Assembly (NCBI RefSeq): GCF_002162135.1
Contig: NZ_CP021382.1
Coordinates: forward strand, 3,842,001 to 3,906,000
Reading direction: 5' to 3'
Source of the DNA: Cellvibrio sp. PSBB006
Lineage (GTDB): Bacteria > Pseudomonadota > Gammaproteobacteria > Pseudomonadales > Cellvibrionaceae
DNA: 64,000 bases
This document shows positions 1 through 64,000 of this stretch, one piece after another. Positions within the stretch are counted from its first letter, which is position 1. Each line of letters begins with the position of its first letter. The position numbers and the translations under genes were made by a program. The notes below the pieces were generated by a model. It saw only the letters and a program-made list of their open reading frames with translations, did not search any database and was not told the DNA's origin.

Positions 1-390
1 GGGAATCTGTTCATCCGTACCCAGCGAGCAAGGCATACTGGCGGGCCAAAGGCGTTCGCCTTGTTGGTCCAGTTGCTGGTAGGTAAAGCGGTGCACATCT
101 TCCAGTTGTTGCAATAAATCAGCGATGCTACGGAAGGGCTCGGTGATAAATTCCAAAAGAGCTTCACTGTAATCCGTGGTGATATGCGGGTGTTTAAGCG
201 CAGAGCCCAAGGCGAGGGGGTGATCCGTTTGTGCCAGGGTGCCATCCGGCAGCACGCGCAGGCTTTCTTTTTCCAGACCCCGCAGAATGCCGGCGAAGGT
301 GGCGTTGTGCAGGGGTTGGGAAAATGCCTGCAATAATGGGTGGAATGATGACGCTTGCCGGGTAGTGGATGATGGGGATGGTTGCGACAA
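1..390 (-). CDS. gshA: Glutamate-cysteine ligase, N-terminal part (cut by window edge)
   Basis: First step of glutathione synthesis: ATP-dependent joining of glutamate and cysteine in the cytosol. About 130 codons are visible; the rest lies beyond the left edge. Recognisable GshA segments include GILRGLEKESLRV, the TTDYSEALLEFIT stretch of the glutamate site and LWPASMPC, all matching the proteobacterial type I family. The frame has no ATG near its 5' end. The best start is TTG at 390, preceded by GAGGA with a 7-nt spacer; a GTG further upstream (about 411-413) is the alternative. A 7-bp hairpin sits just upstream. The identity is secure; the start is an inference from the ribosome-binding site. 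Confidence 0.9.
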   Translation of the reverse strand, partial: MSQPSPSSTTRQASSFHPLLQAFSQPLHNATFAGILRGLEKESLRVLPDGTLAQTDHPLALGSALKHPHITTDYSEALLEFITEPFRSIADLLQQLEDVHRFTYQQLDQQGERLWPASMPCSLGTDEQIP

Positions 391-408
391 GCTGGTGTCC
401 TCATAAAT

Positions 409-428
409 CGCTGTCACGGGCGACAGCG
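409..428 (-). other. Small hairpin ahead of gshA
   Basis: CGCTGTC and GACAGCG form a perfect 7-bp stem with a 6-nt loop, followed on the minus strand by ATTTAT and then the gshA ribosome-binding site. It could be a weak terminator or attenuator between the upstream small gene and gshA, but there is no good T-run. Confidence 0.35.
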
Positions 429-504
429 AGGCATTTTAAAAGCGGTGAGTTCAGGTCGCCACAATCGGTCGTCGGCACTAAACCCTTTACCTGGAGACAG
501 CCGC

Positions 505-927
505 CTAGAGCAGCGGCTGTTGATTGTCCCCGGTTTCTGTTTCATCGGATTCATTTGCCTGATCAGACTCGGCGTCGAGTTTGATATCGGCAGCGTCTTC
601 GTCGTCTGCTGCAAACTCATCGACATCGACGGTTGCCTCATCGGTGACAGCTTCCTCCGCGAACAATGATGCAGACTTTGGTTGCGCATCCGGCAGTAGT
701 TCGGGCTCAATCACCGGCAAACCTTTCTCATTGACTTTGCAGCTCACAACCCTGATGCGTTGGGTGTAGTCCTTGGAGCTGATCTCGAAGACTTGATTGA
801 CCGCCTCGTCTTTGTGCGGCGTCTTGAACAGGCCTGTGGGATCGCGGCCGTCCAGCCACTCTTTCTGGCGCCCCAGGAAAAGGTTGTCATGATTTTGCAG
901 AATAAAAAGCTCGCTCATATCACTCAT
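505..927 (-). CDS. Conserved hypothetical protein with acidic C-terminal tail
   Basis: 140 residues, no signal peptide and no membrane segment. Residues 1-75 look like a small folded domain (motifs NHDNLFLGRQKEWLDGRD and FKTPHKDEAVNQVFE). From about residue 85 the chain is a low-complexity tail rich in Asp, Glu and Ala, probably disordered. I recall similar short proteins with an LxLGRxKEW start in Pseudomonas, but no function is known to me. It lies upstream of gshA on the same strand with 114 bp between them, so cotranscription is possible. The start may be Met1 or Met4; neither has a strong ribosome-binding site. Confidence 0.7.
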   Translation of the reverse strand: MSDMSELFILQNHDNLFLGRQKEWLDGRDPTGLFKTPHKDEAVNQVFEISSKDYTQRIRVVSCKVNEKGLPVIEPELLPDAQPKSASLFAEEAVTDEATVDVDEFAADDEDAADIKLDAESDQANESDETETGDNQQPLL

Positions 928-1252
928 GTCTATCGCTTTACTGATGTGGAGTTGGTTGCAGGTCGCGTACCCGGTTCCGAATCTGGCGGGATTGTTCAGT
1001 TTTCCGGGGATTCGTGCAAGCCCTATTTATAGGGATGAATGGATGAACAACAAGGGCACCTGCAGAAGACGTGAATACCAGCCTTGATTTGATCTGTGGC
1101 TAGCTTTGATAAAGGCGTATGATGTGTAAGCGCGGCCTTCCGGGACGCGTCCCCCAGTGGTGGGCTATGCTTTCCTGATAGATGACATTCTTCGAGTTCA
1201 CCCAGGCCGCCTGCCATCCGGAATAGCAACAACCGTAACGGAAACCTGATCC
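928..1252. promoter_or_regulatory. Divergent intergenic region, small acidic protein / oxyR
   Basis: 325 bp between two divergently transcribed genes, so it should hold both promoters. I see one short palindrome, CCCTATTTATAGGG near 1021-1034, but no promoter I can place with confidence and no credible small gene. Confidence 0.4.
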
Positions 1253-2230
1253 ATGACTCTCACAGAGCTGCGTTATATCGTCACCCTCGCGCAGGAGCAG
1301 CACTTCGGCCGTGCTGCGGATCGCTGTCATGTCAGCCAGCCTACCCTGAGTATTGCCGTCAAGAAGTTGGAAGATGAACTGGGCGTAGCCCTGTTTGAGC
1401 GGACCAAAACCCGCGTGCAACCCACGCCGCTTGGCGAACAGATTGTGGCCCAGGCCCATCGCGTGCTGGAACAAACTGCCGCAATCAAAGACATTGCCGA
1501 TGCCGGTAAAGACCAACTGAGCAGCCCACTGGCGGTGGGCGCAATCTTTACCATTGGTCCCTACCTGTTACCGCAATTTATTCCCCATTTGCAAAAGCTC
1601 GCCAGCCGTATGCCCTTATATGTTGAAGAGGGCTACACCGCGACCCTGGGCAAGAAATTGCGCAATGGCGAGCTGGATGTGATTATCGTGGCGCTGCCTT
1701 TTACCGAGCCGGATGTGGTTACCCAACCCTTGTTTGACGAATCCTTCGTGGTGTTGATGCCCCACAATCATCCGCTGGCTAATAGGGATGCTATCGACCC
1801 TCGCGATCTCGATGATCAGGATGTCTTGTTGTTGGGTGAAGGGCATTGTTTCCGCGATCAGGTGCTGGCGACCTGTCCGCACCTGCAATCCACCGAAGAA
1901 CGCGCGTCCCAGCGTATCCACACGGCCGCCGAAGGCAGCACCCTTGAGACACTGCGCCACATGGTGGCTTCAGGTCTGGGGATAACCATTCTGCCCCTGT
2001 CTGCTGCGCAAACCTCGTTATATGCCCCTAATCTGCTGGTGACCCGCCCGTTTACCGAGCCGGCTCCCAAACGCACCCTGGCGCTCGCCTGGCGCGCCAG
2101 TTTTCCGCGTCACAAGGCAATTGATGTGTTGCGCAAGGCAATCCAGGTGTCCAGTGAAGCCTATTGGAATTACAGTACCCAGCGTGAACCTGGGGCATCA
2201 GGGTTGATGGTGGAAAATAATCAGTGGTAG
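1253..2230 (+). CDS. oxyR: Hydrogen-peroxide-sensing LysR regulator OxyR
   Basis: Cytosolic LysR-type transcription factor that is switched on by a disulfide formed under peroxide stress. Length (325 aa) and sequence fit OxyR throughout. The N-terminal winged helix-turn-helix covers about residues 1-60 (MTLTELRYIVTLAQEQHFGRA, RCHVSQPTLS). The redox centre is unmistakable: LGEGHCFRDQVLATCP places cysteines at positions 199 and 208, the same numbers as in E. coli OxyR, separated by eight residues. The next gene, a flavin-dependent halogenase, starts 31 bp downstream on the same strand, so the two may share a transcript. Confidence 0.96.
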   Translation: MTLTELRYIVTLAQEQHFGRAADRCHVSQPTLSIAVKKLEDELGVALFERTKTRVQPTPLGEQIVAQAHRVLEQTAAIKDIADAGKDQLSSPLAVGAIFTIGPYLLPQFIPHLQKLASRMPLYVEEGYTATLGKKLRNGELDVIIVALPFTEPDVVTQPLFDESFVVLMPHNHPLANRDAIDPRDLDDQDVLLLGEGHCFRDQVLATCPHLQSTEERASQRIHTAAEGSTLETLRHMVASGLGITILPLSAAQTSLYAPNLLVTRPFTEPAPKRTLALAWRASFPRHKAIDVLRKAIQVSSEAYWNYSTQREPGASGLMVENNQW

Positions 2231-2261
2231 TCCACCCGCTAACAGATACAGAACGCATGTT

Positions 2262-3761
2262 ATGAAACCCATAAAAAAAATTGTTGTTGTCGGCGGTGGC
2301 TCATCCGGTTGGATCGCCGCATCCATGTTGTCATTTCATTTAAAGAATGACCTGTGCCAGATTGAGTTGGTGGAGTCCACCGAGATAGGCACTATCGGTA
2401 TCGGGGAATCCACCGTGCCGCCGTTTGTGGGATTGATCCAACGCCTGGGTATTGATGAACAGGATTTTGTGCGCGAGACCCAGGCTACCTATAAGCTCGG
2501 AATCAAGTTTGTTGACTGGCACCAACGCAACGAAAACTATTTCCATCCCTTCGGTGTTATCGGGAAAAAAATCGGTAATCACGATTTTTACCAATGCTGG
2601 CTCAAGGCGCGTATGCAGGGTGAAGCCTCATCTTTGCAGGATTTTTCGCCATGTAATGTCATGGCGGAAAACGGCCGCTTCTTCCTGCCCAATAAAGCAC
2701 AGAATACCCCGATCGGCGGTGCCAATTACGCATTGCATGTGGATGCCAGGCTGGTTGCCCAGTACCTGCGTCGTTACGCCGAAGCCCGGGGTGTAAGACG
2801 CACCGAAGGTGTCGTCCAGCAGGTTTCCCAGCGTGATAACGGCTTTATCGATAAAGTCGTCTTGACCGATGGCCGGGAGATTCAGGGGGATTTCTTTATC
2901 GACTGCACCGGCTTTAAAGCCTTGCTGATTGATAAAACGCTGGGGGTGGATGTCGAGGATTGGTCTAACTTCCTGCCCTGTGATCGCGCCATCGCCATCA
3001 AGACCGAACAGACGGAACCTACCTTGCCCTATACGCTGGCCACCGCGCGCAAGGCTGGTTGGACTTGGCGGATTCCCCTACAGCATCGCATCGGCCACGG
3101 CTATGTGTATGCCAGCCGCTTTTGTAGCGACGCAGATGCCAAATCAACCCTGATGCGTGCCATCGACAGTCCCATGGTGGAAGAGCCCCGGGTGATTCCC
3201 TTTGTCACCGGACGGCGTCGGGAGATGTGGAAACACAATTGCCTGTCTCTCGGCCTGGCGTCGGGTTTTATAGAGCCGCTTGAATCCACGGCGATTCATC
3301 TGATTGCGCGGGGTATGGATTTCTTCCTGCGTTATTTCCCCGATCAGGATTGTGAACCCGGATTAATCCGCGAGTACAACCGGCGCATGGCTGGTGATTA
3401 CGAAGAAGTGCGCGATTTTATTGTGCTGCATTACTGCACAACCCAACGGCAGGACACGCCATTCTGGCGCTGGTGCCAACACATGCCGCTGCCAGACTCT
3501 CTCAATGAGCGGATTGAATTATTCCGTGGCCACGGCGCGTTGCGCGAAGGGGTGGATGAGTTATTTCGCAGTGCCAGTTGGCAATCGGTATTTGAGGGCA
3601 TGGGTATTCGCCCGCGCAAACATTGCCCGCGCGTGGATAACGTGGATTTTGCGCAGATCGGCGAAACCCTGACACGCGCCAGGGCGGCGATTCACGGCAT
3701 GGTCAAAACCCTGCCGACCCACGATGAATTTTTACGGCATCAGCTCAAGCTGGAGCCTTGA
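2262..3761 (+). CDS. Flavin-dependent tryptophan-halogenase family protein (paralog 1)
   Basis: Cytosolic FAD-binding enzyme of the tryptophan halogenase family (PF04820), predicted to halogenate an electron-rich substrate using reduced flavin from a partner reductase. Of 499 residues, 8-17 hold the dinucleotide fold (VVVGGGSSGW), Lys78 sits in TYKLGIKF at the position of the catalytic lysine (PrnA Lys79), WTWRIP at 267-272 is the WxWxIP motif, and Glu341 in EPLEST matches the second catalytic residue (PrnA Glu346). All hallmark residues are therefore present. Unlike the other two copies in this window it is not beside a TBDR but lies 31 bp behind oxyR. Substrate and real activity are unknown; no flavin reductase gene is nearby. 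Confidence 0.9.
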   Translation: MKPIKKIVVVGGGSSGWIAASMLSFHLKNDLCQIELVESTEIGTIGIGESTVPPFVGLIQRLGIDEQDFVRETQATYKLGIKFVDWHQRNENYFHPFGVIGKKIGNHDFYQCWLKARMQGEASSLQDFSPCNVMAENGRFFLPNKAQNTPIGGANYALHVDARLVAQYLRRYAEARGVRRTEGVVQQVSQRDNGFIDKVVLTDGREIQGDFFIDCTGFKALLIDKTLGVDVEDWSNFLPCDRAIAIKTEQTEPTLPYTLATARKAGWTWRIPLQHRIGHGYVYASRFCSDADAKSTLMRAIDSPMVEEPRVIPFVTGRRREMWKHNCLSLGLASGFIEPLESTAIHLIARGMDFFLRYFPDQDCEPGLIREYNRRMAGDYEEVRDFIVLHYCTTQRQDTPFWRWCQHMPLPDSLNERIELFRGHGALREGVDELFRSASWQSVFEGMGIRPRKHCPRVDNVDFAQIGETLTRARAAIHGMVKTLPTHDEFLRHQLKLEP

Positions 3762-3786
3762 TTCGCGCGATCACGTGTCGCTCAGA

Positions 3787-5091
3787 TCAAGGCGCCACAG
3801 CCAGATACTGGCCATTCAATAAGTAATCGCTGCTGATCACCGCCACGCTGTGTGACGGATAAACTTCCCGCAATTCAATGCGGGCCTGACGATCCACCAG
3901 GCGTGTGTCGTAAAGCTGGTATTCGCCGTTGATGGGTTGCACCACCAGTTGATACAACGCCAGCGTATCACCCGCACGCAAGCCATTGTTGGCGCCACTG
4001 TGTAACAGAATCTGTTGCTCGCTCGGCCGACTCTCTACCCGTGTGATATAGGGCTGGCATTGAATGGCCGCAGCCAATTCGTCACCGGCTTTGCTGACCA
4101 GACCGCTGACCTGCTCGCCGTAATCGCTTTCCCAGAATAATGCTGAACCGAAATCCACATCCCGGCGACTGCTGATTCCCCAAATACCAACGGTATCGTA
4201 GCGCTTCTGAAACAATACCTGACCGGTAAAACCGTCGCGCAGGTTGAGGTGAAAACTGAAGTGGCGGTCCCGTTTATCAAAGCGGGTCTTGAAACCGAAG
4301 GTATCGTGAACACCGTTGACGAAACGGGTATACAGCCCCGGTGCATAGGTCGCACCGGGATGGGCCATGGACATATCCAGGATTTCCCCGGTCACCACGA
4401 ATTGGGTGCGATGGGTGCGGGCGAGCTGCTGAACCTGGTTTGTTACGCGCAAGCCGTTGGCATCACCGGGTGTGGCAAGGCCTTGCGGAAGTTGCACCGG
4501 CGTCAGGACGGCGTGCCTGGTTTGCAACTGCTGACTTAGCAGTGAGGGCAAGCCTTCCTCCACCTGATGCAGTCCGCCGGCTTTGGATGAGTCTGCTTCT
4601 GTGCGCGTAAAACGCGTTATGGCGATGGCTTTGTGATAGGGACTTTCCGCCGCGTGGGCGCACTGATTGCGGCGACCGGGATGCTCGGCGTCCTCGCTAT
4701 AGCGGGTACTGGAATTAGAAACAATAAACGCTGTCGGATGGGAGCGATTGCCGAGGGATTCTGCATCCGGTTTGACCGCGATATCCTTGGGCAGTGGAAA
4801 ATCCCGGGCTGGTTCGTGTGATTCGGGCAGCAGTGGCTCAGCAGTCGAAGATACTTCTGCAACTGCTGTTTCTGCGATTAGAGATTCTGTGGTTAAAGAT
4901 TCTGTAGTTAAAGATTCAGTCGTTACAAGCGGTTCTGTAGCGAAGACAGAGTCTGCGCTCAACACCGGGTTTTCTGTTGCCGTGAGATCCTCAACCGAAA
5001 GTGGTTCCTCGGCCAGCACACTCAGGCTGCTGAACAACAAGGTGGCAACCAGCAGTCTGGTCAGACGGCAGCAAATAAGACATGCACGCAT
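3787..5091 (-). CDS. FlgT-like flagellar assembly/periplasmic protein
   Basis: 434 residues from the ATG at 5091, chosen because GAGGA lies 7-8 nt upstream and a clean signal peptide follows (hydrophobic LLVATLLFSSLSVLA, cleavage near AEE). A longer reading upstream has no secretion signal. Residues about 30-125 are a low-complexity Ser/Thr/Glu-rich linker with three TTESL-type repeats. After that, segments such as AITRFTRTEA, TQFVVTGEILDM and the HFSFHLNLRDG region resemble the middle and C-terminal domains of FlgT, a periplasmic protein needed for the H-ring of Vibrio flagella. No other flagellar gene is in the window, so the flagellar role is a family-level guess. Confidence 0.65.
   Translation of the reverse strand: MRACLICCRLTRLLVATLLFSSLSVLAEEPLSVEDLTATENPVLSADSVFATEPLVTTESLTTESLTTESLIAETAVAEVSSTAEPLLPESHEPARDFPLPKDIAVKPDAESLGNRSHPTAFIVSNSSTRYSEDAEHPGRRNQCAHAAESPYHKAIAITRFTRTEADSSKAGGLHQVEEGLPSLLSQQLQTRHAVLTPVQLPQGLATPGDANGLRVTNQVQQLARTHRTQFVVTGEILDMSMAHPGATYAPGLYTRFVNGVHDTFGFKTRFDKRDRHFSFHLNLRDGFTGQVLFQKRYDTVGIWGISSRRDVDFGSALFWESDYGEQVSGLVSKAGDELAAAIQCQPYITRVESRPSEQQILLHSGANNGLRAGDTLALYQLVVQPINGEYQLYDTRLVDRQARIELREVYPSHSVAVISSDYLLNGQYLAVAP
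4876..4920. repeat. Three 15-bp tandem repeats inside the FlgT-like gene
   Basis: Three consecutive 15-bp units close to GTTAAAGATTCTGTA encode the repeated TESLT units in the linker of the FlgT-like protein. The unit is a multiple of three, so copy-number change would lengthen or shorten the linker without a frameshift. Confidence 0.75.
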
Positions 5092-5226
5092 GAGAATTCC
5101 TCGCCCGGTGATGTTGGCGGCATAAGCAAAATGTTTTAGGGTGACGTGGACAACAAGAAAGTTTGCCCTTTCACAGCTTGTCGGCACCGGGCGTAATATC
5201 TTTAAAAACAACGGAGAATAATCCTG

Positions 5227-5694
5227 ATGACCCGTCAGTTCTGCCGCTCAGCCATACTGGCTGTTCTGGTTCTTAGCCTGTCAGCACTGTTAGCCGGATG
5301 CGGTACACCGGGCCGGAGTTACGCCAAGACCGGCATGCAGGAAACCCTGGAGATCGACATCCTGCGCAATAACAGCAAGATGTTTGTCTACCGGCTCAAA
5401 TGGCCCGATGATGCTATTCCCAACCATATTCGCGTTGCGCGGCACAGTGGGCCCGAGCAACCGAGGAATGTCGGAGGGGTGGATGTCAACCGCTACACCT
5501 ATGAGCGCTTGCAGCAAAATGCAGCCTACGTGGTCAAGCATATGAATTATTGTCGCGACGGTTATATCGAACTGGACCGCAGCATTTCGCGCTACCACTT
5601 GTGGTTAAAAGGTGAATGTAAGGAAAGCGCGAACGCGGCCGATCGGCAACAATTTGCGGGTCAGGAAATATTGGCGGTCAATCCCGATATCTGA
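5227..5694 (+). CDS. Small lipoprotein of unknown function
   Basis: 155 residues with a lipoprotein signal peptide ending in the lipobox LLAGC, so the mature protein is lipid-anchored at Cys25. The remainder is soluble, with a conserved-looking core around residues 40-120 (EIDILRNNSKMFVYRLKWP, VDVNRYTYERLQQN) and two cysteines in the mature part (YCRDGYIE, KGECKE) that could form a disulfide. It is divergent from the FlgT-like gene, 135 bp apart. I do not recognise the family. Confidence 0.75.
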   Translation: MTRQFCRSAILAVLVLSLSALLAGCGTPGRSYAKTGMQETLEIDILRNNSKMFVYRLKWPDDAIPNHIRVARHSGPEQPRNVGGVDVNRYTYERLQQNAAYVVKHMNYCRDGYIELDRSISRYHLWLKGECKESANAADRQQFAGQEILAVNPDI

Positions 5695-5811
5695 CCATGT
5701 TGAGCGAGCGGATATCATCAGGTGCCCGCTCGCGAGTCACCGACGCTTTCCGCTATAATCGCCCACCTTTTTCTTGCCCCTGTTCCCTTTTCTCTTACCT
5801 CTGGATTGCTC

Positions 5812-7005
5812 ATGTCCCTGCCTGTTCTGATTCTCAAATCCCAAGCCGACCGCCGCCTGAAACTGGGCCACCTCTGGATCTACAGCAATGAAGTGGATGT
5901 GGAACGTTCGCCGTTGAAAACCTTTGAGCCGGGACAGCAGGCGCTGGTTACCAGCCACAGCGGTAAACCGCTCGGCATCGCACTGATGAATCCCAATGCA
6001 CTGATTTGCGGGCGCCTGATCAGTCGCAATGAAAAATATCCGCTTAACAAATCGCTGTTGGTACATCGCATCAATCAATCCCTTGCCCTACGCGAACTGA
6101 CCTTCGACCAGCCTTATTACCGCCTGATTTTCGGCGATGCCGATTTGCTGCCGGGTTTGGTGGTGGATCGTTTTGGCGATTATCTGGTGGTACAGATTGC
6201 CAGCGCCGGCATGGAGGTGGTGAAGGACGAAATTGTCGAAGCCTTGGTACAAACACTCAAACCCAAGGGCATTTTGTTGAGCAACGATCACAGCGCGCGT
6301 GCACTGGAAGCTCTGCCGGAATATGTTGAAGTGGCCTATGGCGATGTGCCGGAGCAGGTGGAACTGATTGAAAACGGTACGCGCTTTCTCGCACCCGTAC
6401 GTGGCGGTCAGAAAACCGGCTGGTTCTACGATCACCGCGTGAATCGCGCGCAGTTGCAGGCATATGTGAAGGGCAAGCGCGTGCTGGATGTGTTTTCTTA
6501 TATTGGTGGCTGGGGCGTGCAGGCAGCCCAGGCTGGCGCTCGTGAAGTCGTGTGTGTGGATGCTTCGGAAGCGGCGTTGGATGGTGTCGAACGCAATGCG
6601 GTATTAAATGGGGTGAGCGAGCGCGTCAGTACTATTCAGGGTAAGGCGATAGAGGTGATGAAGCACCTGATCGCCCAGGACGAACACTTCGATGTAGTCG
6701 TGCTCGATCCGCCGGCCTTTATCAAACGCCGCAAAGATCAGAAATCCGGTGAGGCGGCTTATCGTCACGTCAACGAATTGGGGATGCGCTTGTTAGGTCG
6801 CGATGGGCTGCTGGTGTCGGCATCCTGCTCCATGCACCTGCAGCGCGATACCCTGCTGGATATTGTGCGTGGCGCGGGTCGCCATCTGGATCGTCATGCG
6901 CAAATTATCGGACAGGGTGGCCAAGGGCCGGATCATCCAGTTCACCCGGCAATTCCTGAGACTGATTATCTGAAAGCCGTCTTCGCGCGAATCTACCTTC
7001 CTTGA
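5812..7005 (+). CDS. rlmI: 23S rRNA m5C methyltransferase RlmI
   Basis: SAM-dependent methyltransferase that modifies cytosine 1962 of 23S rRNA. The product is 397 aa, matching the usual 396. An N-terminal PUA-like RNA-binding domain begins LKSQADRRLKLGHLWIYSNEV. The Rossmann methyltransferase domain follows, with RGGQKTGWFYDHRVNR, the SAM-binding VLDVFSYIGGWG near residue 225 and the VVLDPPAF motif. The ATG at 5812 is chosen because family members begin exactly there; codons upstream are not conserved. A strong terminator hairpin lies just after the stop and overlaps the end of the convergent imelysin gene. Confidence 0.93.
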   Translation: MSLPVLILKSQADRRLKLGHLWIYSNEVDVERSPLKTFEPGQQALVTSHSGKPLGIALMNPNALICGRLISRNEKYPLNKSLLVHRINQSLALRELTFDQPYYRLIFGDADLLPGLVVDRFGDYLVVQIASAGMEVVKDEIVEALVQTLKPKGILLSNDHSARALEALPEYVEVAYGDVPEQVELIENGTRFLAPVRGGQKTGWFYDHRVNRAQLQAYVKGKRVLDVFSYIGGWGVQAAQAGAREVVCVDASEAALDGVERNAVLNGVSERVSTIQGKAIEVMKHLIAQDEHFDVVVLDPPAFIKRRKDQKSGEAAYRHVNELGMRLLGRDGLLVSASCSMHLQRDTLLDIVRGAGRHLDRHAQIIGQGGQGPDHPVHPAIPETDYLKAVFARIYLP

Positions 7006-7018
7006 TAGATACTGGGGC

Positions 7019-7048
7019 CCGGCCGCTACTCCGCGGCCGGTTTCTCTG
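7019..7048. terminator. Terminator between convergent rlmI and imelysin genes
   Basis: CCGGCCGC, a 6-nt loop and GCGGCCGG make a GC-rich 8-bp stem followed by TTTCTCTG on the plus strand. It ends rlmI transcription and overlaps the last codons of the opposing imelysin gene. Confidence 0.7.
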
Positions 7049-8144
7049 TCGCCAGTGCGGCGGCCAAAACTGGCAATTGCTCCAGTAATTCGCTCAGCTT
7101 CGCCGTATTAATCCCGTCTTTATCCTGAATCAATTCACCCAGATCGGCGATGAGGCTCTGGAGCTGCTGACTCCATGCCGGATCAGCTGCCGCGCCGCCC
7201 AGATGACTCAGCAGGGGAGATTCTCCCTGAGTCAATAAGGCTTCAAGACCGATCAATACTGCCAAATTGTGCTGCAGCGTATCGCCCGCAAACTGGTTAT
7301 GGTGAGTGGTACGGTCGAGGGCAATCGCCTGGAGCAGTTGGTCCGGTAACTCGCTGCCGAGTAGCTGGTGTGCGGTGTGCTGAATGAATTCCAGTCGCAT
7401 CTTCGGCGGGAGTTGTAGATAGGTTTGGCTAATGGGGCTGAGGGGGTTTTGCCAATCCTGCCGCAGGCGTTGCACATCATCAGCCAACACCTGGTTCACC
7501 AGGCGCAGCACCGTCCGGCGCCGATTATTGGGTAAATCGCCCGTTGTGAGTCCGGCGGCATTCTGTTCAGCATTGATCGTGGTTATCGGCAGAAAATCGT
7601 TAAATGACCGCTGGCCATACTCACCCCAGAGTAGAAATTCCAGTGCATGAAACCCGAGGCTGACTTCGCTCGGATCAGTCAAACCGTGTTGCTGGCGTAA
7701 ACTGTCAGCGGTAAGCACGATGGAAATATCATTGACGATGCCGCTGAAAGGATAATCCTGCACGGCATCGAGATATCCCGGCTGGAGTTCGCGCGCATCA
7801 AGGACAAAATAATGCCGGTTCAGGGCCGCAAAGCGGCGCGATTGTGTCTTGGCCAGTGCGACCCAGACGGCATGTTGTTGCCATTGTTGATGGCAGTTGC
7901 GCCACTCCTGGCGCACATTCGCCAAGCTTGCTTCGGAGGGTTCAGCCAAAAACAGATCGAGTTGGGCCGACAGATTGCGGCTTGCCTGTTCCGTGTTAAT
8001 CAAGGACTGAAGACCCAATTCCCAGGCATAGCGGGTGGATTTATCCAATGGGTCATCCGAGGGAGAATCAGCGGCAATAGCGCCGGATGTGCAGCATAAG
8101 AGTGCAATCAACAGGGTGAAAGCGGTAGTGAGAATGTGGTTCAC
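7026..8144 (-). CDS. Imelysin-family (peptidase M75) periplasmic protein
   Basis: 372 residues starting at GTG, with an N-terminal signal peptide (hydrophobic LTTAFTLLIALLCCTSGAIA, cleavage before ADSPS). It carries the family motif GxHxxE as GFHALEFLLWG near residue 165, where His and Glu are thought to bind metal. Imelysin-like proteins are often iron-regulated and lie in the periplasm or outer membrane, but the fold is all-helical and protease activity is doubtful in many members. It is followed by a HAD phosphatase gene upstream on the same strand (45 bp). The start lacks an obvious ribosome-binding site. Confidence 0.85.
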   Translation of the reverse strand: MNHILTTAFTLLIALLCCTSGAIAADSPSDDPLDKSTRYAWELGLQSLINTEQASRNLSAQLDLFLAEPSEASLANVRQEWRNCHQQWQQHAVWVALAKTQSRRFAALNRHYFVLDARELQPGYLDAVQDYPFSGIVNDISIVLTADSLRQQHGLTDPSEVSLGFHALEFLLWGEYGQRSFNDFLPITTINAEQNAAGLTTGDLPNNRRRTVLRLVNQVLADDVQRLRQDWQNPLSPISQTYLQLPPKMRLEFIQHTAHQLLGSELPDQLLQAIALDRTTHHNQFAGDTLQHNLAVLIGLEALLTQGESPLLSHLGGAAADPAWSQQLQSLIADLGELIQDKDGINTAKLSELLEQLPVLAAALATEKPAAE

Positions 8145-8189
8145 GATAGTGTGAGATAGATCCCTGAGCAGGTGGTTGGTTGTTGTCCA

Positions 8190-8846
8190 TTAATCCCGAA
8201 GGCTGATAATCGGCCAGTTACGCGTTTCTGCGGTTTGACGCAGACGCTCATCCGGATCTACCGCCACCGGGTGAGTAACCTGTTCCAGCAGCGGCAGGTC
8301 GTTGTAGGAATCGCTGTAAAAATAACTGCCATCCAAAGAATGTCCCTCGCTGGCCAGCCATTCGTTCAGGCGAGTCACCTTGCCACCCTGAAAGCAGGGT
8401 GTACCGATAATCTCGCCGGTATAGCGCCCATCAATGACCTGAGGATCTGTTGCCAGGATGTCATCCACGCCCAAATGTTTCGCAATCGGATGCGTGATAA
8501 AACTGTTGGTAGCGGTGATGATCAGCAGGTAATCGCCATTGTCGCGGTGATGTTGCAACAGCGTCTGTGCCTTGACCAACATCAACGGTTCAATGCAGAT
8601 AGTCATAAATTCCTGGTGCAATTCCGCCAGTTCTGTTGCGGTAAAGCGAGCCAGGGGTGAGAGGGCAAAACGCTGGTAGGCATGGATATCCAGGGAGCCA
8701 TCTTTGTAGGCCTGGTAGAAAAGGTCGTTCTGGCGGCGATACTCGACGGCATCAACCAATTGTTTACTTACCAGAAATTCGCCCCAACTGTGATCGCTGT
8801 CGCCGGCGATCAGGGTGTTGTCGAGGTCAAAGATAGCGAGGGTCAC
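8190..8846 (-). CDS. HAD-family phosphatase (subclass IB, SerB-like)
   Basis: 218-residue cytosolic phosphohydrolase. The nucleophile motif is FDLDNTL at residues 5-11; motif II is ITATNSF and motif III/IV is FYSDSYNDLPLL, which together give the complete HAD active site. The start is GTG at 8846, because the HAD motif normally begins a few residues from the N-terminus and AGG lies upstream; the ATG further upstream would add 22 unconserved residues. In Pseudomonas the equivalent gene also sits beside rppH. Phosphoserine or histidinol phosphate have been proposed for relatives, but the substrate cannot be read from sequence. Confidence 0.88.
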   Translation of the reverse strand: MTLAIFDLDNTLIAGDSDHSWGEFLVSKQLVDAVEYRRQNDLFYQAYKDGSLDIHAYQRFALSPLARFTATELAELHQEFMTICIEPLMLVKAQTLLQHHRDNGDYLLIITATNSFITHPIAKHLGVDDILATDPQVIDGRYTGEIIGTPCFQGGKVTRLNEWLASEGHSLDGSYFYSDSYNDLPLLEQVTHPVAVDPDERLRQTAETRNWPIISLRD

Positions 8847-9081
8847 AGCGTACCTGAAGGGGTTGTTCGAAGTGGCGGCTAGCATAGCGATTGTGTGTAA
8901 CCCACTCAACAACTATGTGCAGATTCTCACATTTTTTTAAACTGGCTGGCGAGCGTTGAGTGAATTGCTGTGTGCAACAGATTTGTGGAACAATAGGTCG
9001 CAACAGCATTACGCGAAAATCATGACCAAATAATGAAAGAGCAGTCCCACATACTGCTTGTTAGCCAGGATAATCAGCCCC

Positions 9082-9630
9082 GTGATAGACAACGATGGAT
9101 TTCGCCCTAACGTGGGCATCATGCTTACCAACGACCGGGGCCAATTGCTCTGGGCGCGGCGTGTGGGCGGGCAGGATGCCTGGCAATTCCCGCAGGGCGG
9201 CATTAATGCCAATGAAACGCCGGAGCAGGCGCTCTACCGTGAACTTCATGAAGAAATAGGTCTCCATCCAGAAGATGTGGAGATTCTTGCCTGCACCCGT
9301 GGTTGGCTGCGTTATCGTTTGCCCAGCCGCTTGGTTCGACATAACTCTCAACCGCTCTGCGTCGGGCAAAAGCAAAAATGGTTTTTGTTGCGCCTGCGTA
9401 CTGACGAAAGCCGTATTTGTCTGGAAAACGGTGGGCGGGCTGAGTTTGATGATTGGCGCTGGGTCAGTTATTGGTATCCGCTGAGCAAGGTAGTAGCGTT
9501 CAAGCGCGATGTGTATCGACGGGCATTAAAAGAATTATCCCTGGATCACAGCCAATTGGAAGATGGTGCGCTCGCTGAGAATTCATCGGTTTCCGGCGGT
9601 ACACATGCTACCTTACTAAGAGCCAGATAA
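9082..9630 (+). CDS. rppH: RNA pyrophosphohydrolase RppH
   Basis: Nudix hydrolase that removes pyrophosphate from the 5' end of mRNAs, the trigger for RNase E decay. 182 residues; the start is GTG at 9082, since family members begin with [13 protein letters not shown], and AGGA lies 11 nt upstream. The Nudix box is intact from [22 protein letters not shown] near residues 37-59 with the REXXEE-type core. [10 protein letters not shown] just before it is typical of RppH. It is followed after 119 bp by ptsP, the order known in Pseudomonas. Confidence 0.94.
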
Positions 9631-9749
9631 GCTTCTCCGGGACATGTGCAACCTGGTATCCATGAGAAGCTCCTGAATCAGGGCGATCTTCCCACGCGCT
9701 ATCAGCGTGCGCAGATCACCGACAGACAACAACCAGGCAGTTCACCCCG

Positions 9750-12011
9750 ATGTTAAATTCACTCCGCAGTATTGTTCAGGAAGTCAATGCCGCCCGCGAC
9801 ATGAAGACAGCGCTGGCGATTATCGTCACGCGCGTCAAACAGGCTATGGGTACGCAGGTCTGCTCCGTCTATCTCGGTAATCCCAAAGGCGATTATGTCC
9901 TTATGGCGACCGATGGCTTGAATGCTGATGCGGTAGGTAAAGTGCGTTTGCGCCCCGGCGAAGGTCTGGTCGGCCGGGTCGTCATGCGGGAGGAGCCGGT
10001 TAATCTGGAGCACGCGGAGACTCACCCGAGTTATCAATATTTTCCTGAAACCGGTGAAGAGCGTTTCGCTTCTTTTCTTGGTGTGCCGATCATTCACCAC
10101 CGCAAAGTGTTGGGCGTACTCGTTGTTCAGCAGGTAGAACAGCGTCGTTTCGACGAAGGAGATGAAGCTTTTCTGGTCACCATGTCGGCCCAGCTTGCCG
10201 GGGTTATTGCCCATGCCGAAGCCACGGGCGCAATGGATATCATGGGTGACAAAGCCACCCAGGCAAAATTTATCGGTGTTTCCGGCGCACCGGGTATTGC
10301 CATTGGTGAGGCCGTGGTCATCACCCCGCCAGCGGATTTACGCTCAGTCCCTTATAAGGCTTGCACCGATGTGGACGCCGAGTTGGCGTTCTTTCAACAG
10401 TGTTTGATGGCGGTTCGTGAGGATATTAAATCCTTGGGCGAACAATTGCGCAGTCGGATCAACCGCGAAGAACAGGCGCTTTTTGATGCTTACCTGGCCA
10501 TGCTGGATGATGCTTCACTGGGCAGCGAAGTTTCGGAGCGCATCCGGCGTGGTACTAACGCGTCCTATGCGTGGAGCGAGGTTATCCTCGAACACGAAAA
10601 CACCTTCAACAGTATGAATGATCCCTACTTGCGCGAGCGGGCCACGGATCTGCGCGACCTGGGTCGGCGAGTGCTGGCTTACCTACAGGAATCCAACCAG
10701 AAGTGCCGGGTATATCCCGACAAAACCATCCTCATCGGTGAGGAGTTGACGGCTTCCATGTTGGGTGAAATTCCCAAGGAAAAGCTGGCCGGTCTGGTGT
10801 CGGTGCTCGGCTCCAGCAACTCGCACGTCGCCATCCTGGCGCGCGCCATGGATATTCCTACGGTAATGGGCGCTGTGGATTTACCTTACACCCAGATGGA
10901 CCAACGCTCGGTCATTGTTGATGGCTATAAAGGCACAGTCTACAGTGATCCCGGTCCCCAGCTACGCAAGCATTACAAAGCGATCTTCCTGGAAGAGCAG
11001 GAGCTGGTTAAGGGGCTGGAGGCGCTCAAGGACTTACCTTGTGAGACGCTGGATCATTATCGCTTACCGCTGTGGGTCAATACGGGTCTGATGACCGACG
11101 TCGTCCGCTCCCTGGAGCGGGGTGCCGAAGGTGTGGGGCTGTACCGGACCGAAGTGCCTTTTCTGTTGCGCGACCGTTTTCCCAGCGAGGAAGAGCAGCG
11201 GGCAATTTACCGCGAGCAGTTGGAGGCCTTTGCCCCCCATACCGTCACCATGCGCACCCTGGATATCGGCGGCGACAAGGCGTTGCCTTACTTTCCTATT
11301 GAAGAGGACAACCCCTTCCTGGGTTGGCGCGGCATTCGTGTCACGCTTGATCACCCGGAGATTTTCCTGGCGCAATTGCGCGCGATGATCAAAGCCAGTG
11401 AGGGGTTGGATAACCTGCGTATCTTGCTGCCGATGATCACCAGCGTAGCAGAGCTGGAGTCTTCAAAATTATTAATCCATCGCGTATTCAATGAGCTGCT
11501 GGAAGAAGGCTTCAAGGTCAAGATGCCGCATATCGGTGTGATGATCGAAGTCCCGGCAGCGGTTTACCAGGTGCGTGAATTATCGACGCGTGTGGATTTC
11601 CTGTCCGTCGGCAGTAACGACCTTACACAATACCTGCTTGCCGTCGATCGCAATAACGCGCGCGTAGCCGACCTCTATCAGGCGTTTCATCCGGCTGTAT
11701 TGCGGGCATTGCAGCATATTGTTACGGAAGGGCATGCTGAGCGCGTCAGTGTCGGCATTTGCGGTGAGCTGGCCGGTGACCCTGGCGCTGCCATTCTGTT
11801 GATGGCTATGGGTTACGATGTGCTTTCCATGAACGCAACGAATTTGCCCAAGGTGAAATCAGTGATTCGCAGCATAACCCTGAAGCAAGCCAAAGCCTTG
11901 CTGGCTGAGGTTATGACGATGGTGAATGCCGAGCAGATTCGTCAGCGTCTGGATCAGGCGTTGAAAGAAGCGGGCGTTACGCGTTTGATCAGGCCCGCTG
12001 CGCAGGATTAG
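9750..12011 (+). CDS. ptsP: PEP-protein phosphotransferase PtsP (enzyme I of nitrogen PTS)
   Basis: 753-residue cytosolic enzyme that takes phosphate from PEP and starts the nitrogen-related phosphorelay (EI-Ntr to NPr to EIIA-Ntr). Residues 1-165 form the GAF sensor domain. Enzyme I domains follow, with the phosphorylated histidine His359 in LGSSNSHVAILARAM. The C-terminal PEP-binding barrel carries GLYRTEVPFLLRDRFP, MRTLDIGGDKALPY, the SVGSNDLTQY motif and the catalytic cysteine in VGICGELAGDP. All expected active-site residues are visible and the length is normal. It is probably cotranscribed with rppH. Confidence 0.95.
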   Translation: MLNSLRSIVQEVNAARDMKTALAIIVTRVKQAMGTQVCSVYLGNPKGDYVLMATDGLNADAVGKVRLRPGEGLVGRVVMREEPVNLEHAETHPSYQYFPETGEERFASFLGVPIIHHRKVLGVLVVQQVEQRRFDEGDEAFLVTMSAQLAGVIAHAEATGAMDIMGDKATQAKFIGVSGAPGIAIGEAVVITPPADLRSVPYKACTDVDAELAFFQQCLMAVREDIKSLGEQLRSRINREEQALFDAYLAMLDDASLGSEVSERIRRGTNASYAWSEVILEHENTFNSMNDPYLRERATDLRDLGRRVLAYLQESNQKCRVYPDKTILIGEELTASMLGEIPKEKLAGLVSVLGSSNSHVAILARAMDIPTVMGAVDLPYTQMDQRSVIVDGYKGTVYSDPGPQLRKHYKAIFLEEQELVKGLEALKDLPCETLDHYRLPLWVNTGLMTDVVRSLERGAEGVGLYRTEVPFLLRDRFPSEEEQRAIYREQLEAFAPHTVTMRTLDIGGDKALPYFPIEEDNPFLGWRGIRVTLDHPEIFLAQLRAMIKASEGLDNLRILLPMITSVAELESSKLLIHRVFNELLEEGFKVKMPHIGVMIEVPAAVYQVRELSTRVDFLSVGSNDLTQYLLAVDRNNARVADLYQAFHPAVLRALQHIVTEGHAERVSVGICGELAGDPGAAILLMAMGYDVLSMNATNLPKVKSVIRSITLKQAKALLAEVMTMVNAEQIRQRLDQALKEAGVTRLIRPAAQD

Positions 12012-12127
12012 CTTTTCTACGCTCAGCAAAACCTTTGCATGACTTAACTGCCACCTCAGGGGGTGACTGAGCGATCAATGGTGTTATGATTGCCCGCGTT
12101 CTTGATCCCACAGGCTATTTTTCCACT

Positions 12128-12943
12128 ATGTTGACCTACCCCGAGATCGATCCCGTCGCACTGGCTATTGGTCCCCTCAAAATTCACTGGTATGGCGTGA
12201 TGTATCTGCTGGCGTTTGCCAGCGCATGGCTGCTTGCCACGCATCGAGCCAAAGCCCCCAATGCGCTGATCAATAAGGCGCAGGTAGAAAATCTGATTAC
12301 CTACGGCGCATTTGGCGTGATTATCGGTGGCCGGGTGGGATATGTCGTGCTCTACCAGTTTGAGACCTGGATGAACGATCCGCTGTGGTTGTTTCGTGTC
12401 TGGGAAGGCGGCATGTCATTCCACGGTGGGCTTATCGGCGTCATTGTGGCCATGCTGATCTACGCTCACCGCATCCATAAGCCCTATCTAGCCCTGATGG
12501 ATTTTATTGCTCCTGTTGTTCCTCTGGGGCTTGGCTTTGGGCGTCTGGGGAATTTCATCGGGCAGGAGTTGTGGGGTCGGGTGACCGATAGCCGGTGGGG
12601 AATGATCTTCCCGCGCGACCCGTCCGGTTTGCCACGGCATCCTTCGCAGTTATATCAGGCCGCTCTGGAAGGTCTGGTGTTATTTATTATCCTGTTCTGG
12701 TTCTCACGTAAACCGCGCCCGCGTGGTGCTGTGTGTGGTCTTTTCCTGGTTTTTTATGCCGCATTCCGCTTCCTGGTGGAGTTTGTGCGAGAGCCAGACA
12801 GTCATATCGGTTTCGACTTGCTGGGTTGGATGACTCGCGGACAATTATTGTCAATTCCTCTGTTTTTCCTCGGTATCGGTTTAATGATCTATGCCTATTG
12901 GCCAAGCAAAACCCCGGATGCAGTTGGCGTCAGCAAAAAATGA
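12128..12943 (+). CDS. lgt: Prolipoprotein diacylglyceryl transferase Lgt
   Basis: Inner-membrane enzyme that attaches diacylglycerol from phosphatidylglycerol to the lipobox cysteine of prolipoproteins. The 271-residue product begins MLTYPEIDPVALAIGPLKIHWYG, which decides the ATG at 12128 over an in-frame ATG 42 bp upstream. The signature GRLGNFIGQELWGRVTD, the arginine in GGRVGYV and FRVWEGGMSFHGGLIG match the family, with about seven membrane helices. It is followed by thyA after 24 bp, the usual neighbour in gammaproteobacteria. Confidence 0.95.
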   Translation: MLTYPEIDPVALAIGPLKIHWYGVMYLLAFASAWLLATHRAKAPNALINKAQVENLITYGAFGVIIGGRVGYVVLYQFETWMNDPLWLFRVWEGGMSFHGGLIGVIVAMLIYAHRIHKPYLALMDFIAPVVPLGLGFGRLGNFIGQELWGRVTDSRWGMIFPRDPSGLPRHPSQLYQAALEGLVLFIILFWFSRKPRPRGAVCGLFLVFYAAFRFLVEFVREPDSHIGFDLLGWMTRGQLLSIPLFFLGIGLMIYAYWPSKTPDAVGVSKK

Positions 12944-12967
12944 GCGAATGTTGAGAGAGTCATATAA

Positions 12968-13807
12968 ATGAAACAATACCTTGACCTGATGCGCGATGTA
13001 GTGGAAAACGGTATTCAGCGAGGCGATCGCACCGGTACCGGAACCCGCTCAGTCTTTGGTCGGCAGCTCAGGTTTGATCTTAAGCAAGGTTTTCCGCTGG
13101 TAACTACCAAGACGGTTCATCTTAAAAGCGTGATTGTTGAATTGCTGTGGTTTTTGCAGGGGCGCACAGATGTGGGCTGGCTGCAGGAGCGAGGCTGTAG
13201 CATCTGGAATGAATGGGCGACCGCCGAAGGTGAGCTGGGGCCGGTATATGGCAAACAGTGGCGCAGCTGGGCCTGTCCGGATGGCAGTACGATCGATCAG
13301 ATTTCCCAGGTTATCGAACAAATCAAAACCCGTCCGACATCGCGTCGACTGATTGTAAGTGCCTGGAACCCGGCTGATCTGCCCGATGAGTCCCTGAGTC
13401 CACAACAGAATGTTGAGCAGGGGCGTATGGCGTTAGCTGCCTGCCATACGTTGTTTCAGTTTTATGTGGCCGAAGGAAAATTGTCGTGTCAGCTCTATCA
13501 GCGCAGTGCAGACCTCTTTTTAGGGGTACCTTTCAACATTGCCAGTTATGCGCTGCTAACGCATATGATTGCGCAGCAGTGTGGGTTGGGTGTGGGCGAT
13601 TTTGTGCACACCTTCGGCGATTGTCATTTGTATAACAACCACATAACGGACGAAATTGTGTACGAACAATTGAACCGCGCGCCAAAAAAATTGCCCAAGC
13701 TCATCATCAAGCGCCATCCGGGCAGTATTTTTGATTATCAACTGGAAGACTTTGAATTTGCCGGTTATGAACCCCATCCGCGAATTGTTGCGCCGATTGC
13801 AATCTAA
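12968..13807 (+). CDS. thyA: Thymidylate synthase
   Basis: Makes dTMP from dUMP with methylenetetrahydrofolate. 279 residues with every ThyA block: [25 protein letters not shown], the catalytic Cys159 in [31 protein letters not shown] and [12 protein letters not shown]. It is about 15 residues longer than the E. coli enzyme because of an insertion around residues 140-152 ([13 protein letters not shown]) just before the active-site cysteine. It lies between lgt and folA, so the dTMP-folate cycle genes are side by side. Confidence 0.96.
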
Positions 13808-13837
13808 TTAAGCGCAAACAACTGGAGTACAACCCTG

Positions 13838-14347
13838 GTGAAACTAGCCCTGATTGTCGCTGCTGCGGCCAATAACGTTATTGGTTGTGAAAATCGTTTG
13901 CCATGGCATCTGCCGGAAGATCTGAAGTACTTCAAGGCAACGACGATGGGCAAGCCCATTATTATGGGGCGGAAGACATACGACTCCATCGGTAGAGCTT
14001 TACCGGGGCGGACTAATATCGTGATCACTCGCCAGCAGGATTGGCAAGCTGAGGGTGTGCTGGTGGCCCACGACCTTGATCAGGCTATCGAGTTGGCTGA
14101 GGGTGTAGTTACCAGCGCTGATGAGGGGATAGATGAGGCGCTGGTCATTGGTGGAGCCGAAATTTACCGAGCTAGCATAAAGCGTGCCCAGAAAATTTAT
14201 TTGACACGAATTAAAAAAAATTTTCCCGGGGATGCATATTTCCCGGAATTATCTCCGCAGGAGTGGTTAAAAGTATCTGCCATAGAGGGTGACGCTCAAT
14301 CCTCAGAGCCGCATAGTTTTTGGGTGCTGGAGCGAGTTGGTCAATAA
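13838..14347 (+). CDS. folA: Dihydrofolate reductase
   Basis: Reduces dihydrofolate with NADPH, regenerating the cofactor used by the adjacent thyA product. 169 residues starting at GTG, with GGAG 10 nt upstream. The substrate-site motif NRLPWHLPEDLKYFK (catalytic acidic residue in PEDL), the NADPH-binding GRKTYDSIGRALPGR and the IGGAEIY motif are all in place. It is the last gene of the rppH-folA block; a terminator follows about 40 bp after the stop. Confidence 0.96.
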   Translation: MKLALIVAAAANNVIGCENRLPWHLPEDLKYFKATTMGKPIIMGRKTYDSIGRALPGRTNIVITRQQDWQAEGVLVAHDLDQAIELAEGVVTSADEGIDEALVIGGAEIYRASIKRAQKIYLTRIKKNFPGDAYFPELSPQEWLKVSAIEGDAQSSEPHSFWVLERVGQ

Positions 14348-14385
14348 GTAACCTCTAATAACCTTTGGTTCTTATAATCGAGGTG

Positions 14386-14412
14386 AAAAATGCGCCAAAT
14401 GGCGTAATTTTT
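14386..14412 (+). terminator. Rho-independent terminator after folA
   Basis: TGCGCC, loop AAAT and GGCGTA form a short stem flanked by an A-run upstream and ATTTTT downstream, as in a bidirectional intrinsic terminator. It separates folA from the TonB operon. Confidence 0.65.
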
Positions 14413-14504
14413 AGCTAAATGTTACTTATTGTTGGTTTTGAAATATGTCACTGTTACCGCAGTGATACTTAAGTACACACGTAGAAAGCCTTTTGGATAA
14501 AACA

Positions 14505-14534
14505 TTGAATGTGGGCGAAAGCTCTTATTACAAT
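14505..14534 (+). promoter_or_regulatory. Likely sigma-70 promoter of the TonB operon
   Basis: TTGAAT, an 18-bp spacer and TACAAT (5 of 6 to the -10 consensus) lie about 105 bp ahead of the first gene. The predicted leader contains a small hairpin, CCTCG-CTTT-CGAGG at 14551-14564. I see no convincing Fur box. The rest of the 294-bp gap holds no gene. Confidence 0.45.
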
Positions 14535-14641
14535 GCGGCGTTCTTAATTGCCTCGCTTTCGAGGCTACGTGGATAACGCGTCTGTGGCACTTCCGTTACT
14601 GTCGCAAACTCACTTGATGAAGCACCCGAGTTGGGGGGAAT

Positions 14642-15424
14642 ATGAAAAAACAGCGATTGAAAGCCGTGGTTTTATCCACCGTGCTTTCTGCCGGCGCGCT
14701 AATGGGTAGCGTTGCTCAGGCAGATCAAACCCTGGATGCAGTTCTCCAGGTAGGTCAAACCAAGACGACCTTGGCACAAGAATCACAAAAACGTATTGAT
14801 CGACTGGCTCAGGAAACTGATGACCTTACCCAAGAATTCAAAGCGGTCAGCAAAGAAATCGAAGGTCTGCGCGTTTACAATGCCCAGTTGGAAAAACAAG
14901 TTGCTGCCCAGCTGCAAGTTATCAAAGATCTCGATGCTTCTATCGAACAGGTCACTGTGGTTGAGCGCCAGATTCAACCGCTGATCATGCGTATGCTGGA
15001 TGCTTTGGAACAGTTTATTGCATTGGATAAACCTTTCCTTTTGGAAGAGCGTCAAAACCGCATTCAAATGCTGCGTGACAATCAGGATCGTGCTGATATC
15101 TCCGTTTCCGAAAAATTCCGCCAGGTACTCGAAGCCTACAAAATCGAATCCGATTACGGTCGCTTCCTGAATGAGTACAAAGCAACCCTTAACGTCGGTG
15201 GTCAGGATCGTGAAGTGAACATTCTTCAGGTCGGCCGTGTCTCGCTTATGTATCAAACTACTGATACCGAGCTGTCCGGTGCTTGGGATGCGGGTCAGAA
15301 CGCATGGGTTGAATTGGATGACTCATACCGTTCTCTCATTCTCAAAGGTTTGCGTATCGCACGTAAACAAGCCTCTCCAGACATCTTAACCGTACCTGTT
15401 CAAGCTCCGGAGGCAGCACAATGA
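14642..15424 (+). CDS. DUF3450 periplasmic coiled-coil protein, first gene of TonB operon
   Basis: 260 residues with a cleavable signal peptide (cleavage after AQA near residue 27). Residues about 30-110 are long heptad-rich helices (SQKRIDRLAQETDDLTQEF and following), predicted coiled coil. The rest fits the DUF3450 family. Such proteins are found upstream of TtpC/ExbB-type motor genes and are presumed periplasmic partners of the complex, but no biochemical role is established to my knowledge. The stop overlaps the start of the next gene by 4 bp (ATGA), so translation is coupled. Confidence 0.87.
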   Translation: MKKQRLKAVVLSTVLSAGALMGSVAQADQTLDAVLQVGQTKTTLAQESQKRIDRLAQETDDLTQEFKAVSKEIEGLRVYNAQLEKQVAAQLQVIKDLDASIEQVTVVERQIQPLIMRMLDALEQFIALDKPFLLEERQNRIQMLRDNQDRADISVSEKFRQVLEAYKIESDYGRFLNEYKATLNVGGQDREVNILQVGRVSLMYQTTDTELSGAWDAGQNAWVELDDSYRSLILKGLRIARKQASPDILTVPVQAPEAAQ

Positions 15425-16794
15425 AGATGAAGTTTGTAAAAAGCTGCATGGCTCTCGTGGCCGCAGGTTTGCTGAGCAGCAGTTTTGCCCTGGCGCAGCA
15501 GGCTGACAAGGCTGCAACGCTGGACCAACTGTTGGATATGGTAAAAAAATCCCAGATCGCTGAGTCTGCCGAACACCGTCAGCGTGAAGCCGAGTTTTCG
15601 CGCAACAAAGCCAACCAGGCTAATTTGCTGGCCCAGGCTAAAGCGACTCGCCAGGCTGAAGAGACCCGCTCAGAGCGTTTGGAAAAAGTTCACTCTGACC
15701 AGGAGTTGCAAGTTACCGCTAAAAGAACCCAGTTCAATGAACGTCTTGGTTCAATGCGCGAACTGTTTGGTCACTTGACTTCAACTGCCGGTGATTTGCG
15801 TGTAGCTACCGAAAGTTCTTTGGTAAGTGCTCAATACCCGAATCGTGGTGACTTCCTTGAAGACCTGATCGACAAAATGAACAGCAACACCAAGTTGCCT
15901 ACCATCGCTGAGATTGAGCGTCTGTGGTATGAAGTTCAGCGTGAGATGGTTGAAGGTGGCCGTGTCAGCAAATTCAATGGTGTTGTTATTAAGCCTAATG
16001 GTGACAGAGCTGAGCAGGAAATCGTACGTATTGGCGTATGGAATCTGGTCTCTAACGGTCAGTACCTGAGCTTTGAAGGTGGCAAAATTTCCGAATTGCC
16101 ACGTCAGCCCGACGGGTTTTCTTCAGGCGCTTCCGCGTTGCAAGAATCTACGTCTGGTTTGACTGGTGTAGGTATTGATCCTACTGGCCCAACTGGCGGT
16201 TCCCTACTTGCTGCACTGATCAACAAAGAAACGCTTGTTGAGCAATGGCATCACGGTGGTTTGGTTGGTTATGTGATCACCGGTGTGGGTATTTTCGGTG
16301 TATTGCTTGGCTTGTGGCGTATTCTGGTGTTGTTCGGTGTTAGTGCAAAAGTTAGTGCGCAGCTTAAGTCGAGCAAACCAAACCCGAACAATCCATTGGG
16401 TCGTGTGCTCAAAGTGGCTGAGGACAACCCTAAAGCTGACAATGAAACGCTGGAGTTGAAGCTTGAAGAAGCTGTGCTGAAAGAGCGTCCTGCTATCGAA
16501 AGTGGCTTGGCTATTTTGAAGATCATTGCAGCCGTCGCTCCGTTGTTGGGTCTGTTGGGTACCGTAACCGGTATGATCGAAACCTTCCAGGCTATCACCA
16601 TCTTCGGTGCGGGTGACCCTAAAAATATGGCGGGCGGTATTTCTGCTGCGCTGGTTACAACGGTACAAGGTCTGGTTGTTGCAATTCCTGTGGTCCTGAT
16701 GCACACCCTGGTTAACGGTCGCGCCAAGCGTATCGTTCATGTCCTGGAAGAGCAGACTGCAGGTATCATCGCCGAAAACGCTGAACGCAAGTAG
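15421..16794 (+). CDS. TtpC-like MotA/TolQ/ExbB proton-channel protein with large periplasmic N-terminus
   Basis: 457 residues. A signal peptide (SSSFALAQQ) is followed by a periplasmic helical region to about residue 270, and then by an ExbB-like channel: a first membrane helix at GGLVGYVITGVGIFGVLLG, then the conserved block IAAVAPLLGLLGTVTGMIETF with the downstream second and third helices. This architecture is that of TtpC, an extra component required by Vibrio TonB2-type systems. It probably joins the regular ExbB and ExbD encoded next to convert proton flow into TonB movement. The DUF3450 gene overlaps it; exbB follows after 10 bp. Confidence 0.88.
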   Translation: MKMKFVKSCMALVAAGLLSSSFALAQQADKAATLDQLLDMVKKSQIAESAEHRQREAEFSRNKANQANLLAQAKATRQAEETRSERLEKVHSDQELQVTAKRTQFNERLGSMRELFGHLTSTAGDLRVATESSLVSAQYPNRGDFLEDLIDKMNSNTKLPTIAEIERLWYEVQREMVEGGRVSKFNGVVIKPNGDRAEQEIVRIGVWNLVSNGQYLSFEGGKISELPRQPDGFSSGASALQESTSGLTGVGIDPTGPTGGSLLAALINKETLVEQWHHGGLVGYVITGVGIFGVLLGLWRILVLFGVSAKVSAQLKSSKPNPNNPLGRVLKVAEDNPKADNETLELKLEEAVLKERPAIESGLAILKIIAAVAPLLGLLGTVTGMIETFQAITIFGAGDPKNMAGGISAALVTTVQGLVVAIPVVLMHTLVNGRAKRIVHVLEEQTAGIIAENAERK

Positions 16795-16804
16795 GAGATA
16801 ACTC

Positions 16805-17332
16805 ATGCAGGCATTAATGGACGCATTTGCAGCCATTGGAGCCTTTATGGATCAGGGCGGCCCTTTGATGTATTGGATCGCCGCCCTCACCTTTGTAATG
16901 TGGACGTTGGCTTTTGAGCGCGTCTGGTATTTCAAAGGGAATCTGAAAGGTGACGTACAACGATCTCTGGATGCTTGGGAGGCGCGTAAAGAGCGCAAGT
17001 CCTGGAATGCACACAGAATTCGTGAGGCTATGATTTCGCGCATGTCCGACAAGATCCAGCAGAACATGGACATGATTGCAACATTGATTGCAGTTTGTCC
17101 TCTGATGGGGTTGCTCGGTACGGTGACCGGTATGATCGAAGTGTTTGGCGTGTTGGCTACCACGGGTGGTGGTGACGCTAAACAAATGGCTGGTGGTGTG
17201 TCGAGAGCAACTATCCCTACCATGGCGGGTATGGTTGCTGCGCTGTCCGGTTTGTTTATCAATACCTATTTGACCCGTATTGCAGAGCGCGAAAATCAAC
17301 TGTTTGCCGACCACCTGACGATGGATCACTAA
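16805..17332 (+). CDS. exbB: ExbB proton-channel subunit
   Basis: 175-residue inner-membrane protein, the standard short ExbB/TolQ form. The first helix is near residues 20-40 (PLMYWIAALTFVMWTLAFERV), and the conserved VCPLMGLLGTVTGMIEVF and MAGGVSRATIPTMAGMVAA segments make the other two. It pairs with ExbD to harvest the proton gradient for TonB. A strong AGGAG precedes the ATG by 8 nt. It is placed between the TtpC-like gene and exbD. Confidence 0.92.
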   Translation: MQALMDAFAAIGAFMDQGGPLMYWIAALTFVMWTLAFERVWYFKGNLKGDVQRSLDAWEARKERKSWNAHRIREAMISRMSDKIQQNMDMIATLIAVCPLMGLLGTVTGMIEVFGVLATTGGGDAKQMAGGVSRATIPTMAGMVAALSGLFINTYLTRIAERENQLFADHLTMDH

Positions 17333-17369
17333 GGTTCATGTGCTAAAGAATTAACCGAAGAGATTTCTC

Positions 17370-17774
17370 ATGGCCAGAAATAGTGCAAAACCCGAAGAAG
17401 AAGCGCAGGCGATTGACCTGACGCCCATGCTTGACGTGGTCTTCATTATGTTGATTTTCTTCATTGTTACGGCAACTTTCATTAAAGAAGCTGGTATCGA
17501 AGTAAATCGTCCTGAAGCGACCACAGCGGATGAGAAAAAACGTGCCAGTATCTTGATTGCTGTCAGCAATAACAATGAAATCTGGATTGATAAGAACCGT
17601 GTTGATCCGCGCGGTGTTCGTCAGGCTATTGAACGCCTATTGGCTGAAAATCCCAAAGGAACTGTGGTAATCCAGTCTGATAGTGAAGCCAGTATCGAGC
17701 TGTTAGTTGATATCACCACGGCTGCACGTGAAGCAGGCGTGAATGATGTCGCTGTCTCAACTGAAAAGAAATAG
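17370..17774 (+). CDS. exbD: ExbD proton-channel subunit
   Basis: 134-residue protein with one membrane helix near the N-terminus. The essential aspartate is Asp22 in LTPMLDVVFIMLIFFIVTA, followed by a periplasmic domain (residues 45-134). It is the stator partner of ExbB in TonB energisation. It ends 6 bp before tonB. Confidence 0.93.
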   Translation: MARNSAKPEEEAQAIDLTPMLDVVFIMLIFFIVTATFIKEAGIEVNRPEATTADEKKRASILIAVSNNNEIWIDKNRVDPRGVRQAIERLLAENPKGTVVIQSDSEASIELLVDITTAAREAGVNDVAVSTEKK

Positions 17775-17780
17775 GCCGCT

Positions 17781-18401
17781 ATGAACATTGCAAGAGTAGG
17801 TATAGCTGGAGGCTTGGGGGTGGTTGCCACCTTCTTGCTTCTGTTTTTGATGCATTCGTTGATCAACAAAGATCTTGGTGAAGCTCCAGAAGAGAAAGAG
17901 ACCAAGATTGCCGATGTTCAGATGCCAAAAACCGAGATCGAGACACGCTACGAAGAGGCTAAGCCGGAAAAACCGGAAGAGCCTCAAACTCCTCCGCCCG
18001 ATATCCCCGAGCCGGAATTTGATGCGCCTGATGCGAATCTTGATGGCCTTAATATGGAAGCGCCAACCTTCGATACTGATATTGCCATGAACATTGGTGG
18101 CTTTAGTGGTGACGGTGAATATCTGCCTATCGTGAAGGTTGCTCCAGAGTACCCCAGTAATGCTGCATCACGCGGTATTGAAGGTTTCTGTACTGTGGAA
18201 TTTACCGTTACGGCTAATGGATCTACCAAAGACGTGGTTGCTATTGATTGCACGACTAAAGATGGTAAACCAACGTCTGTATTCAACCGGGCATCAATTC
18301 GCGCTGCGGAAAGATTCAAATATCGTCCGAAGGTAGTTGATGGTGTACCGATTGAAGTTCCGGGCGTCCGCAACAGATTCGTGTACGAGTTGGCAAAGTA
18401 A
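17781..18401 (+). CDS. tonB: TonB energy transducer
   Basis: 206 residues: one N-terminal membrane helix (GLGVVATFLLLFLMHSL), a Pro/Glu/Lys-rich spacer at about 45-80 (KPEKPEEPQTPPPDIPEPE), and a C-terminal TonB fold from about residue 115 (YPSNAASRGIEGFCTVEFTV to RNRFVYELAK). It contacts the TonB box of outer-membrane receptors such as the two in this window. The spacer is short, as in TonB2-type proteins. Two cysteines in the C-terminal domain (GFCTV, AIDCTT) could form a disulfide. The TPR gene follows after 13 bp. Confidence 0.92.
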   Translation: MNIARVGIAGGLGVVATFLLLFLMHSLINKDLGEAPEEKETKIADVQMPKTEIETRYEEAKPEKPEEPQTPPPDIPEPEFDAPDANLDGLNMEAPTFDTDIAMNIGGFSGDGEYLPIVKVAPEYPSNAASRGIEGFCTVEFTVTANGSTKDVVAIDCTTKDGKPTSVFNRASIRAAERFKYRPKVVDGVPIEVPGVRNRFVYELAK

Positions 18402-18414
18402 GAGAGGTGTGAAT

Positions 18415-19806
18415 ATGAAATCGTTTAAGTCGATCGTTTCAACAGCTCTTAATAAGACGTTGCTGGCAAGTGTGTTGGCGATAACGCCGGGTGTTGTAAC
18501 ACTTGTTGCAACGTCAGTTGCTCCGAGCCAGACATTAATTAAATTTGATGTTGTTGAAGCGCAAGTAAAGGCTAAGAACAAGCAATTTGAACCGCGTCGT
18601 TTGCCTGGTGTAAGCCAGGACTTTGCGAAGGGACTGACGGAAGTTGGTAACCTGCTGCAGCCGCCAGAACCTGAAGATGGCAGCAAGCCGCCGGCGCCAA
18701 ACCCGCGTAAAGCCCTTGAGGTTTTGAATGGTCTTGCCAGAAATAAAGACAAGCTAAACCCATATGAACAAGCGCAGCTTTATCAATTCTTTGCCTATGC
18801 CTATTACGGTATGGAAGATTATAAAAGAGCGCGTGAGCAGTTCGAGTTGGTGTTGCGCCAGGTGCCTAACATTCCGGTTAGTCTTGAGGCTTCAACCACG
18901 CTGACTGTGGCGCAGCTTTATGGTAACGAGGAAAATTACCGTAAATCCCTGGATATGATGTTGAAATGGACTGATTACGTTAGCGAAATCAAACCGGAAC
19001 AACACTATCTCTTTGGCACGCTCTACTATCAGTTGGAAGATAGCAAGAATGCTTTGCTAAACATCAATGAAGCTGTGCGGGCACAGGAAGCGGCGGGCAA
19101 GGTTCCCCAAGAGTCATGGTATGGTTTGCAGCGTGGTTTGTACTTCGAGAAAGAGGACTACAAAAACGGTGTAGTTGTACTGGAGAAATTGGTACGCCAT
19201 TACCCCAAAGCCTCTTATTGGCGTCAGTTGGCGCAGGTTTACGGCATTCTGGAGCGTGATAAACAAAAGTTATCAGCACTCGAAACAGCTTATTTAATGG
19301 GTGGTGTGACTGGCGAGAAAGATTTAGTCATTCTTGCATCATATTTCCTTGAAGCTGAAGTGCCTTATAAAGCAGCTAAAGTGCTTGATAAAGGTATCAA
19401 TAAGGATAAATCCATTGAACCCACCGCTAAAAATCTTGAGTTGTTAGCTAACTCATGGCGTGCGGCGGCGGAATACGATAAATCCCTTGTTGAAATGGAA
19501 AAGGCGGCAAGAAAATCGGATGACGGTAATCTGCTTCATACTTTAGCCACACTCTATAGCCTCAACGACCGCTTTGAAGATGCTATTGAAGCGGGTAATG
19601 CAGCGCTGAAGAAAGGCAAGCTGAAGCGCAGAGACCAGGCATTACTTGCAATTGGTAATGCTGAGCTGAGCCTGGGTAAGTTTGATGCTGCAATTAAATC
19701 CTTCAGGGAAGCAGCGAAAGATGAGCGGAGTAATAGCTTGGCTAAGCAATATATTACTTTTGCAGAGAGAGAAAAAGCGCGTGTCGCTTCTCTGAAGCAA
19801 GGCTAA
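18415..19806 (+). CDS. TPR-repeat periplasmic protein, last gene of TonB operon
   Basis: 463 residues from the ATG at 18415, which has a good AGAGAGG upstream; a longer in-frame reading would overlap tonB. A signal-peptide-like hydrophobic segment (LLASVLAITPGVVTLVATSVA) is followed by tetratricopeptide repeats over most of residues 100-455. TPR proteins close several TonB2/TonB3-type operons and are thought to organise receptor-TonB contacts. The specific partner here is unknown. A strong terminator follows the stop. Confidence 0.85.
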   Translation: MKSFKSIVSTALNKTLLASVLAITPGVVTLVATSVAPSQTLIKFDVVEAQVKAKNKQFEPRRLPGVSQDFAKGLTEVGNLLQPPEPEDGSKPPAPNPRKALEVLNGLARNKDKLNPYEQAQLYQFFAYAYYGMEDYKRAREQFELVLRQVPNIPVSLEASTTLTVAQLYGNEENYRKSLDMMLKWTDYVSEIKPEQHYLFGTLYYQLEDSKNALLNINEAVRAQEAAGKVPQESWYGLQRGLYFEKEDYKNGVVVLEKLVRHYPKASYWRQLAQVYGILERDKQKLSALETAYLMGGVTGEKDLVILASYFLEAEVPYKAAKVLDKGINKDKSIEPTAKNLELLANSWRAAAEYDKSLVEMEKAARKSDDGNLLHTLATLYSLNDRFEDAIEAGNAALKKGKLKRRDQALLAIGNAELSLGKFDAAIKSFREAAKDERSNSLAKQYITFAEREKARVASLKQG

Positions 19807-19836
19807 GCATTTGTAAGTTGGTCCCATTAGTTCCAA

Positions 19837-19867
19837 TAAAAAAGCCAGCATCTGCTGGCTTTTTTAT
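19837..19867. terminator. Bidirectional terminator, TonB operon / ilvD
   Basis: GCCAGCA-TC-TGCTGGC stem with AATAAAAAA before and TTTTTTATT after. It ends the TonB operon and probably also the convergent ilvD transcript. Confidence 0.85.
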
Positions 19868-19943
19868 TGGAGTGCGAGATCAAAATGATTGAGTAATGTT
19901 AACTGTCCGCCGTTTTGCCGAAGCAGGACGACGGACCAAAAAC

Positions 19944-21791
19944 TCAGTTATCCAATAATGTTAAATCTCTGACCGCACCTTTGTCGGCGCTGGTCGCTAA
20001 CATGGCGTAGGCTTTGAGTGATGCGCTGACTTTGCGCGGTCTGATTTCAGTTGGTTTCCATGCTTGTGGTCCTTTGGATTCCATTTCCTGGCGCCGCCGA
20101 GTTAGCTCTTCATCACTCAGGATGACGTCGATGCTGCGATTGGGGATGTCGATTCGAATAATGTCACCATTCTGAATCAAGGCAATATTGCCCCCGCCTG
20201 CTGCTTCCGGAGATACATGGCCGATAGAAAGGCCTGAGGTGCCACCGGAAAAACGTCCATCGGTTAACAGAGCGCATGATTTGCCTAGACCTTTGGATTT
20301 AAGGTAACTGGTGGGATATAACATTTCCTGCATACCTGGCCCGCCACGAGGCCCTTCATAGCGGATAACTACGACGTCCCCTGCTTTCACTTTTCCGCTG
20401 AGAATGTGCTCAACAGCCTGGTCCTGGCTTTCGATCACATGAGCGGGGCCCTCAAAAACCCAGCAGCTCTCATCGACGCCTGAGGTTTTCACCACACAAC
20501 CATCAATGGCGATATTTCCACGCAGTACCGCCAATCCGCCTTCTTTGGTATAGGCATTTTCCATTGAGCGAATGCATCCTTCCTGCCGGTCTATATCAAG
20601 TGTTGGCCAGCGTGTTGACTGGCTGAAGGCGACCTGGGTAGGAATACCTGCGGGACCCGCTTTATAAAAATTCTTAACGTCACTGGACTCCGTTACCATG
20701 ATGTCCCATTGATCCAATGCTTCTTGCATTGTCTTGCTGTGTACCGTGGGTTCCTGGTTGTGCAACAGCCCTGCGCGATTCAGTTCTGCCAGGATGCCAA
20801 AGACACCGCCCGCACGGTGAACGTCTTCCATGTGATATTTTGGGGTGTTCGGTGCGACCTTACAAAGTTGGGGAATCTTGCGAGACAGGCGATCAATGTC
20901 CGTCATGGTGAAGGGCACGTCGCCTTCCTGAGCCGCAGCTAATAAATGCAGGATGGTATTGGTCGAGCCGCCCATGGCGATATCCAGAGCCATCGCATTT
21001 TCAAAAGCCGCAAAACTGGCAATAGAGCGAGGCAGTACACTTTCATCATCCTGCTCGTAATAACGTTTGGTGATCTCAACAATCCGGCGACCCGCTTCAA
21101 GAAAAAGCCTTTCGCGGTCCGAGTGAGTGGCCAGCACCGAACCATTGCCGGGCAAGGAAAGACCCAGCGCCTCGGTAAGGCAATTCATAGAGTTGGCGGT
21201 AAACATCCCCGAACAAGAGCCGCAGGTAGGGCAAGCGGAGCGTTCGTAAGCATCGACTTTTTCGTCCGAGGCGCTGTCATCGGTGCCGATGATGATGGCA
21301 TCGACCAGATCCAGCTTATGGTCAGCGAGCTTGGTTTTCCCCGCTTCCATGGGGCCACCAGATACAAAAACTACGGGGATATTCAGGCGCATAGCCGCCA
21401 TCAACATGCCGGGGGTAATCTTGTCGCAGTTTGAGATACAAACCAGCGCGTCGGCACAGTGGGCATTAACCATGTATTCCACTGAGTCAGCGATGATGTC
21501 GCGAGAAGGCAAGCTGTAAAGCATTCCATCGTGGCCCATCGCAATCCCATCATCCACCGCAATGGTATTAAATTCTTTGGCTACCCCGCCCGCTTTTTCC
21601 ACTTCGCGCGCAACCAGCTGGCCCAGATCTTTGAGGTGCACGTGGCCGGGTACAAATTGGGTAAATGAGTTGGCAATGGCAATAATAGGCTTATCAAAGT
21701 CGCCGTCTTTCATGCCGGTTGCACGCCATAGCGCGCGGGCACCAGCCATATTGCGGCCGGCGGTAGTGGTCTTGGAGCGATAAACAGGCAT
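19944..21791 (-). CDS. ilvD: Dihydroxy-acid dehydratase
   Basis: Fe-S enzyme of valine, leucine and isoleucine synthesis that dehydrates dihydroxy acids to keto acids. 615 residues from the ATG at 21791 ([19 protein letters not shown]), chosen because that is the family N-terminus and GAGG lies 6 nt upstream. Cluster-binding cysteines are visible in [13 protein letters not shown] and [37 protein letters not shown] near the C-terminus is also characteristic. It ends the argE-argA-ilvD run on this strand, 123 bp after argA. Confidence 0.96.
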
Positions 21792-21914
21792 AGCCAACCT
21801 CGGTAGAAGCAATTTTTCAGAGTAGTAAAAAGTGGCCAATCATAGCAGAAAAGCCCGCCGATGGCCTGCCAGGCATGAAGCTGGCGTGGTGCTTCCAAGG
21901 TGGGCGTTGCTTGG

Positions 21915-23231
21915 TTAAAGCAGATTCTTTACAAAGATTTTGGAGTTGCGCTGATAGTTATACAAACTCTGGCGGGCCATGGGTAAATCACTAAGGTTAC
22001 CTTGTGCAAAGCCCTGTTCGATAAACCAGTGAGCAGTCTGGGTCGTCAGCAAAAAGAGTTGCTTGATGTGTTGTTTGCGAGCTTGCTTCTCCATGTGCTC
22101 CATCAGAATGGCGGCACGTCCACCCTTGCGATAATCAGGATGCGTCGCTACGCAGGCGAGTTCTGCCATATCGCCATAAGGATAGAGTGCCGCGCAGGCG
22201 ATGATGGTGCCGTCCTTCTCCATGACACTGAATTTGTTGATCTCCGTCTCCAGGACTTCGCGGGACCGCCGGACCAGAATGCCGTCATTTTCCATAGGGG
22301 TAATCAGTTCGATGATGCCACCTACATCGTCGATAGTCGCCGTACGCAGCTGTTCATATTGACCGGAATACACCATGGTCCCCAAGCCATCCCGGGTGAA
22401 GAGCTCAGTCAATAATGCGCCGTCAGTGGCATAACTGACTAATTGCGCGCGCGCTACGCCCTGCAAGCAAGTCAGGTAACAAGCGCTGAGTGCCTGACGC
22501 AGATCGGGATGAATCGTTTGGCTTTCCGCCTCCAGAAATTCTTTGCACTCCTGCAAGGATAGCTGCCGTACAAGCTCACCCTCGCTGTTGATGACACCGT
22601 CTCCGTCGATGAAGGCAATCAATTTGTCGGCCTTGATTGCGGTGGCGACATGGGTCGCTACATCGCTGAAGGACAGGTTAAATACTTCGCCTGTGGGCGA
22701 ATAGCCCAGGGGCGATAGCAATGCAATAGCGCCGGAATCAAGGGCTGTCTGCAGGGGCTTGGTATTCACCTTGCGCACCTTGCCTGTATGCTGCAGGTCA
22801 ACACCGTCAATCACCCCGTGAGGCATGGCAACGGCAAAATTGCCGCTTAATACCTGCATGTGCGCGCCATGCATGGGGGAATTGGGGAGTCCCGTGGACA
22901 GCATCGCTTCCATCGTGATCCGGGCTTCTCCAATGGCCTGAATAACACAGTTCAAGCTTGCCCCATCAGTGATACGCAAGTTGTGATGGAACTGGCTTTG
23001 GGTGCCGGCCGATTGCAAGCGCGTGTCTATTTGTGGCCGTGCGCCATGCACCACCACGAGACGCACGCCGAGGCTATTAAGCAGGGCAATATCGTGGATG
23101 ATGTTACTGAAATTGTCATGCTTGAGGGCTTCGCCGGGGAGCATCAATACAAAGGTTTTTCCCCGATGCTTATTGATGTAAGGCGAGGAGTGGCGAAACC
23201 ATTTGACGTAATCCTGAGTATTAGTCGGCAC
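21915..23231 (-). CDS. argA: N-acetylglutamate synthase
   Basis: First enzyme of arginine synthesis: acetyl-CoA plus glutamate gives N-acetylglutamate. 438 residues from the GTG at 23231 (GGAAGAG upstream); an ATG 33 bp further up is possible. The N-terminal amino-acid-kinase-like domain (RHSSPYINKHRGKTFVLMLPGEA, VVVHGARPQID, SPLGYSPTGEVFNLSF) binds arginine for feedback control. The C-terminal GNAT acetyltransferase domain starts near residue 290 (IDDVGGIIELI, ACVATHPDYRKGGRAA). Domain order and length are those of classical bacterial ArgA. Confidence 0.95.
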   Translation of the reverse strand: MPTNTQDYVKWFRHSSPYINKHRGKTFVLMLPGEALKHDNFSNIIHDIALLNSLGVRLVVVHGARPQIDTRLQSAGTQSQFHHNLRITDGASLNCVIQAIGEARITMEAMLSTGLPNSPMHGAHMQVLSGNFAVAMPHGVIDGVDLQHTGKVRKVNTKPLQTALDSGAIALLSPLGYSPTGEVFNLSFSDVATHVATAIKADKLIAFIDGDGVINSEGELVRQLSLQECKEFLEAESQTIHPDLRQALSACYLTCLQGVARAQLVSYATDGALLTELFTRDGLGTMVYSGQYEQLRTATIDDVGGIIELITPMENDGILVRRSREVLETEINKFSVMEKDGTIIACAALYPYGDMAELACVATHPDYRKGGRAAILMEHMEKQARKQHIKQLFLLTTQTAHWFIEQGFAQGNLSDLPMARQSLYNYQRNSKIFVKNLL

Positions 23232-23311
23232 GATCTTTTCTCTTCCAATAACAAAGTAATGCAAGCTTAGCGGTAAACCTCGACAAACAGAAGACGGCAG
23301 CAGTACTCGGT

Positions 23312-24463
23312 CTATTCAAGGCAAAATTTCTGTATCAAGCCACGAATAATAGCGGTTGCCGGTTCAATTTGCCGTGTGTCAATAAATTCATCCGGCTGGT
23401 GTGCCTGATTGATCGAGCCAGGTCCGAGTACCACCGTTTGCATACCCAGCTGTTGCATAAACGGCGCTTCAGTTGCAAACGCCACGCTTTCGCTGCGATT
23501 ACCCGTGAGCGCTTCGCAGGTTTGGATTAGCGCAGAATGTTCATCTTCAGCAAAAGCATCCACGCCTTCAAACAGGGAAGACAAAATAATATCCGTGCCG
23601 GTTGCCTGGGCGATAGGACTCAATCGTTGCTGAATAATGCTGCGCATTTCATCATTATCCATGCCGGGCAATAACCGCAGATCAAAATGTAATTCGCATT
23701 CAGCACAAATGCGGTTTGCGCCGTCGCCACCGTGTATGCAGCCCAGATTCAGAGTCGGGACAGCTACAGCAAAACCGGGATTGCGATAACGTGATTGTAA
23801 TTCAGCGCGCAAAGCTATCAATTCATTCATAACCTGATTCATGCAATCAAGTGCACTCCTGCCCAGGGCCGGATTGGAAGAGTGGCCGCTGCGACCTTGT
23901 ACGCGAACTGCCTCCATCATGATGCCTTTATGCATGCGCACCGGAACCAATTCCGTCGGTTCGCCGATAACAGCATAGCGCCCTTTGGGTGTGCCACTTG
24001 CGGCCAGCGCGCGCGCGCCGCTCATACTGCTCTCTTCATCGGCAGTGGCAAGAATAATCACGGGGTGTTTCAGTGGCATTTTTAAGAATGGTTTTATTGC
24101 TTCAATGACAACAGGGAAAAATCCTTTCATGTCTGTGGCGCCCAAGCCAAAAAGCTTGCCATCTTTCTCGGTTAATTTAAATGGATCACTCTGCCAGCGA
24201 TGCGTGTCGTAGGGTACGGTATCGCTGTGCCCGGCCAAAACTAATCCACCGTCACCCTCTCCGAGGGTGGCAATTAAATTTGCTTTGCCCTGCTGTTTCA
24301 ACGGCATAATTCGGGTGCGCAATCCCATTTCATCCAGCCAGGTCGCCAGCAGTTCGATAACCGGCAAGTTTGGCATGTCCCATTCGGGCACAGCGCAACT
24401 CACCGATGGAATGGCGACCAGTTGTTGTAATTGCTGTTGGTATTGTTTGGCATTAAAAGTCAT
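23312..24463 (-). CDS. argE: Acetylornithine deacetylase
   Basis: Zinc-dependent M20-family hydrolase that releases acetate from N-acetylornithine in arginine synthesis. 383 residues, normal length. Metal ligands are recognisable in LAGHSDTVP, GLGATDMKGF, TADEESSMSGA and IGEPTE, with the dimerisation lid between. It is transcribed in front of argA with an 80-bp gap, so the two arginine genes may be co-transcribed. Divergent from the halogenase gene at 24640. Confidence 0.94.
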   Translation of the reverse strand: MTFNAKQYQQQLQQLVAIPSVSCAVPEWDMPNLPVIELLATWLDEMGLRTRIMPLKQQGKANLIATLGEGDGGLVLAGHSDTVPYDTHRWQSDPFKLTEKDGKLFGLGATDMKGFFPVVIEAIKPFLKMPLKHPVIILATADEESSMSGARALAASGTPKGRYAVIGEPTELVPVRMHKGIMMEAVRVQGRSGHSSNPALGRSALDCMNQVMNELIALRAELQSRYRNPGFAVAVPTLNLGCIHGGDGANRICAECELHFDLRLLPGMDNDEMRSIIQQRLSPIAQATGTDIILSSLFEGVDAFAEDEHSALIQTCEALTGNRSESVAFATEAPFMQQLGMQTVVLGPGSINQAHQPDEFIDTRQIEPATAIIRGLIQKFCLE

Positions 24464-24639
24464 AACTAATCAACATTGTATAGTAGAGGATGTCATGGTT
24501 TGCGCGAGTTCTTATCATACTCCAGATAGACAATCACATGGCTATCAATATCCGCTTTCGCCAGTAGGTTCGGTCGGTGGACGCAATTTGGCATTAACGA
24601 TATGCTTCGATGCAATGTCATGCATGTTGGAGAGCAGAC

Positions 24640-26142
24640 TTGAACGAACGTGTTAATAAGATTGTTATTGTGGGCGGTGGCACGGCGGGTTGGATGGCCG
24701 CTGCGAGTCTGGCACGTTTCTTTGACGGAAAACCTTCCCATATTGTTTTGATTGAGTCAGAGCAGATTGGTACCGTGGGCGTGGGCGAAGCAACTATACC
24801 AGGCATCCGTGCGTTTAATCTTTCATTGGGTATTGATGAAATTGATTTTATCAGGAAGACCAACGCCACCTTCAAATTGGGTATTGAATTTCGTAACTGG
24901 TATCAGAATAACACCACTTTTTTTCATCCATTTGCGGCTTATGGTTTGCCACTACATGGTGTGGAGTTTCATCATTACATTGCGCGCATGCGTGCCGCAG
25001 GCGAAACCGTTGATATAGCAGATTACAGCTTTCCTATTCAGTTGGCCCGGCGAGGACATTTTGCCCAGCCCCACGAAAAGCCACCCACCCCGCTGGCCGA
25101 TTATGGTTACGCGTATCACTTTGATGCAGCACTTTATGCTTCTTATTTGCGAGACTACGCCATGGCACGTGGTGTCGTGCGTATAGAGGGCAAGATTGCC
25201 TCAGTCAAGTTACATCCGGATGATGGATTTATTGAGTCGGTGATCATGGACAATAATGCAGAAATCGCAGGGCAACTTTTTATTGATTGCTCCGGGTTTC
25301 GCGGATTACTGATTGAAGAAGCGCTTCATACGGGCTATGACGATTGGCGTTGTTGGTTGCCCTGTGATCGTGCCGTCGCCGTGCAAAGTCAGTTGACCGG
25401 AGAGCCTACACCCTATACGCGCACCACCGCCCACGAAGCCGGTTGGCAATGGCGAATTCCGTTGCAACATCGCACAGGTAATGGTTATGTTTATGCCAGC
25501 CGCTTTATTAGCGATGAGCAAGCCAGGCAGACATTGCTGACACATCTTGACGGCGAACCGATAAAACAGCCGCGTCAGTTTGATTTTGTTACTGGGCGAC
25601 GAAAAAAAATCTGGAACAAAAATTGTTTTGCACTGGGGCTCGCTTCCGGTTTTCTTGAGCCATTGGAATCTACCAGTATTTCATTGATTCAAACCGGCAT
25701 TAGCAAGCTTTTGCAATTCTTCCCGGATGTCAGCTTCAACGCGCACGATATGGCAGAAGTTAATCGTCTGCATCATCACGAATTCGAGCGTATACGTGAT
25801 TTTCTTATTCTTCATTACAAAGCCACGACGCGTAGCGATACCGCATTTTGGCGCTTTTGCCAGGAAATGCCAGTGCCGGATTCGCTCGCCCATAAGATGC
25901 AGGTTTATGAAAGCCGCGGACATCTGGTGATGTATGACCCGGAAGCTTTCGAAAAAGAAAGCTGGGTGACCATGTACATGGGCTTTCACCGATATGCCGA
26001 GCGTTATGATGAGCGCGCGGATAACATCAATCTGGATGAATTAAAAAATCAATTGGCCAAGATGCGGCAGATGATTCAAATCGCCGCCGACCAGGCAATG
26101 CGCCACGGCGATTTTATTGCCCGCCATTGTGCAGCAGAATGA
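24640..26142 (+). CDS. Flavin-dependent tryptophan-halogenase family protein (paralog 2)
   Basis: 500-residue FAD enzyme of PF04820. The start is TTG at 24640, because GGAG lies 7 nt upstream and the dinucleotide motif VIVGGGTAGW then falls at residues 9-18 as in relatives. Catalytic signatures are complete: Lys79 in TFKLGIEF, WQWRIP, and Glu in EPLEST. It also carries HPFAAYG near residue 98. The gene faces argE and ends 1 bp before the stop of a homologous halogenase on the other strand. Halogenases of this type beside TBDRs have been shown to brominate indole-like compounds in Xanthomonas; the substrate here is not known. Confidence 0.91.
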   Translation: MNERVNKIVIVGGGTAGWMAAASLARFFDGKPSHIVLIESEQIGTVGVGEATIPGIRAFNLSLGIDEIDFIRKTNATFKLGIEFRNWYQNNTTFFHPFAAYGLPLHGVEFHHYIARMRAAGETVDIADYSFPIQLARRGHFAQPHEKPPTPLADYGYAYHFDAALYASYLRDYAMARGVVRIEGKIASVKLHPDDGFIESVIMDNNAEIAGQLFIDCSGFRGLLIEEALHTGYDDWRCWLPCDRAVAVQSQLTGEPTPYTRTTAHEAGWQWRIPLQHRTGNGYVYASRFISDEQARQTLLTHLDGEPIKQPRQFDFVTGRRKKIWNKNCFALGLASGFLEPLESTSISLIQTGISKLLQFFPDVSFNAHDMAEVNRLHHHEFERIRDFLILHYKATTRSDTAFWRFCQEMPVPDSLAHKMQVYESRGHLVMYDPEAFEKESWVTMYMGFHRYAERYDERADNINLDELKNQLAKMRQMIQIAADQAMRHGDFIARHCAAE

Positions 26143-26143
26143 T

Positions 26144-27655
26144 TTATGCGTTAACTGAGCAGTTGGCCGCAATGAACTCTTTATGTGTCGGCACGGAATT
26201 CACGGCGCGCTGAATCGATTTACGCATCTCCGCCAGACTTTGCTTAAGATAATTTTCGTCCAGTTGATCTACACGGCTGTTGTAAGTCTGTGGCAATATC
26301 CCAAATCCGTGGTAAATGGCGAGCCAACTGGGCGGGCCAAATATTTCTATTGGGTAACGAATCAATTCGCCTCGGGTAACAAATGCATCAATTTTGTTTT
26401 GCAATGGTTCCGGGACGGCGGTTGTGCGACATTGATCCCACAGTGGCTCGCCGTGTCGTTGATTGGCTTTATAATGCAGGATAATAAAATCTCTCACACG
26501 CTCATACTCCTGGGCAGTCAGATGATTAAATTCATCAACTGCAGCCTGGGTATAGTAAGGGTACGGAAAACTGTGGCGAATTTTTTCGATGGCGGTTTCT
26601 ACCAAGGCAATGCTGGTGGATTCCAGCGGTTCCAGAAAACCACTGGCTAAGCCAACCGCAATACAGTTTTTATTCCATGCCTGTTTGCGCCTGCCGGCAG
26701 TAAAACTGAAACGACGCGGCTCATGCAATAAATGACCGTCAATGTTTTTCTTCAGAATCGCAATGGCCTCATCCTCAGTCATATAACGACTGCAATAAAC
26801 ATGACCATTTCCCTGACGATGCTGCAGTGGAATTCGCCATTGCCATCCGGCTTCGTGGGCCTGACTTATGGTGTATGGTGGCGGATCACCTGCCAACTCA
26901 CTTTGCACGGCTACGGCGCTGTCGCATAACAGCCACTCGCTCCAGTCTTCATAACCGGTTTTAAATGTTTGTTCGATCAGCAGCGCGCGAAAACCGGAAC
27001 AGTCTATAAATAAATCGCCGTTAACTTCATCACCATTCTCCAGCATTAACGATGCTAAAGAGCCATCAATAGAATCCTGTCGCACCTCATGGATGCGTGC
27101 ATCAATACGCTTTACACCTTGTTGCTCAGCATATTCACGCATCAATTTGGCAAACAGTGATGCATCGAAATGTAATGCCCAGTCGAATACCGATAACTCA
27201 GACGGTGGGTTAGGTGAGGGTTCGATAAATTTATGGTGCTCCGCCAACTGTACGCCCAAGGAATATTCCGGCAATTCACCAGCGCCTTCGCCGTGTTCGC
27301 GCAACTTCATCCAGTAGTGATGAAAATCCACGCCGTTGGCACGTTGTCCGTAAAGACCAAAAGGATGGATAAACTGGCTCCCCGTGCTATGCCAGTCGCG
27401 AAACTGAATGCCGAGCTTGCAGGTGGCGCGCGTGGCTCGCATAACATCAAGATCCTTCATGCCCAGCTCAGCGTAAAAGCGCCGCAATGTCGGTATAGTC
27501 GCTTCGCCGACACCCACAGTGCCTATCTCTGATGACTCCACCAATGTGATGGCAACCGAGGTTTTACGAAAGTGTTTGCTCAGGCTGGCAGCCGTCATCC
27601 AACCAGCAGTGCCGCCACCAACAATAATGATTTTGCTTACAGGTTTTTTCTGCAC
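26144..27655 (-). CDS. Flavin-dependent tryptophan-halogenase family protein (paralog 3, downstream of TBDR)
   Basis: 503 residues from the GTG at 27655, preceded by AAAGG with a 7-nt spacer; a TTG 27 bp upstream lacks one. The flavin motif IIIVGGGTAGW is at residues 9-19, Lys80 in TCKLGIQF, WQWRIP and the EPLEST glutamate are all present. It follows the TBDR gene on the same strand after 148 bp that contain a strong hairpin terminator, so it is probably expressed by read-through or from a weak internal promoter. Its 3' end abuts paralog 2 tail to tail. The cofactor reductase is not in the window. Confidence 0.91.
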   Translation of the reverse strand: MQKKPVSKIIIVGGGTAGWMTAASLSKHFRKTSVAITLVESSEIGTVGVGEATIPTLRRFYAELGMKDLDVMRATRATCKLGIQFRDWHSTGSQFIHPFGLYGQRANGVDFHHYWMKLREHGEGAGELPEYSLGVQLAEHHKFIEPSPNPPSELSVFDWALHFDASLFAKLMREYAEQQGVKRIDARIHEVRQDSIDGSLASLMLENGDEVNGDLFIDCSGFRALLIEQTFKTGYEDWSEWLLCDSAVAVQSELAGDPPPYTISQAHEAGWQWRIPLQHRQGNGHVYCSRYMTEDEAIAILKKNIDGHLLHEPRRFSFTAGRRKQAWNKNCIAVGLASGFLEPLESTSIALVETAIEKIRHSFPYPYYTQAAVDEFNHLTAQEYERVRDFIILHYKANQRHGEPLWDQCRTTAVPEPLQNKIDAFVTRGELIRYPIEIFGPPSWLAIYHGFGILPQTYNSRVDQLDENYLKQSLAEMRKSIQRAVNSVPTHKEFIAANCSVNA

Positions 27656-27701
27656 AGGAAAACCTTTGAATAAAATGATCAATTCTTATTAATCGTTATC
27701 T

Positions 27702-27749
27702 CAAAAAACAAAAACCGCCGCAGTTGTCTTTCCACAAGCTACGACGGTT
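27702..27749 (-). terminator. Intercistronic terminator/attenuator between TBDR and halogenase
   Basis: On the minus strand AACCGTCGTAG and CTGCGGCGGTT pair over 11 bp (two G-U pairs), with a further TTGT/ACAA stem inside the loop, then TTTTTGTTTTTTG. This is a textbook intrinsic terminator placed between two genes that otherwise look like one operon. Confidence 0.85.
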
Positions 27750-27803
27750 CCTGTTGTATCAAAGAGTGCGGTTATTGAAAAGCACTCATTTATTACAAGG
27801 TTA

Positions 27804-30800
27804 CTAGAAGTTTACGCGAGCTCCCAATGCCCATCGTGCTTCATAGATGTTTTGGAAAGCTTTTTGGTCTTCAAACTCCAGATAGGTTTGTTGGAATTCC
27901 TCGGTAATGTTGGAACCATTTATATAAAGATCGACATTATCGGTTACGGTCCAGGTAACGTTCATATCCAGTTGGCCATAGTCATCTTGATAAAGGCTTT
28001 GCATGCCTGTTGCTGGGCTGCCGGCAGTGATCAGGCGTGGTGAGCGGAAGTTGTAAGCCAGTCTTGCAGACAGAAATTCGTTTTCGAACCAGCCGACTAC
28101 GTTGTATGTATCTTCTGAGTTGTTAACGAAAGGCAATTCCTCGCCTCCTAATCCCGCAGCATCCTGAGAACTGTCGGAGAAGGTGTAGTTAACATCAAAA
28201 CCGAAGTTTGAAATAAACCCATCGGCAAAATCACTAAAAGCTACTTTAGCGGCGAGTTCGACACCTTCTACCTTACCACCAGTGCCTTGAACTGGCGCCG
28301 TAAATGGCCAGGGGCCACGATTGATGCCGTCGGTATCCGGCTCATCCAGATAGATCGTGCCAGTTTGTACGAAACTTTCAATATCAATATGGAAAATCGC
28401 CGCGCTCAGAGCAGATGCATTGCCCACATACCATTCAGCCGACAGGTCGATATTATCAGCACGAGTTGGATCGAGATCGGGGTTGCCTGATAAGGAGCCG
28501 CTGCTGACGCGCATGCAGTTACAATCTTCATTGAAAACCCGACCTACCGATTTGGCACCACCCCAATCAAGAAGGTTTAATGGCTGCATGGTTTTTCCAT
28601 AACCGAAGCGGATTTTTACGTCATCCGTAACGTCGTAAGCAAGGTTTAGACTTGGCAACACATCTGTATAGCTGCGCTGGGTTACTTCATCTCCAGCATC
28701 ATAGTTTACACCTGAGTGAGGTACTGCATCGCCAGTAACGTTTTGAATAATAGTCAGGTCGGTTTCAACAATTTTTACGCCTAAGTTACCCGTCAGATTT
28801 CCGGCTTCAAAATTGATTTGTGTGAAATAACTAAATTCATCAAGTGCCACACCATAGCTTTGGCCTGGCTGGTTAAATTTAGTTTGTGCTCCAAAAACTT
28901 TTTCCTGGTATGCGAGGGTGTTGTCGAGCTCGCGGGGATCAACAACCCAAACACCCGGGATACCTTTAACGGGACCAAAATCATCAACCCATACCACGTT
29001 ATTCCACTCATCAATACGAGTTGGTGGTAACAATGTGTAGCCCAGAAAGTTTTCACGTTGACCCGTTACATTACCGTCTTCATCTTCAACGTCATATAGA
29101 ACCCGATCTCCATTTTCATCAACTTCGTATTCGCCTTGAATCAAATCTGGATCGCATTCTGCGGTGCCGGAAAATTGGTCTACTGCTTTCCATTGTGCTG
29201 AGCAGCCAGTTTCGGGGAAATTCGCAAAATATGAGAAAACGTTGTGATCTACAGTGCGCTCACTTTGGCGGAGGCCAAAATCAACAGCGGTAATGAATGG
29301 CGCTTCATCAAATTCATATTTCCACTTTGTACTGAAGGTATTCATTGTTCCATCATCATCAGTATTATTTTCTGATGACATGGCTCCGATGTGATATGAA
29401 TCTTTGCTGGCCATATATTCAGCTACAGTCATCATTCCCTGACCGCCATTAACGACCTGATCGAAGCCTCCGAAGACTGGATGTTTGCCGGATGCATCGT
29501 AAGTAATACGGAATTCATCGTCTTCGATACCACCAGGTGAGAAATCAGCAGCACAGCCGCCCAACTCGCCGATAACTTCTTGGTCGGGACCGCAATAAAT
29601 TGAATCTCCTGGCATTAATCCGCCTGGCCCTGTTACCAATGTGCCCTGATCAATACTCAGCATGTCGCCTTCAACATAGCCATGGCGCATGCTGGCAGTG
29701 GCATCGGCACGCGTGATACGCACTTGTCCGCTCAGAGGGCCATCATTGGCAAAATTCAGCTCAATGCTGCCGTTACTGGATTCCTCTTCATTGAAATTAA
29801 CCTGAGAGAACGACTGCAAACGATACGGTCTTGCACTGAAGGAATTAACGGTTCTCCAGTCATTGCCATCTTGATCAACAAAACTGTTGCTACCGAAACC
29901 TTCTGCGTAGGCGTAATCGGCGAATGTTTGCCAGCGATTGTTGTGAGAAAAACCAGCCCGGCGATTGTAACGCTCCTGTTTGCTGTAGAAATAATCAGCA
30001 ACCAATTCAACGCTGTCGGTTAGTTGAGCCTGAAAGGATAAATTAAGGCCGTCACGATTACGCTCTTCTTCCTTATGGAAGGCTGCAAAGCCTTGAGGCA
30101 CGACATGATAGATATCGGCATCAATAGCTGGCGTGCTCCAGGTGTGGTTATTGTTTGTCGCGCCGATGCCACCGTTTTCAGATGTATCGAAGTAACCGTT
30201 GTAGTCGGTAGCCAGGTTTTTTTCGGTGGTGACAGCACTAATCAGAAATCCAATTGTGTCATTTTGCCAGCCGACCAAGCCACTAATCGTAGGATCTACT
30301 TCCTCGCTGATGGAACCATAATCACCCTCGGCAGTGGCTGCGAAGGTCCAGCCCTCGTCAAGATCGAAAGGCCGGCGAGTCTTTAGGTCAATACTGCCGG
30401 CGATCCCTAAGGTTGTTAAAGAAGCTAAAGGGGATTTATAAACGTCTGCCCCAGAGAAGAGTTGCGATGGAAGATCCCCGAAATCGGCTCCAGAGCTGTC
30501 GATCGTCGTCGCACTCAAAAATGTTTCGCCATTCAATGAGGTCGCTACATTACTCAGACCACGGATCTGCACCGGGCCACCCTCACCGGCGGTCCGCTCT
30601 ACTTGAATGCCGGGAATTCGCTGCAGTGAATCAGCGATAGTCACGTCAGGTAACTTACCAATGTCTTCAGCGGAAATTGCATCGACGACGGAAGGTGCAT
30701 TTCGCTTGGTATTAACGGCATTTTGTTGCGACGCATACACGCCCGTTACAACTACTTCTTCCACCAGATTATCCTGCGCTTGCACGCAGACGGATGCCAA

Positions 30801-30863
30801 CAAACAGGAAGAAATACTGGACGCAAGTAATGTCTTCCGGAACGCCCTTTTTTGAGCTTCCAT
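27804..30863 (-). CDS. Large TonB-dependent outer-membrane receptor (halogenase-associated)
   Basis: 1019 residues from the ATG at 30863, which has GAGGAG 6 nt upstream; upstream in-frame codons have no signal sequence. A signal peptide ends at VQAQ. A TonB box (EEVVVTG) and plug domain follow (DVTIADSLQRIPGIQVER, VQIRGLSNVATSLNGE), then a 22-strand-type barrel ending in the aromatic-terminated RWALGARVNF. It imports an unknown ligand using TonB energy. Proteins of this long subtype commonly take up oligosaccharides. The putative LacI-type operators upstream and the halogenase downstream are the only clues to its substrate. Confidence 0.92.
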   Translation of the reverse strand: MEAQKRAFRKTLLASSISSCLLASVCVQAQDNLVEEVVVTGVYASQQNAVNTKRNAPSVVDAISAEDIGKLPDVTIADSLQRIPGIQVERTAGEGGPVQIRGLSNVATSLNGETFLSATTIDSSGADFGDLPSQLFSGADVYKSPLASLTTLGIAGSIDLKTRRPFDLDEGWTFAATAEGDYGSISEEVDPTISGLVGWQNDTIGFLISAVTTEKNLATDYNGYFDTSENGGIGATNNNHTWSTPAIDADIYHVVPQGFAAFHKEEERNRDGLNLSFQAQLTDSVELVADYFYSKQERYNRRAGFSHNNRWQTFADYAYAEGFGSNSFVDQDGNDWRTVNSFSARPYRLQSFSQVNFNEEESSNGSIELNFANDGPLSGQVRITRADATASMRHGYVEGDMLSIDQGTLVTGPGGLMPGDSIYCGPDQEVIGELGGCAADFSPGGIEDDEFRITYDASGKHPVFGGFDQVVNGGQGMMTVAEYMASKDSYHIGAMSSENNTDDDGTMNTFSTKWKYEFDEAPFITAVDFGLRQSERTVDHNVFSYFANFPETGCSAQWKAVDQFSGTAECDPDLIQGEYEVDENGDRVLYDVEDEDGNVTGQRENFLGYTLLPPTRIDEWNNVVWVDDFGPVKGIPGVWVVDPRELDNTLAYQEKVFGAQTKFNQPGQSYGVALDEFSYFTQINFEAGNLTGNLGVKIVETDLTIIQNVTGDAVPHSGVNYDAGDEVTQRSYTDVLPSLNLAYDVTDDVKIRFGYGKTMQPLNLLDWGGAKSVGRVFNEDCNCMRVSSGSLSGNPDLDPTRADNIDLSAEWYVGNASALSAAIFHIDIESFVQTGTIYLDEPDTDGINRGPWPFTAPVQGTGGKVEGVELAAKVAFSDFADGFISNFGFDVNYTFSDSSQDAAGLGGEELPFVNNSEDTYNVVGWFENEFLSARLAYNFRSPRLITAGSPATGMQSLYQDDYGQLDMNVTWTVTDNVDLYINGSNITEEFQQTYLEFEDQKAFQNIYEARWALGARVNF

Positions 30864-30951
30864 AGGAGTCTCCTCATTTATATTGATTGTTTTTAAAGTC
30901 GAGTCAGGTGCGAGACGGTTCGTGTATCGCCTCTCCGGCATCCCCAATCAC

Positions 30952-31003
30952 CATCGCGCTGTCCCCATCAACCGGCGTGGCTGGTTGAACTATCAGCGCG
31001 ATG
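30952..31003 (-). other. Nested stem-loop in the TBDR leader
   Basis: CATCGCGCTG and CAGCGCGATG form a perfect 10-bp outer stem enclosing TCAACC/GGTTGA (6 bp) with a 9-nt apical loop. It lies about 35 nt after the predicted transcription start and about 90 nt before the start codon. I do not recognise a known riboswitch. Confidence 0.6.
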
Positions 31004-31043
31004 TATGAAGATCAGGGATGGGCGGACAATGGCACCCTTGGCA

Positions 31044-31072
31044 CTTTTAAACCTGGTGGACAACGTTGTCAA
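31044..31072 (-). promoter_or_regulatory. Predicted promoter of the TBDR gene
   Basis: On the minus strand TTGACA (perfect -35), a 17-bp spacer and TAAAAG (4 of 6 to the -10 consensus). The LacI-type operator at 31059-31070 overlaps the -35 hexamer and spacer, so a bound repressor would block polymerase. The resulting leader is about 175 nt. Confidence 0.55.
31059..31070. promoter_or_regulatory. LacI-family-type operator O1
   Basis: Perfect 12-bp palindrome GACAACGTTGTC with the central CG typical of LacI-family sites, overlapping the -35 region of the TBDR promoter. Confidence 0.65.
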
Positions 31073-31203
31073 TAATGCCGACATGCTTTGTCGGCCATAT
31101 CATCATTAGAAAGTTAATATTTTGTGCGGTATTTTTCTTAACTATTTGAAATATATAAATTTTTATTTGAAAAGTAAAAAGCGAAAAGGTTTGTAAATGC
31201 ATT

Positions 31204-31215
31204 GACAACGTTGTT
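31204..31215. promoter_or_regulatory. LacI-family-type operator O2
   Basis: GACAACGTTGTT repeats the ACAACGTTGT core of O1 exactly, 145 bp upstream centre to centre. Two such sites flanking an A/T-rich stretch suggest a repressor loop. No LacI-family gene is in the window. Confidence 0.6.
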
Positions 31216-31345
31216 TTTTTGCACCGATGTTGTGCTTTGTGCTGCATTTTGAGGCGGGGATTAACTGGGAAATGGTAGGCCTTGAAATGGGAGTTGCTGA
31301 CGATCAGTTGAGAGCGCTGACCGAAGGCCAGCGCTCACGAAGAGC

Positions 31346-32620
31346 TTAAGAAAAAAGACCTTTAAAAAAGAAGAAAAACAAAATCGACAGGCCGGCGCCG
31401 GCAGGCAGAGTAATAATCCAGGACATAAAGATGCTGCCGATGACGCCGAGGTTAAGCGCGCCGATACCGCGTGCCAGCCCAACCCCCAGAACTGCGCCGA
31501 CCAGAGTATGGGTCGTGGATACCGGCAGGCCGGTACCGGACGCCACGACCACAGTAGCGGCGGCGGCCATTTCTGCCGCAAAACCACGGCTGGGTGTGAG
31601 TTCGGTGATCTTTTTGCCAATGGTGGCGATGACCTTCCAGCCATAGGTGGCAAGGCCCACGACGATTCCAATACCGCCTAGCAGCAAAACCCAGGGCGCC
31701 ACCGGCGAGCTGGAGGTTACAGAGTTGGATTTAATGGTATTGATTACTGCCGCCATGGGGCCGACGGCATTGGCAACGTCGTTGGAGCCGTGGGCAAAAG
31801 CCATGGAGCAGGCCGTAAAGATCATCAGGATAGCGAACACGCGCTCGACGCTGGAGAAACGATTTTTAGCATCGGCGGCCATATCCTGATTGACGCGGCT
31901 GAGGAAGAAAACCCCGATGATTGTAACCAGGACAGCAATGCCTACCGCGATCAGGGTGCTCTCACCAAAACTGAAATTGATGCCGTAATCCTTGAGGACA
32001 TGCTTCAACCCCTTAAGAATGGTCACCATGGAAATCAGGAAGCCCACAGCGAACATGTAGAAAGGTATGTAGCGCTTGGCATTGGCAAAGGGGTCTTCGG
32101 TATCAAGGATCAGGTGTTGTACAGAGCGGAAAATCCAGAAGGCAATAAATCCTGCCACTACCGGCGAGACGACCCAACTGGAAACAATGGAGGTGACGGA
32201 GCTCCAGTCCACTGCATCAACAGAAATGCCTACCGCTGCGAAGCCGATGATCGCGCCCACGATGGAGTGGGTAGTAGAAACCGGCCAGCCGAGAATACTG
32301 GCAATTAATAACCAGACACCGGCAGCCAGCAGTGCGGACAACATGCCATACACCAGTAACTCCGGGGTGGCGCTCATCAGTGCGGGGTCGACAATACCGC
32401 TACGGATAGTGGCGGTGACTTCGCCGCCTGCGAGATAGGCGCCCAGGAACTCGAAGATCATGGCGATCACGATCGCCTGACGCATGGTCAGGGCGCGGGA
32501 GCCGACGGACGTACCCATGGCGTTGGCTACATCATTGGCCCCGATGCCCCAAGCCATGAAGACGCCGAAGATGCAGGCAAGAATAAGCAAGATGTGGCCG
32601 TATTCAGCAATCACGGTCAT
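31346..32620 (-). CDS. Low-affinity inorganic phosphate transporter (Pit family)
   Basis: 424-residue inner-membrane permease that imports phosphate, usually as a metal-phosphate with protons. The duplicated family signature is present: GANDVANAMGTSVGS near residue 27 and GSNDVANAVGP near residue 250, with about ten hydrophobic helices and the repeated GLPVSTTHTLVGA / WPVSTTHSIVGA motifs. It is transcribed directly after a PhoU-like DUF47 gene (32 bp), the common pit-associated pair. In Pseudomonas the pair also lies near argA/argE. Confidence 0.93.
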   Translation of the reverse strand: MTVIAEYGHILLILACIFGVFMAWGIGANDVANAMGTSVGSRALTMRQAIVIAMIFEFLGAYLAGGEVTATIRSGIVDPALMSATPELLVYGMLSALLAAGVWLLIASILGWPVSTTHSIVGAIIGFAAVGISVDAVDWSSVTSIVSSWVVSPVVAGFIAFWIFRSVQHLILDTEDPFANAKRYIPFYMFAVGFLISMVTILKGLKHVLKDYGINFSFGESTLIAVGIAVLVTIIGVFFLSRVNQDMAADAKNRFSSVERVFAILMIFTACSMAFAHGSNDVANAVGPMAAVINTIKSNSVTSSSPVAPWVLLLGGIGIVVGLATYGWKVIATIGKKITELTPSRGFAAEMAAAATVVVASGTGLPVSTTHTLVGAVLGVGLARGIGALNLGVIGSIFMSWIITLPAGAGLSILFFFFFKGLFS

Positions 32621-32652
32621 GATGTGTATTCCTCAGAGATGAAAATCGACGG

Positions 32653-33333
32653 CTAGCGCGCCAACAGCAGTTGTAAACGGCCACCGACATCGTGGGCGCG
32701 GTTAGAGAGGTCGCCAATCCAGTCGATCACGCTGTAGAGGAACATCACATCGATAGGCGGCAATTCAGCTTCCAGGCGAAAGAGCGATGAGCGCATGGAG
32801 ATTTCCAGTTCGTCCGCTTTTTCTTCGAGCTTGTCCAGCTCCTGAATCATCCTTTCTACAACCGCCAGCTCCCGGCCGCTGAAGCCGGTTTCCAGCAATT
32901 CATCCAGCTCGTTGATCGCGGTCAATGCTTGCTCTGCGGTGCGCACACCGGATTGCACAAACTCCAGGGTTTGCGTGTGCATGTTGGCCGGGATAGTCAT
33001 CTTGCGGCCGAGCATGATGCCCGCAATATCCTTGGCGCGGTTGGCGATGCGGTCTTGCATGGTGAGCAGTTCAAGCAGGTCGGTACGGGGAACGGGAAGG
33101 AAGAGACTTTTGGGGAGGTGCAGGCGCAGTTGCTGTTTTATGTCATCGGCCTGGTGTTCAAACTCGGTGATGCGTTTTTGCACCTCCTCGGCTTTGGCCC
33201 AATCGTTGGCTATCACCGCTTCGAAGAAGTGAATCAACTCCGCGGCGGCCTTTACCGCAACAGCCATATGCTCTTGCATGGGTTTGATCGGCGAACGGCC
33301 AAAGAGGTTGGAAAACGGATTAGCAATGGGCAT
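32653..33333 (-). CDS. DUF47 PhoU-like regulator of phosphate transport
   Basis: 226 residues, all-helical, matching the DUF47/TIGR00153 family that resembles PhoU and is typically encoded with Pit transporters. Characteristic segments are FEHQADDIKQQLRLHLPKSLFLPVPRTDLL and the C-terminal YSVIDWIGDLSNRAHDVGGRL. It is presumed to modulate the adjacent transporter; the mechanism is not established. It is the first gene of the unit. Confidence 0.9.
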   Translation of the reverse strand: MPIANPFSNLFGRSPIKPMQEHMAVAVKAAAELIHFFEAVIANDWAKAEEVQKRITEFEHQADDIKQQLRLHLPKSLFLPVPRTDLLELLTMQDRIANRAKDIAGIMLGRKMTIPANMHTQTLEFVQSGVRTAEQALTAINELDELLETGFSGRELAVVERMIQELDKLEEKADELEISMRSSLFRLEAELPPIDVMFLYSVIDWIGDLSNRAHDVGGRLQLLLAR

Positions 33334-33382
33334 ATCGGTAGTCCCCTTGAAATAAGCGCCTTAAAGCGGTGCACCCGTAAAA

Positions 33383-33550
33383 ATGTGTGCGCAGTATAAA
33401 AACATCGGCTGGCCAGGTCACGCAGGATTTTTACAAATTTATGACGGTCGCTGGCTGTTTTTTGTGCCCGAGTCTGCTAAAGCCGGGATGGGCGGTGTTT
33501 CCCCCGAACAAGAGCAGCTACAATCCACAGAGCAGGAATTCATTAAATAA
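33383..33550 (+). CDS. Candidate small protein, 55 residues
   Basis: An uninterrupted reading frame in the divergent gap between the DUF47 gene and the PilB-like ATPase, on the strand of the latter and ending 58 bp before it. The product has protein-like composition (segments GFLQIYDGRWLFFVPES and EQEQLQSTEQEFIK), no signal peptide and an acidic C-terminus. The start lacks a clear ribosome-binding site, so it may be a chance frame. Confidence 0.3.
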   Translation: MCAQYKNIGWPGHAGFLQIYDGRWLFFVPESAKAGMGGVSPEQEQLQSTEQEFIK

Positions 33551-33608
33551 ATCCATGCTCCGTGCAGACTCGTTGACATTACGCCCTTAATACAGGAATT
33601 GCCTCCCC

Positions 33609-35381
33609 ATGAACCATGCTGCGGTTTTTGAAGGTGTGCTTGATTTGCGCCGCCTGGTCACAGACCTGGTGGCGGATGGCCGCCTGAAGCAGACAGATGC
33701 CAATATGCTGTTGGGTGCCACCCGCTCCCGCGAACAGGCCATGATGCACCCCCTCGGCTACATTGCCAGCCAGAATTTTGATGATCTCACGCGCCCGACC
33801 AAAACCCTCAATGGCGATGCCTTGACAGATTGGTTGGCCGAAAAAGCGAAGATGCCGGTCGTGCACATAGATCCGCTCAAGATTGATGTGCCCAAGGTGA
33901 CCGAGGTCATGTCCTACGCCTTTGCCAAACGTCACGGCATTCTGTGTGTTCAGGTTACCCAGGATCACGTCATCATCGCTTGCACCCAGCCGTTTATTAC
34001 CGGTTGGGAGCCGCAAATTGAGCATGTCGCACGCAAAACGGTAAAGCGCGTTCTGGCTAATCCCGTGGATATCGAGCGTCATACGGTAGAGTTTTATACC
34101 CTGGCCCGGTCAGTTAACCGCGCTAGCGGCGGCCCGACGGCGTCGGCCGTCACTAACTTTGAACAACTGGTAGATTTGGGTACAGCGACCGACCCGGATG
34201 CCAATGACCAGCACATTGTGAAGATCGTGGACTGGTTGCTGCAATACGCCTACGACCAGCGGGCCAGTGATATCCATATCGAACCGCGCCGCGAAGTGGG
34301 GCGCATCCGGTTTCGTATCGACGGCGTGCTGCACAATGTCTACGAGTTGCCGATTAATGTGGCCACAGCGGTAACCAGTCGCTTTAAGGTATTGGCGCGG
34401 ATGAATATTGCCGAGAAGCGCAAGCCGCAAGATGGCCGCATCAAAACGCGCCGCACCGATGAAAGCGAAGTGGAGTTGCGGATGTCCACGCTACCCACAG
34501 CCTTTGGTGAAAAACTGGTCATGCGGATCTTCGACCCGGACGTGCTGCTGCGCAGCTTCACCGACCTCGGCCTGGTGGGTGAAGACTACAATCGCTGGCG
34601 GGCCATGCTCGATCGTCCCAACGGCATTGTACTGGTGACCGGCCCCACGGGTTCCGGTAAGACCACCACGCTCTATTCGTCCTTGCGCCAGATTGCCACG
34701 CCGGAAGTGAATGTCAGCACAATTGAAGACCCTATCGAGATGGTGGAAGAGTCCTTCAACCAGACCCAGGTCCACCACAAGATCGGCCTCGACTTTGCCG
34801 CCGGTATCCGCAGCCTGATGCGGCAGGACCCGGACATTATCATGGTGGGCGAAATCCGCGATCTGGAAACGGCGCAGATGGCAGTGCAGGCCGCCCTGAC
34901 CGGCCACCTTGTACTCTCCACAGTACACACTAACGACGCCCCTTCTACCGTAGCGCGGCTATTGGACCTGGGCATTCCCTCCTATTTAATCAACGCAACA
35001 TTGCTGGGTGTTATGGCCCAGCGCCTCGTGCGTACCCTGTGTCCGCATTGCAAGGAAGAGGGTCAGATTACGGCAGATGATTGGCAGCAGTTGGTGGCAC
35101 CCTGGAAGGTGAATGTGCCGCCGAAAATTTATCGTCCGGTGGGATGCCTGGAATGTCGCGATACCGGCTATCTGGGGCGGCAGGGGTTGTATGAAATTCT
35201 GCCGTTGTCGGAATCCATCAAGGAAAAAATTACCAGTGATTGCAATTTGCAGGAGTTGCGGCGGCAGGCGATGAAGGAGGGTATGCGCACCTTGCGATTG
35301 TCCGGTGCGCAAAAAGTAGCAGCGGGATTAACGACCGTTGAAGAGGTCATGCGTGTAGCGCCACCGCCGGAAAAGGCCTGA
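33609..35381 (+). CDS. PilB/GspE-type secretion ATPase
   Basis: 590-residue cytosolic hexameric ATPase of the type II secretion/type IV pilus assembly family. An N-terminal MshEN-like domain (to about residue 170) is followed by the ATPase: DIHIEPRREVGRIRFRIDG (Asp-box region), Walker A GPTGSGKT at 345-352, Walker B DPDIIMVGEIRD and the zinc-binding CPHC...CLEC tetracysteine near 470-500. It stands alone with no pilin, platform or secretin genes, as I recall for a lone homolog near argE/pit in Pseudomonas. The system it powers cannot be told from here. Confidence 0.9.
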   Translation: MNHAAVFEGVLDLRRLVTDLVADGRLKQTDANMLLGATRSREQAMMHPLGYIASQNFDDLTRPTKTLNGDALTDWLAEKAKMPVVHIDPLKIDVPKVTEVMSYAFAKRHGILCVQVTQDHVIIACTQPFITGWEPQIEHVARKTVKRVLANPVDIERHTVEFYTLARSVNRASGGPTASAVTNFEQLVDLGTATDPDANDQHIVKIVDWLLQYAYDQRASDIHIEPRREVGRIRFRIDGVLHNVYELPINVATAVTSRFKVLARMNIAEKRKPQDGRIKTRRTDESEVELRMSTLPTAFGEKLVMRIFDPDVLLRSFTDLGLVGEDYNRWRAMLDRPNGIVLVTGPTGSGKTTTLYSSLRQIATPEVNVSTIEDPIEMVEESFNQTQVHHKIGLDFAAGIRSLMRQDPDIIMVGEIRDLETAQMAVQAALTGHLVLSTVHTNDAPSTVARLLDLGIPSYLINATLLGVMAQRLVRTLCPHCKEEGQITADDWQQLVAPWKVNVPPKIYRPVGCLECRDTGYLGRQGLYEILPLSESIKEKITSDCNLQELRRQAMKEGMRTLRLSGAQKVAAGLTTVEEVMRVAPPPEKA

Positions 35382-35383
35382 GA

Positions 35384-36166
35384 TTAAAAGACCAGCTTCA
35401 CACCCACAAACAGCAACATAGCCGCCAGCGCGGGGCGCAGGTAATGGTCGGCGACGCGATTGGCAAGATGGCTGCCGAGATAAATACCGGGCAGAGAGCC
35501 GATCAGCAGGTTGATCAGCAAGTGCCAATCCACATTACCGAGGCCCGCATGGCCGAGCCCTGCCACCAGTGTTAACGGCACGGCGTGCGCAATCTCCGTA
35601 CCTACCAGCCGTACCGTCGGCAACAGCGGATATAACAGGAACAATGCAACAGTGCCCAGCGCGCCGGCGCCGATGGACGTAACTGTCACCACCGCTCCCA
35701 ACAACAGCCCCGTTGCTACCGTGGCGATGATTTGCTGGCGAGGATTCATACGCGTTAGCCATACATCATTGCGGTGACTGTAATCCAGCAGCTTCTGCTT
35801 GAACACGATAGCCAGTGCAGTCAGCACCAGCGCATAACCCAGTGTGACTTTGATGAAGGCGTCCACACTGCTGGTATCAAAGCCACCATAGCGCAAGACG
35901 CCCAGTGTAATTAATGCGGCGGGCACACTGCCCAAGGCGAGCCATCCGGTCAGCCGCCAATCGATATTGCGTTTTTTGTGGTGCACATGAACACCGCCCG
36001 CTTTGGTGATGGCGGCGTAAAGCAAGTCGGTCCCCACAGCAGCTGTGGGGGTGATACCGAAATGTAAAAGGATTGGCGTCATCAATGAACCGCCACCGAC
36101 ACCGGTCAAGCCAACGATAAAGCCCACTATCAGGCCGGCGATAATAAAAGCGTATTGGAAATCCAT
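35384..36166 (-). CDS. TauE/SafE-family membrane permease
   Basis: 260 residues from the ATG at 36166 (AAGG 5 nt upstream) with about eight hydrophobic helices and the family's paired glycine-rich motifs, GFIVGLTGVGGGSLMTPIL near the N-terminus and VTSIGAGALGTVALFLLYP in the second half. Members export sulfite or sulfonates or move related anions, but the substrate is not predictable. Its stop lies 2 bp from the convergent ATPase stop. No sulfur genes are nearby. Confidence 0.88.
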   Translation of the reverse strand: MDFQYAFIIAGLIVGFIVGLTGVGGGSLMTPILLHFGITPTAAVGTDLLYAAITKAGGVHVHHKKRNIDWRLTGWLALGSVPAALITLGVLRYGGFDTSSVDAFIKVTLGYALVLTALAIVFKQKLLDYSHRNDVWLTRMNPRQQIIATVATGLLLGAVVTVTSIGAGALGTVALFLLYPLLPTVRLVGTEIAHAVPLTLVAGLGHAGLGNVDWHLLINLLIGSLPGIYLGSHLANRVADHYLRPALAAMLLFVGVKLVF

Positions 36167-36500
36167 AGAAACCTTGCACAGGAGGGCGACGAACAAGTGG
36201 AGCAGGCTATCAGCAAGGCCGGAATAATCAAAATAGAAAATAGTTAGCTTGCTAGAAGCAAATGGAATACAGCGAAGAGTTTATGCTATGGGGTGCACTT
36301 GCGCTTTTTCCAATCCTCACTATAGTCACGTTTAACGCGTTCCTTCGTTTGCTGACATTTATCTCACGGCGATAATAAAAATTTCCAGTGGCGGTAAACA
36401 CAATCCCCGGGCATGATAAGTGCGGGCAACAAAGGATGTACCGACATAATAAAAGGTTTCATTGCGTTACCCATCCCTACAACAATCAAGAGGAATTACC
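36167..36500. promoter_or_regulatory. Divergent intergenic region with a candidate small ORF
   Basis: 334 bp between the TauE-like and DUF805 genes. Besides both promoters, which I cannot place, it holds the 37-codon frame described separately at 36262-36375. Confidence 0.4.
36262..36375 (+). CDS. Candidate small single-helix membrane protein, 37 residues
   Basis: A 38-codon frame encodes an acidic N-terminus (MEYSEEF), one continuous hydrophobic segment (LWGALALFPILTIVTF) and a basic end (FISRR), the usual layout of tiny bacterial membrane proteins with the C-terminus inside. A second in-frame ATG follows GAAGAG closely. The ribosome-binding site is weak (AGAAG only 3 nt from the first ATG), so this remains a candidate. 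Confidence 0.4.
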   Translation: MEYSEEFMLWGALALFPILTIVTFNAFLRLLTFISRR

Positions 36501-36842
36501 ATGGAATATTTTTTAGGTGCCTATAAAAAGTACGCAGATTTCACCGGCCGTGCGCGGCGCAAAGAATTTTGGATGTTTGTGCTCTTTTATTTCATCGCCT
36601 CCATCGTGCTGGGTATTGTTGATAGCATTATCGGTTTCCAGCTGTTGGGCTTGCTCTTCTCATTAGGTTCACTTATTCCGTCATTGGCCATTGGTGCGCG
36701 GCGCTTGCACGACACCGGGCGCAGCGGATGGTGGCAGTTACTGTATTTAATTCCGCTGATTGGTCTGATCATCATGATCGTGTTCCTGGTGCAGGACAGC
36801 CACCCGGATAATGAGTACGGTCCCAACCCCAAAGCCGTATAA
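36501..36842 (+). CDS. DUF805 membrane protein
   Basis: 113 residues from the ATG at 36501, which has AGAGGA 6 nt upstream. It shows the DUF805 pattern: a start of YKKYADFTGRARRKEFWMF, helices around residues 25-75 with RRLHDTGRSGWW between, a last helix LLYLIPLIGLIIMIVFLV and a C-terminal DNEYGPNP. It is an inner-membrane protein of unknown role. A good terminator follows. Confidence 0.87.
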   Translation: MEYFLGAYKKYADFTGRARRKEFWMFVLFYFIASIVLGIVDSIIGFQLLGLLFSLGSLIPSLAIGARRLHDTGRSGWWQLLYLIPLIGLIIMIVFLVQDSHPDNEYGPNPKAV

Positions 36843-36867
36843 CGCCAAGAGCGCACTCATACCACGT

Positions 36868-36900
36868 AAAAAGCCGGCTCATCCAGCCGGCTTTTTTATT
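36868..36900 (+). terminator. Terminator after the DUF805 gene
   Basis: AAGCCGGCT, loop CATCC and AGCCGGCTT with a preceding A-run and TTTTTT after the stem. Confidence 0.88.
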
Positions 36901-36970
36901 TCTATTCAAACTATCTATTGGCTCCCCTGATTTCCATCGCATCTGATTCGCGCGCGTCAAATCGCTCGTT

Positions 36971-37047
36971 TTGTTAAATATATCATATAAATATTAATAT
37001 AAAGGTGTAGCCTTGGCGATGCAGTTGCCGGCGCTGTAAAGGCCGGC
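36971..37047 (+). promoter_or_regulatory. Upstream region of GH53-CBM13: A/T block and leader hairpin
   Basis: An A/T-only stretch at about 36972-37003 with the palindrome ATATTAATAT likely contains the promoter, though I cannot fix the hexamers. A GCCGGC...GCCGGC hairpin at 37027-37047 lies in the leader. A similarly A/T-rich block precedes the galactan TBDR gene. Confidence 0.35.
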
Positions 37048-37086
37048 GTGAGAGTCTTTGTTCAATAACAATAACGGTGACCAATC

Positions 37087-38517
37087 ATGAAACTATCCTC
37101 CCTGCTGGCGGCGGCCGGCATATATTTATTCAGTCAATTTTCGTTAGGTGACACCATCATCAAGGGTGCCGACATCGGTTGGCTTTCGGAGATGGAAGAT
37201 AACGGCTATCAGTTTTATAACGATGCCGGCGTCCAACAGGATGTTTTGCAAACTCTCAAGCAACACGATATGAGCGCGGTGCGCTTGCGCGTGTGGGTGA
37301 ATCCGCCCGGTGGCTATTACAACGGCCTGGATGACGTAATTGCCAAAGCCAACCGTGCCAAAGCGGCGGGCATGAAGGTCATGATCGATTTTCACTACAG
37401 CGATAGCTGGGCCGACCCCGGTCAACAAACCAAACCGGCGGCCTGGGTCAATCTCGACTTTCAATCGCTGATGGACACGCTCTGGGCGTACACCCGCAAC
37501 AGTCTGATCACTCTGCGCGACGCCGGTATCACGCCGGATTGGGTGCAAGTGGGCAACGAAACCAACAACGGTATGCTGTGGCCGGACGGCCAGGCGTCAA
37601 GCAATATGCGCAACTATGCCTGGCTCACCGCGACCGGTTATAACGCGGTGAAAGATGTTTTCCCCAATACGCCCGTTATTGTTCACCTCGCGAACTGTCA
37701 CGACAACGCCAACTTCCGCTGGATCTTTGATGGCCTGAGTGCGAATGGTGGCAAGTTCGATATCATCGGCGCCTCTTCCTATCCCGTCCATGCCCCCAAT
37801 CACACCTGGCAATCCGCCAACACCGCCTGCCTGAATAATCTCAACGACATGGTGTCGCGCTACGGCGCGCCGGTGATGATTACGGAAGTTGGCGTGCCTT
37901 GGGACCACGCGGAAGCCAAAGCCATTGTGGCCGATGTGGTGAATAAGGTGCGGTCGGTAAATAACGGTATGGGCTTGGGCATTTTCTATTGGGAACCGCA
38001 AGCCTATGGTGGCTGGAAAGGCTACACGCTCGGCGCCTTTGATAACAATGGCAGACCGACAGCGGCACTCGATGCATTTCTTGATCCTGACGGCGGCGCC
38101 AGTGGTAGTGCACGTTTGCAATCCCGTCGCAGTAGCAAATGTATCGACGTCCCCGGCGCGAACCAGACGAGTGGCACGGGCTTAATTCAATACACTTGCC
38201 ATTCCAATCCGAATCAGCAGTGGACGATGGAAAATGTATCCGGTAATTACATGCGCTTGAAGGCTGGTCATAGTGGGCAGTGTATGGATATCGCGAGCCA
38301 AAGTACGGCTAACAGTGTGCGAATTGTGCAGGCGAGTTGCAGCAGCGGAAATCGTCAGCAGTGGTTGAAGGAGGATATGGGTGGTGGTTATTTTCGGTTG
38401 AAGAATCGCTATAGTGGTAAGTGTGTGGATGTGAATGGGGCGAGTATGGCGAATGAGGCGATTTTGATTCAGTACGCTTGTGGTTCTGGAATGAATCAGC
38501 AGTGGGTTGAGTATTGA
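37087..38517 (+). CDS. Secreted endo-beta-1,4-galactanase, GH53 with CBM13 module
   Basis: 476 residues, exported by an N-terminal signal peptide (cleavage near LGDT). Residues about 24-332 are a GH53 barrel starting KGADIGWLSEMEDNG, with acid/base Glu158 in VGNETNNG and nucleophile Glu267 in ITEVGVPW. Residues about 342-476 form a ricin-B/CBM13 beta-trefoil with three copies ending in QQW (QQWTME, QQWLKE, QQWVEY) and paired cysteines. The enzyme cuts beta-1,4-galactan or type I arabinogalactan outside the cell. It is convergent with the GH2-GH53 pair and forms the extracellular arm of the galactan locus. Confidence 0.93.
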   Translation: MKLSSLLAAAGIYLFSQFSLGDTIIKGADIGWLSEMEDNGYQFYNDAGVQQDVLQTLKQHDMSAVRLRVWVNPPGGYYNGLDDVIAKANRAKAAGMKVMIDFHYSDSWADPGQQTKPAAWVNLDFQSLMDTLWAYTRNSLITLRDAGITPDWVQVGNETNNGMLWPDGQASSNMRNYAWLTATGYNAVKDVFPNTPVIVHLANCHDNANFRWIFDGLSANGGKFDIIGASSYPVHAPNHTWQSANTACLNNLNDMVSRYGAPVMITEVGVPWDHAEAKAIVADVVNKVRSVNNGMGLGIFYWEPQAYGGWKGYTLGAFDNNGRPTAALDAFLDPDGGASGSARLQSRRSSKCIDVPGANQTSGTGLIQYTCHSNPNQQWTMENVSGNYMRLKAGHSGQCMDIASQSTANSVRIVQASCSSGNRQQWLKEDMGGGYFRLKNRYSGKCVDVNGASMANEAILIQYACGSGMNQQWVEY

Positions 38518-38546
38518 AAAATTATTGCTTCGTAGTCCGTTTGGCA

Positions 38547-38640
38547 TGAGTGGGAGTATTTCGAAAACGCATGAATACTTCCCTGTAGCTCCCTCAAGTC
38601 GTCCCTGACTTGAGGGTTTCAAAACAATGTCCCTCATGAA
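38547..38640 (+). repeat. Palindromic repeat element A (short form)
   Basis: Contains TTTCGAAAACGCATGA, then CTTCCCTGTAGCT, then a 10-bp hairpin (CCCTCAAGTC / GACTTGAGGG, 38591-38616) and TTTCAAAAC. The same modules occur in inverted orientation in element B at 42410-42569. It lies just after the GH53-CBM13 stop, in the gap with the convergent GH2 gene. Confidence 0.75.
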
Positions 38641-38666
38641 AAGCTCACACTGTAGTAAAAAATTTA

Positions 38667-41030
38667 TTAACGAATACGAAATTTAAATTCAGCGTTTCCA
38701 GCGACGGCACTAACACTGGCGTCTTCCAAATCATCTCCAATTTCAATCAACGCACTGGCAACACCTGCCTCTGTTTTTATTTTATCCGAACTAACCAACC
38801 TAATATCGCCTTGAGTACTGAAGGTCACTTCAACATCATTGTCATAAGTCGGGTTGCCTTTTTCGTCCAACAATTGTGCGTAAACAAAAACCAGATCCTT
38901 CACGCCAGCTTGCGGAGCTTTGCCGCGGGTGTCGAGATCCAAAGTAATTTGGGTGGTTTTTCCCGGCGTTACGACTTTGTGTTCTGCTACAAGCTTTCCA
39001 TTGATAAAGGCCTTTGCAGACAGCTCGCCCGCTTCAAATTTTTTCAGATCGAACGTAAAGGGTGGATGCTTTAAATATTTGGTGTTGGCGTTTTTGTCCG
39101 GTGTTTGTTTGCCGAGGCTTTTGCCGTTGAGCACTAGTTCGACTTCTTCTGCATTGCTGAAGACGCGTAGATCCAGCGGCGAGTCGGCTTGCCAGCGGCT
39201 GGCGATGTGCACCATCGGGCCGGATTCATAGTGGTCAGAAATGTCCTGCGGGTCGCGTTGGCTTTGGAAGAAGTAATAGCTGTATTTGGGGCGGCGATGA
39301 ATGCTCATGATGCCTGAAGCTTCCAGGTCATCGGCGTAGCCGCGGTTGTAGTCGAACATGACCCAATAACCGTCGGCAAAGGCGGGGGTAGTAAGGTTAT
39401 CGTTATGCGCTTCCTGAATATTGGTGGCTTGTTGCAGTAAGCGTTTTTCGCCATCGCCTAGTAATTGTCGGCTGGATCGATCAGCTTGCAATAAATCGCC
39501 CCAGGCGTCCTGATTCAAACCGGCATTCATGGCGTAGTATTCCCAATCGCCGTACTCGGAAACGACGTAAGGTTTGGTGGGTGTTTTGTAATGTTCCAGG
39601 CGGTGTTGGCGCGCTTGCAGATAAATGTCGTAGCCGTATTCCTGCCAGCCCGCCGAGTAGGTGGTGTTGCCGGGATATTCTTCGTGCACAATTTTTTGTA
39701 ATGAATCAATAAAGGATTCGCTCATCCAGGATTCATTCAGCGAACATTCCCACGCGAGCACGGAGGGATGGTTGCGATCGCGGCGGATCAGGTCGCGACA
39801 AGTTTGTTGTATTTGTGTCTGGAATGCCGGGTCTTCGGAAAAATATTGCCAGCCTAAAATAGCATCGATTAAAACCAGGCCCAATTCATCCGCAGCAGCC
39901 ATAAATGCGCGGGAATGTGGGTAGTGAGACAGGCGCACATAATCAAAGCCGGCAGATTTTATTTTAACGGCATCGCGATAGTCAGCTGCTGCGGATGTGG
40001 CGTAACCGACGTAGGGATATTCCTGATGGCGATTTATGCCGCGCAGAAACGTTTTTTCGCCGTTAATCAACAAACTGCCATCATCGGTAAAACGAAATTC
40101 GCGGATGCCGATACGGGTATGTTGCTCATCTACCATTTCCTGGCCATCGAACACTTGCGTCACCAAGGTGTAGAGATGTGGCTGTTTGGGCGACCACAAA
40201 TTTGGGTTGGTAAGGGTTAACTGCAGCCGTGATTCCTGATCATTATTGGCTGGAACAGTGAGATTTTTGCTCTCCGTCTGAGTAACAATTCTTTTCCCAT
40301 CGAGCAAAACCTGTTTTATTTGAAACGTTTTTCCAGCGCTACCGGCATTACGCACATGCGTTTGAATCGCTATGTGCGCCTCGGTTGGCGATACCTTCGG
40401 GTAGGTGACAAATATGCCGCCACTGGCCTGTTTGTCGGCGGCGATAGGATCGGTGATGTAGAGGTCATCTTTGGTCACGAGATACACATCGCGATACAAG
40501 CCGCCATAGGTGTTGAAGTCGAGCGTAGCCAAGGGTTTGGGGCCGGTGATGGGGTTGTCACGATTATCAAGGCGCACCAGTAATTCGTTTTGATCGCGCG
40601 TTAACTTGCCCGTGAGTTCTGCTGTAAAAGGTAAATAACCACCCACATGCATTGTCAGTTTTTCACCGTTAAGCCAAACCTCTGCCACATTCATGGCCGC
40701 TTCAAAACGTAACCACACCGGCCTTTGATCATCGATGGAATTACCGTCAATCATTTTTCGATACCAGGCATCACCCTGAAATTGATCGTTCACAATCAGC
40801 GGTTCGATCCTGGATGTATGCGGCAGCGTTACCTCCTGCCAGTCGGTACGCCCTTGCACTTGCGTCAGGCTGAGTGAATCATCGCTACGCAGAAACTGCC
40901 AGTCCTGGTTGTATCGTTGTTCACTCGCGGCGCTGCGTGTGTCTGGTGTGCTTTGCGAAGTCGGTGTGCAGGCAGCGAGAAGCCAGCTGCTGCCGATGAG
41001 TGCGGCAATACAGAGAGATTTTCCAAGCAT
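38667..41030 (-). CDS. Lipoprotein beta-galactosidase, GH2
   Basis: 787 residues with a lipoprotein signal (WLLAAC, lipid-anchored at Cys21). Order: sugar-binding jelly roll about 40-190, Ig-like domain about 205-312, catalytic barrel from 315 with acid/base Glu433 in SLNESW and nucleophile Glu492 in VVSEYGDW, then Ig-like/DUF4982-type domains to the end. It would release galactose from galacto-oligosaccharides in the periplasm or at the outer membrane. The GH53 partner gene ends 3 bp upstream, so the two are co-translated as an operon. Activity on galactose is inferred from the neighbours; GH2 also includes other glycosidases. Confidence 0.88.
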   Translation of the reverse strand: MLGKSLCIAALIGSSWLLAACTPTSQSTPDTRSAASEQRYNQDWQFLRSDDSLSLTQVQGRTDWQEVTLPHTSRIEPLIVNDQFQGDAWYRKMIDGNSIDDQRPVWLRFEAAMNVAEVWLNGEKLTMHVGGYLPFTAELTGKLTRDQNELLVRLDNRDNPITGPKPLATLDFNTYGGLYRDVYLVTKDDLYITDPIAADKQASGGIFVTYPKVSPTEAHIAIQTHVRNAGSAGKTFQIKQVLLDGKRIVTQTESKNLTVPANNDQESRLQLTLTNPNLWSPKQPHLYTLVTQVFDGQEMVDEQHTRIGIREFRFTDDGSLLINGEKTFLRGINRHQEYPYVGYATSAAADYRDAVKIKSAGFDYVRLSHYPHSRAFMAAADELGLVLIDAILGWQYFSEDPAFQTQIQQTCRDLIRRDRNHPSVLAWECSLNESWMSESFIDSLQKIVHEEYPGNTTYSAGWQEYGYDIYLQARQHRLEHYKTPTKPYVVSEYGDWEYYAMNAGLNQDAWGDLLQADRSSRQLLGDGEKRLLQQATNIQEAHNDNLTTPAFADGYWVMFDYNRGYADDLEASGIMSIHRRPKYSYYFFQSQRDPQDISDHYESGPMVHIASRWQADSPLDLRVFSNAEEVELVLNGKSLGKQTPDKNANTKYLKHPPFTFDLKKFEAGELSAKAFINGKLVAEHKVVTPGKTTQITLDLDTRGKAPQAGVKDLVFVYAQLLDEKGNPTYDNDVEVTFSTQGDIRLVSSDKIKTEAGVASALIEIGDDLEDASVSAVAGNAEFKFRIR

Positions 41031-41033
41031 AAA

Positions 41034-42182
41034 TCAGTTGTCCTTTTTATCGGATGTAATGGTCTCGGTTTTTTGATAATCGGCGGAGAAAAATAAAAAT
41101 GCCGGTAAGGTGGAGTTTTTCTTGCCGGCATGAAAAAAACTCGCGTTCTCCCAGTGAGAGCCGGTACCCCAACGGGTTTTACATTGTGTGCTAACCCAGG
41201 CGGGTTCCCAATAAATAACACCCAGCCCGCCGGCCGATTTAACCGTTTGAGCAAGGCCCAGCAAATAAAGCAGTTGACCCTCGGGCGTGGGTTTGAATTC
41301 AGGTAACACAGCTTTCTCGCCGAGTACATTACCCGCTTTGTCAAAATTTTTCAGCGTCCAGGGATAAGCGGTTTCGACAATTAAAATGTCTTTATCAAAA
41401 GTTTTCTTCAAAGACTGAATAGCATCGGGCAATTGCTGGATAGTGTATTCCGACCACTGGGGATAATAGGATAAACCGATGATGTCGTAGTCGGTCACGC
41501 CATGTTGCTGCGCTTGCGGGAACCAGCGCAACGCATTTTCCGGTTGCGCGATATGCAAGACGATGAGAATTTTTTTACCCTGCACCGCTGAAAAGTCCCG
41601 CACGGCTTTTATGCCTTGGTTCAACAAATATGCATTGCGCGGCCAATTGATATTCTCGTGATCGGTTTTTCCTTCAGGCTGCAAAATCTCCGCATTGGTT
41701 TCGTTACCGACTTGCACCATCTCCGGCAACAGATTTTTTTCTGCCAAAGATTGCAGTGTGGCAAAGGTATAGTCATACAGTGCTTTGCCAAGCATTTTGG
41801 TATCCTGAATATTGCTCCAGGCCTTGGGAATCTCCTGCCGCTCGGGATCGGCCCAATTGTCGGAGTAATGAAAATCCAGCAGCACCGGCAGCCCTTGTTG
41901 CTTCGCGCGGCGGATAGTTTTGGTGGCGTCAGCTAGTGTTGAATACCGGGTCCAATCCGGGTTGTGCCATAAGCGCACGCGAATCAGGTTTGCACCTTTT
42001 CGTGCAAAGAGTTCAAACGGATCGTGCGGTTTGCCTTTATCACGATACACCGCACCGCAATCTTCCATTTCATTGACATAGGATAGATCGGCGCCGAGGT
42101 AAAAGGTTTCTGCATATGATTTGAATGCAAGAAATGCGAAACAAAAGACAAAGCTTAAAAAGGAATATTTTATTGGTTTCAT
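41034..42182 (-). CDS. Second GH53 endo-beta-1,4-galactanase, no binding module
   Basis: 382 residues from the ATG at 42182, where a signal peptide begins (LSFVFCFAFLAFKSYA); the longer upstream frame runs into a repeat element. A single GH53 barrel starts FYLGADLSYVNEMEDCG, with acid/base Glu151 in VQVGNETN and nucleophile Glu260 in LIVETAYPW. Lacking a binding module, it is more likely periplasmic and may trim oligosaccharides brought in by the adjacent TBDR before the GH2 enzyme acts. The ribosome-binding site is weak. Confidence 0.9.
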   Translation of the reverse strand: MKPIKYSFLSFVFCFAFLAFKSYAETFYLGADLSYVNEMEDCGAVYRDKGKPHDPFELFARKGANLIRVRLWHNPDWTRYSTLADATKTIRRAKQQGLPVLLDFHYSDNWADPERQEIPKAWSNIQDTKMLGKALYDYTFATLQSLAEKNLLPEMVQVGNETNAEILQPEGKTDHENINWPRNAYLLNQGIKAVRDFSAVQGKKILIVLHIAQPENALRWFPQAQQHGVTDYDIIGLSYYPQWSEYTIQQLPDAIQSLKKTFDKDILIVETAYPWTLKNFDKAGNVLGEKAVLPEFKPTPEGQLLYLLGLAQTVKSAGGLGVIYWEPAWVSTQCKTRWGTGSHWENASFFHAGKKNSTLPAFLFFSADYQKTETITSDKKDN

Positions 42183-42208
42183 AGAAGTTAGTCTGGTTGA
42201 GCAGTGCG

Positions 42209-42312
42209 GCGGGTGCCGCAATGGCTTCTGAGACACGCCGCAAGTACGTCCCTGTAGGCTCGGCACCGGCATCCTTGCCGGTGACGGTCTCAGAAGCCAT
42301 TACGACACCCGC
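42209..42312. repeat. MITE-like inverted-repeat element C
   Basis: Two 26-bp arms (42209-42234 and 42287-42312) differ at only two positions and share the perfect 14-bp core ATGGCTTCTGAGAC. The 52-bp interior holds an 8-bp hairpin, CACCGGCA-TCCT-TGCCGGTG. It is non-coding and lies between the GH53-2 gene and the TBDR gene, probably in the GH53-2 leader. Confidence 0.82.
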
Positions 42313-42409
42313 AGATATACCGTGCCAAACCCTGTTATGAAATCGTTGATTTCAAATTAGTTGCATAGAACACTGACAAATTCGATGCTTACACAATGCG
42401 AGTTTGGCG

Positions 42410-42569
42410 TTAGGGGGTGGGTTTCGAAACCCTCAATTCAGGGATGAATTGAGGGAGCTACAGGGAAGATGCATTCGCCACATCCTTGTGGCTCACCCTA
42501 CGGGCAGCTTCGCTGTGCAAATTGGCTTTCCTGCCAATTTGTCATGCGTTTTCGAAACCCACCCCCTAA
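42410..42569 (-). repeat. Palindromic repeat element B (long form)
   Basis: A 160-bp element bounded by a perfect 20-bp inverted repeat (TTAGGGGGTGGGTTTCGAAA at 42410-42429 and its complement at 42550-42569). Inside are an 11-bp hairpin at 42430-42455, a 5-bp one with a TCCT loop at 42478-42491 and a 9-bp one at 42518-42541. The outer modules match element A in the opposite orientation; the middle about 80 bp is absent from A. Confidence 0.85.
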
Positions 42570-42608
42570 TGACAAACGGATTGCAAAGTACAAAGCTCAG
42601 ATAAAGTA

Positions 42609-45323
42609 TTACAACTTCCAACTCACCCCAACCATATAACGACGCCCAAACTCCTCATACTTATTCACATGATTCGGATTATTCGACTCCAAACCATACA
42701 CACGATAAGGCTCGTTCGTCAGGTTCTGTACCTGGAAGTAAAACTTGTAATGATCATCCATTTCATAAGACAAACTCAGATCAACATAGCCTTCGCTATC
42801 ATTAATCCCCTCCTCACCCTGCACCGCATTAATATCGCGCTGAAACTCGCTGCGATAACTGTAAGACGTGCGCGCTTCAAAACCATCCTTGTAATACCAC
42901 AAGGTCAGGTTGCCCACATGCTCAGACAAACCAGTCAGCGCAGATTTGGTGGAATACAAAGGCACGAACTGCTCAACGTTGGATTCCGTAAACGCGTAGT
43001 TAGCATAAACACCCAAACCATTAAACGGCTCCGGCAAAAAGCTGAACGCTTGTTGATATAACACCTCATAACCACGAATGTAACCGCCTTCGCCGTTGAT
43101 CGGGCGTGACACATTGTAGGTAGTGCCGTTGTAAACAATTTGCTCCGCATCCGCCGCGCGTGCGATGAAGGTATCCAGGTCCTTGTAATAAACCGTTGCC
43201 GCTACGGAGGACTCATCGTTGAAATACCATTCGTAACCCAGATCCACCTGGGTCGCGCGGAAAGGATCGAGTTTTGGATTGCCCGATGAAGACTCACCCG
43301 GGTTTGCGCCGAACAAGTCATCATTCAAATTTAAACTCGGGCTCATTAAATCCACTGGCGCGCGCGCGATGGTTTTTGCTACGCCGAAACGGACTTGCTG
43401 CTCATCGGTCACCGCCAGCGTCATATTGAGGCTTGGCAGTACTTCATCGTAATCGTGAACAATGGCAACCGCTTCGACTTCACCGGCCATTTCTTCCCAT
43501 ACACCGGGTGATGTTTCCACCCACACATTCGGGCCTTGCTGGTAACCGCTGGAGGTGGTTTCGGTCTGTGCAGCGCGCACGCCGACATTCCCGGTCAACG
43601 GCAATGCAAAGATTTCGGTAGCAAAATCCAACTGCACATATTGTGCGGAGATGTCTTCACTCACATCCCAACTGGATAGCAGGTCATCGGCATCACCCAC
43701 ATCCGGATTGGCCAGGCCGCCGAAGTAATAATCGATTACAGCGTTGCGGTCAAAAGTGAGGTAGTCCGGCAGGTCGTTCCAGTAGCTGTCGCTCTTCGCG
43801 TCGAGGATAAATTCCTCAGGAATGGGCGTGCCGCTGTTGTCGGTGACGTATTGCAACCAATTTTGCGCATTCAGGAATTTTTCCCGCTGCGAAACGGAAG
43901 CACCGAAACGCACAGCAGTGAGCAGACCCGCGTCGAGTTCACGGGTGACATCCAATTGGAACGCGGTGATTTCATCACCGCCATCAGCAGCCGGGCGCAC
44001 TTCAATTTCGCTCACGCTGTTTTGCGCCGGATCGGTCAGGTCGGCTGTGTCCAGGCTCAGCCACATACGCTTGTCTCCGGTTGCGCCGAAGGTGGCGTAG
44101 CCGGGTGCGGCGTGCGTAGTGCGGATACTCGCCCAGCGGCGATCCCGTTCGGTTTTGGAGTAGGAGAGGTCACCTTCAAACGTCCACGCGTCCTGCCGCC
44201 ACTCAACATTTAGGCCGTGGCTGATCAGGGTATCTTCCTGGGCGAACTCTTCGTTGAGGTTACGCAATGAGCTGAGCGGAACAGTACCCGATAGCAGATC
44301 CAGCGCGCCCTCACCCAGTTCCGGATTGGTATAGGCGGTGGGGGTGGTATCGATCAACAGCCATTGATCGGTGTAAGTATTGGCGATCTGAAAATCAAAA
44401 CCGCGTTGGGTTTCGTCGATGTCGAATGTGGACCAGAAGCCGTCGTAGGCAATCTCCAGGTTGTCGTTGGGCTGCCATTGGATCGCGCCCATCACGCCGT
44501 GCCGACGATCTTCGCCACCGCGTATCAGCGCGGAGCCGCCCCAGGGCGCATTCACATTGGTTCCAAGGGCATCATTCCACTGGGTGTTGTGCCAGGTATC
44601 GCCGTAGTTCCACAATTCCGAACGCTGGGTGGCAATCGGTTGCGAGCGACCTGCGTAGCCCAGAGCAACGCCGAGGGTGTCATCCAGGAATTGATCGATG
44701 TAGGAGACACTGAAACGATGGCCCCAGCCATCATTGGCGGCGTCATCAATATCGCCGCCCAGGTCGTAAAAGGAGCCGCGCACATCCACCGACATCTGCC
44801 GTGAATCAAAATCCAGGGGTTTGATGGTTTCCAGGTTTACCGTGCCGGACAAACCGCCCTCCGGCAAATGGGCCTGGGGTGTTTTATACACCTGCGCGGC
44901 GTTGATCAGCTCCGAGGGGAACTGGTCGTAGCGGATATTGCGGTCTTCCTCAACGGTGGCGACTTCGCGCCCATTGAGCGTGGTCAGCCCGAGCAGACCA
45001 CCCATACCGCGAATGGAGATCTGGCTGCCGTTGCCGCGGTCGCGGTCCTGAGCCAGGCCCGGCAGGCGGTTGAGTGAATCGGAGATGGACACATCCGGCA
45101 ACTGACCAATATCTTCGGCGGCAATCGCCTCGATCATGCTGGCGGAGTTGCGTTTCTGTTCCATGGCCGATTGCAGGCTGCGCAGGAATTTGCCGGTGAT
45201 GACAATCTCTTCGATTTTTTCATCATTGTTGGCGGTCTGCGCCCAACCAAAGCTGCTGGAGGTGCCCAGGGCCAACAATAAGGCGGCATGAGTCAAACGA
45301 TGTATGACAGTGCTGTGTTTCAT
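42609..45323 (-). CDS. TonB-dependent receptor for galactan oligosaccharides
   Basis: 904 residues. A signal peptide (LLLALGTSSSFGWAQ) is followed by the TonB-box region (KIEEIVITGK), a plug domain (DVSISDSLNRLPGLAQDRDRG, ISIRGMGG, LTTLNGREV, NAAQVYKTPQAHL) and the barrel, ending in the aromatic-terminated YMVGVSWKL. It should import oligosaccharides with energy from a TonB system such as that at 14642-19806. The galactan assignment rests only on the adjacent GH53 and GH2 genes. It starts divergently from glnE. Confidence 0.9.
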   Translation of the reverse strand: MKHSTVIHRLTHAALLLALGTSSSFGWAQTANNDEKIEEIVITGKFLRSLQSAMEQKRNSASMIEAIAAEDIGQLPDVSISDSLNRLPGLAQDRDRGNGSQISIRGMGGLLGLTTLNGREVATVEEDRNIRYDQFPSELINAAQVYKTPQAHLPEGGLSGTVNLETIKPLDFDSRQMSVDVRGSFYDLGGDIDDAANDGWGHRFSVSYIDQFLDDTLGVALGYAGRSQPIATQRSELWNYGDTWHNTQWNDALGTNVNAPWGGSALIRGGEDRRHGVMGAIQWQPNDNLEIAYDGFWSTFDIDETQRGFDFQIANTYTDQWLLIDTTPTAYTNPELGEGALDLLSGTVPLSSLRNLNEEFAQEDTLISHGLNVEWRQDAWTFEGDLSYSKTERDRRWASIRTTHAAPGYATFGATGDKRMWLSLDTADLTDPAQNSVSEIEVRPAADGGDEITAFQLDVTRELDAGLLTAVRFGASVSQREKFLNAQNWLQYVTDNSGTPIPEEFILDAKSDSYWNDLPDYLTFDRNAVIDYYFGGLANPDVGDADDLLSSWDVSEDISAQYVQLDFATEIFALPLTGNVGVRAAQTETTSSGYQQGPNVWVETSPGVWEEMAGEVEAVAIVHDYDEVLPSLNMTLAVTDEQQVRFGVAKTIARAPVDLMSPSLNLNDDLFGANPGESSSGNPKLDPFRATQVDLGYEWYFNDESSVAATVYYKDLDTFIARAADAEQIVYNGTTYNVSRPINGEGGYIRGYEVLYQQAFSFLPEPFNGLGVYANYAFTESNVEQFVPLYSTKSALTGLSEHVGNLTLWYYKDGFEARTSYSYRSEFQRDINAVQGEEGINDSEGYVDLSLSYEMDDHYKFYFQVQNLTNEPYRVYGLESNNPNHVNKYEEFGRRYMVGVSWKL

Positions 45324-45609
45324 GGTGTAAGTCTCTTCTTATTAAATTATTTATAATATAAATGATATTTCGCACGAATTCTTGTCGTTTGTCAACACCT
45401 TGCCGGTGGTTGGTGAAGGGAAAATCCCCCGACACCCGGTTAGCATGAATGTTATTCTTTCACGTGGCGCGGCTATTCTTGACGTTGAGGGCCTAATCAC
45501 TGGTTTAGCGCCTCGCCGTGGCAGCTTTGTTTTGTTTTTATGGCCTCCAGTTGCGCCCCTTTCGCAATGCCGCTGATGCGGACAAAAATCAATAAGACTC
45601 AACGGATGA
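45324..45609. promoter_or_regulatory. Divergent intergenic region, galactan TBDR / glnE
   Basis: 286 bp. On the TBDR side there is an A/T block at 45343-45370, with a minus-strand TTGACA at 45390-45395 too far from a matching -10 to be a confident promoter. I see no operator shared with the halogenase-linked TBDR and no credible gene. Confidence 0.35.
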
Positions 45610-48597
45610 ATGTTTATGCTAGATCTTTCGCGGTTGCCCGCGCCGCTGCATGAAGCCGGCACACGTTTTTGGCAACAGTTTGAGCAGGCCACCACGCAGC
45701 ACCACTTGCCGCTGCTCAGGCGCGTGCTGAATGATCAGGTGTCAGCTGAAGACTTCGCTCAACAATTAACCCGCGCCTTTGTGGGTAGTGAGTACCTGGC
45801 CAAAACCTGTATCCAGCACCCGCAACTCCTGCACGATCTGATTGCCAACGGCGAACTCTTTGTGCCGCTAAAGGAGCGGGGTTACGTCGATCTTGTGGCG
45901 GCTGCCGGTGCCTGCCAGACCGATGCAGAGCTGGATAAAACCCTGCGGCGTCATCGCCACAAAGCCATGGTGCGCATTATCTGGCGCGACCTGAACCGCA
46001 TGGCGAGCATGGAAGAAACCACCGCCGAGCTGTCCCGTTTTGCCGATACGGCAATCCAGCAAGCGGCCGCCTTTCACTACCGTCAATTGGTCGTTCAGCA
46101 CGGCGTGCCGATGGGTAAAGATTCCGGCTTGGCGCAACCGTTTATCGTGTTGGGCATGGGTAAGTTGGGTGCTTATGAGCTGAATGTTTCTTCGGATATC
46201 GACCTGATATTTACTTATCCCGAGGCGGGTCATACCACCAACGAACAGCGTCAGATCAGTAATCAGGAATTCTTCGTCAAGCTCGGTCAGCGAGTCATCA
46301 AAAGTCTCGACCTGCAAACGGCCGATGGTTTTGTATTCCGCGTTGACATGCGGTTGCGCCCCCACGGGCAAAGTGGCGCACTGACCTTGAATTTTGATGC
46401 GATGGAGGATTACTACCAGACGCAGGGGCGCGACTGGGAACGTTACGCCATGGTCAAGGCGCGGGCCGTTGCCGCCGAAGGTGGCGAGCAGGCAGATCAG
46501 GCCGTGTCGGCCTTGATGGAATTGCTGTTGCCCTTCACCTACCGCCAGTACATCGACTTCAGCGTGATCGAAGCGCTGCGCGACATGAAAAGCCTGATCC
46601 ACCGGCAAGTGCAGCGCAAAGGCATGAATCTGGATGTGAAGTTGGGCGAAGGTGGCATCCGCGAAGTGGAGTTCGTGGTGCAGGCATTTCAATTGATTCG
46701 TGGTGGTCGCGACGCGCGCCTCCGCGAACGCCAGGTGTGCAAGATGCTGCCGTTTCTGGAACGGGAAAATTATCTGCCGCCCGGTGCGGGTTCCGCCCTC
46801 TTGTCAGCCTACGAATTTCTGCGCAACACCGAACACGCTATTCAGTCATTCCAGGATCGGCAAACCCAATCCTTACCCAGTGATGAATTGGGCAAATTGC
46901 GGCTTGCCTGGGTAATGGGGTATGAGTCCTGGGGTGCTTTTTTTGAAGCGCTTGATGCTCATCGCACCCGCGTCAACGAAGAATTCCGCGCAGTGATTGC
47001 CGCGCCGGAAGACAACCAGAGCGCCTCGACCAAAGGAGCGGAGCCCTGGATCGGATTATGGGATGGCACCTTGACCGGCGACGAAGCCCAGCGCTTTTTG
47101 GCCGCCCAGGGTTGTGATGCGCCCGAGCAACTGTTGCAATTGCTTCAGCAGTCCCGGGAAAGTCGCGCCGTTTTGAGCATGCAGGCCAGCAGTCGGACGC
47201 GGCTGGACAGTTTTATGCCGCGACTCTTGTCGGTACTGAGTCGTCAGGCCGCCAATGGTGATGCCGGCATGACCGAAACGTTAAGCCGTATCCTGCCGTT
47301 GGTGGAATCCATCGCCCGACGCAGCGCCTATCTGGTGCTGCTGGTCGAAAACCCCACCGCCTTGCACCAACTTGTAAAACTCTGTTCAGTCAGCCCCTGG
47401 ATTGCGGATCAGTTAAGCCGTCATCCGGCCTTGCTGGATGAACTGCTCACGCCCGAAAGCCTCTATGCGCCACCGGATAAAGATGCGCTGCGCGATGATC
47501 TGCGCCGGGAAGTGCTGCGCCTGAGTTGGGATGATCTGGAAGGTCATATGGAGACCCTGCGCTACTTCCGTTCAGCCCACGCCCTGCGCGTCGCAGCCAG
47601 TGAAGTCACCGGTGCATTACCCCTGATGAAGGTCAGTGATTACCTGACTTATATTGCTGAAGTCATCCTGGAGCATGTGCTGGAGCTGGCCTGGCAGCAA
47701 ATGGTCGGACGGCACGGGCGCCCGACGCATGAGGATGGTCGGGTCGATGAAGAACCGGATTTCATTATCGTCGGCTACGGCAAGTTGGGTGGCATTGAGT
47801 TGGCTCACGGTTCGGATCTGGATCTGGTGTTTATCCATAACACCCCCGCCAACCTCGCGACCGATGGTGAAAAATCCATTGATAATCTCACTTTCTACAC
47901 GCGCCTCGGGCAAAAGATTATTCATATCCTCAATACGTCCACCATCTCCGGCAAATTATATGAAGTGGATATGCGCTTGCGACCTTCCGGTAATTCCGGG
48001 TTGCTGGTGACGTCGCTGGCAGCGTTTGAGAAATATCAGCTCAACGAAGCCTGGACCTGGGAACATCAGGCACTGGTGCGCGCACGCGTTACCGCAGGCA
48101 GTACGGAGTTGGCAAAAGCCTTTGAAGCCGTGCGCCTGAAAGTCCTATGTCAGCAACGCGAATTACCTGCGTTGCGCGAGGAGGTGCGCAACATGCGCCT
48201 GAAAATGCGCGAGCAATTAGGCAGCGGTAAAAATAACGCGCAAAACGAGCAGGTTTTTAATCTCAAGCAGGATGCCGGTGGTATCGTCGATATTGAATTT
48301 ATGGTTCAATACGCCGTTTTAGCCTGGGCTTGGAAAGAGCCCTCGCTCGCCAAGTACACGGATAACATTCGCATACTCGGAGCACTGGAGGAGGCCGGTC
48401 TACTGGACGCCGAATCCGTCGCCCACTTGATCGACGCCTACAAGGCTTACCGGTCCACCGGGCACCGCCTCGCGCTACAACGTCAGGAGGCGGTACTGCA
48501 CAGCAAACAGGGTGAAGGTGAACCCATGTTTGTTACCGAGCGTCAGTTGGTGGGTCGCGTGTGGCAACAGCTGCTCGATGATCCCTCCGGCCAATAA
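45610..48597 (+). CDS. glnE: Glutamine synthetase adenylyltransferase/deadenylylase
   Basis: 995-residue bifunctional enzyme that adds and removes AMP on glutamine synthetase in response to PII. Both nucleotidyltransferase domains keep their motifs: GMGKLGAYELNVSSDIDLIF near residue 180 (deadenylylation) and VGYGKLGGIELAHGSDLDLVF near 720 (adenylylation), with MRLRPHGQSGAL and MRLRPSGNSGLL after each. A second in-frame ATG two codons later could be the real start. It is followed by ilvE, as in Pseudomonas. Confidence 0.95.
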   Translation: MFMLDLSRLPAPLHEAGTRFWQQFEQATTQHHLPLLRRVLNDQVSAEDFAQQLTRAFVGSEYLAKTCIQHPQLLHDLIANGELFVPLKERGYVDLVAAAGACQTDAELDKTLRRHRHKAMVRIIWRDLNRMASMEETTAELSRFADTAIQQAAAFHYRQLVVQHGVPMGKDSGLAQPFIVLGMGKLGAYELNVSSDIDLIFTYPEAGHTTNEQRQISNQEFFVKLGQRVIKSLDLQTADGFVFRVDMRLRPHGQSGALTLNFDAMEDYYQTQGRDWERYAMVKARAVAAEGGEQADQAVSALMELLLPFTYRQYIDFSVIEALRDMKSLIHRQVQRKGMNLDVKLGEGGIREVEFVVQAFQLIRGGRDARLRERQVCKMLPFLERENYLPPGAGSALLSAYEFLRNTEHAIQSFQDRQTQSLPSDELGKLRLAWVMGYESWGAFFEALDAHRTRVNEEFRAVIAAPEDNQSASTKGAEPWIGLWDGTLTGDEAQRFLAAQGCDAPEQLLQLLQQSRESRAVLSMQASSRTRLDSFMPRLLSVLSRQAANGDAGMTETLSRILPLVESIARRSAYLVLLVENPTALHQLVKLCSVSPWIADQLSRHPALLDELLTPESLYAPPDKDALRDDLRREVLRLSWDDLEGHMETLRYFRSAHALRVAASEVTGALPLMKVSDYLTYIAEVILEHVLELAWQQMVGRHGRPTHEDGRVDEEPDFIIVGYGKLGGIELAHGSDLDLVFIHNTPANLATDGEKSIDNLTFYTRLGQKIIHILNTSTISGKLYEVDMRLRPSGNSGLLVTSLAAFEKYQLNEAWTWEHQALVRARVTAGSTELAKAFEAVRLKVLCQQRELPALREEVRNMRLKMREQLGSGKNNAQNEQVFNLKQDAGGIVDIEFMVQYAVLAWAWKEPSLAKYTDNIRILGALEEAGLLDAESVAHLIDAYKAYRSTGHRLALQRQEAVLHSKQGEGEPMFVTERQLVGRVWQQLLDDPSGQ

Positions 48598-48703
48598 ATC
48601 GCAAGGTTCACTGAATTTAATTATCGCCAGCGCCAGCCCATCCACCCGGTGTTGGCGATGGCGTTTTTCTTTATTGGTTTTGTTAATTTTTTAGGAGTTG
48701 GCT

Positions 48704-49633
48704 ATGTCATTTGCCGATCGCGACGGCGTTATTTGGCTGGACGGCGAGCTGGTCCCCTGGCGTGATGCCAAGGTTCACGTACTCACCCATACCCTGCACT
48801 ACGGCATGGGCGTCTTTGAAGGGGTGCGTGCCTATAAAAGCGATAGTCGCGGTACCTGTATCTTCCGCCTGAAAGAGCACACGGATCGCCTGTTCCGTTC
48901 AGCGCACATCATGCGCATGAAGATGCCATTCGCCAAAGAGCAGATCAACGAAGCCCACAAGCAGGTGGTGCGTGAAAATAATCTCAGTGAAGCCTACCTG
49001 CGTCCCATGGCATTTTATGGGTCGGAAGGCATGGGGCTGCGCGCGGACAATCTTAAAGTTCACGTCATCGTTGCCGCCTGGCACTGGCCTTCATACATGT
49101 CGCCCGAGGCTCGCGACCTGGGTATTAAAGTGCGCACCTCCAGCTACACCCGCCACCACGTCAACATCTCCATGTGTAAGGCGAAAGCCAACGGTCACTA
49201 CATCAATTCTTTGCTGGCCTTGCAGGAAGCGCTGGACAGCGGTTGCGAAGAAGCCTTGTTGCTGGACAATGAAGGTTACGTGGCGGAAGGCAGTGGCGAA
49301 AACTTTTTCCTGGTGCGCGACGGTGTGATCTACACTCCGGAGTTGACCTCCTGCCTCGACGGTATTACCCGCAACACCATCTTCCAGTTGGCGGCGGATT
49401 GCGGTTATGAAATACGCGAAAAACGGATTACCCGCGACGAAGTGTATATCGCCGATGAAGCGTTCTTTACCGGTACGGCGGCGGAAGTGTTGCCGATTCG
49501 TGAGCTGGATGGCCGTCAGATCGGTGAAGGTCGTCGCGGTCCGGTGACCACGCGCTTGCAGGATCTGTACTTCAAAGCGGTGCGCGGTGAACTGGCTGAC
49601 CACGGTAATTGGCTGGCGCCGATTGCCGGCTAG
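48704..49633 (+). CDS. ilvE: Branched-chain amino-acid aminotransferase
   Basis: PLP enzyme for the last step of valine, leucine and isoleucine synthesis. 309 residues from the ATG at 48704, with AGGAG 6 nt upstream. Family motifs are HYGMGVFEGVRAY, the PLP lysine in CKAKANGHYINS, EGYVAEGSGENFFLV and the FFTGTAAEVLPI segment. The product of IlvD in this window feeds this pathway upstream. A hairpin follows the stop before waaF. Confidence 0.95.
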   Translation: MSFADRDGVIWLDGELVPWRDAKVHVLTHTLHYGMGVFEGVRAYKSDSRGTCIFRLKEHTDRLFRSAHIMRMKMPFAKEQINEAHKQVVRENNLSEAYLRPMAFYGSEGMGLRADNLKVHVIVAAWHWPSYMSPEARDLGIKVRTSSYTRHHVNISMCKAKANGHYINSLLALQEALDSGCEEALLLDNEGYVAEGSGENFFLVRDGVIYTPELTSCLDGITRNTIFQLAADCGYEIREKRITRDEVYIADEAFFTGTAAEVLPIRELDGRQIGEGRRGPVTTRLQDLYFKAVRGELADHGNWLAPIAG

Positions 49634-49640
49634 CTGTCGT

Positions 49641-49668
49641 GCTGTGGAGGCGTGAACGCCTTCGCAGC
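49641..49668 (+). other. 12-bp hairpin between ilvE and waaF
   Basis: GCTGTGGAGGCG-TGAA-CGCCTTCGCAGC forms a 12-bp stem (two G-U pairs) with a tetraloop. A T-run (TTTTTT) comes 12 nt later, so it may be a weak or partial terminator separating ilvE from the LPS genes. Confidence 0.5.
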
Positions 49669-49703
49669 AGCGGTAGACTCTTTTTTGGTATCCAGAGTCC
49701 GTT

Positions 49704-50768
49704 ATGTCCTCATCCCCCAGCAAGATACTGATCATCGGCCCCGCCTGGATTGGCGACATGATGATGGCGCAGTCGCTGTTCAAGGTCATCAAACAGCGCA
49801 AACCCGACACCCGGATTGATGTCCTTGCCTCACCCTGGACCTTGCCGTTGCTGGCGCGCATGCCGGAAGTGGACAACACCATCGACATGCCACTGGGGCA
49901 CGGCAAGATCGAGTTGGGAGTGCGTTACCGCTTGGGCAAATTTCTCGCGCAAAGCAATTATCAGCAGGCAATCGTTTTACCCAACTCCTTTAAATCGGCG
50001 CTGATACCCGCTTTCGCCGGCATTCCCTTGCGTACCGGCTGGCGCGGTGAGATGCGTTACGGTCTGCTTAACGATATCCGCCTGTTGGACAAGCGCCGCT
50101 ACCCGTTGATGGTGCAACGCTACCTGGCCTTGGGTTATCCCGCCCACGCCACCCTACCTGAAACCTTTCCTTATCCTGAGCTGTTAATTGATCCGGCGCG
50201 CCAGCCACAATTACTCACAAAATTTGCATTGCGGCGCGACCGGCCGGTGTTGATACTCTGCCCCGGCGCGGAATATGGCCCTTCCAAGCGTTGGCCCGAG
50301 ACTTACTACGCCCACGTCGCCGACCACAAAATCCGTCAGGGTTGGCAGGTGTGGTTGCTGGGGTCTGCCAAAGACAACAGCGTGACCGAAGCAATTCGCG
50401 ATCAGTTGGACGAAGCGCAGCAGGTGCATTGCTACAACCTGGCGGGCACGACGCAACTGGATGAAGCCATTGATCTGATGGCGATGGCCGATGCTGTGGT
50501 GAGCAATGATTCCGGTTTGATGCATATCGCTGCTGCCTTAAGCCGGCCTCTGGTGGTGATCTACGGCTCCACCTCGCCAGCGTTTACGCCACCATTGTCG
50601 GAGCACGTAAGGGTTGTCTCCATTGCTATTGAATGTTCTCCCTGTTTTGAGCGGGAATGCCCGAAACAGCATCATCGTTGTCTCAAGGATTTATCGCCTT
50701 CCACCGTGTTGGAAGCCTTACAGGATGTTGCGCCCACAGCAGCAGTGGCTGTGGTGACAGACCCATGA
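49704..50768 (+). CDS. waaF: LPS heptosyltransferase II
   Basis: GT9 enzyme that adds the second heptose to the LPS inner core at the cytosolic face. 354 residues. Conserved sites include GPAWIGDMMMAQSLF at the N-terminus, LCPGAEYGPSKRWP, and VSNDSGLMHIAAAL in the ADP-heptose site. It opens the core gene cluster. The partner heptosyltransferase I gene (waaC) is not in the window. Confidence 0.94.
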   Translation: MSSSPSKILIIGPAWIGDMMMAQSLFKVIKQRKPDTRIDVLASPWTLPLLARMPEVDNTIDMPLGHGKIELGVRYRLGKFLAQSNYQQAIVLPNSFKSALIPAFAGIPLRTGWRGEMRYGLLNDIRLLDKRRYPLMVQRYLALGYPAHATLPETFPYPELLIDPARQPQLLTKFALRRDRPVLILCPGAEYGPSKRWPETYYAHVADHKIRQGWQVWLLGSAKDNSVTEAIRDQLDEAQQVHCYNLAGTTQLDEAIDLMAMADAVVSNDSGLMHIAAALSRPLVVIYGSTSPAFTPPLSEHVRVVSIAIECSPCFERECPKQHHRCLKDLSPSTVLEALQDVAPTAAVAVVTDP

Positions 50769-50808
50769 CTTATCAATGTCCCGTGACCTATCAACCTGCA
50801 GGATCGCG

Positions 50809-51657
50809 ATGTCAGATAACACCCATCACGTGCTGATTTTGCGCGACGAATTGCAAACCTTGTGGCAAGGCAAGGATGTCTTCGCCGAGGTGCAGCAATT
50901 GCGTGGCGACGTGGCGCGTGTGGCGCCGGGTCGACAAACCCTGCGCTTTGAGCTGAATGGCCAGGCCTATTACCGTAAACTCCATACCGGCGTCGGTTGG
51001 GGTGAGATCTTCAAGAATCTGGTGCGTTTGCGGTTGCCGGTGATCGGTGCGCGCAATGAGTGGCTGGCCCTGAACAAACTGGCTGAGCTTGATGTGTCCA
51101 GCCTTACGCCGGTTGCTTACGGCGAACAGAATACGAATCCGGCGACCCGTTTATCGTTTATTGTCACCCGTGAATTGACCGGCACGGTCCAGCTTGATCA
51201 CTATCTCCTGGAGCGTTTACAGGCGGGTGCGCTGGGCTTCACAGAGAAGTTGGTGCTCTTGCAGCAGGTCGCCAACATCGCGCGCGCGCTTCATGCCGGC
51301 GGCATCAATCATCGCGACTTTTATCTGTGCCATTTCCTGCTGGATTGCCGATCCATGGAATCCTGGCGTCAGGGACATGGGGAGCCGGTGCTCTACTTGG
51401 TCGATCTGCACCGGGCCCAGTTGCGTTCAAGCGTCCCGCGCCGCTGGCTGGTTAAAGATCTCGGTAGCTTGTATTTTTCGGCGATGGATCTCGGCGTTAA
51501 CAGTCGGGACATATGCCGTTTCTTACGGCTGTATTTTGGTGAGTCTTTAAGGCACATCATTGAACAGCGCAAAGCCCTATTGAGTGAAATCGAACAGCGT
51601 GCACAAGGGTTATATGCGCGCGAGCAACGACTGATGCAGCGACGAGGTAAAGCGTGA
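50809..51657 (+). CDS. waaP: LPS core heptose kinase, WaaP/InaA family
   Basis: 282 residues from the ATG at 50809 (AGGA 5 nt upstream). Protein-kinase-like fold with the catalytic segment INHRDFYLCHFLLD near residue 165 and LYLVDLHRAQ holding the metal-binding aspartate. It phosphorylates inner-core heptose, a step that strengthens the outer membrane in related bacteria. The stop overlaps the start of the next gene (TGATG). The exact heptose is an inference from family. Confidence 0.88.
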   Translation: MSDNTHHVLILRDELQTLWQGKDVFAEVQQLRGDVARVAPGRQTLRFELNGQAYYRKLHTGVGWGEIFKNLVRLRLPVIGARNEWLALNKLAELDVSSLTPVAYGEQNTNPATRLSFIVTRELTGTVQLDHYLLERLQAGALGFTEKLVLLQQVANIARALHAGGINHRDFYLCHFLLDCRSMESWRQGHGEPVLYLVDLHRAQLRSSVPRRWLVKDLGSLYFSAMDLGVNSRDICRFLRLYFGESLRHIIEQRKALLSEIEQRAQGLYAREQRLMQRRGKA

Positions 51658-52799
51658 TGCGTCTGGCGTTTACCCTGTTCCATTATTTCCCTTATGGCGG
51701 CCTGGAGCGAGACATGCTCGCCATGGCACGGGCCTGCGTAGCGCGCGGCCATCAGGTGACGATTTACACCCAACGTTGGGTTGGCGATCAACCAGATGAT
51801 ATTCCTGTCGTGATTGTGCCCGCCCGCGCCTTGACCAACCACGGTCGCGCCCGCGCATTTGCGCAGCAGTTTCAGGCATTGCGCGCGCAAGAAACGCTGG
51901 ACCTGGTGATCGGTTTCAATAAAATGCCCGGTCTTGATGTGTATTACGCCGCCGATGTGTGTTTTGCGCAGAAGGCCTATGAAGAGCGCGGTTGGTTGTA
52001 TCGACTGAGTGGTCGGAGCCGGCATTACCTGGCTCTGGAGCGAGCGGTTTTTGCGCCGACCAGCAAGACACAGATACTCCTGATATCTCCTGCGCAGGTC
52101 GCTCCGTTTCAACGTTATTATCAAACGCCTGATGAACGGCTGCATTTGTTGCCACCCGGTATCAAGCGCGACCGGGTCATGCCTGCCGATTATGCCGCGC
52201 AGCGTCAACAATGGCGGGCGACCTTTGGCTTATCGCCTGACACGTTTTTGATGTTGATGGTCGGCTCGGATTTTCGGCGCAAAGGCTTGGCGCGTAGCAT
52301 CCGCGCACTGGCGGACTTGCCGGAAGCGTTACGCCAGCGTGCCCAATTATGGGTGGCGGGCGATGATGATCCCAAAGCGTTTATCAATTTGGCGCAGACC
52401 TTGGGCGTCAGTAAACAGTTGAAGGTCCTGGGAGCACGCGATGACATTGCGCAACTCTTATGGTCTGCCGATGTCTTCCTGCATCCGGCCCATAGCGAGG
52501 CGGCTGGCGCTGTATTGCTGGAGGCGATGGTGGCCGGCTTGCCGGTTATCACAACGGATGTCTGTGGTTATGCGCATTATGTGGCCCAACAGCAACAGGG
52601 GCGCGTGATAACGGCAGCCATGGCTGATCAGCAATTGGCTGCAGTGGTGGCCGAGGTGGCGGCATGCGATCCACAGCTATGGCGGCAGCGGGCGCGGGAC
52701 TTTATCGACAGTAACGACATATTTTCAATGATGGATAACGCCGTGGATTTTATTGAACAATTGGGATCGGGCAAATCGGCACCGACGCAGGCGGGATGA
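51657..52799 (+). CDS. waaG: LPS core glycosyltransferase, WaaG type
   Basis: 380-residue GT4 glycosyltransferase. The N-terminal domain begins LAFTLFHYFPYGGLERDM. The sugar-nucleotide site in the second half shows VGSDFRRKGLARSIRAL and HPAHSEAAGAVLLEAMVAGLPVI with the EX7E-type acidic pair. WaaG transfers the first hexose onto heptose II in enterics and GalN in Pseudomonas; the sugar used here is unknown. The ATG chosen overlaps the previous stop, with GAGG upstream. Confidence 0.85.
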   Translation: MRLAFTLFHYFPYGGLERDMLAMARACVARGHQVTIYTQRWVGDQPDDIPVVIVPARALTNHGRARAFAQQFQALRAQETLDLVIGFNKMPGLDVYYAADVCFAQKAYEERGWLYRLSGRSRHYLALERAVFAPTSKTQILLISPAQVAPFQRYYQTPDERLHLLPPGIKRDRVMPADYAAQRQQWRATFGLSPDTFLMLMVGSDFRRKGLARSIRALADLPEALRQRAQLWVAGDDDPKAFINLAQTLGVSKQLKVLGARDDIAQLLWSADVFLHPAHSEAAGAVLLEAMVAGLPVITTDVCGYAHYVAQQQQGRVITAAMADQQLAAVVAEVAACDPQLWRQRARDFIDSNDIFSMMDNAVDFIEQLGSGKSAPTQAG

Positions 52800-52813
52800 G
52801 TTAGAGAATAACT

Positions 52814-53998
52814 ATGCGACTACGCGCAATGAAATGGGCCCGCAGAGAGACCTTTTGTCTTGGCTGGGCGGCTATCGGGATTTACCTGTTTTTATCCGCG
52901 TTTTTCTGGGCCTCGGGGCCCGCGCCCTTACGCGCGGTGTTTTATCTATTTTTGCTGCTGCCTTTTCTGTTGGTCTTGCCCTGGCGCAAATGGCGGAGTG
53001 AAGAGTACGGTGGTTACTTCACCATATCGGCGCTGGTTTTTGCCGCTTACTGTGTGCTGTCGTCCCTCTGGGGCCGGGCATCGGATGTCGATTTTTTCTT
53101 CAAGCAGTGGCTGTTTCTGGCGTTCTGGTTGTGCGGTGTGGCCTGGCTTTTTTATCACCGTCCGGTCAACCTGCAACGACTTTATCTGGTTGTTATTTGC
53201 ATCGGTGTGGTGTGTTCACTGGTCACCGTTTATTTTTTCTACGCCTATAAAAATTATTCCATTGCGGCGCGTCTCTCGGGTTTTGGGCTGGCTGAAAACT
53301 CCACTATCGTGGCCCAGATCTTTGGCGTGGCTGCCTTGCTTGCTTACCTTAAATCCTTGCAGGCAGAAAACTGGAAATTTTCCCCCGTATTTTTTATCGG
53401 TGCCATGATTTGTGCACTGGTTATCTTGATGTCCCAAAGTCGCGGGGCGGCCATGGCATTGATACTGGTGTGTTTCGCCGGCTTGTTGATTGTCCGTCCT
53501 CGCCCACTTATCTGGGTTCCGCAAGTGACCTTGGCGCTTGTCGGTATTCTGGCTTTATTTGTCCTGACCAATATGGACGATGTGCTGGAAAAGCGGGGCA
53601 TTTCTTTTTCATTTCGCGATGCTATCTGGGTGGAATTGCTGGACCGCTCCCTCGAACGGCCGTTGTTCGGCCTGGGTCTGGAACGGGATTCGCGCATCAT
53701 CATCCCCGATGTGGATGTGTTTCATCACGCACATAATTCGTGGATTGACATCCTTTACTATACCGGCTTGATTGGCTTGCTATTGGCCCTGTGGCATTGG
53801 GTATTGCTCGCGCGCAGTTTCAGTCGCGACAGGGATATCCTGCCGTTGTACCTCTGGCTGGCCTACGGCAGCCTGTGTTTATTTACCAATGGTTCCAGCT
53901 TGTTAACGCGCCCTGACGCGCAGTGGCTGATGTATTGGGTTCCCGCCGGATTACTGGCCGCCGTGGTCATGAGTCGCCGCCGATGTCCGACAAGATAA
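52814..53998 (+). CDS. waaL: O-antigen ligase/polymerase-like membrane protein (WaaL/Wzy family)
   Basis: 394 residues with about eleven hydrophobic helices, including ISALVFAAYCVLSSLWG, MICALVILMSQSRGAAMA and WIDILYYTGLIGLLLALW. A conserved large periplasmic loop carries the HHAHNSW motif and Arg-rich SRGA typical of PF04932 ligases. Position within a core cluster favours WaaL, the enzyme that joins O-antigen to lipid A-core, over a polymerase. Its 3' end overlaps the next gene by 16 bp. Confidence 0.78.
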   Translation: MRLRAMKWARRETFCLGWAAIGIYLFLSAFFWASGPAPLRAVFYLFLLLPFLLVLPWRKWRSEEYGGYFTISALVFAAYCVLSSLWGRASDVDFFFKQWLFLAFWLCGVAWLFYHRPVNLQRLYLVVICIGVVCSLVTVYFFYAYKNYSIAARLSGFGLAENSTIVAQIFGVAALLAYLKSLQAENWKFSPVFFIGAMICALVILMSQSRGAAMALILVCFAGLLIVRPRPLIWVPQVTLALVGILALFVLTNMDDVLEKRGISFSFRDAIWVELLDRSLERPLFGLGLERDSRIIIPDVDVFHHAHNSWIDILYYTGLIGLLLALWHWVLLARSFSRDRDILPLYLWLAYGSLCLFTNGSSLLTRPDAQWLMYWVPAGLLAAVVMSRRRCPTR

Positions 53999-55110
53999 AC
54001 ATTATGATCTTGCAAACCCGGCATATTGAGAGTATTTCCTACCTCACTGCCGAGTTGGTGAATGCCTTTCCCCCGGAGCGCTACCAGGTCACGCTGGTTT
54101 ACCTTGAGACCGGTGAACCTACGGCGGCAGATGCCCTGGCTCATCGGTGCGTCTTTCTGGGGTTGGATAAAACGGATTACAAAGGCTTGCGCCTTAAGGC
54201 GATGAAGAAGGTGCGCCCGTTTCTGGAGAGCCACCACTTTGATGTCATCATCGCCAATATGTACAAGCCGGTGCATTTGTTGATGCAATTGCGCCGCTCG
54301 GTATCGGCCAGGTTGTGTATTGGTATCATTCATGCCTTTGGCGAGTTTGATCGATTCGGTCGCCGCTGGATGATGCGGCTGTCGCTGGATAAACGCTGGC
54401 ATATGGTGGGCGTATCCGAACCGGTACGCCGGTATCTGATTAATGCCCGATGCGGCCTCTATGAACATAACACCTCGGCCATTAATAACGCCGTTGATGT
54501 CAAGGCGATTGCTGCTCAGGCCATGGATGCAAGCGCGGCGCGTGCGGCACTGCACCTCCCCGCCGGCGGATTTCTGTTCGGGACGGTCGGGCGTTGTGTT
54601 AAAGGCAAACGTCACCTGGAGATGCTGAAAGCATTTCACCAGTTTTGCGGTGAGCGAAACGATGTATTTCTGGTCATTATTGGTGATGGCGAGCTTCGCC
54701 CGGTACTGGATGAATACATCGCGCAACACCATTTGCAAGGCAAGGTTTTTTTAGCCGGTTATGTGCCTCAGGCGATGCGTTTTATTCGCGCACTGGATGT
54801 GTTTGTGTTTCCTTCGGAGTCGGAAGGTTTCGGCATCGCCTTACTTGAAGCTATGGCCCTTGGTCTGCCAGCGTTGGTGAATAAGGTTGAGCCGTTGACC
54901 AGTATCGTCAACGGTTGCGGTATTACTGTCGATACCGCTGATGTAGCAGCGATGAGTGCAGCGATGAAAGATTATTATGAAATGCCACTGCAAGCGCGCG
55001 AGACAAAAGGCCTCCAACATTATCATCGCGTGCAGGAGCATTACGCTATAGAGCAGTTCCGTTCGGCTTACCGCGCATTGGTCGAGCAGAAACTATCAGG
55101 TATTGAATAA
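53983..55110 (+). CDS. GT4-family glycosyltransferase
   Basis: 375 residues from the ATG at 53983, inside the end of the previous gene; longer in-frame starts are deep within it. N-terminal domain with ILQTRHIESISYLTAELVNAF; second domain with FGTVGRCVKGKRHLEML, the nucleotide-sugar segment and VFVFPSESEGFGIALLEAMALGLPALV holding the EX7E motif. Likely adds a core or outer-core sugar; the donor cannot be told. Confidence 0.87.
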   Translation: MSDKINIMILQTRHIESISYLTAELVNAFPPERYQVTLVYLETGEPTAADALAHRCVFLGLDKTDYKGLRLKAMKKVRPFLESHHFDVIIANMYKPVHLLMQLRRSVSARLCIGIIHAFGEFDRFGRRWMMRLSLDKRWHMVGVSEPVRRYLINARCGLYEHNTSAINNAVDVKAIAAQAMDASAARAALHLPAGGFLFGTVGRCVKGKRHLEMLKAFHQFCGERNDVFLVIIGDGELRPVLDEYIAQHHLQGKVFLAGYVPQAMRFIRALDVFVFPSESEGFGIALLEAMALGLPALVNKVEPLTSIVNGCGITVDTADVAAMSAAMKDYYEMPLQARETKGLQHYHRVQEHYAIEQFRSAYRALVEQKLSGIE

Positions 55111-55214
55111 AACCAAGCGAGAATATGCCTGTTGGTCAATGCTCAGAAGCTACAATTTCTTACACACAATATCACGACGGGCGAGTAGAGTTTCCCCTCG
55201 GAAATAGGCGATTT

Positions 55215-57005
55215 ATGGTAGACAAAAACAAAACCGCACAACCGGTTGTGGAAACATCAGCGCTTAAAATTTATTTGCGGTTGTTGTCATACCTTAAATC
55301 CTACCGTTTGATGTTTGTGGTCAGCATTGTGGGGTTTGCCCTTTATGCAACATCCACCACGCTGTTTATCAAGATTCTTGAAAATCTGATTAACATTATT
55401 GAAAGCAATGATCCGCAAGACCGCTTTTTGGTGCCCTTGCAAGTCATTGGCTTAACAGTGTTACGTGGTATTGGTGCTTTTGCCGGCGTGTATTTTTTGT
55501 CGCGGGTTGCCTTCAGTGTCATTCACAGTTTACGTGTTCAGGTGTTCAATCATATGACGCGTTTACCGAGTATGACATTTGATGATCAAAGCTCCGGTCA
55601 TCTGGTATCGGTGATTACCTACAACATCAACGGTGTGACCGCCGCCGCGACGGATGCAATCAAGATTTTGTTGCGCGAGGGTCTGACGGTTGTTGCGTTG
55701 TTGTCCTATCTGTTTTACACGGATTGGAAATTAACCCTGGTGTTTATCTTGATTGCGCCACTGATCGGTTCATTGGTTACCACGGTGGGTAAACGTTTAC
55801 GGCGTTTAAGTACCAAAGTGCAAACCACGGTGGGCGACATAACCCAGGTCACCAGCGAGATGATTACCGGTTATCGGGTGATGCGCAGCTTCGGCGGCGA
55901 GGATTATGAAAAGCAACGCTTTGAAGCCGCGAGCAAAAAAAATTACCAACAGAATATGAAGATCGTGGTAACCGCTGCAGCCAACACACCCTTGATTCAG
56001 TTGATTGTTGCTTTCGCCATTGCATCGCTGATTTATCTTGCGCTGAATGTCATGGAGCTGGGCAACCCGGCAGAGTTCGTGGCCTATATGACGGCGGTGG
56101 GCGCTATGTTGCAGCCTATGCGCCGATTGGGTGAAGTCGCGCCGATTATTCTTAAAGGTGTTGCAGCAGCGGATAGCGTATTCACCCTGCTCGACCAGGC
56201 GCCGGAACGCGATGAAGGCACGCGCGAAGTATCCCGCGTTCAGGGCCAGGTCAGTTTCAGGCATTTATATTTTCATTATTCCCGGAGTGATAGGCCGGCA
56301 TTGAAGGATATCAATCTCGATGTTGCGCCGGGCGAAGTCATTGCGTTGGTCGGACGTTCGGGTAGTGGCAAGTCGACGCTGGTTAATTTGCTGGCACGCT
56401 TTTATGACTACGATCAGGGTGATATTTGCATTGATGAGATTCCGCTTGCGGATTTCCGTCTGGCTAATTTGCGACAGCAGATCGCGCTGGTGAATCAACA
56501 TGTCACGCTGTTTAATGATTCGGTGGCCGGCAATATTGCTTATGGCAGTTTGACTGATCGTGATATGGATGCAATTCGTCGGGCGGCGGATCTGGCTCAC
56601 GCGACAGAGTTTATTGAGCAGCTGCCGCAAGGTTTTGACACGCTGATCGGAGAAGGCGGTGCGCGTTTATCCGGTGGCCAGCGGCAACGCCTGGCGATTG
56701 CGCGCGCGATTTTGAAAGATGCGCCGATTCTGATTCTGGATGAAGCAACCTCTGCGTTGGATAACGAATCTGAACGTTTTATTCAGGCCGCATTGGAAAG
56801 TGTTATGCAAAATCGCACCACCTTTGTGGTTGCGCATCGGTTGTCCACGATTGAGCGCGCAGACCGCATTGTGGTGATGGATGCAGGTGAAATAGTTGAG
56901 CAGGGTACTCATGCTGAATTACTGGCGAAGGGTGCACATTACGCGAATTTGTATTCAATGCAATTCCGCGATGAACCGCAAGACGTCAATAATATTGCTG
57001 AATAA
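55215..57005 (+). CDS. msbA: Lipid A/LPS ABC exporter MsbA
   Basis: 596-residue half-transporter that flips lipid A-core across the inner membrane. Start is ATG at 55215 (AGG 6 nt upstream); an upstream ATG would add 30 residues not seen in relatives. Six membrane helices span about residues 25-310; the nucleotide-binding domain has Walker A GRSGSGKST, the LSGGQRQRLAIARAI signature, and Walker B ILILDEATSALD. Its place between core genes and hldE fits the role. Confidence 0.93.
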   Translation: MVDKNKTAQPVVETSALKIYLRLLSYLKSYRLMFVVSIVGFALYATSTTLFIKILENLINIIESNDPQDRFLVPLQVIGLTVLRGIGAFAGVYFLSRVAFSVIHSLRVQVFNHMTRLPSMTFDDQSSGHLVSVITYNINGVTAAATDAIKILLREGLTVVALLSYLFYTDWKLTLVFILIAPLIGSLVTTVGKRLRRLSTKVQTTVGDITQVTSEMITGYRVMRSFGGEDYEKQRFEAASKKNYQQNMKIVVTAAANTPLIQLIVAFAIASLIYLALNVMELGNPAEFVAYMTAVGAMLQPMRRLGEVAPIILKGVAAADSVFTLLDQAPERDEGTREVSRVQGQVSFRHLYFHYSRSDRPALKDINLDVAPGEVIALVGRSGSGKSTLVNLLARFYDYDQGDICIDEIPLADFRLANLRQQIALVNQHVTLFNDSVAGNIAYGSLTDRDMDAIRRAADLAHATEFIEQLPQGFDTLIGEGGARLSGGQRQRLAIARAILKDAPILILDEATSALDNESERFIQAALESVMQNRTTFVVAHRLSTIERADRIVVMDAGEIVEQGTHAELLAKGAHYANLYSMQFRDEPQDVNNIAE

Positions 57006-57051
57006 AAGCAAGGTAATGACGAACAGGAATCACGGGAACATACAGGCGACC

Positions 57052-57087
57052 ACTGAAAAATAGTAATTCAGGTAAATATTTTTCAGT
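57052..57087 (+). other. A/T-rich hairpin between msbA and hldE
   Basis: ACTGAAAAATA and TATTTTTCAGT form a perfect 11-bp stem with a 14-nt loop in the 129-bp gap. It lacks a following T-run, so the role (attenuator, RNA-stability element) is open. Confidence 0.55.
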
Positions 57088-57134
57088 AATGTTCTGGTTA
57101 ACAGGTTTTATGGGATAAAACCAAAGGAAACATC

Positions 57135-58559
57135 ATGAATCTGACTATGCCTTTTTTTGACCGCGCGCGCGTGCTTGTTGTGGGTGATGTCATGCTGGAT
57201 CGTTATTGGCATGGCAACACATCGCGTATCTCCCCGGAGGCGCCGGTTCCGGTCATCAAGGTCAGTCAATCGGAGGAGCGTCCCGGTGGTGCTGCGAACG
57301 TTGCACTTAACATTGCCGCGCTGGGCGCAGCGGCCTGTTTGATCGGTACGATCGGGGATGATGATGCCGGTATTGTGTTACAGAATCGTTTAAAAGCAGC
57401 CTCCATTCACACGGATTTTCAAATTTCCCGCAATAAACCCACTATCACCAAGTTGCGCGTTATCAGCCGGCACCAACAAATTCTGCGCATGGATTTTGAA
57501 GAATCCTTTGATGCGCGTGACAGTGATGAATTTGCCAGAAAAGCCAAGGTCATCATGCCGCAGATGGATGCGCTGGTACTATCCGATTATGCCAAGGGCA
57601 GTTTGCAGGATTGTCAGGCATTAATAGCCATGGCGCGTATGCGTCGTGTTCCGGTGTTGGTCGATCCCAAAGGAAAAGATTTTGCCCGTTATCGCGGCGC
57701 AACCTTACTCACACCCAATATGCAGGAATTTGAACAGGTTGTTGGTGGTTGTGACAGCGAACAGCAAATGGTTGCGAAGGGCAGTGCGCTAATGCAGGAA
57801 CTGGATTTGCAAGCACTGTTGGTAACCCGCGGTGAGCAGGGTATGACCTTGCTGCGCCCTAACCAACCGGAATTGCATTTGCCGGCGCGCGCGCGTGAAG
57901 TATTTGATGTGACCGGTGCGGGCGATACGGTGATTGCCGTTGTCGCAGCGGTGCTGGCATCGGGCCAGCCTTTAACTGAGGCGGTAGCACTGGCAAATCT
58001 CGCGGCGGGAATTGCGGTTGGCAAGTTGGGGACGGCAGCAGTCAGTGCCCCGGAATTGCGTTTTGCCTTGCAGGGTGAGCAGGGTTCGGAGCGCGGTGTT
58101 GTGAGTGAAGAACAATTACTGCAAGCGGTGGAAGATGCGCGCGCGCGCGGAGAAAAAATCGTTTTTACCAATGGCTGTTTCGATATTATTCACGCCGGTC
58201 ACGTCGGTTACCTGGAAGAAGCACGCAAACTGGGTCACCGTTTGATCGTTGCCATCAACAGTGATGCATCGGTAAAACGTTTAAAAGGAGAAGGCCGCCC
58301 GATCAATCCGGTGGATCGCCGTATGGCAGTTCTGGCTGGCCTCGAAGCGGTGGATTGGGTGTTGTATTTTGAAGATGATACCCCGGAGCGACTGCTGCGC
58401 AATTTGAAACCCGATGTGCTGGTAAAAGGTGGCGACTATCGCGAGCATCAGGTGGTAGGCGGCGATATCGTCAAAGAGTACGGCGGCAGTGTAAAAGTAT
58501 TGAGCTTTATCGATAGTTGTTCAACGACGGCGATTGTGAATAAAATCCGGCAGCAATGA
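57135..58559 (+). CDS. hldE: Bifunctional heptose kinase/adenylyltransferase HldE
   Basis: Makes ADP-heptose for the LPS core. 474 residues. Residues 1-320 are the PfkB-like kinase ([41 protein letters not shown] with the catalytic Asp). Residues about 335-474 are the cytidylyltransferase-like domain ([21 protein letters not shown]). Provides the sugar donor used by the waaF product upstream. Its 3' end overlaps a convergent membrane protein gene by 39 bp. Confidence 0.95.
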
Positions 58560-59171
58560 ATGTTCCGCGTGAAAAGATTTAGTACAGGCCGCGCAAAACA
58601 ATAATATTGTTGCATTTAGTTCCAGCGTTTCTTCTGCCCAGGCAGACAATCCCTGTGGAATGGCGAATAAAGATTTATCGAATGGCCAGCCACAGAGATA
58701 ACAGCATATTCCCCAGAAACTGAAAATCAGCATCGGCATGGTTGTGAAAGATTTCAAACCGGACCATGTAATATCTGGATGCCTGAGCAATGTTCCGCAA
58801 TACATGATTATCCCTGTCACTGTCACGCTACGTACCAGCAGTTCAATATTTTCCCACTGATTGCTGTTGCCCATCTTATCGATATCAAGTTCACGCAGTA
58901 ACAATGCCAGACAGAGCAACGCCAAACCAACGCATAGATAGCGATATAGTGGCTCGGCGTTATCGTTGCGGCTGTGATAGCTATGTAACAGACAGGCCAG
59001 GAACAAGAAAATATTCTGGCCAACTTCCAGCAGACCTGTCTCGGATGTGCTGATTAACCCATGGCTCCACAATCGATAGGACTCCGCGCTGATCAATAGC
59101 AAAGCGGCAAGCATCCATAGCGGATGGCGCAATATCGGCCAGCTGGCCGGAGATACGATTGGGGTCGGCAT
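58521..59171 (-). CDS. Hypothetical membrane protein
   Basis: 216 residues with about six hydrophobic segments ([87 protein letters not shown]). Acidic residues sit between the helices, notably [10 protein letters not shown] do not recognise the family. It is convergent with hldE and its last 13 codons overlap the hldE end, so the two transcripts are partly antisense. Confidence 0.72.
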
Positions 59172-59214
59172 AGATTATTGGCGAAGCAGAGTATTACTCT
59201 GCTTCGCGATGCAA

Positions 59215-59778
59215 TTACTTGGGTGGATATTGGCTCAAAAGCTTGCGTAAAACTTCAGCAAGTTTTGCTTCATTGCTCAGCGAAAAATGTTGCAGTGGTA
59301 CGGCTTCAGCGCTGCCGCGCCAAATTAGATTGTTGGTTGGTGCATCGGTAATATCAACGATGATGATGCCTTCCTGTTTGTCGTTAGGCATACTTTTACC
59401 GCCGCCCAGTCCGATACTGCCGTGGCGGCCGAGAGGCAGGCCGATAGACAACCCCAGTCCGGTGGAAGAGCCGGTACTGATGCGCGATACAATCTTCATA
59501 TCGAACAGGAGGTCGGGATTGCTTTCGGTGCGACTTAACCCTTGGCTGGCCAATTGGGTGTCTGCCTGACGTTGAATCTGTTGAGCGCTTACACCCGGAA
59601 TATCTGATGAGGCACCACGCCAGTTATAAGTCTTGTGCCCGCTAAAGTCAGTTCCCGGTTTGAAGTCCTGATTATATTTGGTGCTGGCGCATCCACACAT
59701 GATCAATACCAGTGCGAGCAACCAAAAACGCCAAAGTGAGCGGAACATTGTCGGTATACTCGCCAGTTGTGGGTTCAT
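59215..59778 (-). CDS. DUF4136 lipoprotein
   Basis: 187 residues with a lipoprotein signal (LLALVLIMCGC, Cys30 lipidated). The mature part fits DUF4136: an early KTYNWRGASSDIPG region, an amphipathic QIQRQADTQLASQGL, a Gly/Ser-rich loop (STGLGLSIGLPLGRHGS) and the IIIVDITDAPTNNLIWRGSA core. ATG at 59778 has GAGGA 7-8 nt upstream; an ATG ten codons later would still keep a usable signal peptide. Function unknown. Confidence 0.85.
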   Translation of the reverse strand: MNPQLASIPTMFRSLWRFWLLALVLIMCGCASTKYNQDFKPGTDFSGHKTYNWRGASSDIPGVSAQQIQRQADTQLASQGLSRTESNPDLLFDMKIVSRISTGSSTGLGLSIGLPLGRHGSIGLGGGKSMPNDKQEGIIIVDITDAPTNNLIWRGSAEAVPLQHFSLSNEAKLAEVLRKLLSQYPPK

Positions 59779-59944
59779 AAAAGTGTCCTCGGGATAAAGT
59801 ATGATGTCCGCGTTATTGTCCAGTGATTCGACCCTGTTTAGTGTGAATCATTGCTCTTTTTAATCCTTACTTGTGCGGTTTGCAAATGCTGTGGTTTTAT
59901 TTCAGACTTGTCCCGCTTTCACCACCCAATGGCGAGTAGTCGTT

Positions 59945-60754
59945 ATGGATTTAATTCAGGCAGTTGTTTTGGCATTGGTGCAGGGGTTGACCGAATTCTT
60001 ACCGGTTTCCAGCTCGGCGCATTTATTGTTGGTCCCTATCTTTGCTGACTGGCCTGATCAGGGGTTGGCATTTGATGTGGCATTACACGTGGGTAGTTTG
60101 GCTGCCGTGGTCATTTATTTTTGGCAGGATATCAAACGGATGTTTGTCGCCTGGTTCGCGTCACTGACTCGCGGCGAATCCTCAGAGGACAGTCGTCTGG
60201 CCTGGGCGGTTATCTTCGCGACTATCCCGGTTTGCATTGCCGGATTTTTTCTCAAGGATCTGGTGGCCACCGCCATGCGTTCGCCGTTGGTGTCAGCCTT
60301 TGGCTTGATTGCCTTTGGACTATTGCTCGCCTGGGCTGACTGGCGTCATCGCGGAGCGCGCAGTGAATATCAGATGAATAAATGGGATGTTTTCTGGGTG
60401 GGATGTGCCCAGGCGCTGGCGCTGATCCCCGGTACATCTCGCTCCGGTATAACGATTACGGCCGCATTGATGCTGGGCTTTACCCGGGAAGCTGCTGCGC
60501 GGTTTTCATTCCTGTTGTCGATTCCGGTGATTGTGATTGCTGGCGCAGTGGAAACCAACGAGCTGGTGCACGCACGGGTGGCGGTGGATTGGACCGCAAT
60601 GATCGTAGGAACCCTGGTATCGGGAATCAGCGCTTATTTGTGTATTTATTATTTTCTGGCGTTTATCAATCGGATCGGTATGCAACCTTTTGTTGTGTAT
60701 CGCATAGCCTTGGGAATTTTGTTGATTGTGCTTTACTGGAATCCAGCGGCATAA
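59945..60754 (+). CDS. uppP: Undecaprenyl-diphosphate phosphatase UppP
   Basis: Inner-membrane phosphatase that recycles the lipid carrier used for peptidoglycan and O-antigen synthesis. 269 residues from the ATG at 59945, the family start. Motif 1 is LALVQGLTEFLPVSSSAHL and motif 2 is LALIPGTSRSGITITAALMLG, together forming the active site, in an eight-helix protein. Its stop is 4 bp from the convergent DUF971 gene. Confidence 0.95.
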   Translation: MDLIQAVVLALVQGLTEFLPVSSSAHLLLVPIFADWPDQGLAFDVALHVGSLAAVVIYFWQDIKRMFVAWFASLTRGESSEDSRLAWAVIFATIPVCIAGFFLKDLVATAMRSPLVSAFGLIAFGLLLAWADWRHRGARSEYQMNKWDVFWVGCAQALALIPGTSRSGITITAALMLGFTREAAARFSFLLSIPVIVIAGAVETNELVHARVAVDWTAMIVGTLVSGISAYLCIYYFLAFINRIGMQPFVVYRIALGILLIVLYWNPAA

Positions 60755-60758
60755 CATA

Positions 60759-61130
60759 TCAAACAAACTTGACGACACTGGTATCTTTCTCGCGGCTTTT
60801 GCCAGCCGCTGCCAGTGCGTCAAGATAAGCCTGCCACTTACTTTCCTGCTCTACAGAAAGTTGATAAAGGTAGTCCCAGGTGTAGATGCCGGAGTTGTGA
60901 CCATCATCAAAAAAGATTTTTAATGCGTAATTGCCGGCGCGCTCAATGCTGCTGATACCCACCTCTTTCTTGCCGAACTGCAATGTAGCCTGATTCGGTC
61001 CATGTCCTTTTACTTCCGCGCTGGGTGAGTGCACCCGCAAATATTCGGCACCCAGCTGATAAGACTGGGTACCGAATTGAAGTTCCAATATTCCGGATTG
61101 CTTGTGCAGTTGAATCTTGACTGGGATCAT
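60759..61130 (-). CDS. DUF971 protein encoded after hslU
   Basis: 123-residue soluble protein of the DUF971 family, a small beta-rich domain also found at the N-terminus of gamma-butyrobetaine hydroxylase. Typical patterns are LEYLRVHSPSAEV-like residues around 28-40 and the C-terminal GIYTWDYLYQL. It lies 15 bp after hslU and is likely in its operon, as in Pseudomonas. Function unknown; a metal-site role has been proposed for relatives. Confidence 0.87.
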   Translation of the reverse strand: MIPVKIQLHKQSGILELQFGTQSYQLGAEYLRVHSPSAEVKGHGPNQATLQFGKKEVGISSIERAGNYALKIFFDDGHNSGIYTWDYLYQLSVEQESKWQAYLDALAAAGKSREKDTSVVKFV

Positions 61131-61145
61131 AGTGGTTATTGTGAC

Positions 61146-62465
61146 TTACAGGATATAGCGGCTGAGATCTTCATTCTTTGCCAGCTCGCCTAAATGGTCA
61201 TCGACATAAGCAGCATTGATTTCCAGATGGTTTTTTTCATTGCCTGCATCGAAGGAAATATCCTCCAACAATCGTTCGAGAATCGTATGCAGGCGACGCG
61301 CGCCGATATTTTCGGTGCGCTCGTTCACTTCCCAGGCGGTTTCAGCGATTCGACGAATACCGTCTTTGGTGAACTGAATTGTTACGCCTTCCGTTTCCAG
61401 CAATGCTTGCTGCTGCTCGGTGAGTGAAGCGCGAGGTTCGGTGAGTATGCGTTCAAAATCGTCCGGCGTTAGCGCGCTTAGCTCAACGCGAATTGGCAGG
61501 CGCCCCTGCAATTCCGGAATCAGATCTGAGGGCTTGCTTAGATGAAAGGCCCCGGACGTGATAAACAAAATATGATCTGTTTTGATGATGCCGTGTTTGG
61601 TGGTTACGGTGCAGCCTTCAATCAATGGCAGTAAATCCCGTTGCACGCCCTCGCGGGAGACATCGGCGCCAGACGTCTGTCCGCGCCGCGCCACCTTGTC
61701 GATCTCATCGATAAACACAATGCCGTTTTGTTCGGCCGCTTCTATGGCTTGTGCTTTAATGTCTTCATTATTGACCAGCTTGCCGGCTTCTTCTTCCTGC
61801 AGTTGTTTGAAAGCCTGCTTTACCGTCAGCTTGGTTTTCTTGGTTTTTCCATTCGATAAAGACGAAAACATATTTTGTAATTGGCTGGTCATGTCTTCCA
61901 TGCCCGGTGGTGCCATAATTTCTACACCGACGGGTGTTGCCGCCAGATCAATTTCAATCTCTTTGTTATCCAGTTCGCCTTCGCGCAATTTTTTCCGGAA
62001 GACCTGTCGTGTACCCGACTCGTTATTCAAGGTCGGATCACCGCCGCGCGCCGGAGGCAGCAGCGCATCCAGAATGCGCTCTTCCGCCGCTTCTGCCGCG
62101 CGGTGCTGGACAGTTTTCAGCGCATGCTCACGGTACATCTTGATCGATACATCAACCAGGTCGCGAATAATGGATTCCACATCGCGGCCGACATAACCGA
62201 CTTCAGTGAATTTTGTGGCTTCCACTTTGATAAACGGCGCATTGGCCAGTTTTGCCAGACGACGTGCAATTTCGGTTTTGCCCACGCCGGTCGGACCAAT
62301 CATCAAAATATTTTTTGGGGTGATTTCACTGCGCATGTCGGCGGGCACTTGCATGCGGCGCCAGCGATTGCGCAATGCGATAGCTACAGCACGCTTGGCA
62401 TCCTGTTGGCCGACGATATGTTTATCCAGTTCGTGAACAATCTCACGGGGTGTCATGGTGGACAT
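61146..62465 (-). CDS. hslU: ATPase subunit of the HslUV protease
   Basis: 439-residue AAA+ unfoldase that feeds proteins to HslV. Walker A is [13 protein letters not shown] near residues 54-66, Walker [12 protein letters not shown], with the inserted I-domain between about 110 and 240 and [13 protein letters not shown] in the C-terminal part. The conserved GYVGRDVE pore loop is present. It follows hslV after 18 bp. Confidence 0.96.
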
Positions 62466-62483
62466 AATCTGTATCCGAAAAAA

Positions 62484-63008
62484 TTAATATTCCAATGTTT
62501 CGATGGTGTGGTTCTGGTTGGTAAAAACACAAATATCGCCCGCGATATGCAATCCTTTTTCCACGATGCTACGGGCGTCCAATTGTGTGTTTTCCAGCAG
62601 CGCGCGCGCAGCTGCCTGCGCGAAAGGGCCGCCGGAGCCAATGGCAATCAAATCGTCTTCCGGTTGAATAACGTCACCATTGCCGGTGATGATGAGCGAG
62701 GCTTCTTTATCGGCTACAGCGAGTAATGCTTCAAGTCGGCGCAATGCGCGATCCGTGCGCCAGTCTTTGGCCAATTCCACGGCGGCGCGCACCAACTGGC
62801 CGTTGTGGGCTTCAAGCTTTGCTTCGAAGCGCTCGAACAGGGTGAAAGCATCGGCAGTTCCGCCAGCGAATCCGGCGATCACCTGATTTTTGTACAAGCG
62901 GCGCACTTTGCGTGCATTGCCTTTCATCACCGTATTGCCGAGTGAAACCTGACCGTCGCCGCCAAGCACAACCTGGCCTTCACGGCGTACAGAGAGAATT
63001 GTGGTCAC
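62484..63008 (-). CDS. hslV: Peptidase subunit of the HslUV protease
   Basis: 174-residue proteasome-like peptidase. The catalytic threonine follows the initiator methionine ([11 protein letters not shown]), and [15 protein letters not shown] and [18 protein letters not shown] are conserved. Two rings of HslV sit between HslU hexamers. It is the first gene of the hslV-hslU-DUF971 unit. A 7-bp hairpin (CTGCGGC/GCCGCAG) lies in the 121-bp gap to the SPOR gene. Confidence 0.96.
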
Positions 63009-63129
63009 AGGGGAAATCCTTTGTTGAACTGTTGCGGACTGCGGCGCTAAGGCCGCAGGGATTCCCTGAAAAGTGGGGGCGGGGTGGGTAATTTCAAGCC
63101 GATTATGTTTATCTGGCGCGGATGCCGTA

Positions 63130-63714
63130 TCAGGGCGCTGCGTTTTTGTCGCGCTTTAACATGAGGGCGTTATATTGGTTCGCGACCAACGTGGAGCGAG
63201 CGCTGGCCAGTCGCGACTGATCCTGAAATGGGCCGACGATGACGCGATGCCACAATTCGCCATTGCGAATGGTCACCTTTTCAATCCGCGCATCGAGGTT
63301 AAGCAGGATCAGCTGCGCGCGCAATTTATCGGCATCTACATTGTTGCGGAAAGAGCCAACTTGCAGGATGTACTCCATCGAATCCGGTTGTGTCTCCACA
63401 ATTTTTTCAACGGTTTGTGCCGGCTCAGTGGCAGGTACGATGACCTCACTCTCCTGGAGCAATTTATAAAAATCAAAGCGCGGCTTGGGCACTTTTTCTT
63501 CTTCTGTTTCTGTGCGCGTGACTTTTGGCTTTTCGGCTACCGGCTTTTCCTGTGTCGCTGGTTGTGGCACTACATCAGCCAGGTAAACCAGAAACATGAT
63601 AAAAGCGCCCAGAATGCCGCCGATTAACAGCCACACCCAGCCCGGCACGGGCGGTTTCGCCGGTGCGCGACGACGATTCGGGGAACGATTTTTTTTGGCG
63701 TAATCTCGGGACAT
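63130..63714 (-). CDS. SPOR-domain membrane protein, FtsN-like
   Basis: 194 residues: a basic cytosolic N-terminus ([16 protein letters not shown]), one membrane helix ([21 protein letters not shown]), a charged linker, and a C-terminal SPOR domain from about residue 112 ([21 protein letters not shown]). SPOR domains bind denuded septal peptidoglycan, and FtsN is the best-known protein with this layout. Position between priA and hslV matches the Pseudomonas homolog, although there I recall argS lying between it and priA. Confidence 0.85.
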
Positions 63715-63787
63715 GGCGACTTCATCAAGCTCGGAGTGGGCGCAATTGTACTTGTGCTGTGCGGGTGAGTCACTATGAAGTGCGGCT

Positions 63788-64000
63788 CTAATTCATTTCC
63801 TGCGGATCTACATCAATGGACCAGCGAACCCGTTTACCCAATGCCTCGTTTTCCAATTGTGCAGTGAGTTGTGCGAGGAGTTGTTGCAGGGGTTTGCGCT
63901 GTGCACTGTTGAATTGCAATTGATAGCGAAAACGGTCGCCGCGTTTTTCCATCATGGCTGGCAAAGGGCCAAGGTAACTGAAATGGTGGCTGGATGGCTG
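63788..64000 (-). CDS. priA: Primosomal helicase PriA, C-terminal end (cut by window edge)
   Basis: The last 70 codons of a gene continuing beyond the right edge. The translation contains YLGPLPAMMEKRGDRFRYQLQ and ends in the typical RWSIDVDPQEMN, matching the PriA C-terminus. PriA restarts stalled replication forks. Only the end is visible; identification rests on this tail and on synteny with the SPOR and hslV genes. Confidence 0.85.
   Translation of the reverse strand, partial: QPSSHHFSYLGPLPAMMEKRGDRFRYQLQFNSAQRKPLQQLLAQLTAQLENEALGKRVRWSIDVDPQEMN

Follow-up and report, generated by a model that had tools for sequence, protein, structure and literature searches.

A TonB-dependent receptor paired with two BrvH-type halogenases in Cellvibrio sp. 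PSBB006: a possible case of receptor modification

Introduction

Flavin-dependent halogenases (FDHs) employ reduced FAD, oxygen and a halide to generate a hypohalous species that acts on an electron-rich ring. FDH-like genes are found near those of TonB-dependent receptors (TBDRs) in the GlcNAc loci of Xanthomonas, and nutrient receptors are entry points for phages and bacteriocins. The described enzymes of greatest relevance here are BrvH and Xcc4156, which are active on indole but not on free tryptophan, have open sites and prefer bromide (PMC5945002, PMC7336383). BrvH lacks the residues contacting the tryptophan amino and carboxy groups and accepts free indole, although slowly (PMC5945002); the native substrates of the two enzymes are stated to be unknown (PMC7336383), and peptides have been proposed as such by the authors who described them (PMC5945002, PMC7336383).

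Flavoenzymes acting on tryptophan within a polypeptide offer precedents. The halogenase-like flavoprotein QhpG hydroxylates a peptidyl tryptophan in the cytoplasm, the modified protein being exported later (PMC7876137), and LodB and GoxB resemble it in this respect. MibH is an FDH that acts on peptidyl tryptophan (PMC7336383) in the tailoring of a lantibiotic. On the receptor side, the closest described systems are the TonB-dependent carbohydrate utilization loci, in which a glycan enzyme lies beside the TBDR, and the NagR regulons of Xanthomonas, which include TBDRs and a GlcNAc kinase (PMC5343134). A link between an FDH and the redox state of a virus–host receptor has been the subject of speculation (PMC11337851), and a TBDR named as the substrate of an FDH was not found in the open-licence literature searched.

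Here, a locus of Cellvibrio sp. PSBB006 that brings these elements together is analysed. The FDHs, the receptor and their genomic setting all belong to known types; what would be new is a receptor as the target of a flavoenzyme for peptidyl tryptophan.

The cassette between argE and pit

The single-contig genome of Cellvibrio sp. PSBB006 measures 5.26 Mb, and the stretch of 64 000 nucleotides considered here (bases 3842001–3906000) is referred to as the window. Two FDH genes and a TBDR gene lie exactly between argE and pit, as the preliminary description had it; read from the argE side, the order is Hal1 (+), Hal2 (−) and TBDR (−).

23312..24463, minus strand: argE, left flank (NF003474, 563.9 bits)
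24640..26142, plus strand: Hal1, a BrvH-like FDH of family PF04820, 500 aa from a TTG start; an alternative ATG at 24610 would give 510 aa
26144..27655, minus strand: Hal2, a PF04820 FDH nearest to BrvH, 503–512 aa, with a GTG start; alternative TTG start at 27682
27804..30863, minus strand: TBDR of the TIGR01782 family, 1019 aa from ATG; an in-frame TTG allows a possible extension to 30947
31346..32620, minus strand: pit-type phosphate transporter, right flank (PF01384, 405.5 bits)

Hal1 and Hal2 are convergent and separated by 1 bp, and Hal2 directly follows the 3′ end of the TBDR gene on the same strand. The TBDR scores 532.7 bits against TIGR01782 (NCBIfam cut-off 310), plug and barrel domains are found with Pfam models, and its closest protein, with 97% identity, is from Cellvibrio sp. 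ARAG 10.3. No biosynthetic gene accompanies these three in the argE–pit insertion, nor does a glycan enzyme or a sugar transporter lie there beside the TBDR. The window copy thus differs from the carbohydrate utilization loci, while sharing with them and with the NagR regulon a TIGR01782 receptor and, in sister loci of the genome, glycan genes.

The insertion and its relatives

A search of 28 genomes with Pit gave matches in 16 including the genome itself, which leaves 15 others for comparison. Since argE adjoins pit in 13 of these, the cassette is an insertion, and the comparison of argE–pit intervals bears out the earlier view of an interrupted conserved block. The sole relative sharing the insertion among the 15 is genome G015, where a TBDR lies between argE and pit with Hal1 present and Hal2 absent; in genome G027 neither argE nor a TBDR was found within 1.5 kb of pit, the extent examined. 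Elsewhere in eight relatives an orthologous TBDR (52–72% identity by BLASTP) is followed by a Hal2-like FDH and, in all six whose contig reaches that far, by a convergent Hal1-like FDH (59–61%). These relatives keep the TBDR and Hal2 while the neighbours differ (a GH9 gene precedes the orthologous TBDR in genome G004), and from such gene orders it follows that the cassette has changed place as a whole. A search for mobile-element ends around the insertion returned short repeats only, with no clear terminal repeats, and the GC content of the insertion is slightly under that of its flanks (about 0.46–0.51 versus 0.51–0.58).

Hal1 and Hal2 as BrvH-type enzymes

Both enzymes match the PF04820 profile far above its Pfam cut-off of 21 bits (Hal1 608.9, Hal2 599.3), and both carry the GGGTAGW and WQWRIP motifs together with the catalytic lysine (Hal1 K79, Hal2 K80) and glutamate (Hal1 E343, Hal2 E345). 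The intact FAD, WxWxIP, Lys and Glu motifs given in the preliminary description are therefore present in both sequences, and the same Lys, Glu and WxWxIP occur in BrvH (6frl) and Xcc4156 (6y1w). The best solved structure for both is that of BrvH (528.5 bits for Hal1 and 631.9 for Hal2), with 6y1w the third-ranked solved relative, whereas the best match to a tryptophan halogenase stays below 6frl (293.1 and 277.9 bits, respectively); judged by these scores, Hal1 and Hal2 are nearer to BrvH than to the PrnA, RebH or PyrH types. The match to MibH (5uao) is far more distant than that to BrvH (166.9 and 184.5 bits), and the QhpG, LodB and GoxB profiles give weak matches to the window FDHs, all far under their cut-offs, which places QhpG in another family. 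Read by eye, both sequences enter the FAD fold at once, with no obvious signal peptide. The term ‘receptor’ has no occurrence in the main texts of the papers on BrvH and Xcc4156 (PMC5945002, PMC7336383).

Pairing of FDHs with TBDRs

The genome holds 26 full PF04820 genes, a count that leaves out two partial rows of one 369-aa frame, and 40 TIGR01782 entries, 37 of them above the cut-off after joining of split rows. A TIGR01782 TBDR is found no more than 5 kb away from 25 of the 26 FDHs, whereas 2000 circular shifts gave 2.45 such FDHs on average; conversely, 18 of the 40 TBDRs have an FDH within that distance. PF04820 genes are also carried by laboratory strains of Caulobacter. The lone unpaired FDH (window 2262–3758) is 24 kb from the closest TBDR. 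It adjoins a gene for a LysR-type regulator (window 1253–3758 for the two). Six other genomes show the pairing too: a TBDR lies within 5 kb for 58 of their 66 FDHs, and 37 of their 102 TBDRs have such an FDH nearby (two partial TBDR rows of genome G031 left out, first-look candidates partly scored, e.g. 47/94). Likewise, among 80 loci fetched with 13 FDHs of this genome, a TBDR lies within 1 kb in 55 and within 5 kb in 60, while 18 have none in the stretch examined, some of these stretches being short. These three counts of paired FDHs (25/26, 58/66 and 60/80) answer the objection, raised in the preliminary description, that co-occurrence of TBDRs with PF04820 genes might be missing from other genomes.

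The pairing extends to sequence relationships. Within the genome, distances between TBDRs correlate with those between their nearest FDHs (Mantel test, n = 17, r 0.35, p 0.003). FDH-linked TBDRs also exceed the others in length, averaging 1019 versus 939 aa (p 0.0006). Both catalytic residues are kept in 24 of the 26 FDH paralogs, the glutamate being lost in two, one of which also lacks the lysine; in the 80 fetched loci as well, degenerate FDH copies recur among intact ones.

Other proteins also accompany FDHs: a Cupin_8 companion was found beside them in five of five cases and a DUF6445 protein, with a fold like that of 2OG oxygenases, in four of six.

Loop tryptophans of FDH-linked receptors

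For the comparison of receptors, 69 FDH-linked TBDRs (17 from this genome and 52 from the 80 loci) were set against 58 FDH-less ones (18 from this genome and 40 from the six genomes, where a further 18 of 58 fell outside the comparison). Left out were four weak or split TBDRs of this genome and a TBDR with an FDH at a distance of 3.2 kb; the TBDR reading frames of FDH-less stretches were chosen by profile match. Two tryptophans, numbered as in the window TBDR, emerge as candidate targets; the loops that carry them are placed by the secondary structure of a model.

28857..29216, minus strand: TBDR loop 550–669, extracellular if strand parity holds
29190..29192, minus strand: codon of Trp558, candidate target, within the Cys554–Cys570 segment CSAQWKAVDQFSGTAEC
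30093..30191, minus strand: TBDR loop 225–257, extracellular if strand parity holds
30138..30140, minus strand: codon of Trp242, second candidate target

Of the 69 FDH-linked TBDRs 45 have Trp558, as against 4 of the 58 FDH-less ones. Among 424 residue-column candidates it shows the strongest enrichment with FDH linkage, also in five of five sets thinned to <45% identity, although its margin over the next residue is small (0.58 versus 0.54). Trp242 occurs in 18 of the 24 FDH-linked TBDRs devoid of Trp558 and is invariant (16/16) in one FDH-linked clade of this kind. One or the other is found in 63 of 69 FDH-linked versus 7 of 58 FDH-less TBDRs, and in thinned sets in 26–29 of 29–33 versus 3–5 of 35–38, the two columns having been chosen and scored on the same data and the loop alignment being uncertain. 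With two columns combined, the tryptophan pair scores 0.79 and the best glycine pair 0.73.

The association also depends on the type of FDH, grouped by profile score into group A (WxWxIP, BrvH-like) and group B. In this genome either tryptophan is present in 8 of 8 TBDRs whose nearest FDH belongs to group A, in 4 of 9 with group B and in 1 of 18 with none; loci fetched with group A FDHs give 51 of 52. Of the six FDH-linked TBDRs lacking both tryptophans, five come from group B loci, so FDHs of this group may have another target.

In the AlphaFold2 model of the window TBDR (pLDDT 83.9, with Foldseek matches to TBDRs), Trp558 and Trp242 are both within long loops, and both loops would be extracellular if the strands of the model alternate from the plug. 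The Cys554–Cys570 segment with Trp558 is kept from alpha- to gammaproteobacteria, and Trp558 itself in 118 of 120 database homologs, with Tyr in the remaining two.

Genome G015 and the limits of the tryptophan link

Among 24 close orthologs of the TBDR (23 aligned plus that of genome G013), 23 have an adjacent Hal2-like FDH and Trp558. The one without Hal2 is that of G015, whose genome gives a best match of 50%, namely its Hal1. Its TBDR carries Q557L, W558Y and W242N, the segment reading CSALYKAVDQF, so that Hal2 and both tryptophans are absent together while Hal1 is kept. This is a single event, and the double loss is possibly due to chance, because 11 of 366 near-invariant columns carry a change private to G015.

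Other observations bound the association. Within the clade of the window TBDR, 13 of 51 distinct loci have no FDH in the flank examined, and all 13 keep Trp558. For seven of them a Hal2-like FDH exists at another site of the genome, G115 has one 2.2 kb away and the locus of G006 is perhaps cut by a contig end; a Hal2-type FDH is absent from genomes G017 and G003 (best matches 48–50%) and has no match at E ≤ 1e-150 in G146 and G054, although Trp558 is kept in these four. FDH linkage goes with TBDR clade, the tree showing 10 changes of label where shuffled labels give a mean of 42, so any clade marker may look enriched, and the largest column difference is in fact of opposite direction, a plug-domain Asn shared by 48 of the 58 TBDRs without an FDH and by 11 of the 69 with one. 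Because 47 of the 58 FDH-less TBDRs are gapped at the Trp558 column, the signal partly reflects presence or absence of the loop. In the first comparison, restricted to close orthologs, no fixed aromatic or tryptophan column tracked FDH presence; the wider comparison alone revealed both.

Ligand of the receptor and the promoter palindrome

FDH-TBDR loci of the genome hold GH5, GH26, GH13, GH97 and GH9 proteins (10 proteins scanned); one further combines NagK, NagP and a NagX-like gene and another a NagX-like gene and GH18, the NagX-like matches falling under the cut-off of that model. Upstream of the window TBDR, a palindrome occurs twice.

31058..31071, no strand assigned: palindrome GGACAACGTTGTCA, candidate operator of the LacI family
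31203..31216, no strand assigned: second, imperfect copy TGACAACGTTGTTT

The palindrome GACAACGTTGTC is found upstream of the window TBDR and of its ortholog in all eight relatives with upstream DNA, as well as in three loci of the wider clade (L059, L060 and L062), and the NagK-NagP locus has three copies. Exact copies number 22 in 2.2 Mb, versus about 0.13 expected under equal base use, and 16 of them lie within 600 bp upstream of a TBDR. Its weight comes from these exact copies across loci, since with three mismatches the count over the whole window is not unusual (5 matches, shuffled mean 2.65, with 5 reached in 13 of 100 shuffles). The palindrome is common to the window TBDR and a GlcNAc locus and may be a site of the NagR type. 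The ligand of the window TBDR is thus probably an amino sugar or chito-oligosaccharide, a type of ligand that offers no ring for halogenation by an FDH.

What the FDHs may act upon

The data suggest that FDHs beside TBDRs may modify the receptor itself. For the window, the favoured reading is that the cassette consists of a TonB-dependent glycan receptor and two dedicated BrvH-type enzymes whose substrate is this receptor, with a probability of about 0.42. Modification of the TBDR precursor is proposed because peptides have been put forward as substrates of BrvH and Xcc4156 and because QhpG sets a precedent. The gene pairing, the intact catalytic residues, the association of FDHs with loop tryptophans and the combined loss in G015 are observed, and it is the last two that favour a protein tryptophan as substrate; the identity of the substrate and of the residue, the chemistry, its timing and its benefit are proposals. 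In such a scheme, Hal1 and Hal2 would draw on reduced FAD and oxygen, with or without bromide or chloride, to oxidise in the cytoplasm the side chain of a tryptophan in the TBDR precursor, by halogenation or hydroxylation, before its export by Sec. The most likely targets would be Trp558 and/or Trp242. Once in a surface loop, the altered indole may adjust how sugars stack, fix the loop in place or shield the receptor from phages and toxins. The scheme has in common with QhpG, LodB and GoxB a halogenase-like flavoprotein acting on tryptophan of a protein exported afterwards, but QhpG serves to build a quinone cofactor into a small subunit of the periplasm rather than to mark a surface receptor; with MibH it shares an FDH for peptidyl tryptophan.

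A more tentative generalization, to which lower credence is given, sees a widespread mark, each BrvH-type FDH halogenating or hydroxylating the loop tryptophan of its own TBDR while this is still in the cytoplasm. Proteobacteria with many FDH-TBDR pairs would then display a set of chemically marked receptors, and the SapC, Cupin_8 and DUF6445 proteins of the same loci would be further enzymes of one maturation pathway.

Among the alternatives, that of FDHs making a halogenated small molecule (an indole-type signal or antimicrobial) co-regulated with glycan uptake, the loop tryptophan being a marker of clade, is unlikely but deserves the most attention. The slow acceptance of free indole by BrvH (PMC5945002), the distribution of FDH linkage along TBDR clades and the retention of Trp558 in 13 of 13 FDH-less TBDRs of the window clade are all in its favour; however, an enzyme for a metabolite need not be copied with each receptor, as the 26 FDHs and correlated pair distances of this genome would require, the insertion holds no biosynthetic genes, and Hal2 and both tryptophans were lost together in G015. 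Modification of some other exported protein of the locus, such as a glycoside hydrolase or a TonB-type protein, is less probable still: the TBDR is the only other protein in the window insertion, and relatives keep the TBDR and Hal2 while neighbours vary, even if companions resembling protein hydroxylases (Cupin_8, 5/5; DUF6445, 4/6, with its 2OG-oxygenase-like fold) speak for it.

Relatives of Cellvibrio are degraders of plant cell walls, and the FDHs are predicted to be cytoplasmic, where imported sugars arrive, two points that accord with the idea of the preliminary description that a ligand is taken up and then halogenated, or protected by halogenation, the substrate being the imported ligand or an attached plant aromatic such as an aryl glycoside. 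This idea fares poorly, because several of the loci are related to glycans (GH5, GH26, GH13, GH97 and GH9; NagK, NagP, NagX-like and GH18; GH9 in G004) and the palindrome of the window TBDR is common to a GlcNAc locus, the sugars concerned bearing no indole, phenol or other aromatic ring. In addition, what sets FDH-linked apart from FDH-less TBDRs is a tryptophan of the receptor. Halogenation of the ligand was accordingly rated low, the scanned loci being glycan loci, and is held to be about as improbable as action on another exported protein. That FDHs would be NAD(P)H- or flavin-driven oxidases or redox sensors devoid of a dedicated halogenated product is the least credible option; it could draw on the two of 26 paralogs deprived of the catalytic Glu (one also of Lys), on the recurrence of degenerate copies and on the unpaired FDH next to a LysR-type regulator (window 1253–3758), but Lys and Glu are both conserved in 24 of 26 and WQWRIP in both window enzymes.

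Implications

The natural substrates of BrvH and of the Xanthomonas halogenases have been an open question since 2018–2020 (PMC5945002, PMC7336383). With modification of the receptor as the favoured reading, this substrate question narrows to a specific receptor and two specific residues and becomes one for mass spectrometry. If the reading is correct, nutrient receptors would bear halogen or hydroxyl marks made by enzymes, and an enzyme family that ranks among the most copied in these bacteria would be given a function.

Loci with and without a paired halogenase

The layout of the window cassette, in which a TonB-dependent receptor (TBDR) and a flavin-dependent halogenase (FDH) are accompanied by a convergent FDH, is also found in L059, another Cellvibrionaceae record, and in L127, a Robiginitomaculum record. 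Other genes of the window and of the fetched loci are as follows.

1253-2230, +, LysR-type regulator gene, directly upstream of the third FDH
2262-3758, +, third FDH of the window (PF04820, 605.6 bits)
42612-45323, TIGR01782 TBDR without FDH
L022:16279-17796, gene for a TPR-sulfotransferase; the FDH-TBDR locus downstream of it is of the GlcNAc type
L054:8306-9007, DUF6445 (PF20043) gene, with homologs elsewhere

According to the genome-wide TBDR and FDH positions, no TIGR01782 TBDR lies within 24 kb of the third FDH. Its neighboring regulator appears OxyR-like when the sequence is inspected by eye. The FDH-less TBDR adjoins two GH53 genes and one GH2 gene, and this region (37087-45323) is an ordinary galactan locus.

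DUF6445 is present in six copies in the Cellvibrio genome of the window, four of them within FDH-TBDR loci. It displays an HxD...H...R pattern and its predicted fold resembles that of 2OG-oxygenases, HygX being the top Foldseek match (E 4.1e-5).

Divergent and degenerate halogenases

Eight FDH paralogs of the genome (group B) carry WxWDIG or WxWDIT in place of WxWxIP, and several adjoin SapC; these FDHs may have a different reaction or target. Examples are:

2462244 and 4264697 (genome positions; L023, L031), group B FDHs

Degenerate FDH paralogs are found repeatedly between intact FDHs in TBDR operons, occupying the middle position in L068, L069, L078, L080, L099 and other loci. Two are listed under L030 of the Cellvibrio genome, namely 4029129, which has lost both the catalytic Lys and Glu, and 4038480, which has lost the catalytic Glu. 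That such paralogs are retained yet dead suggests a role as structural partners.
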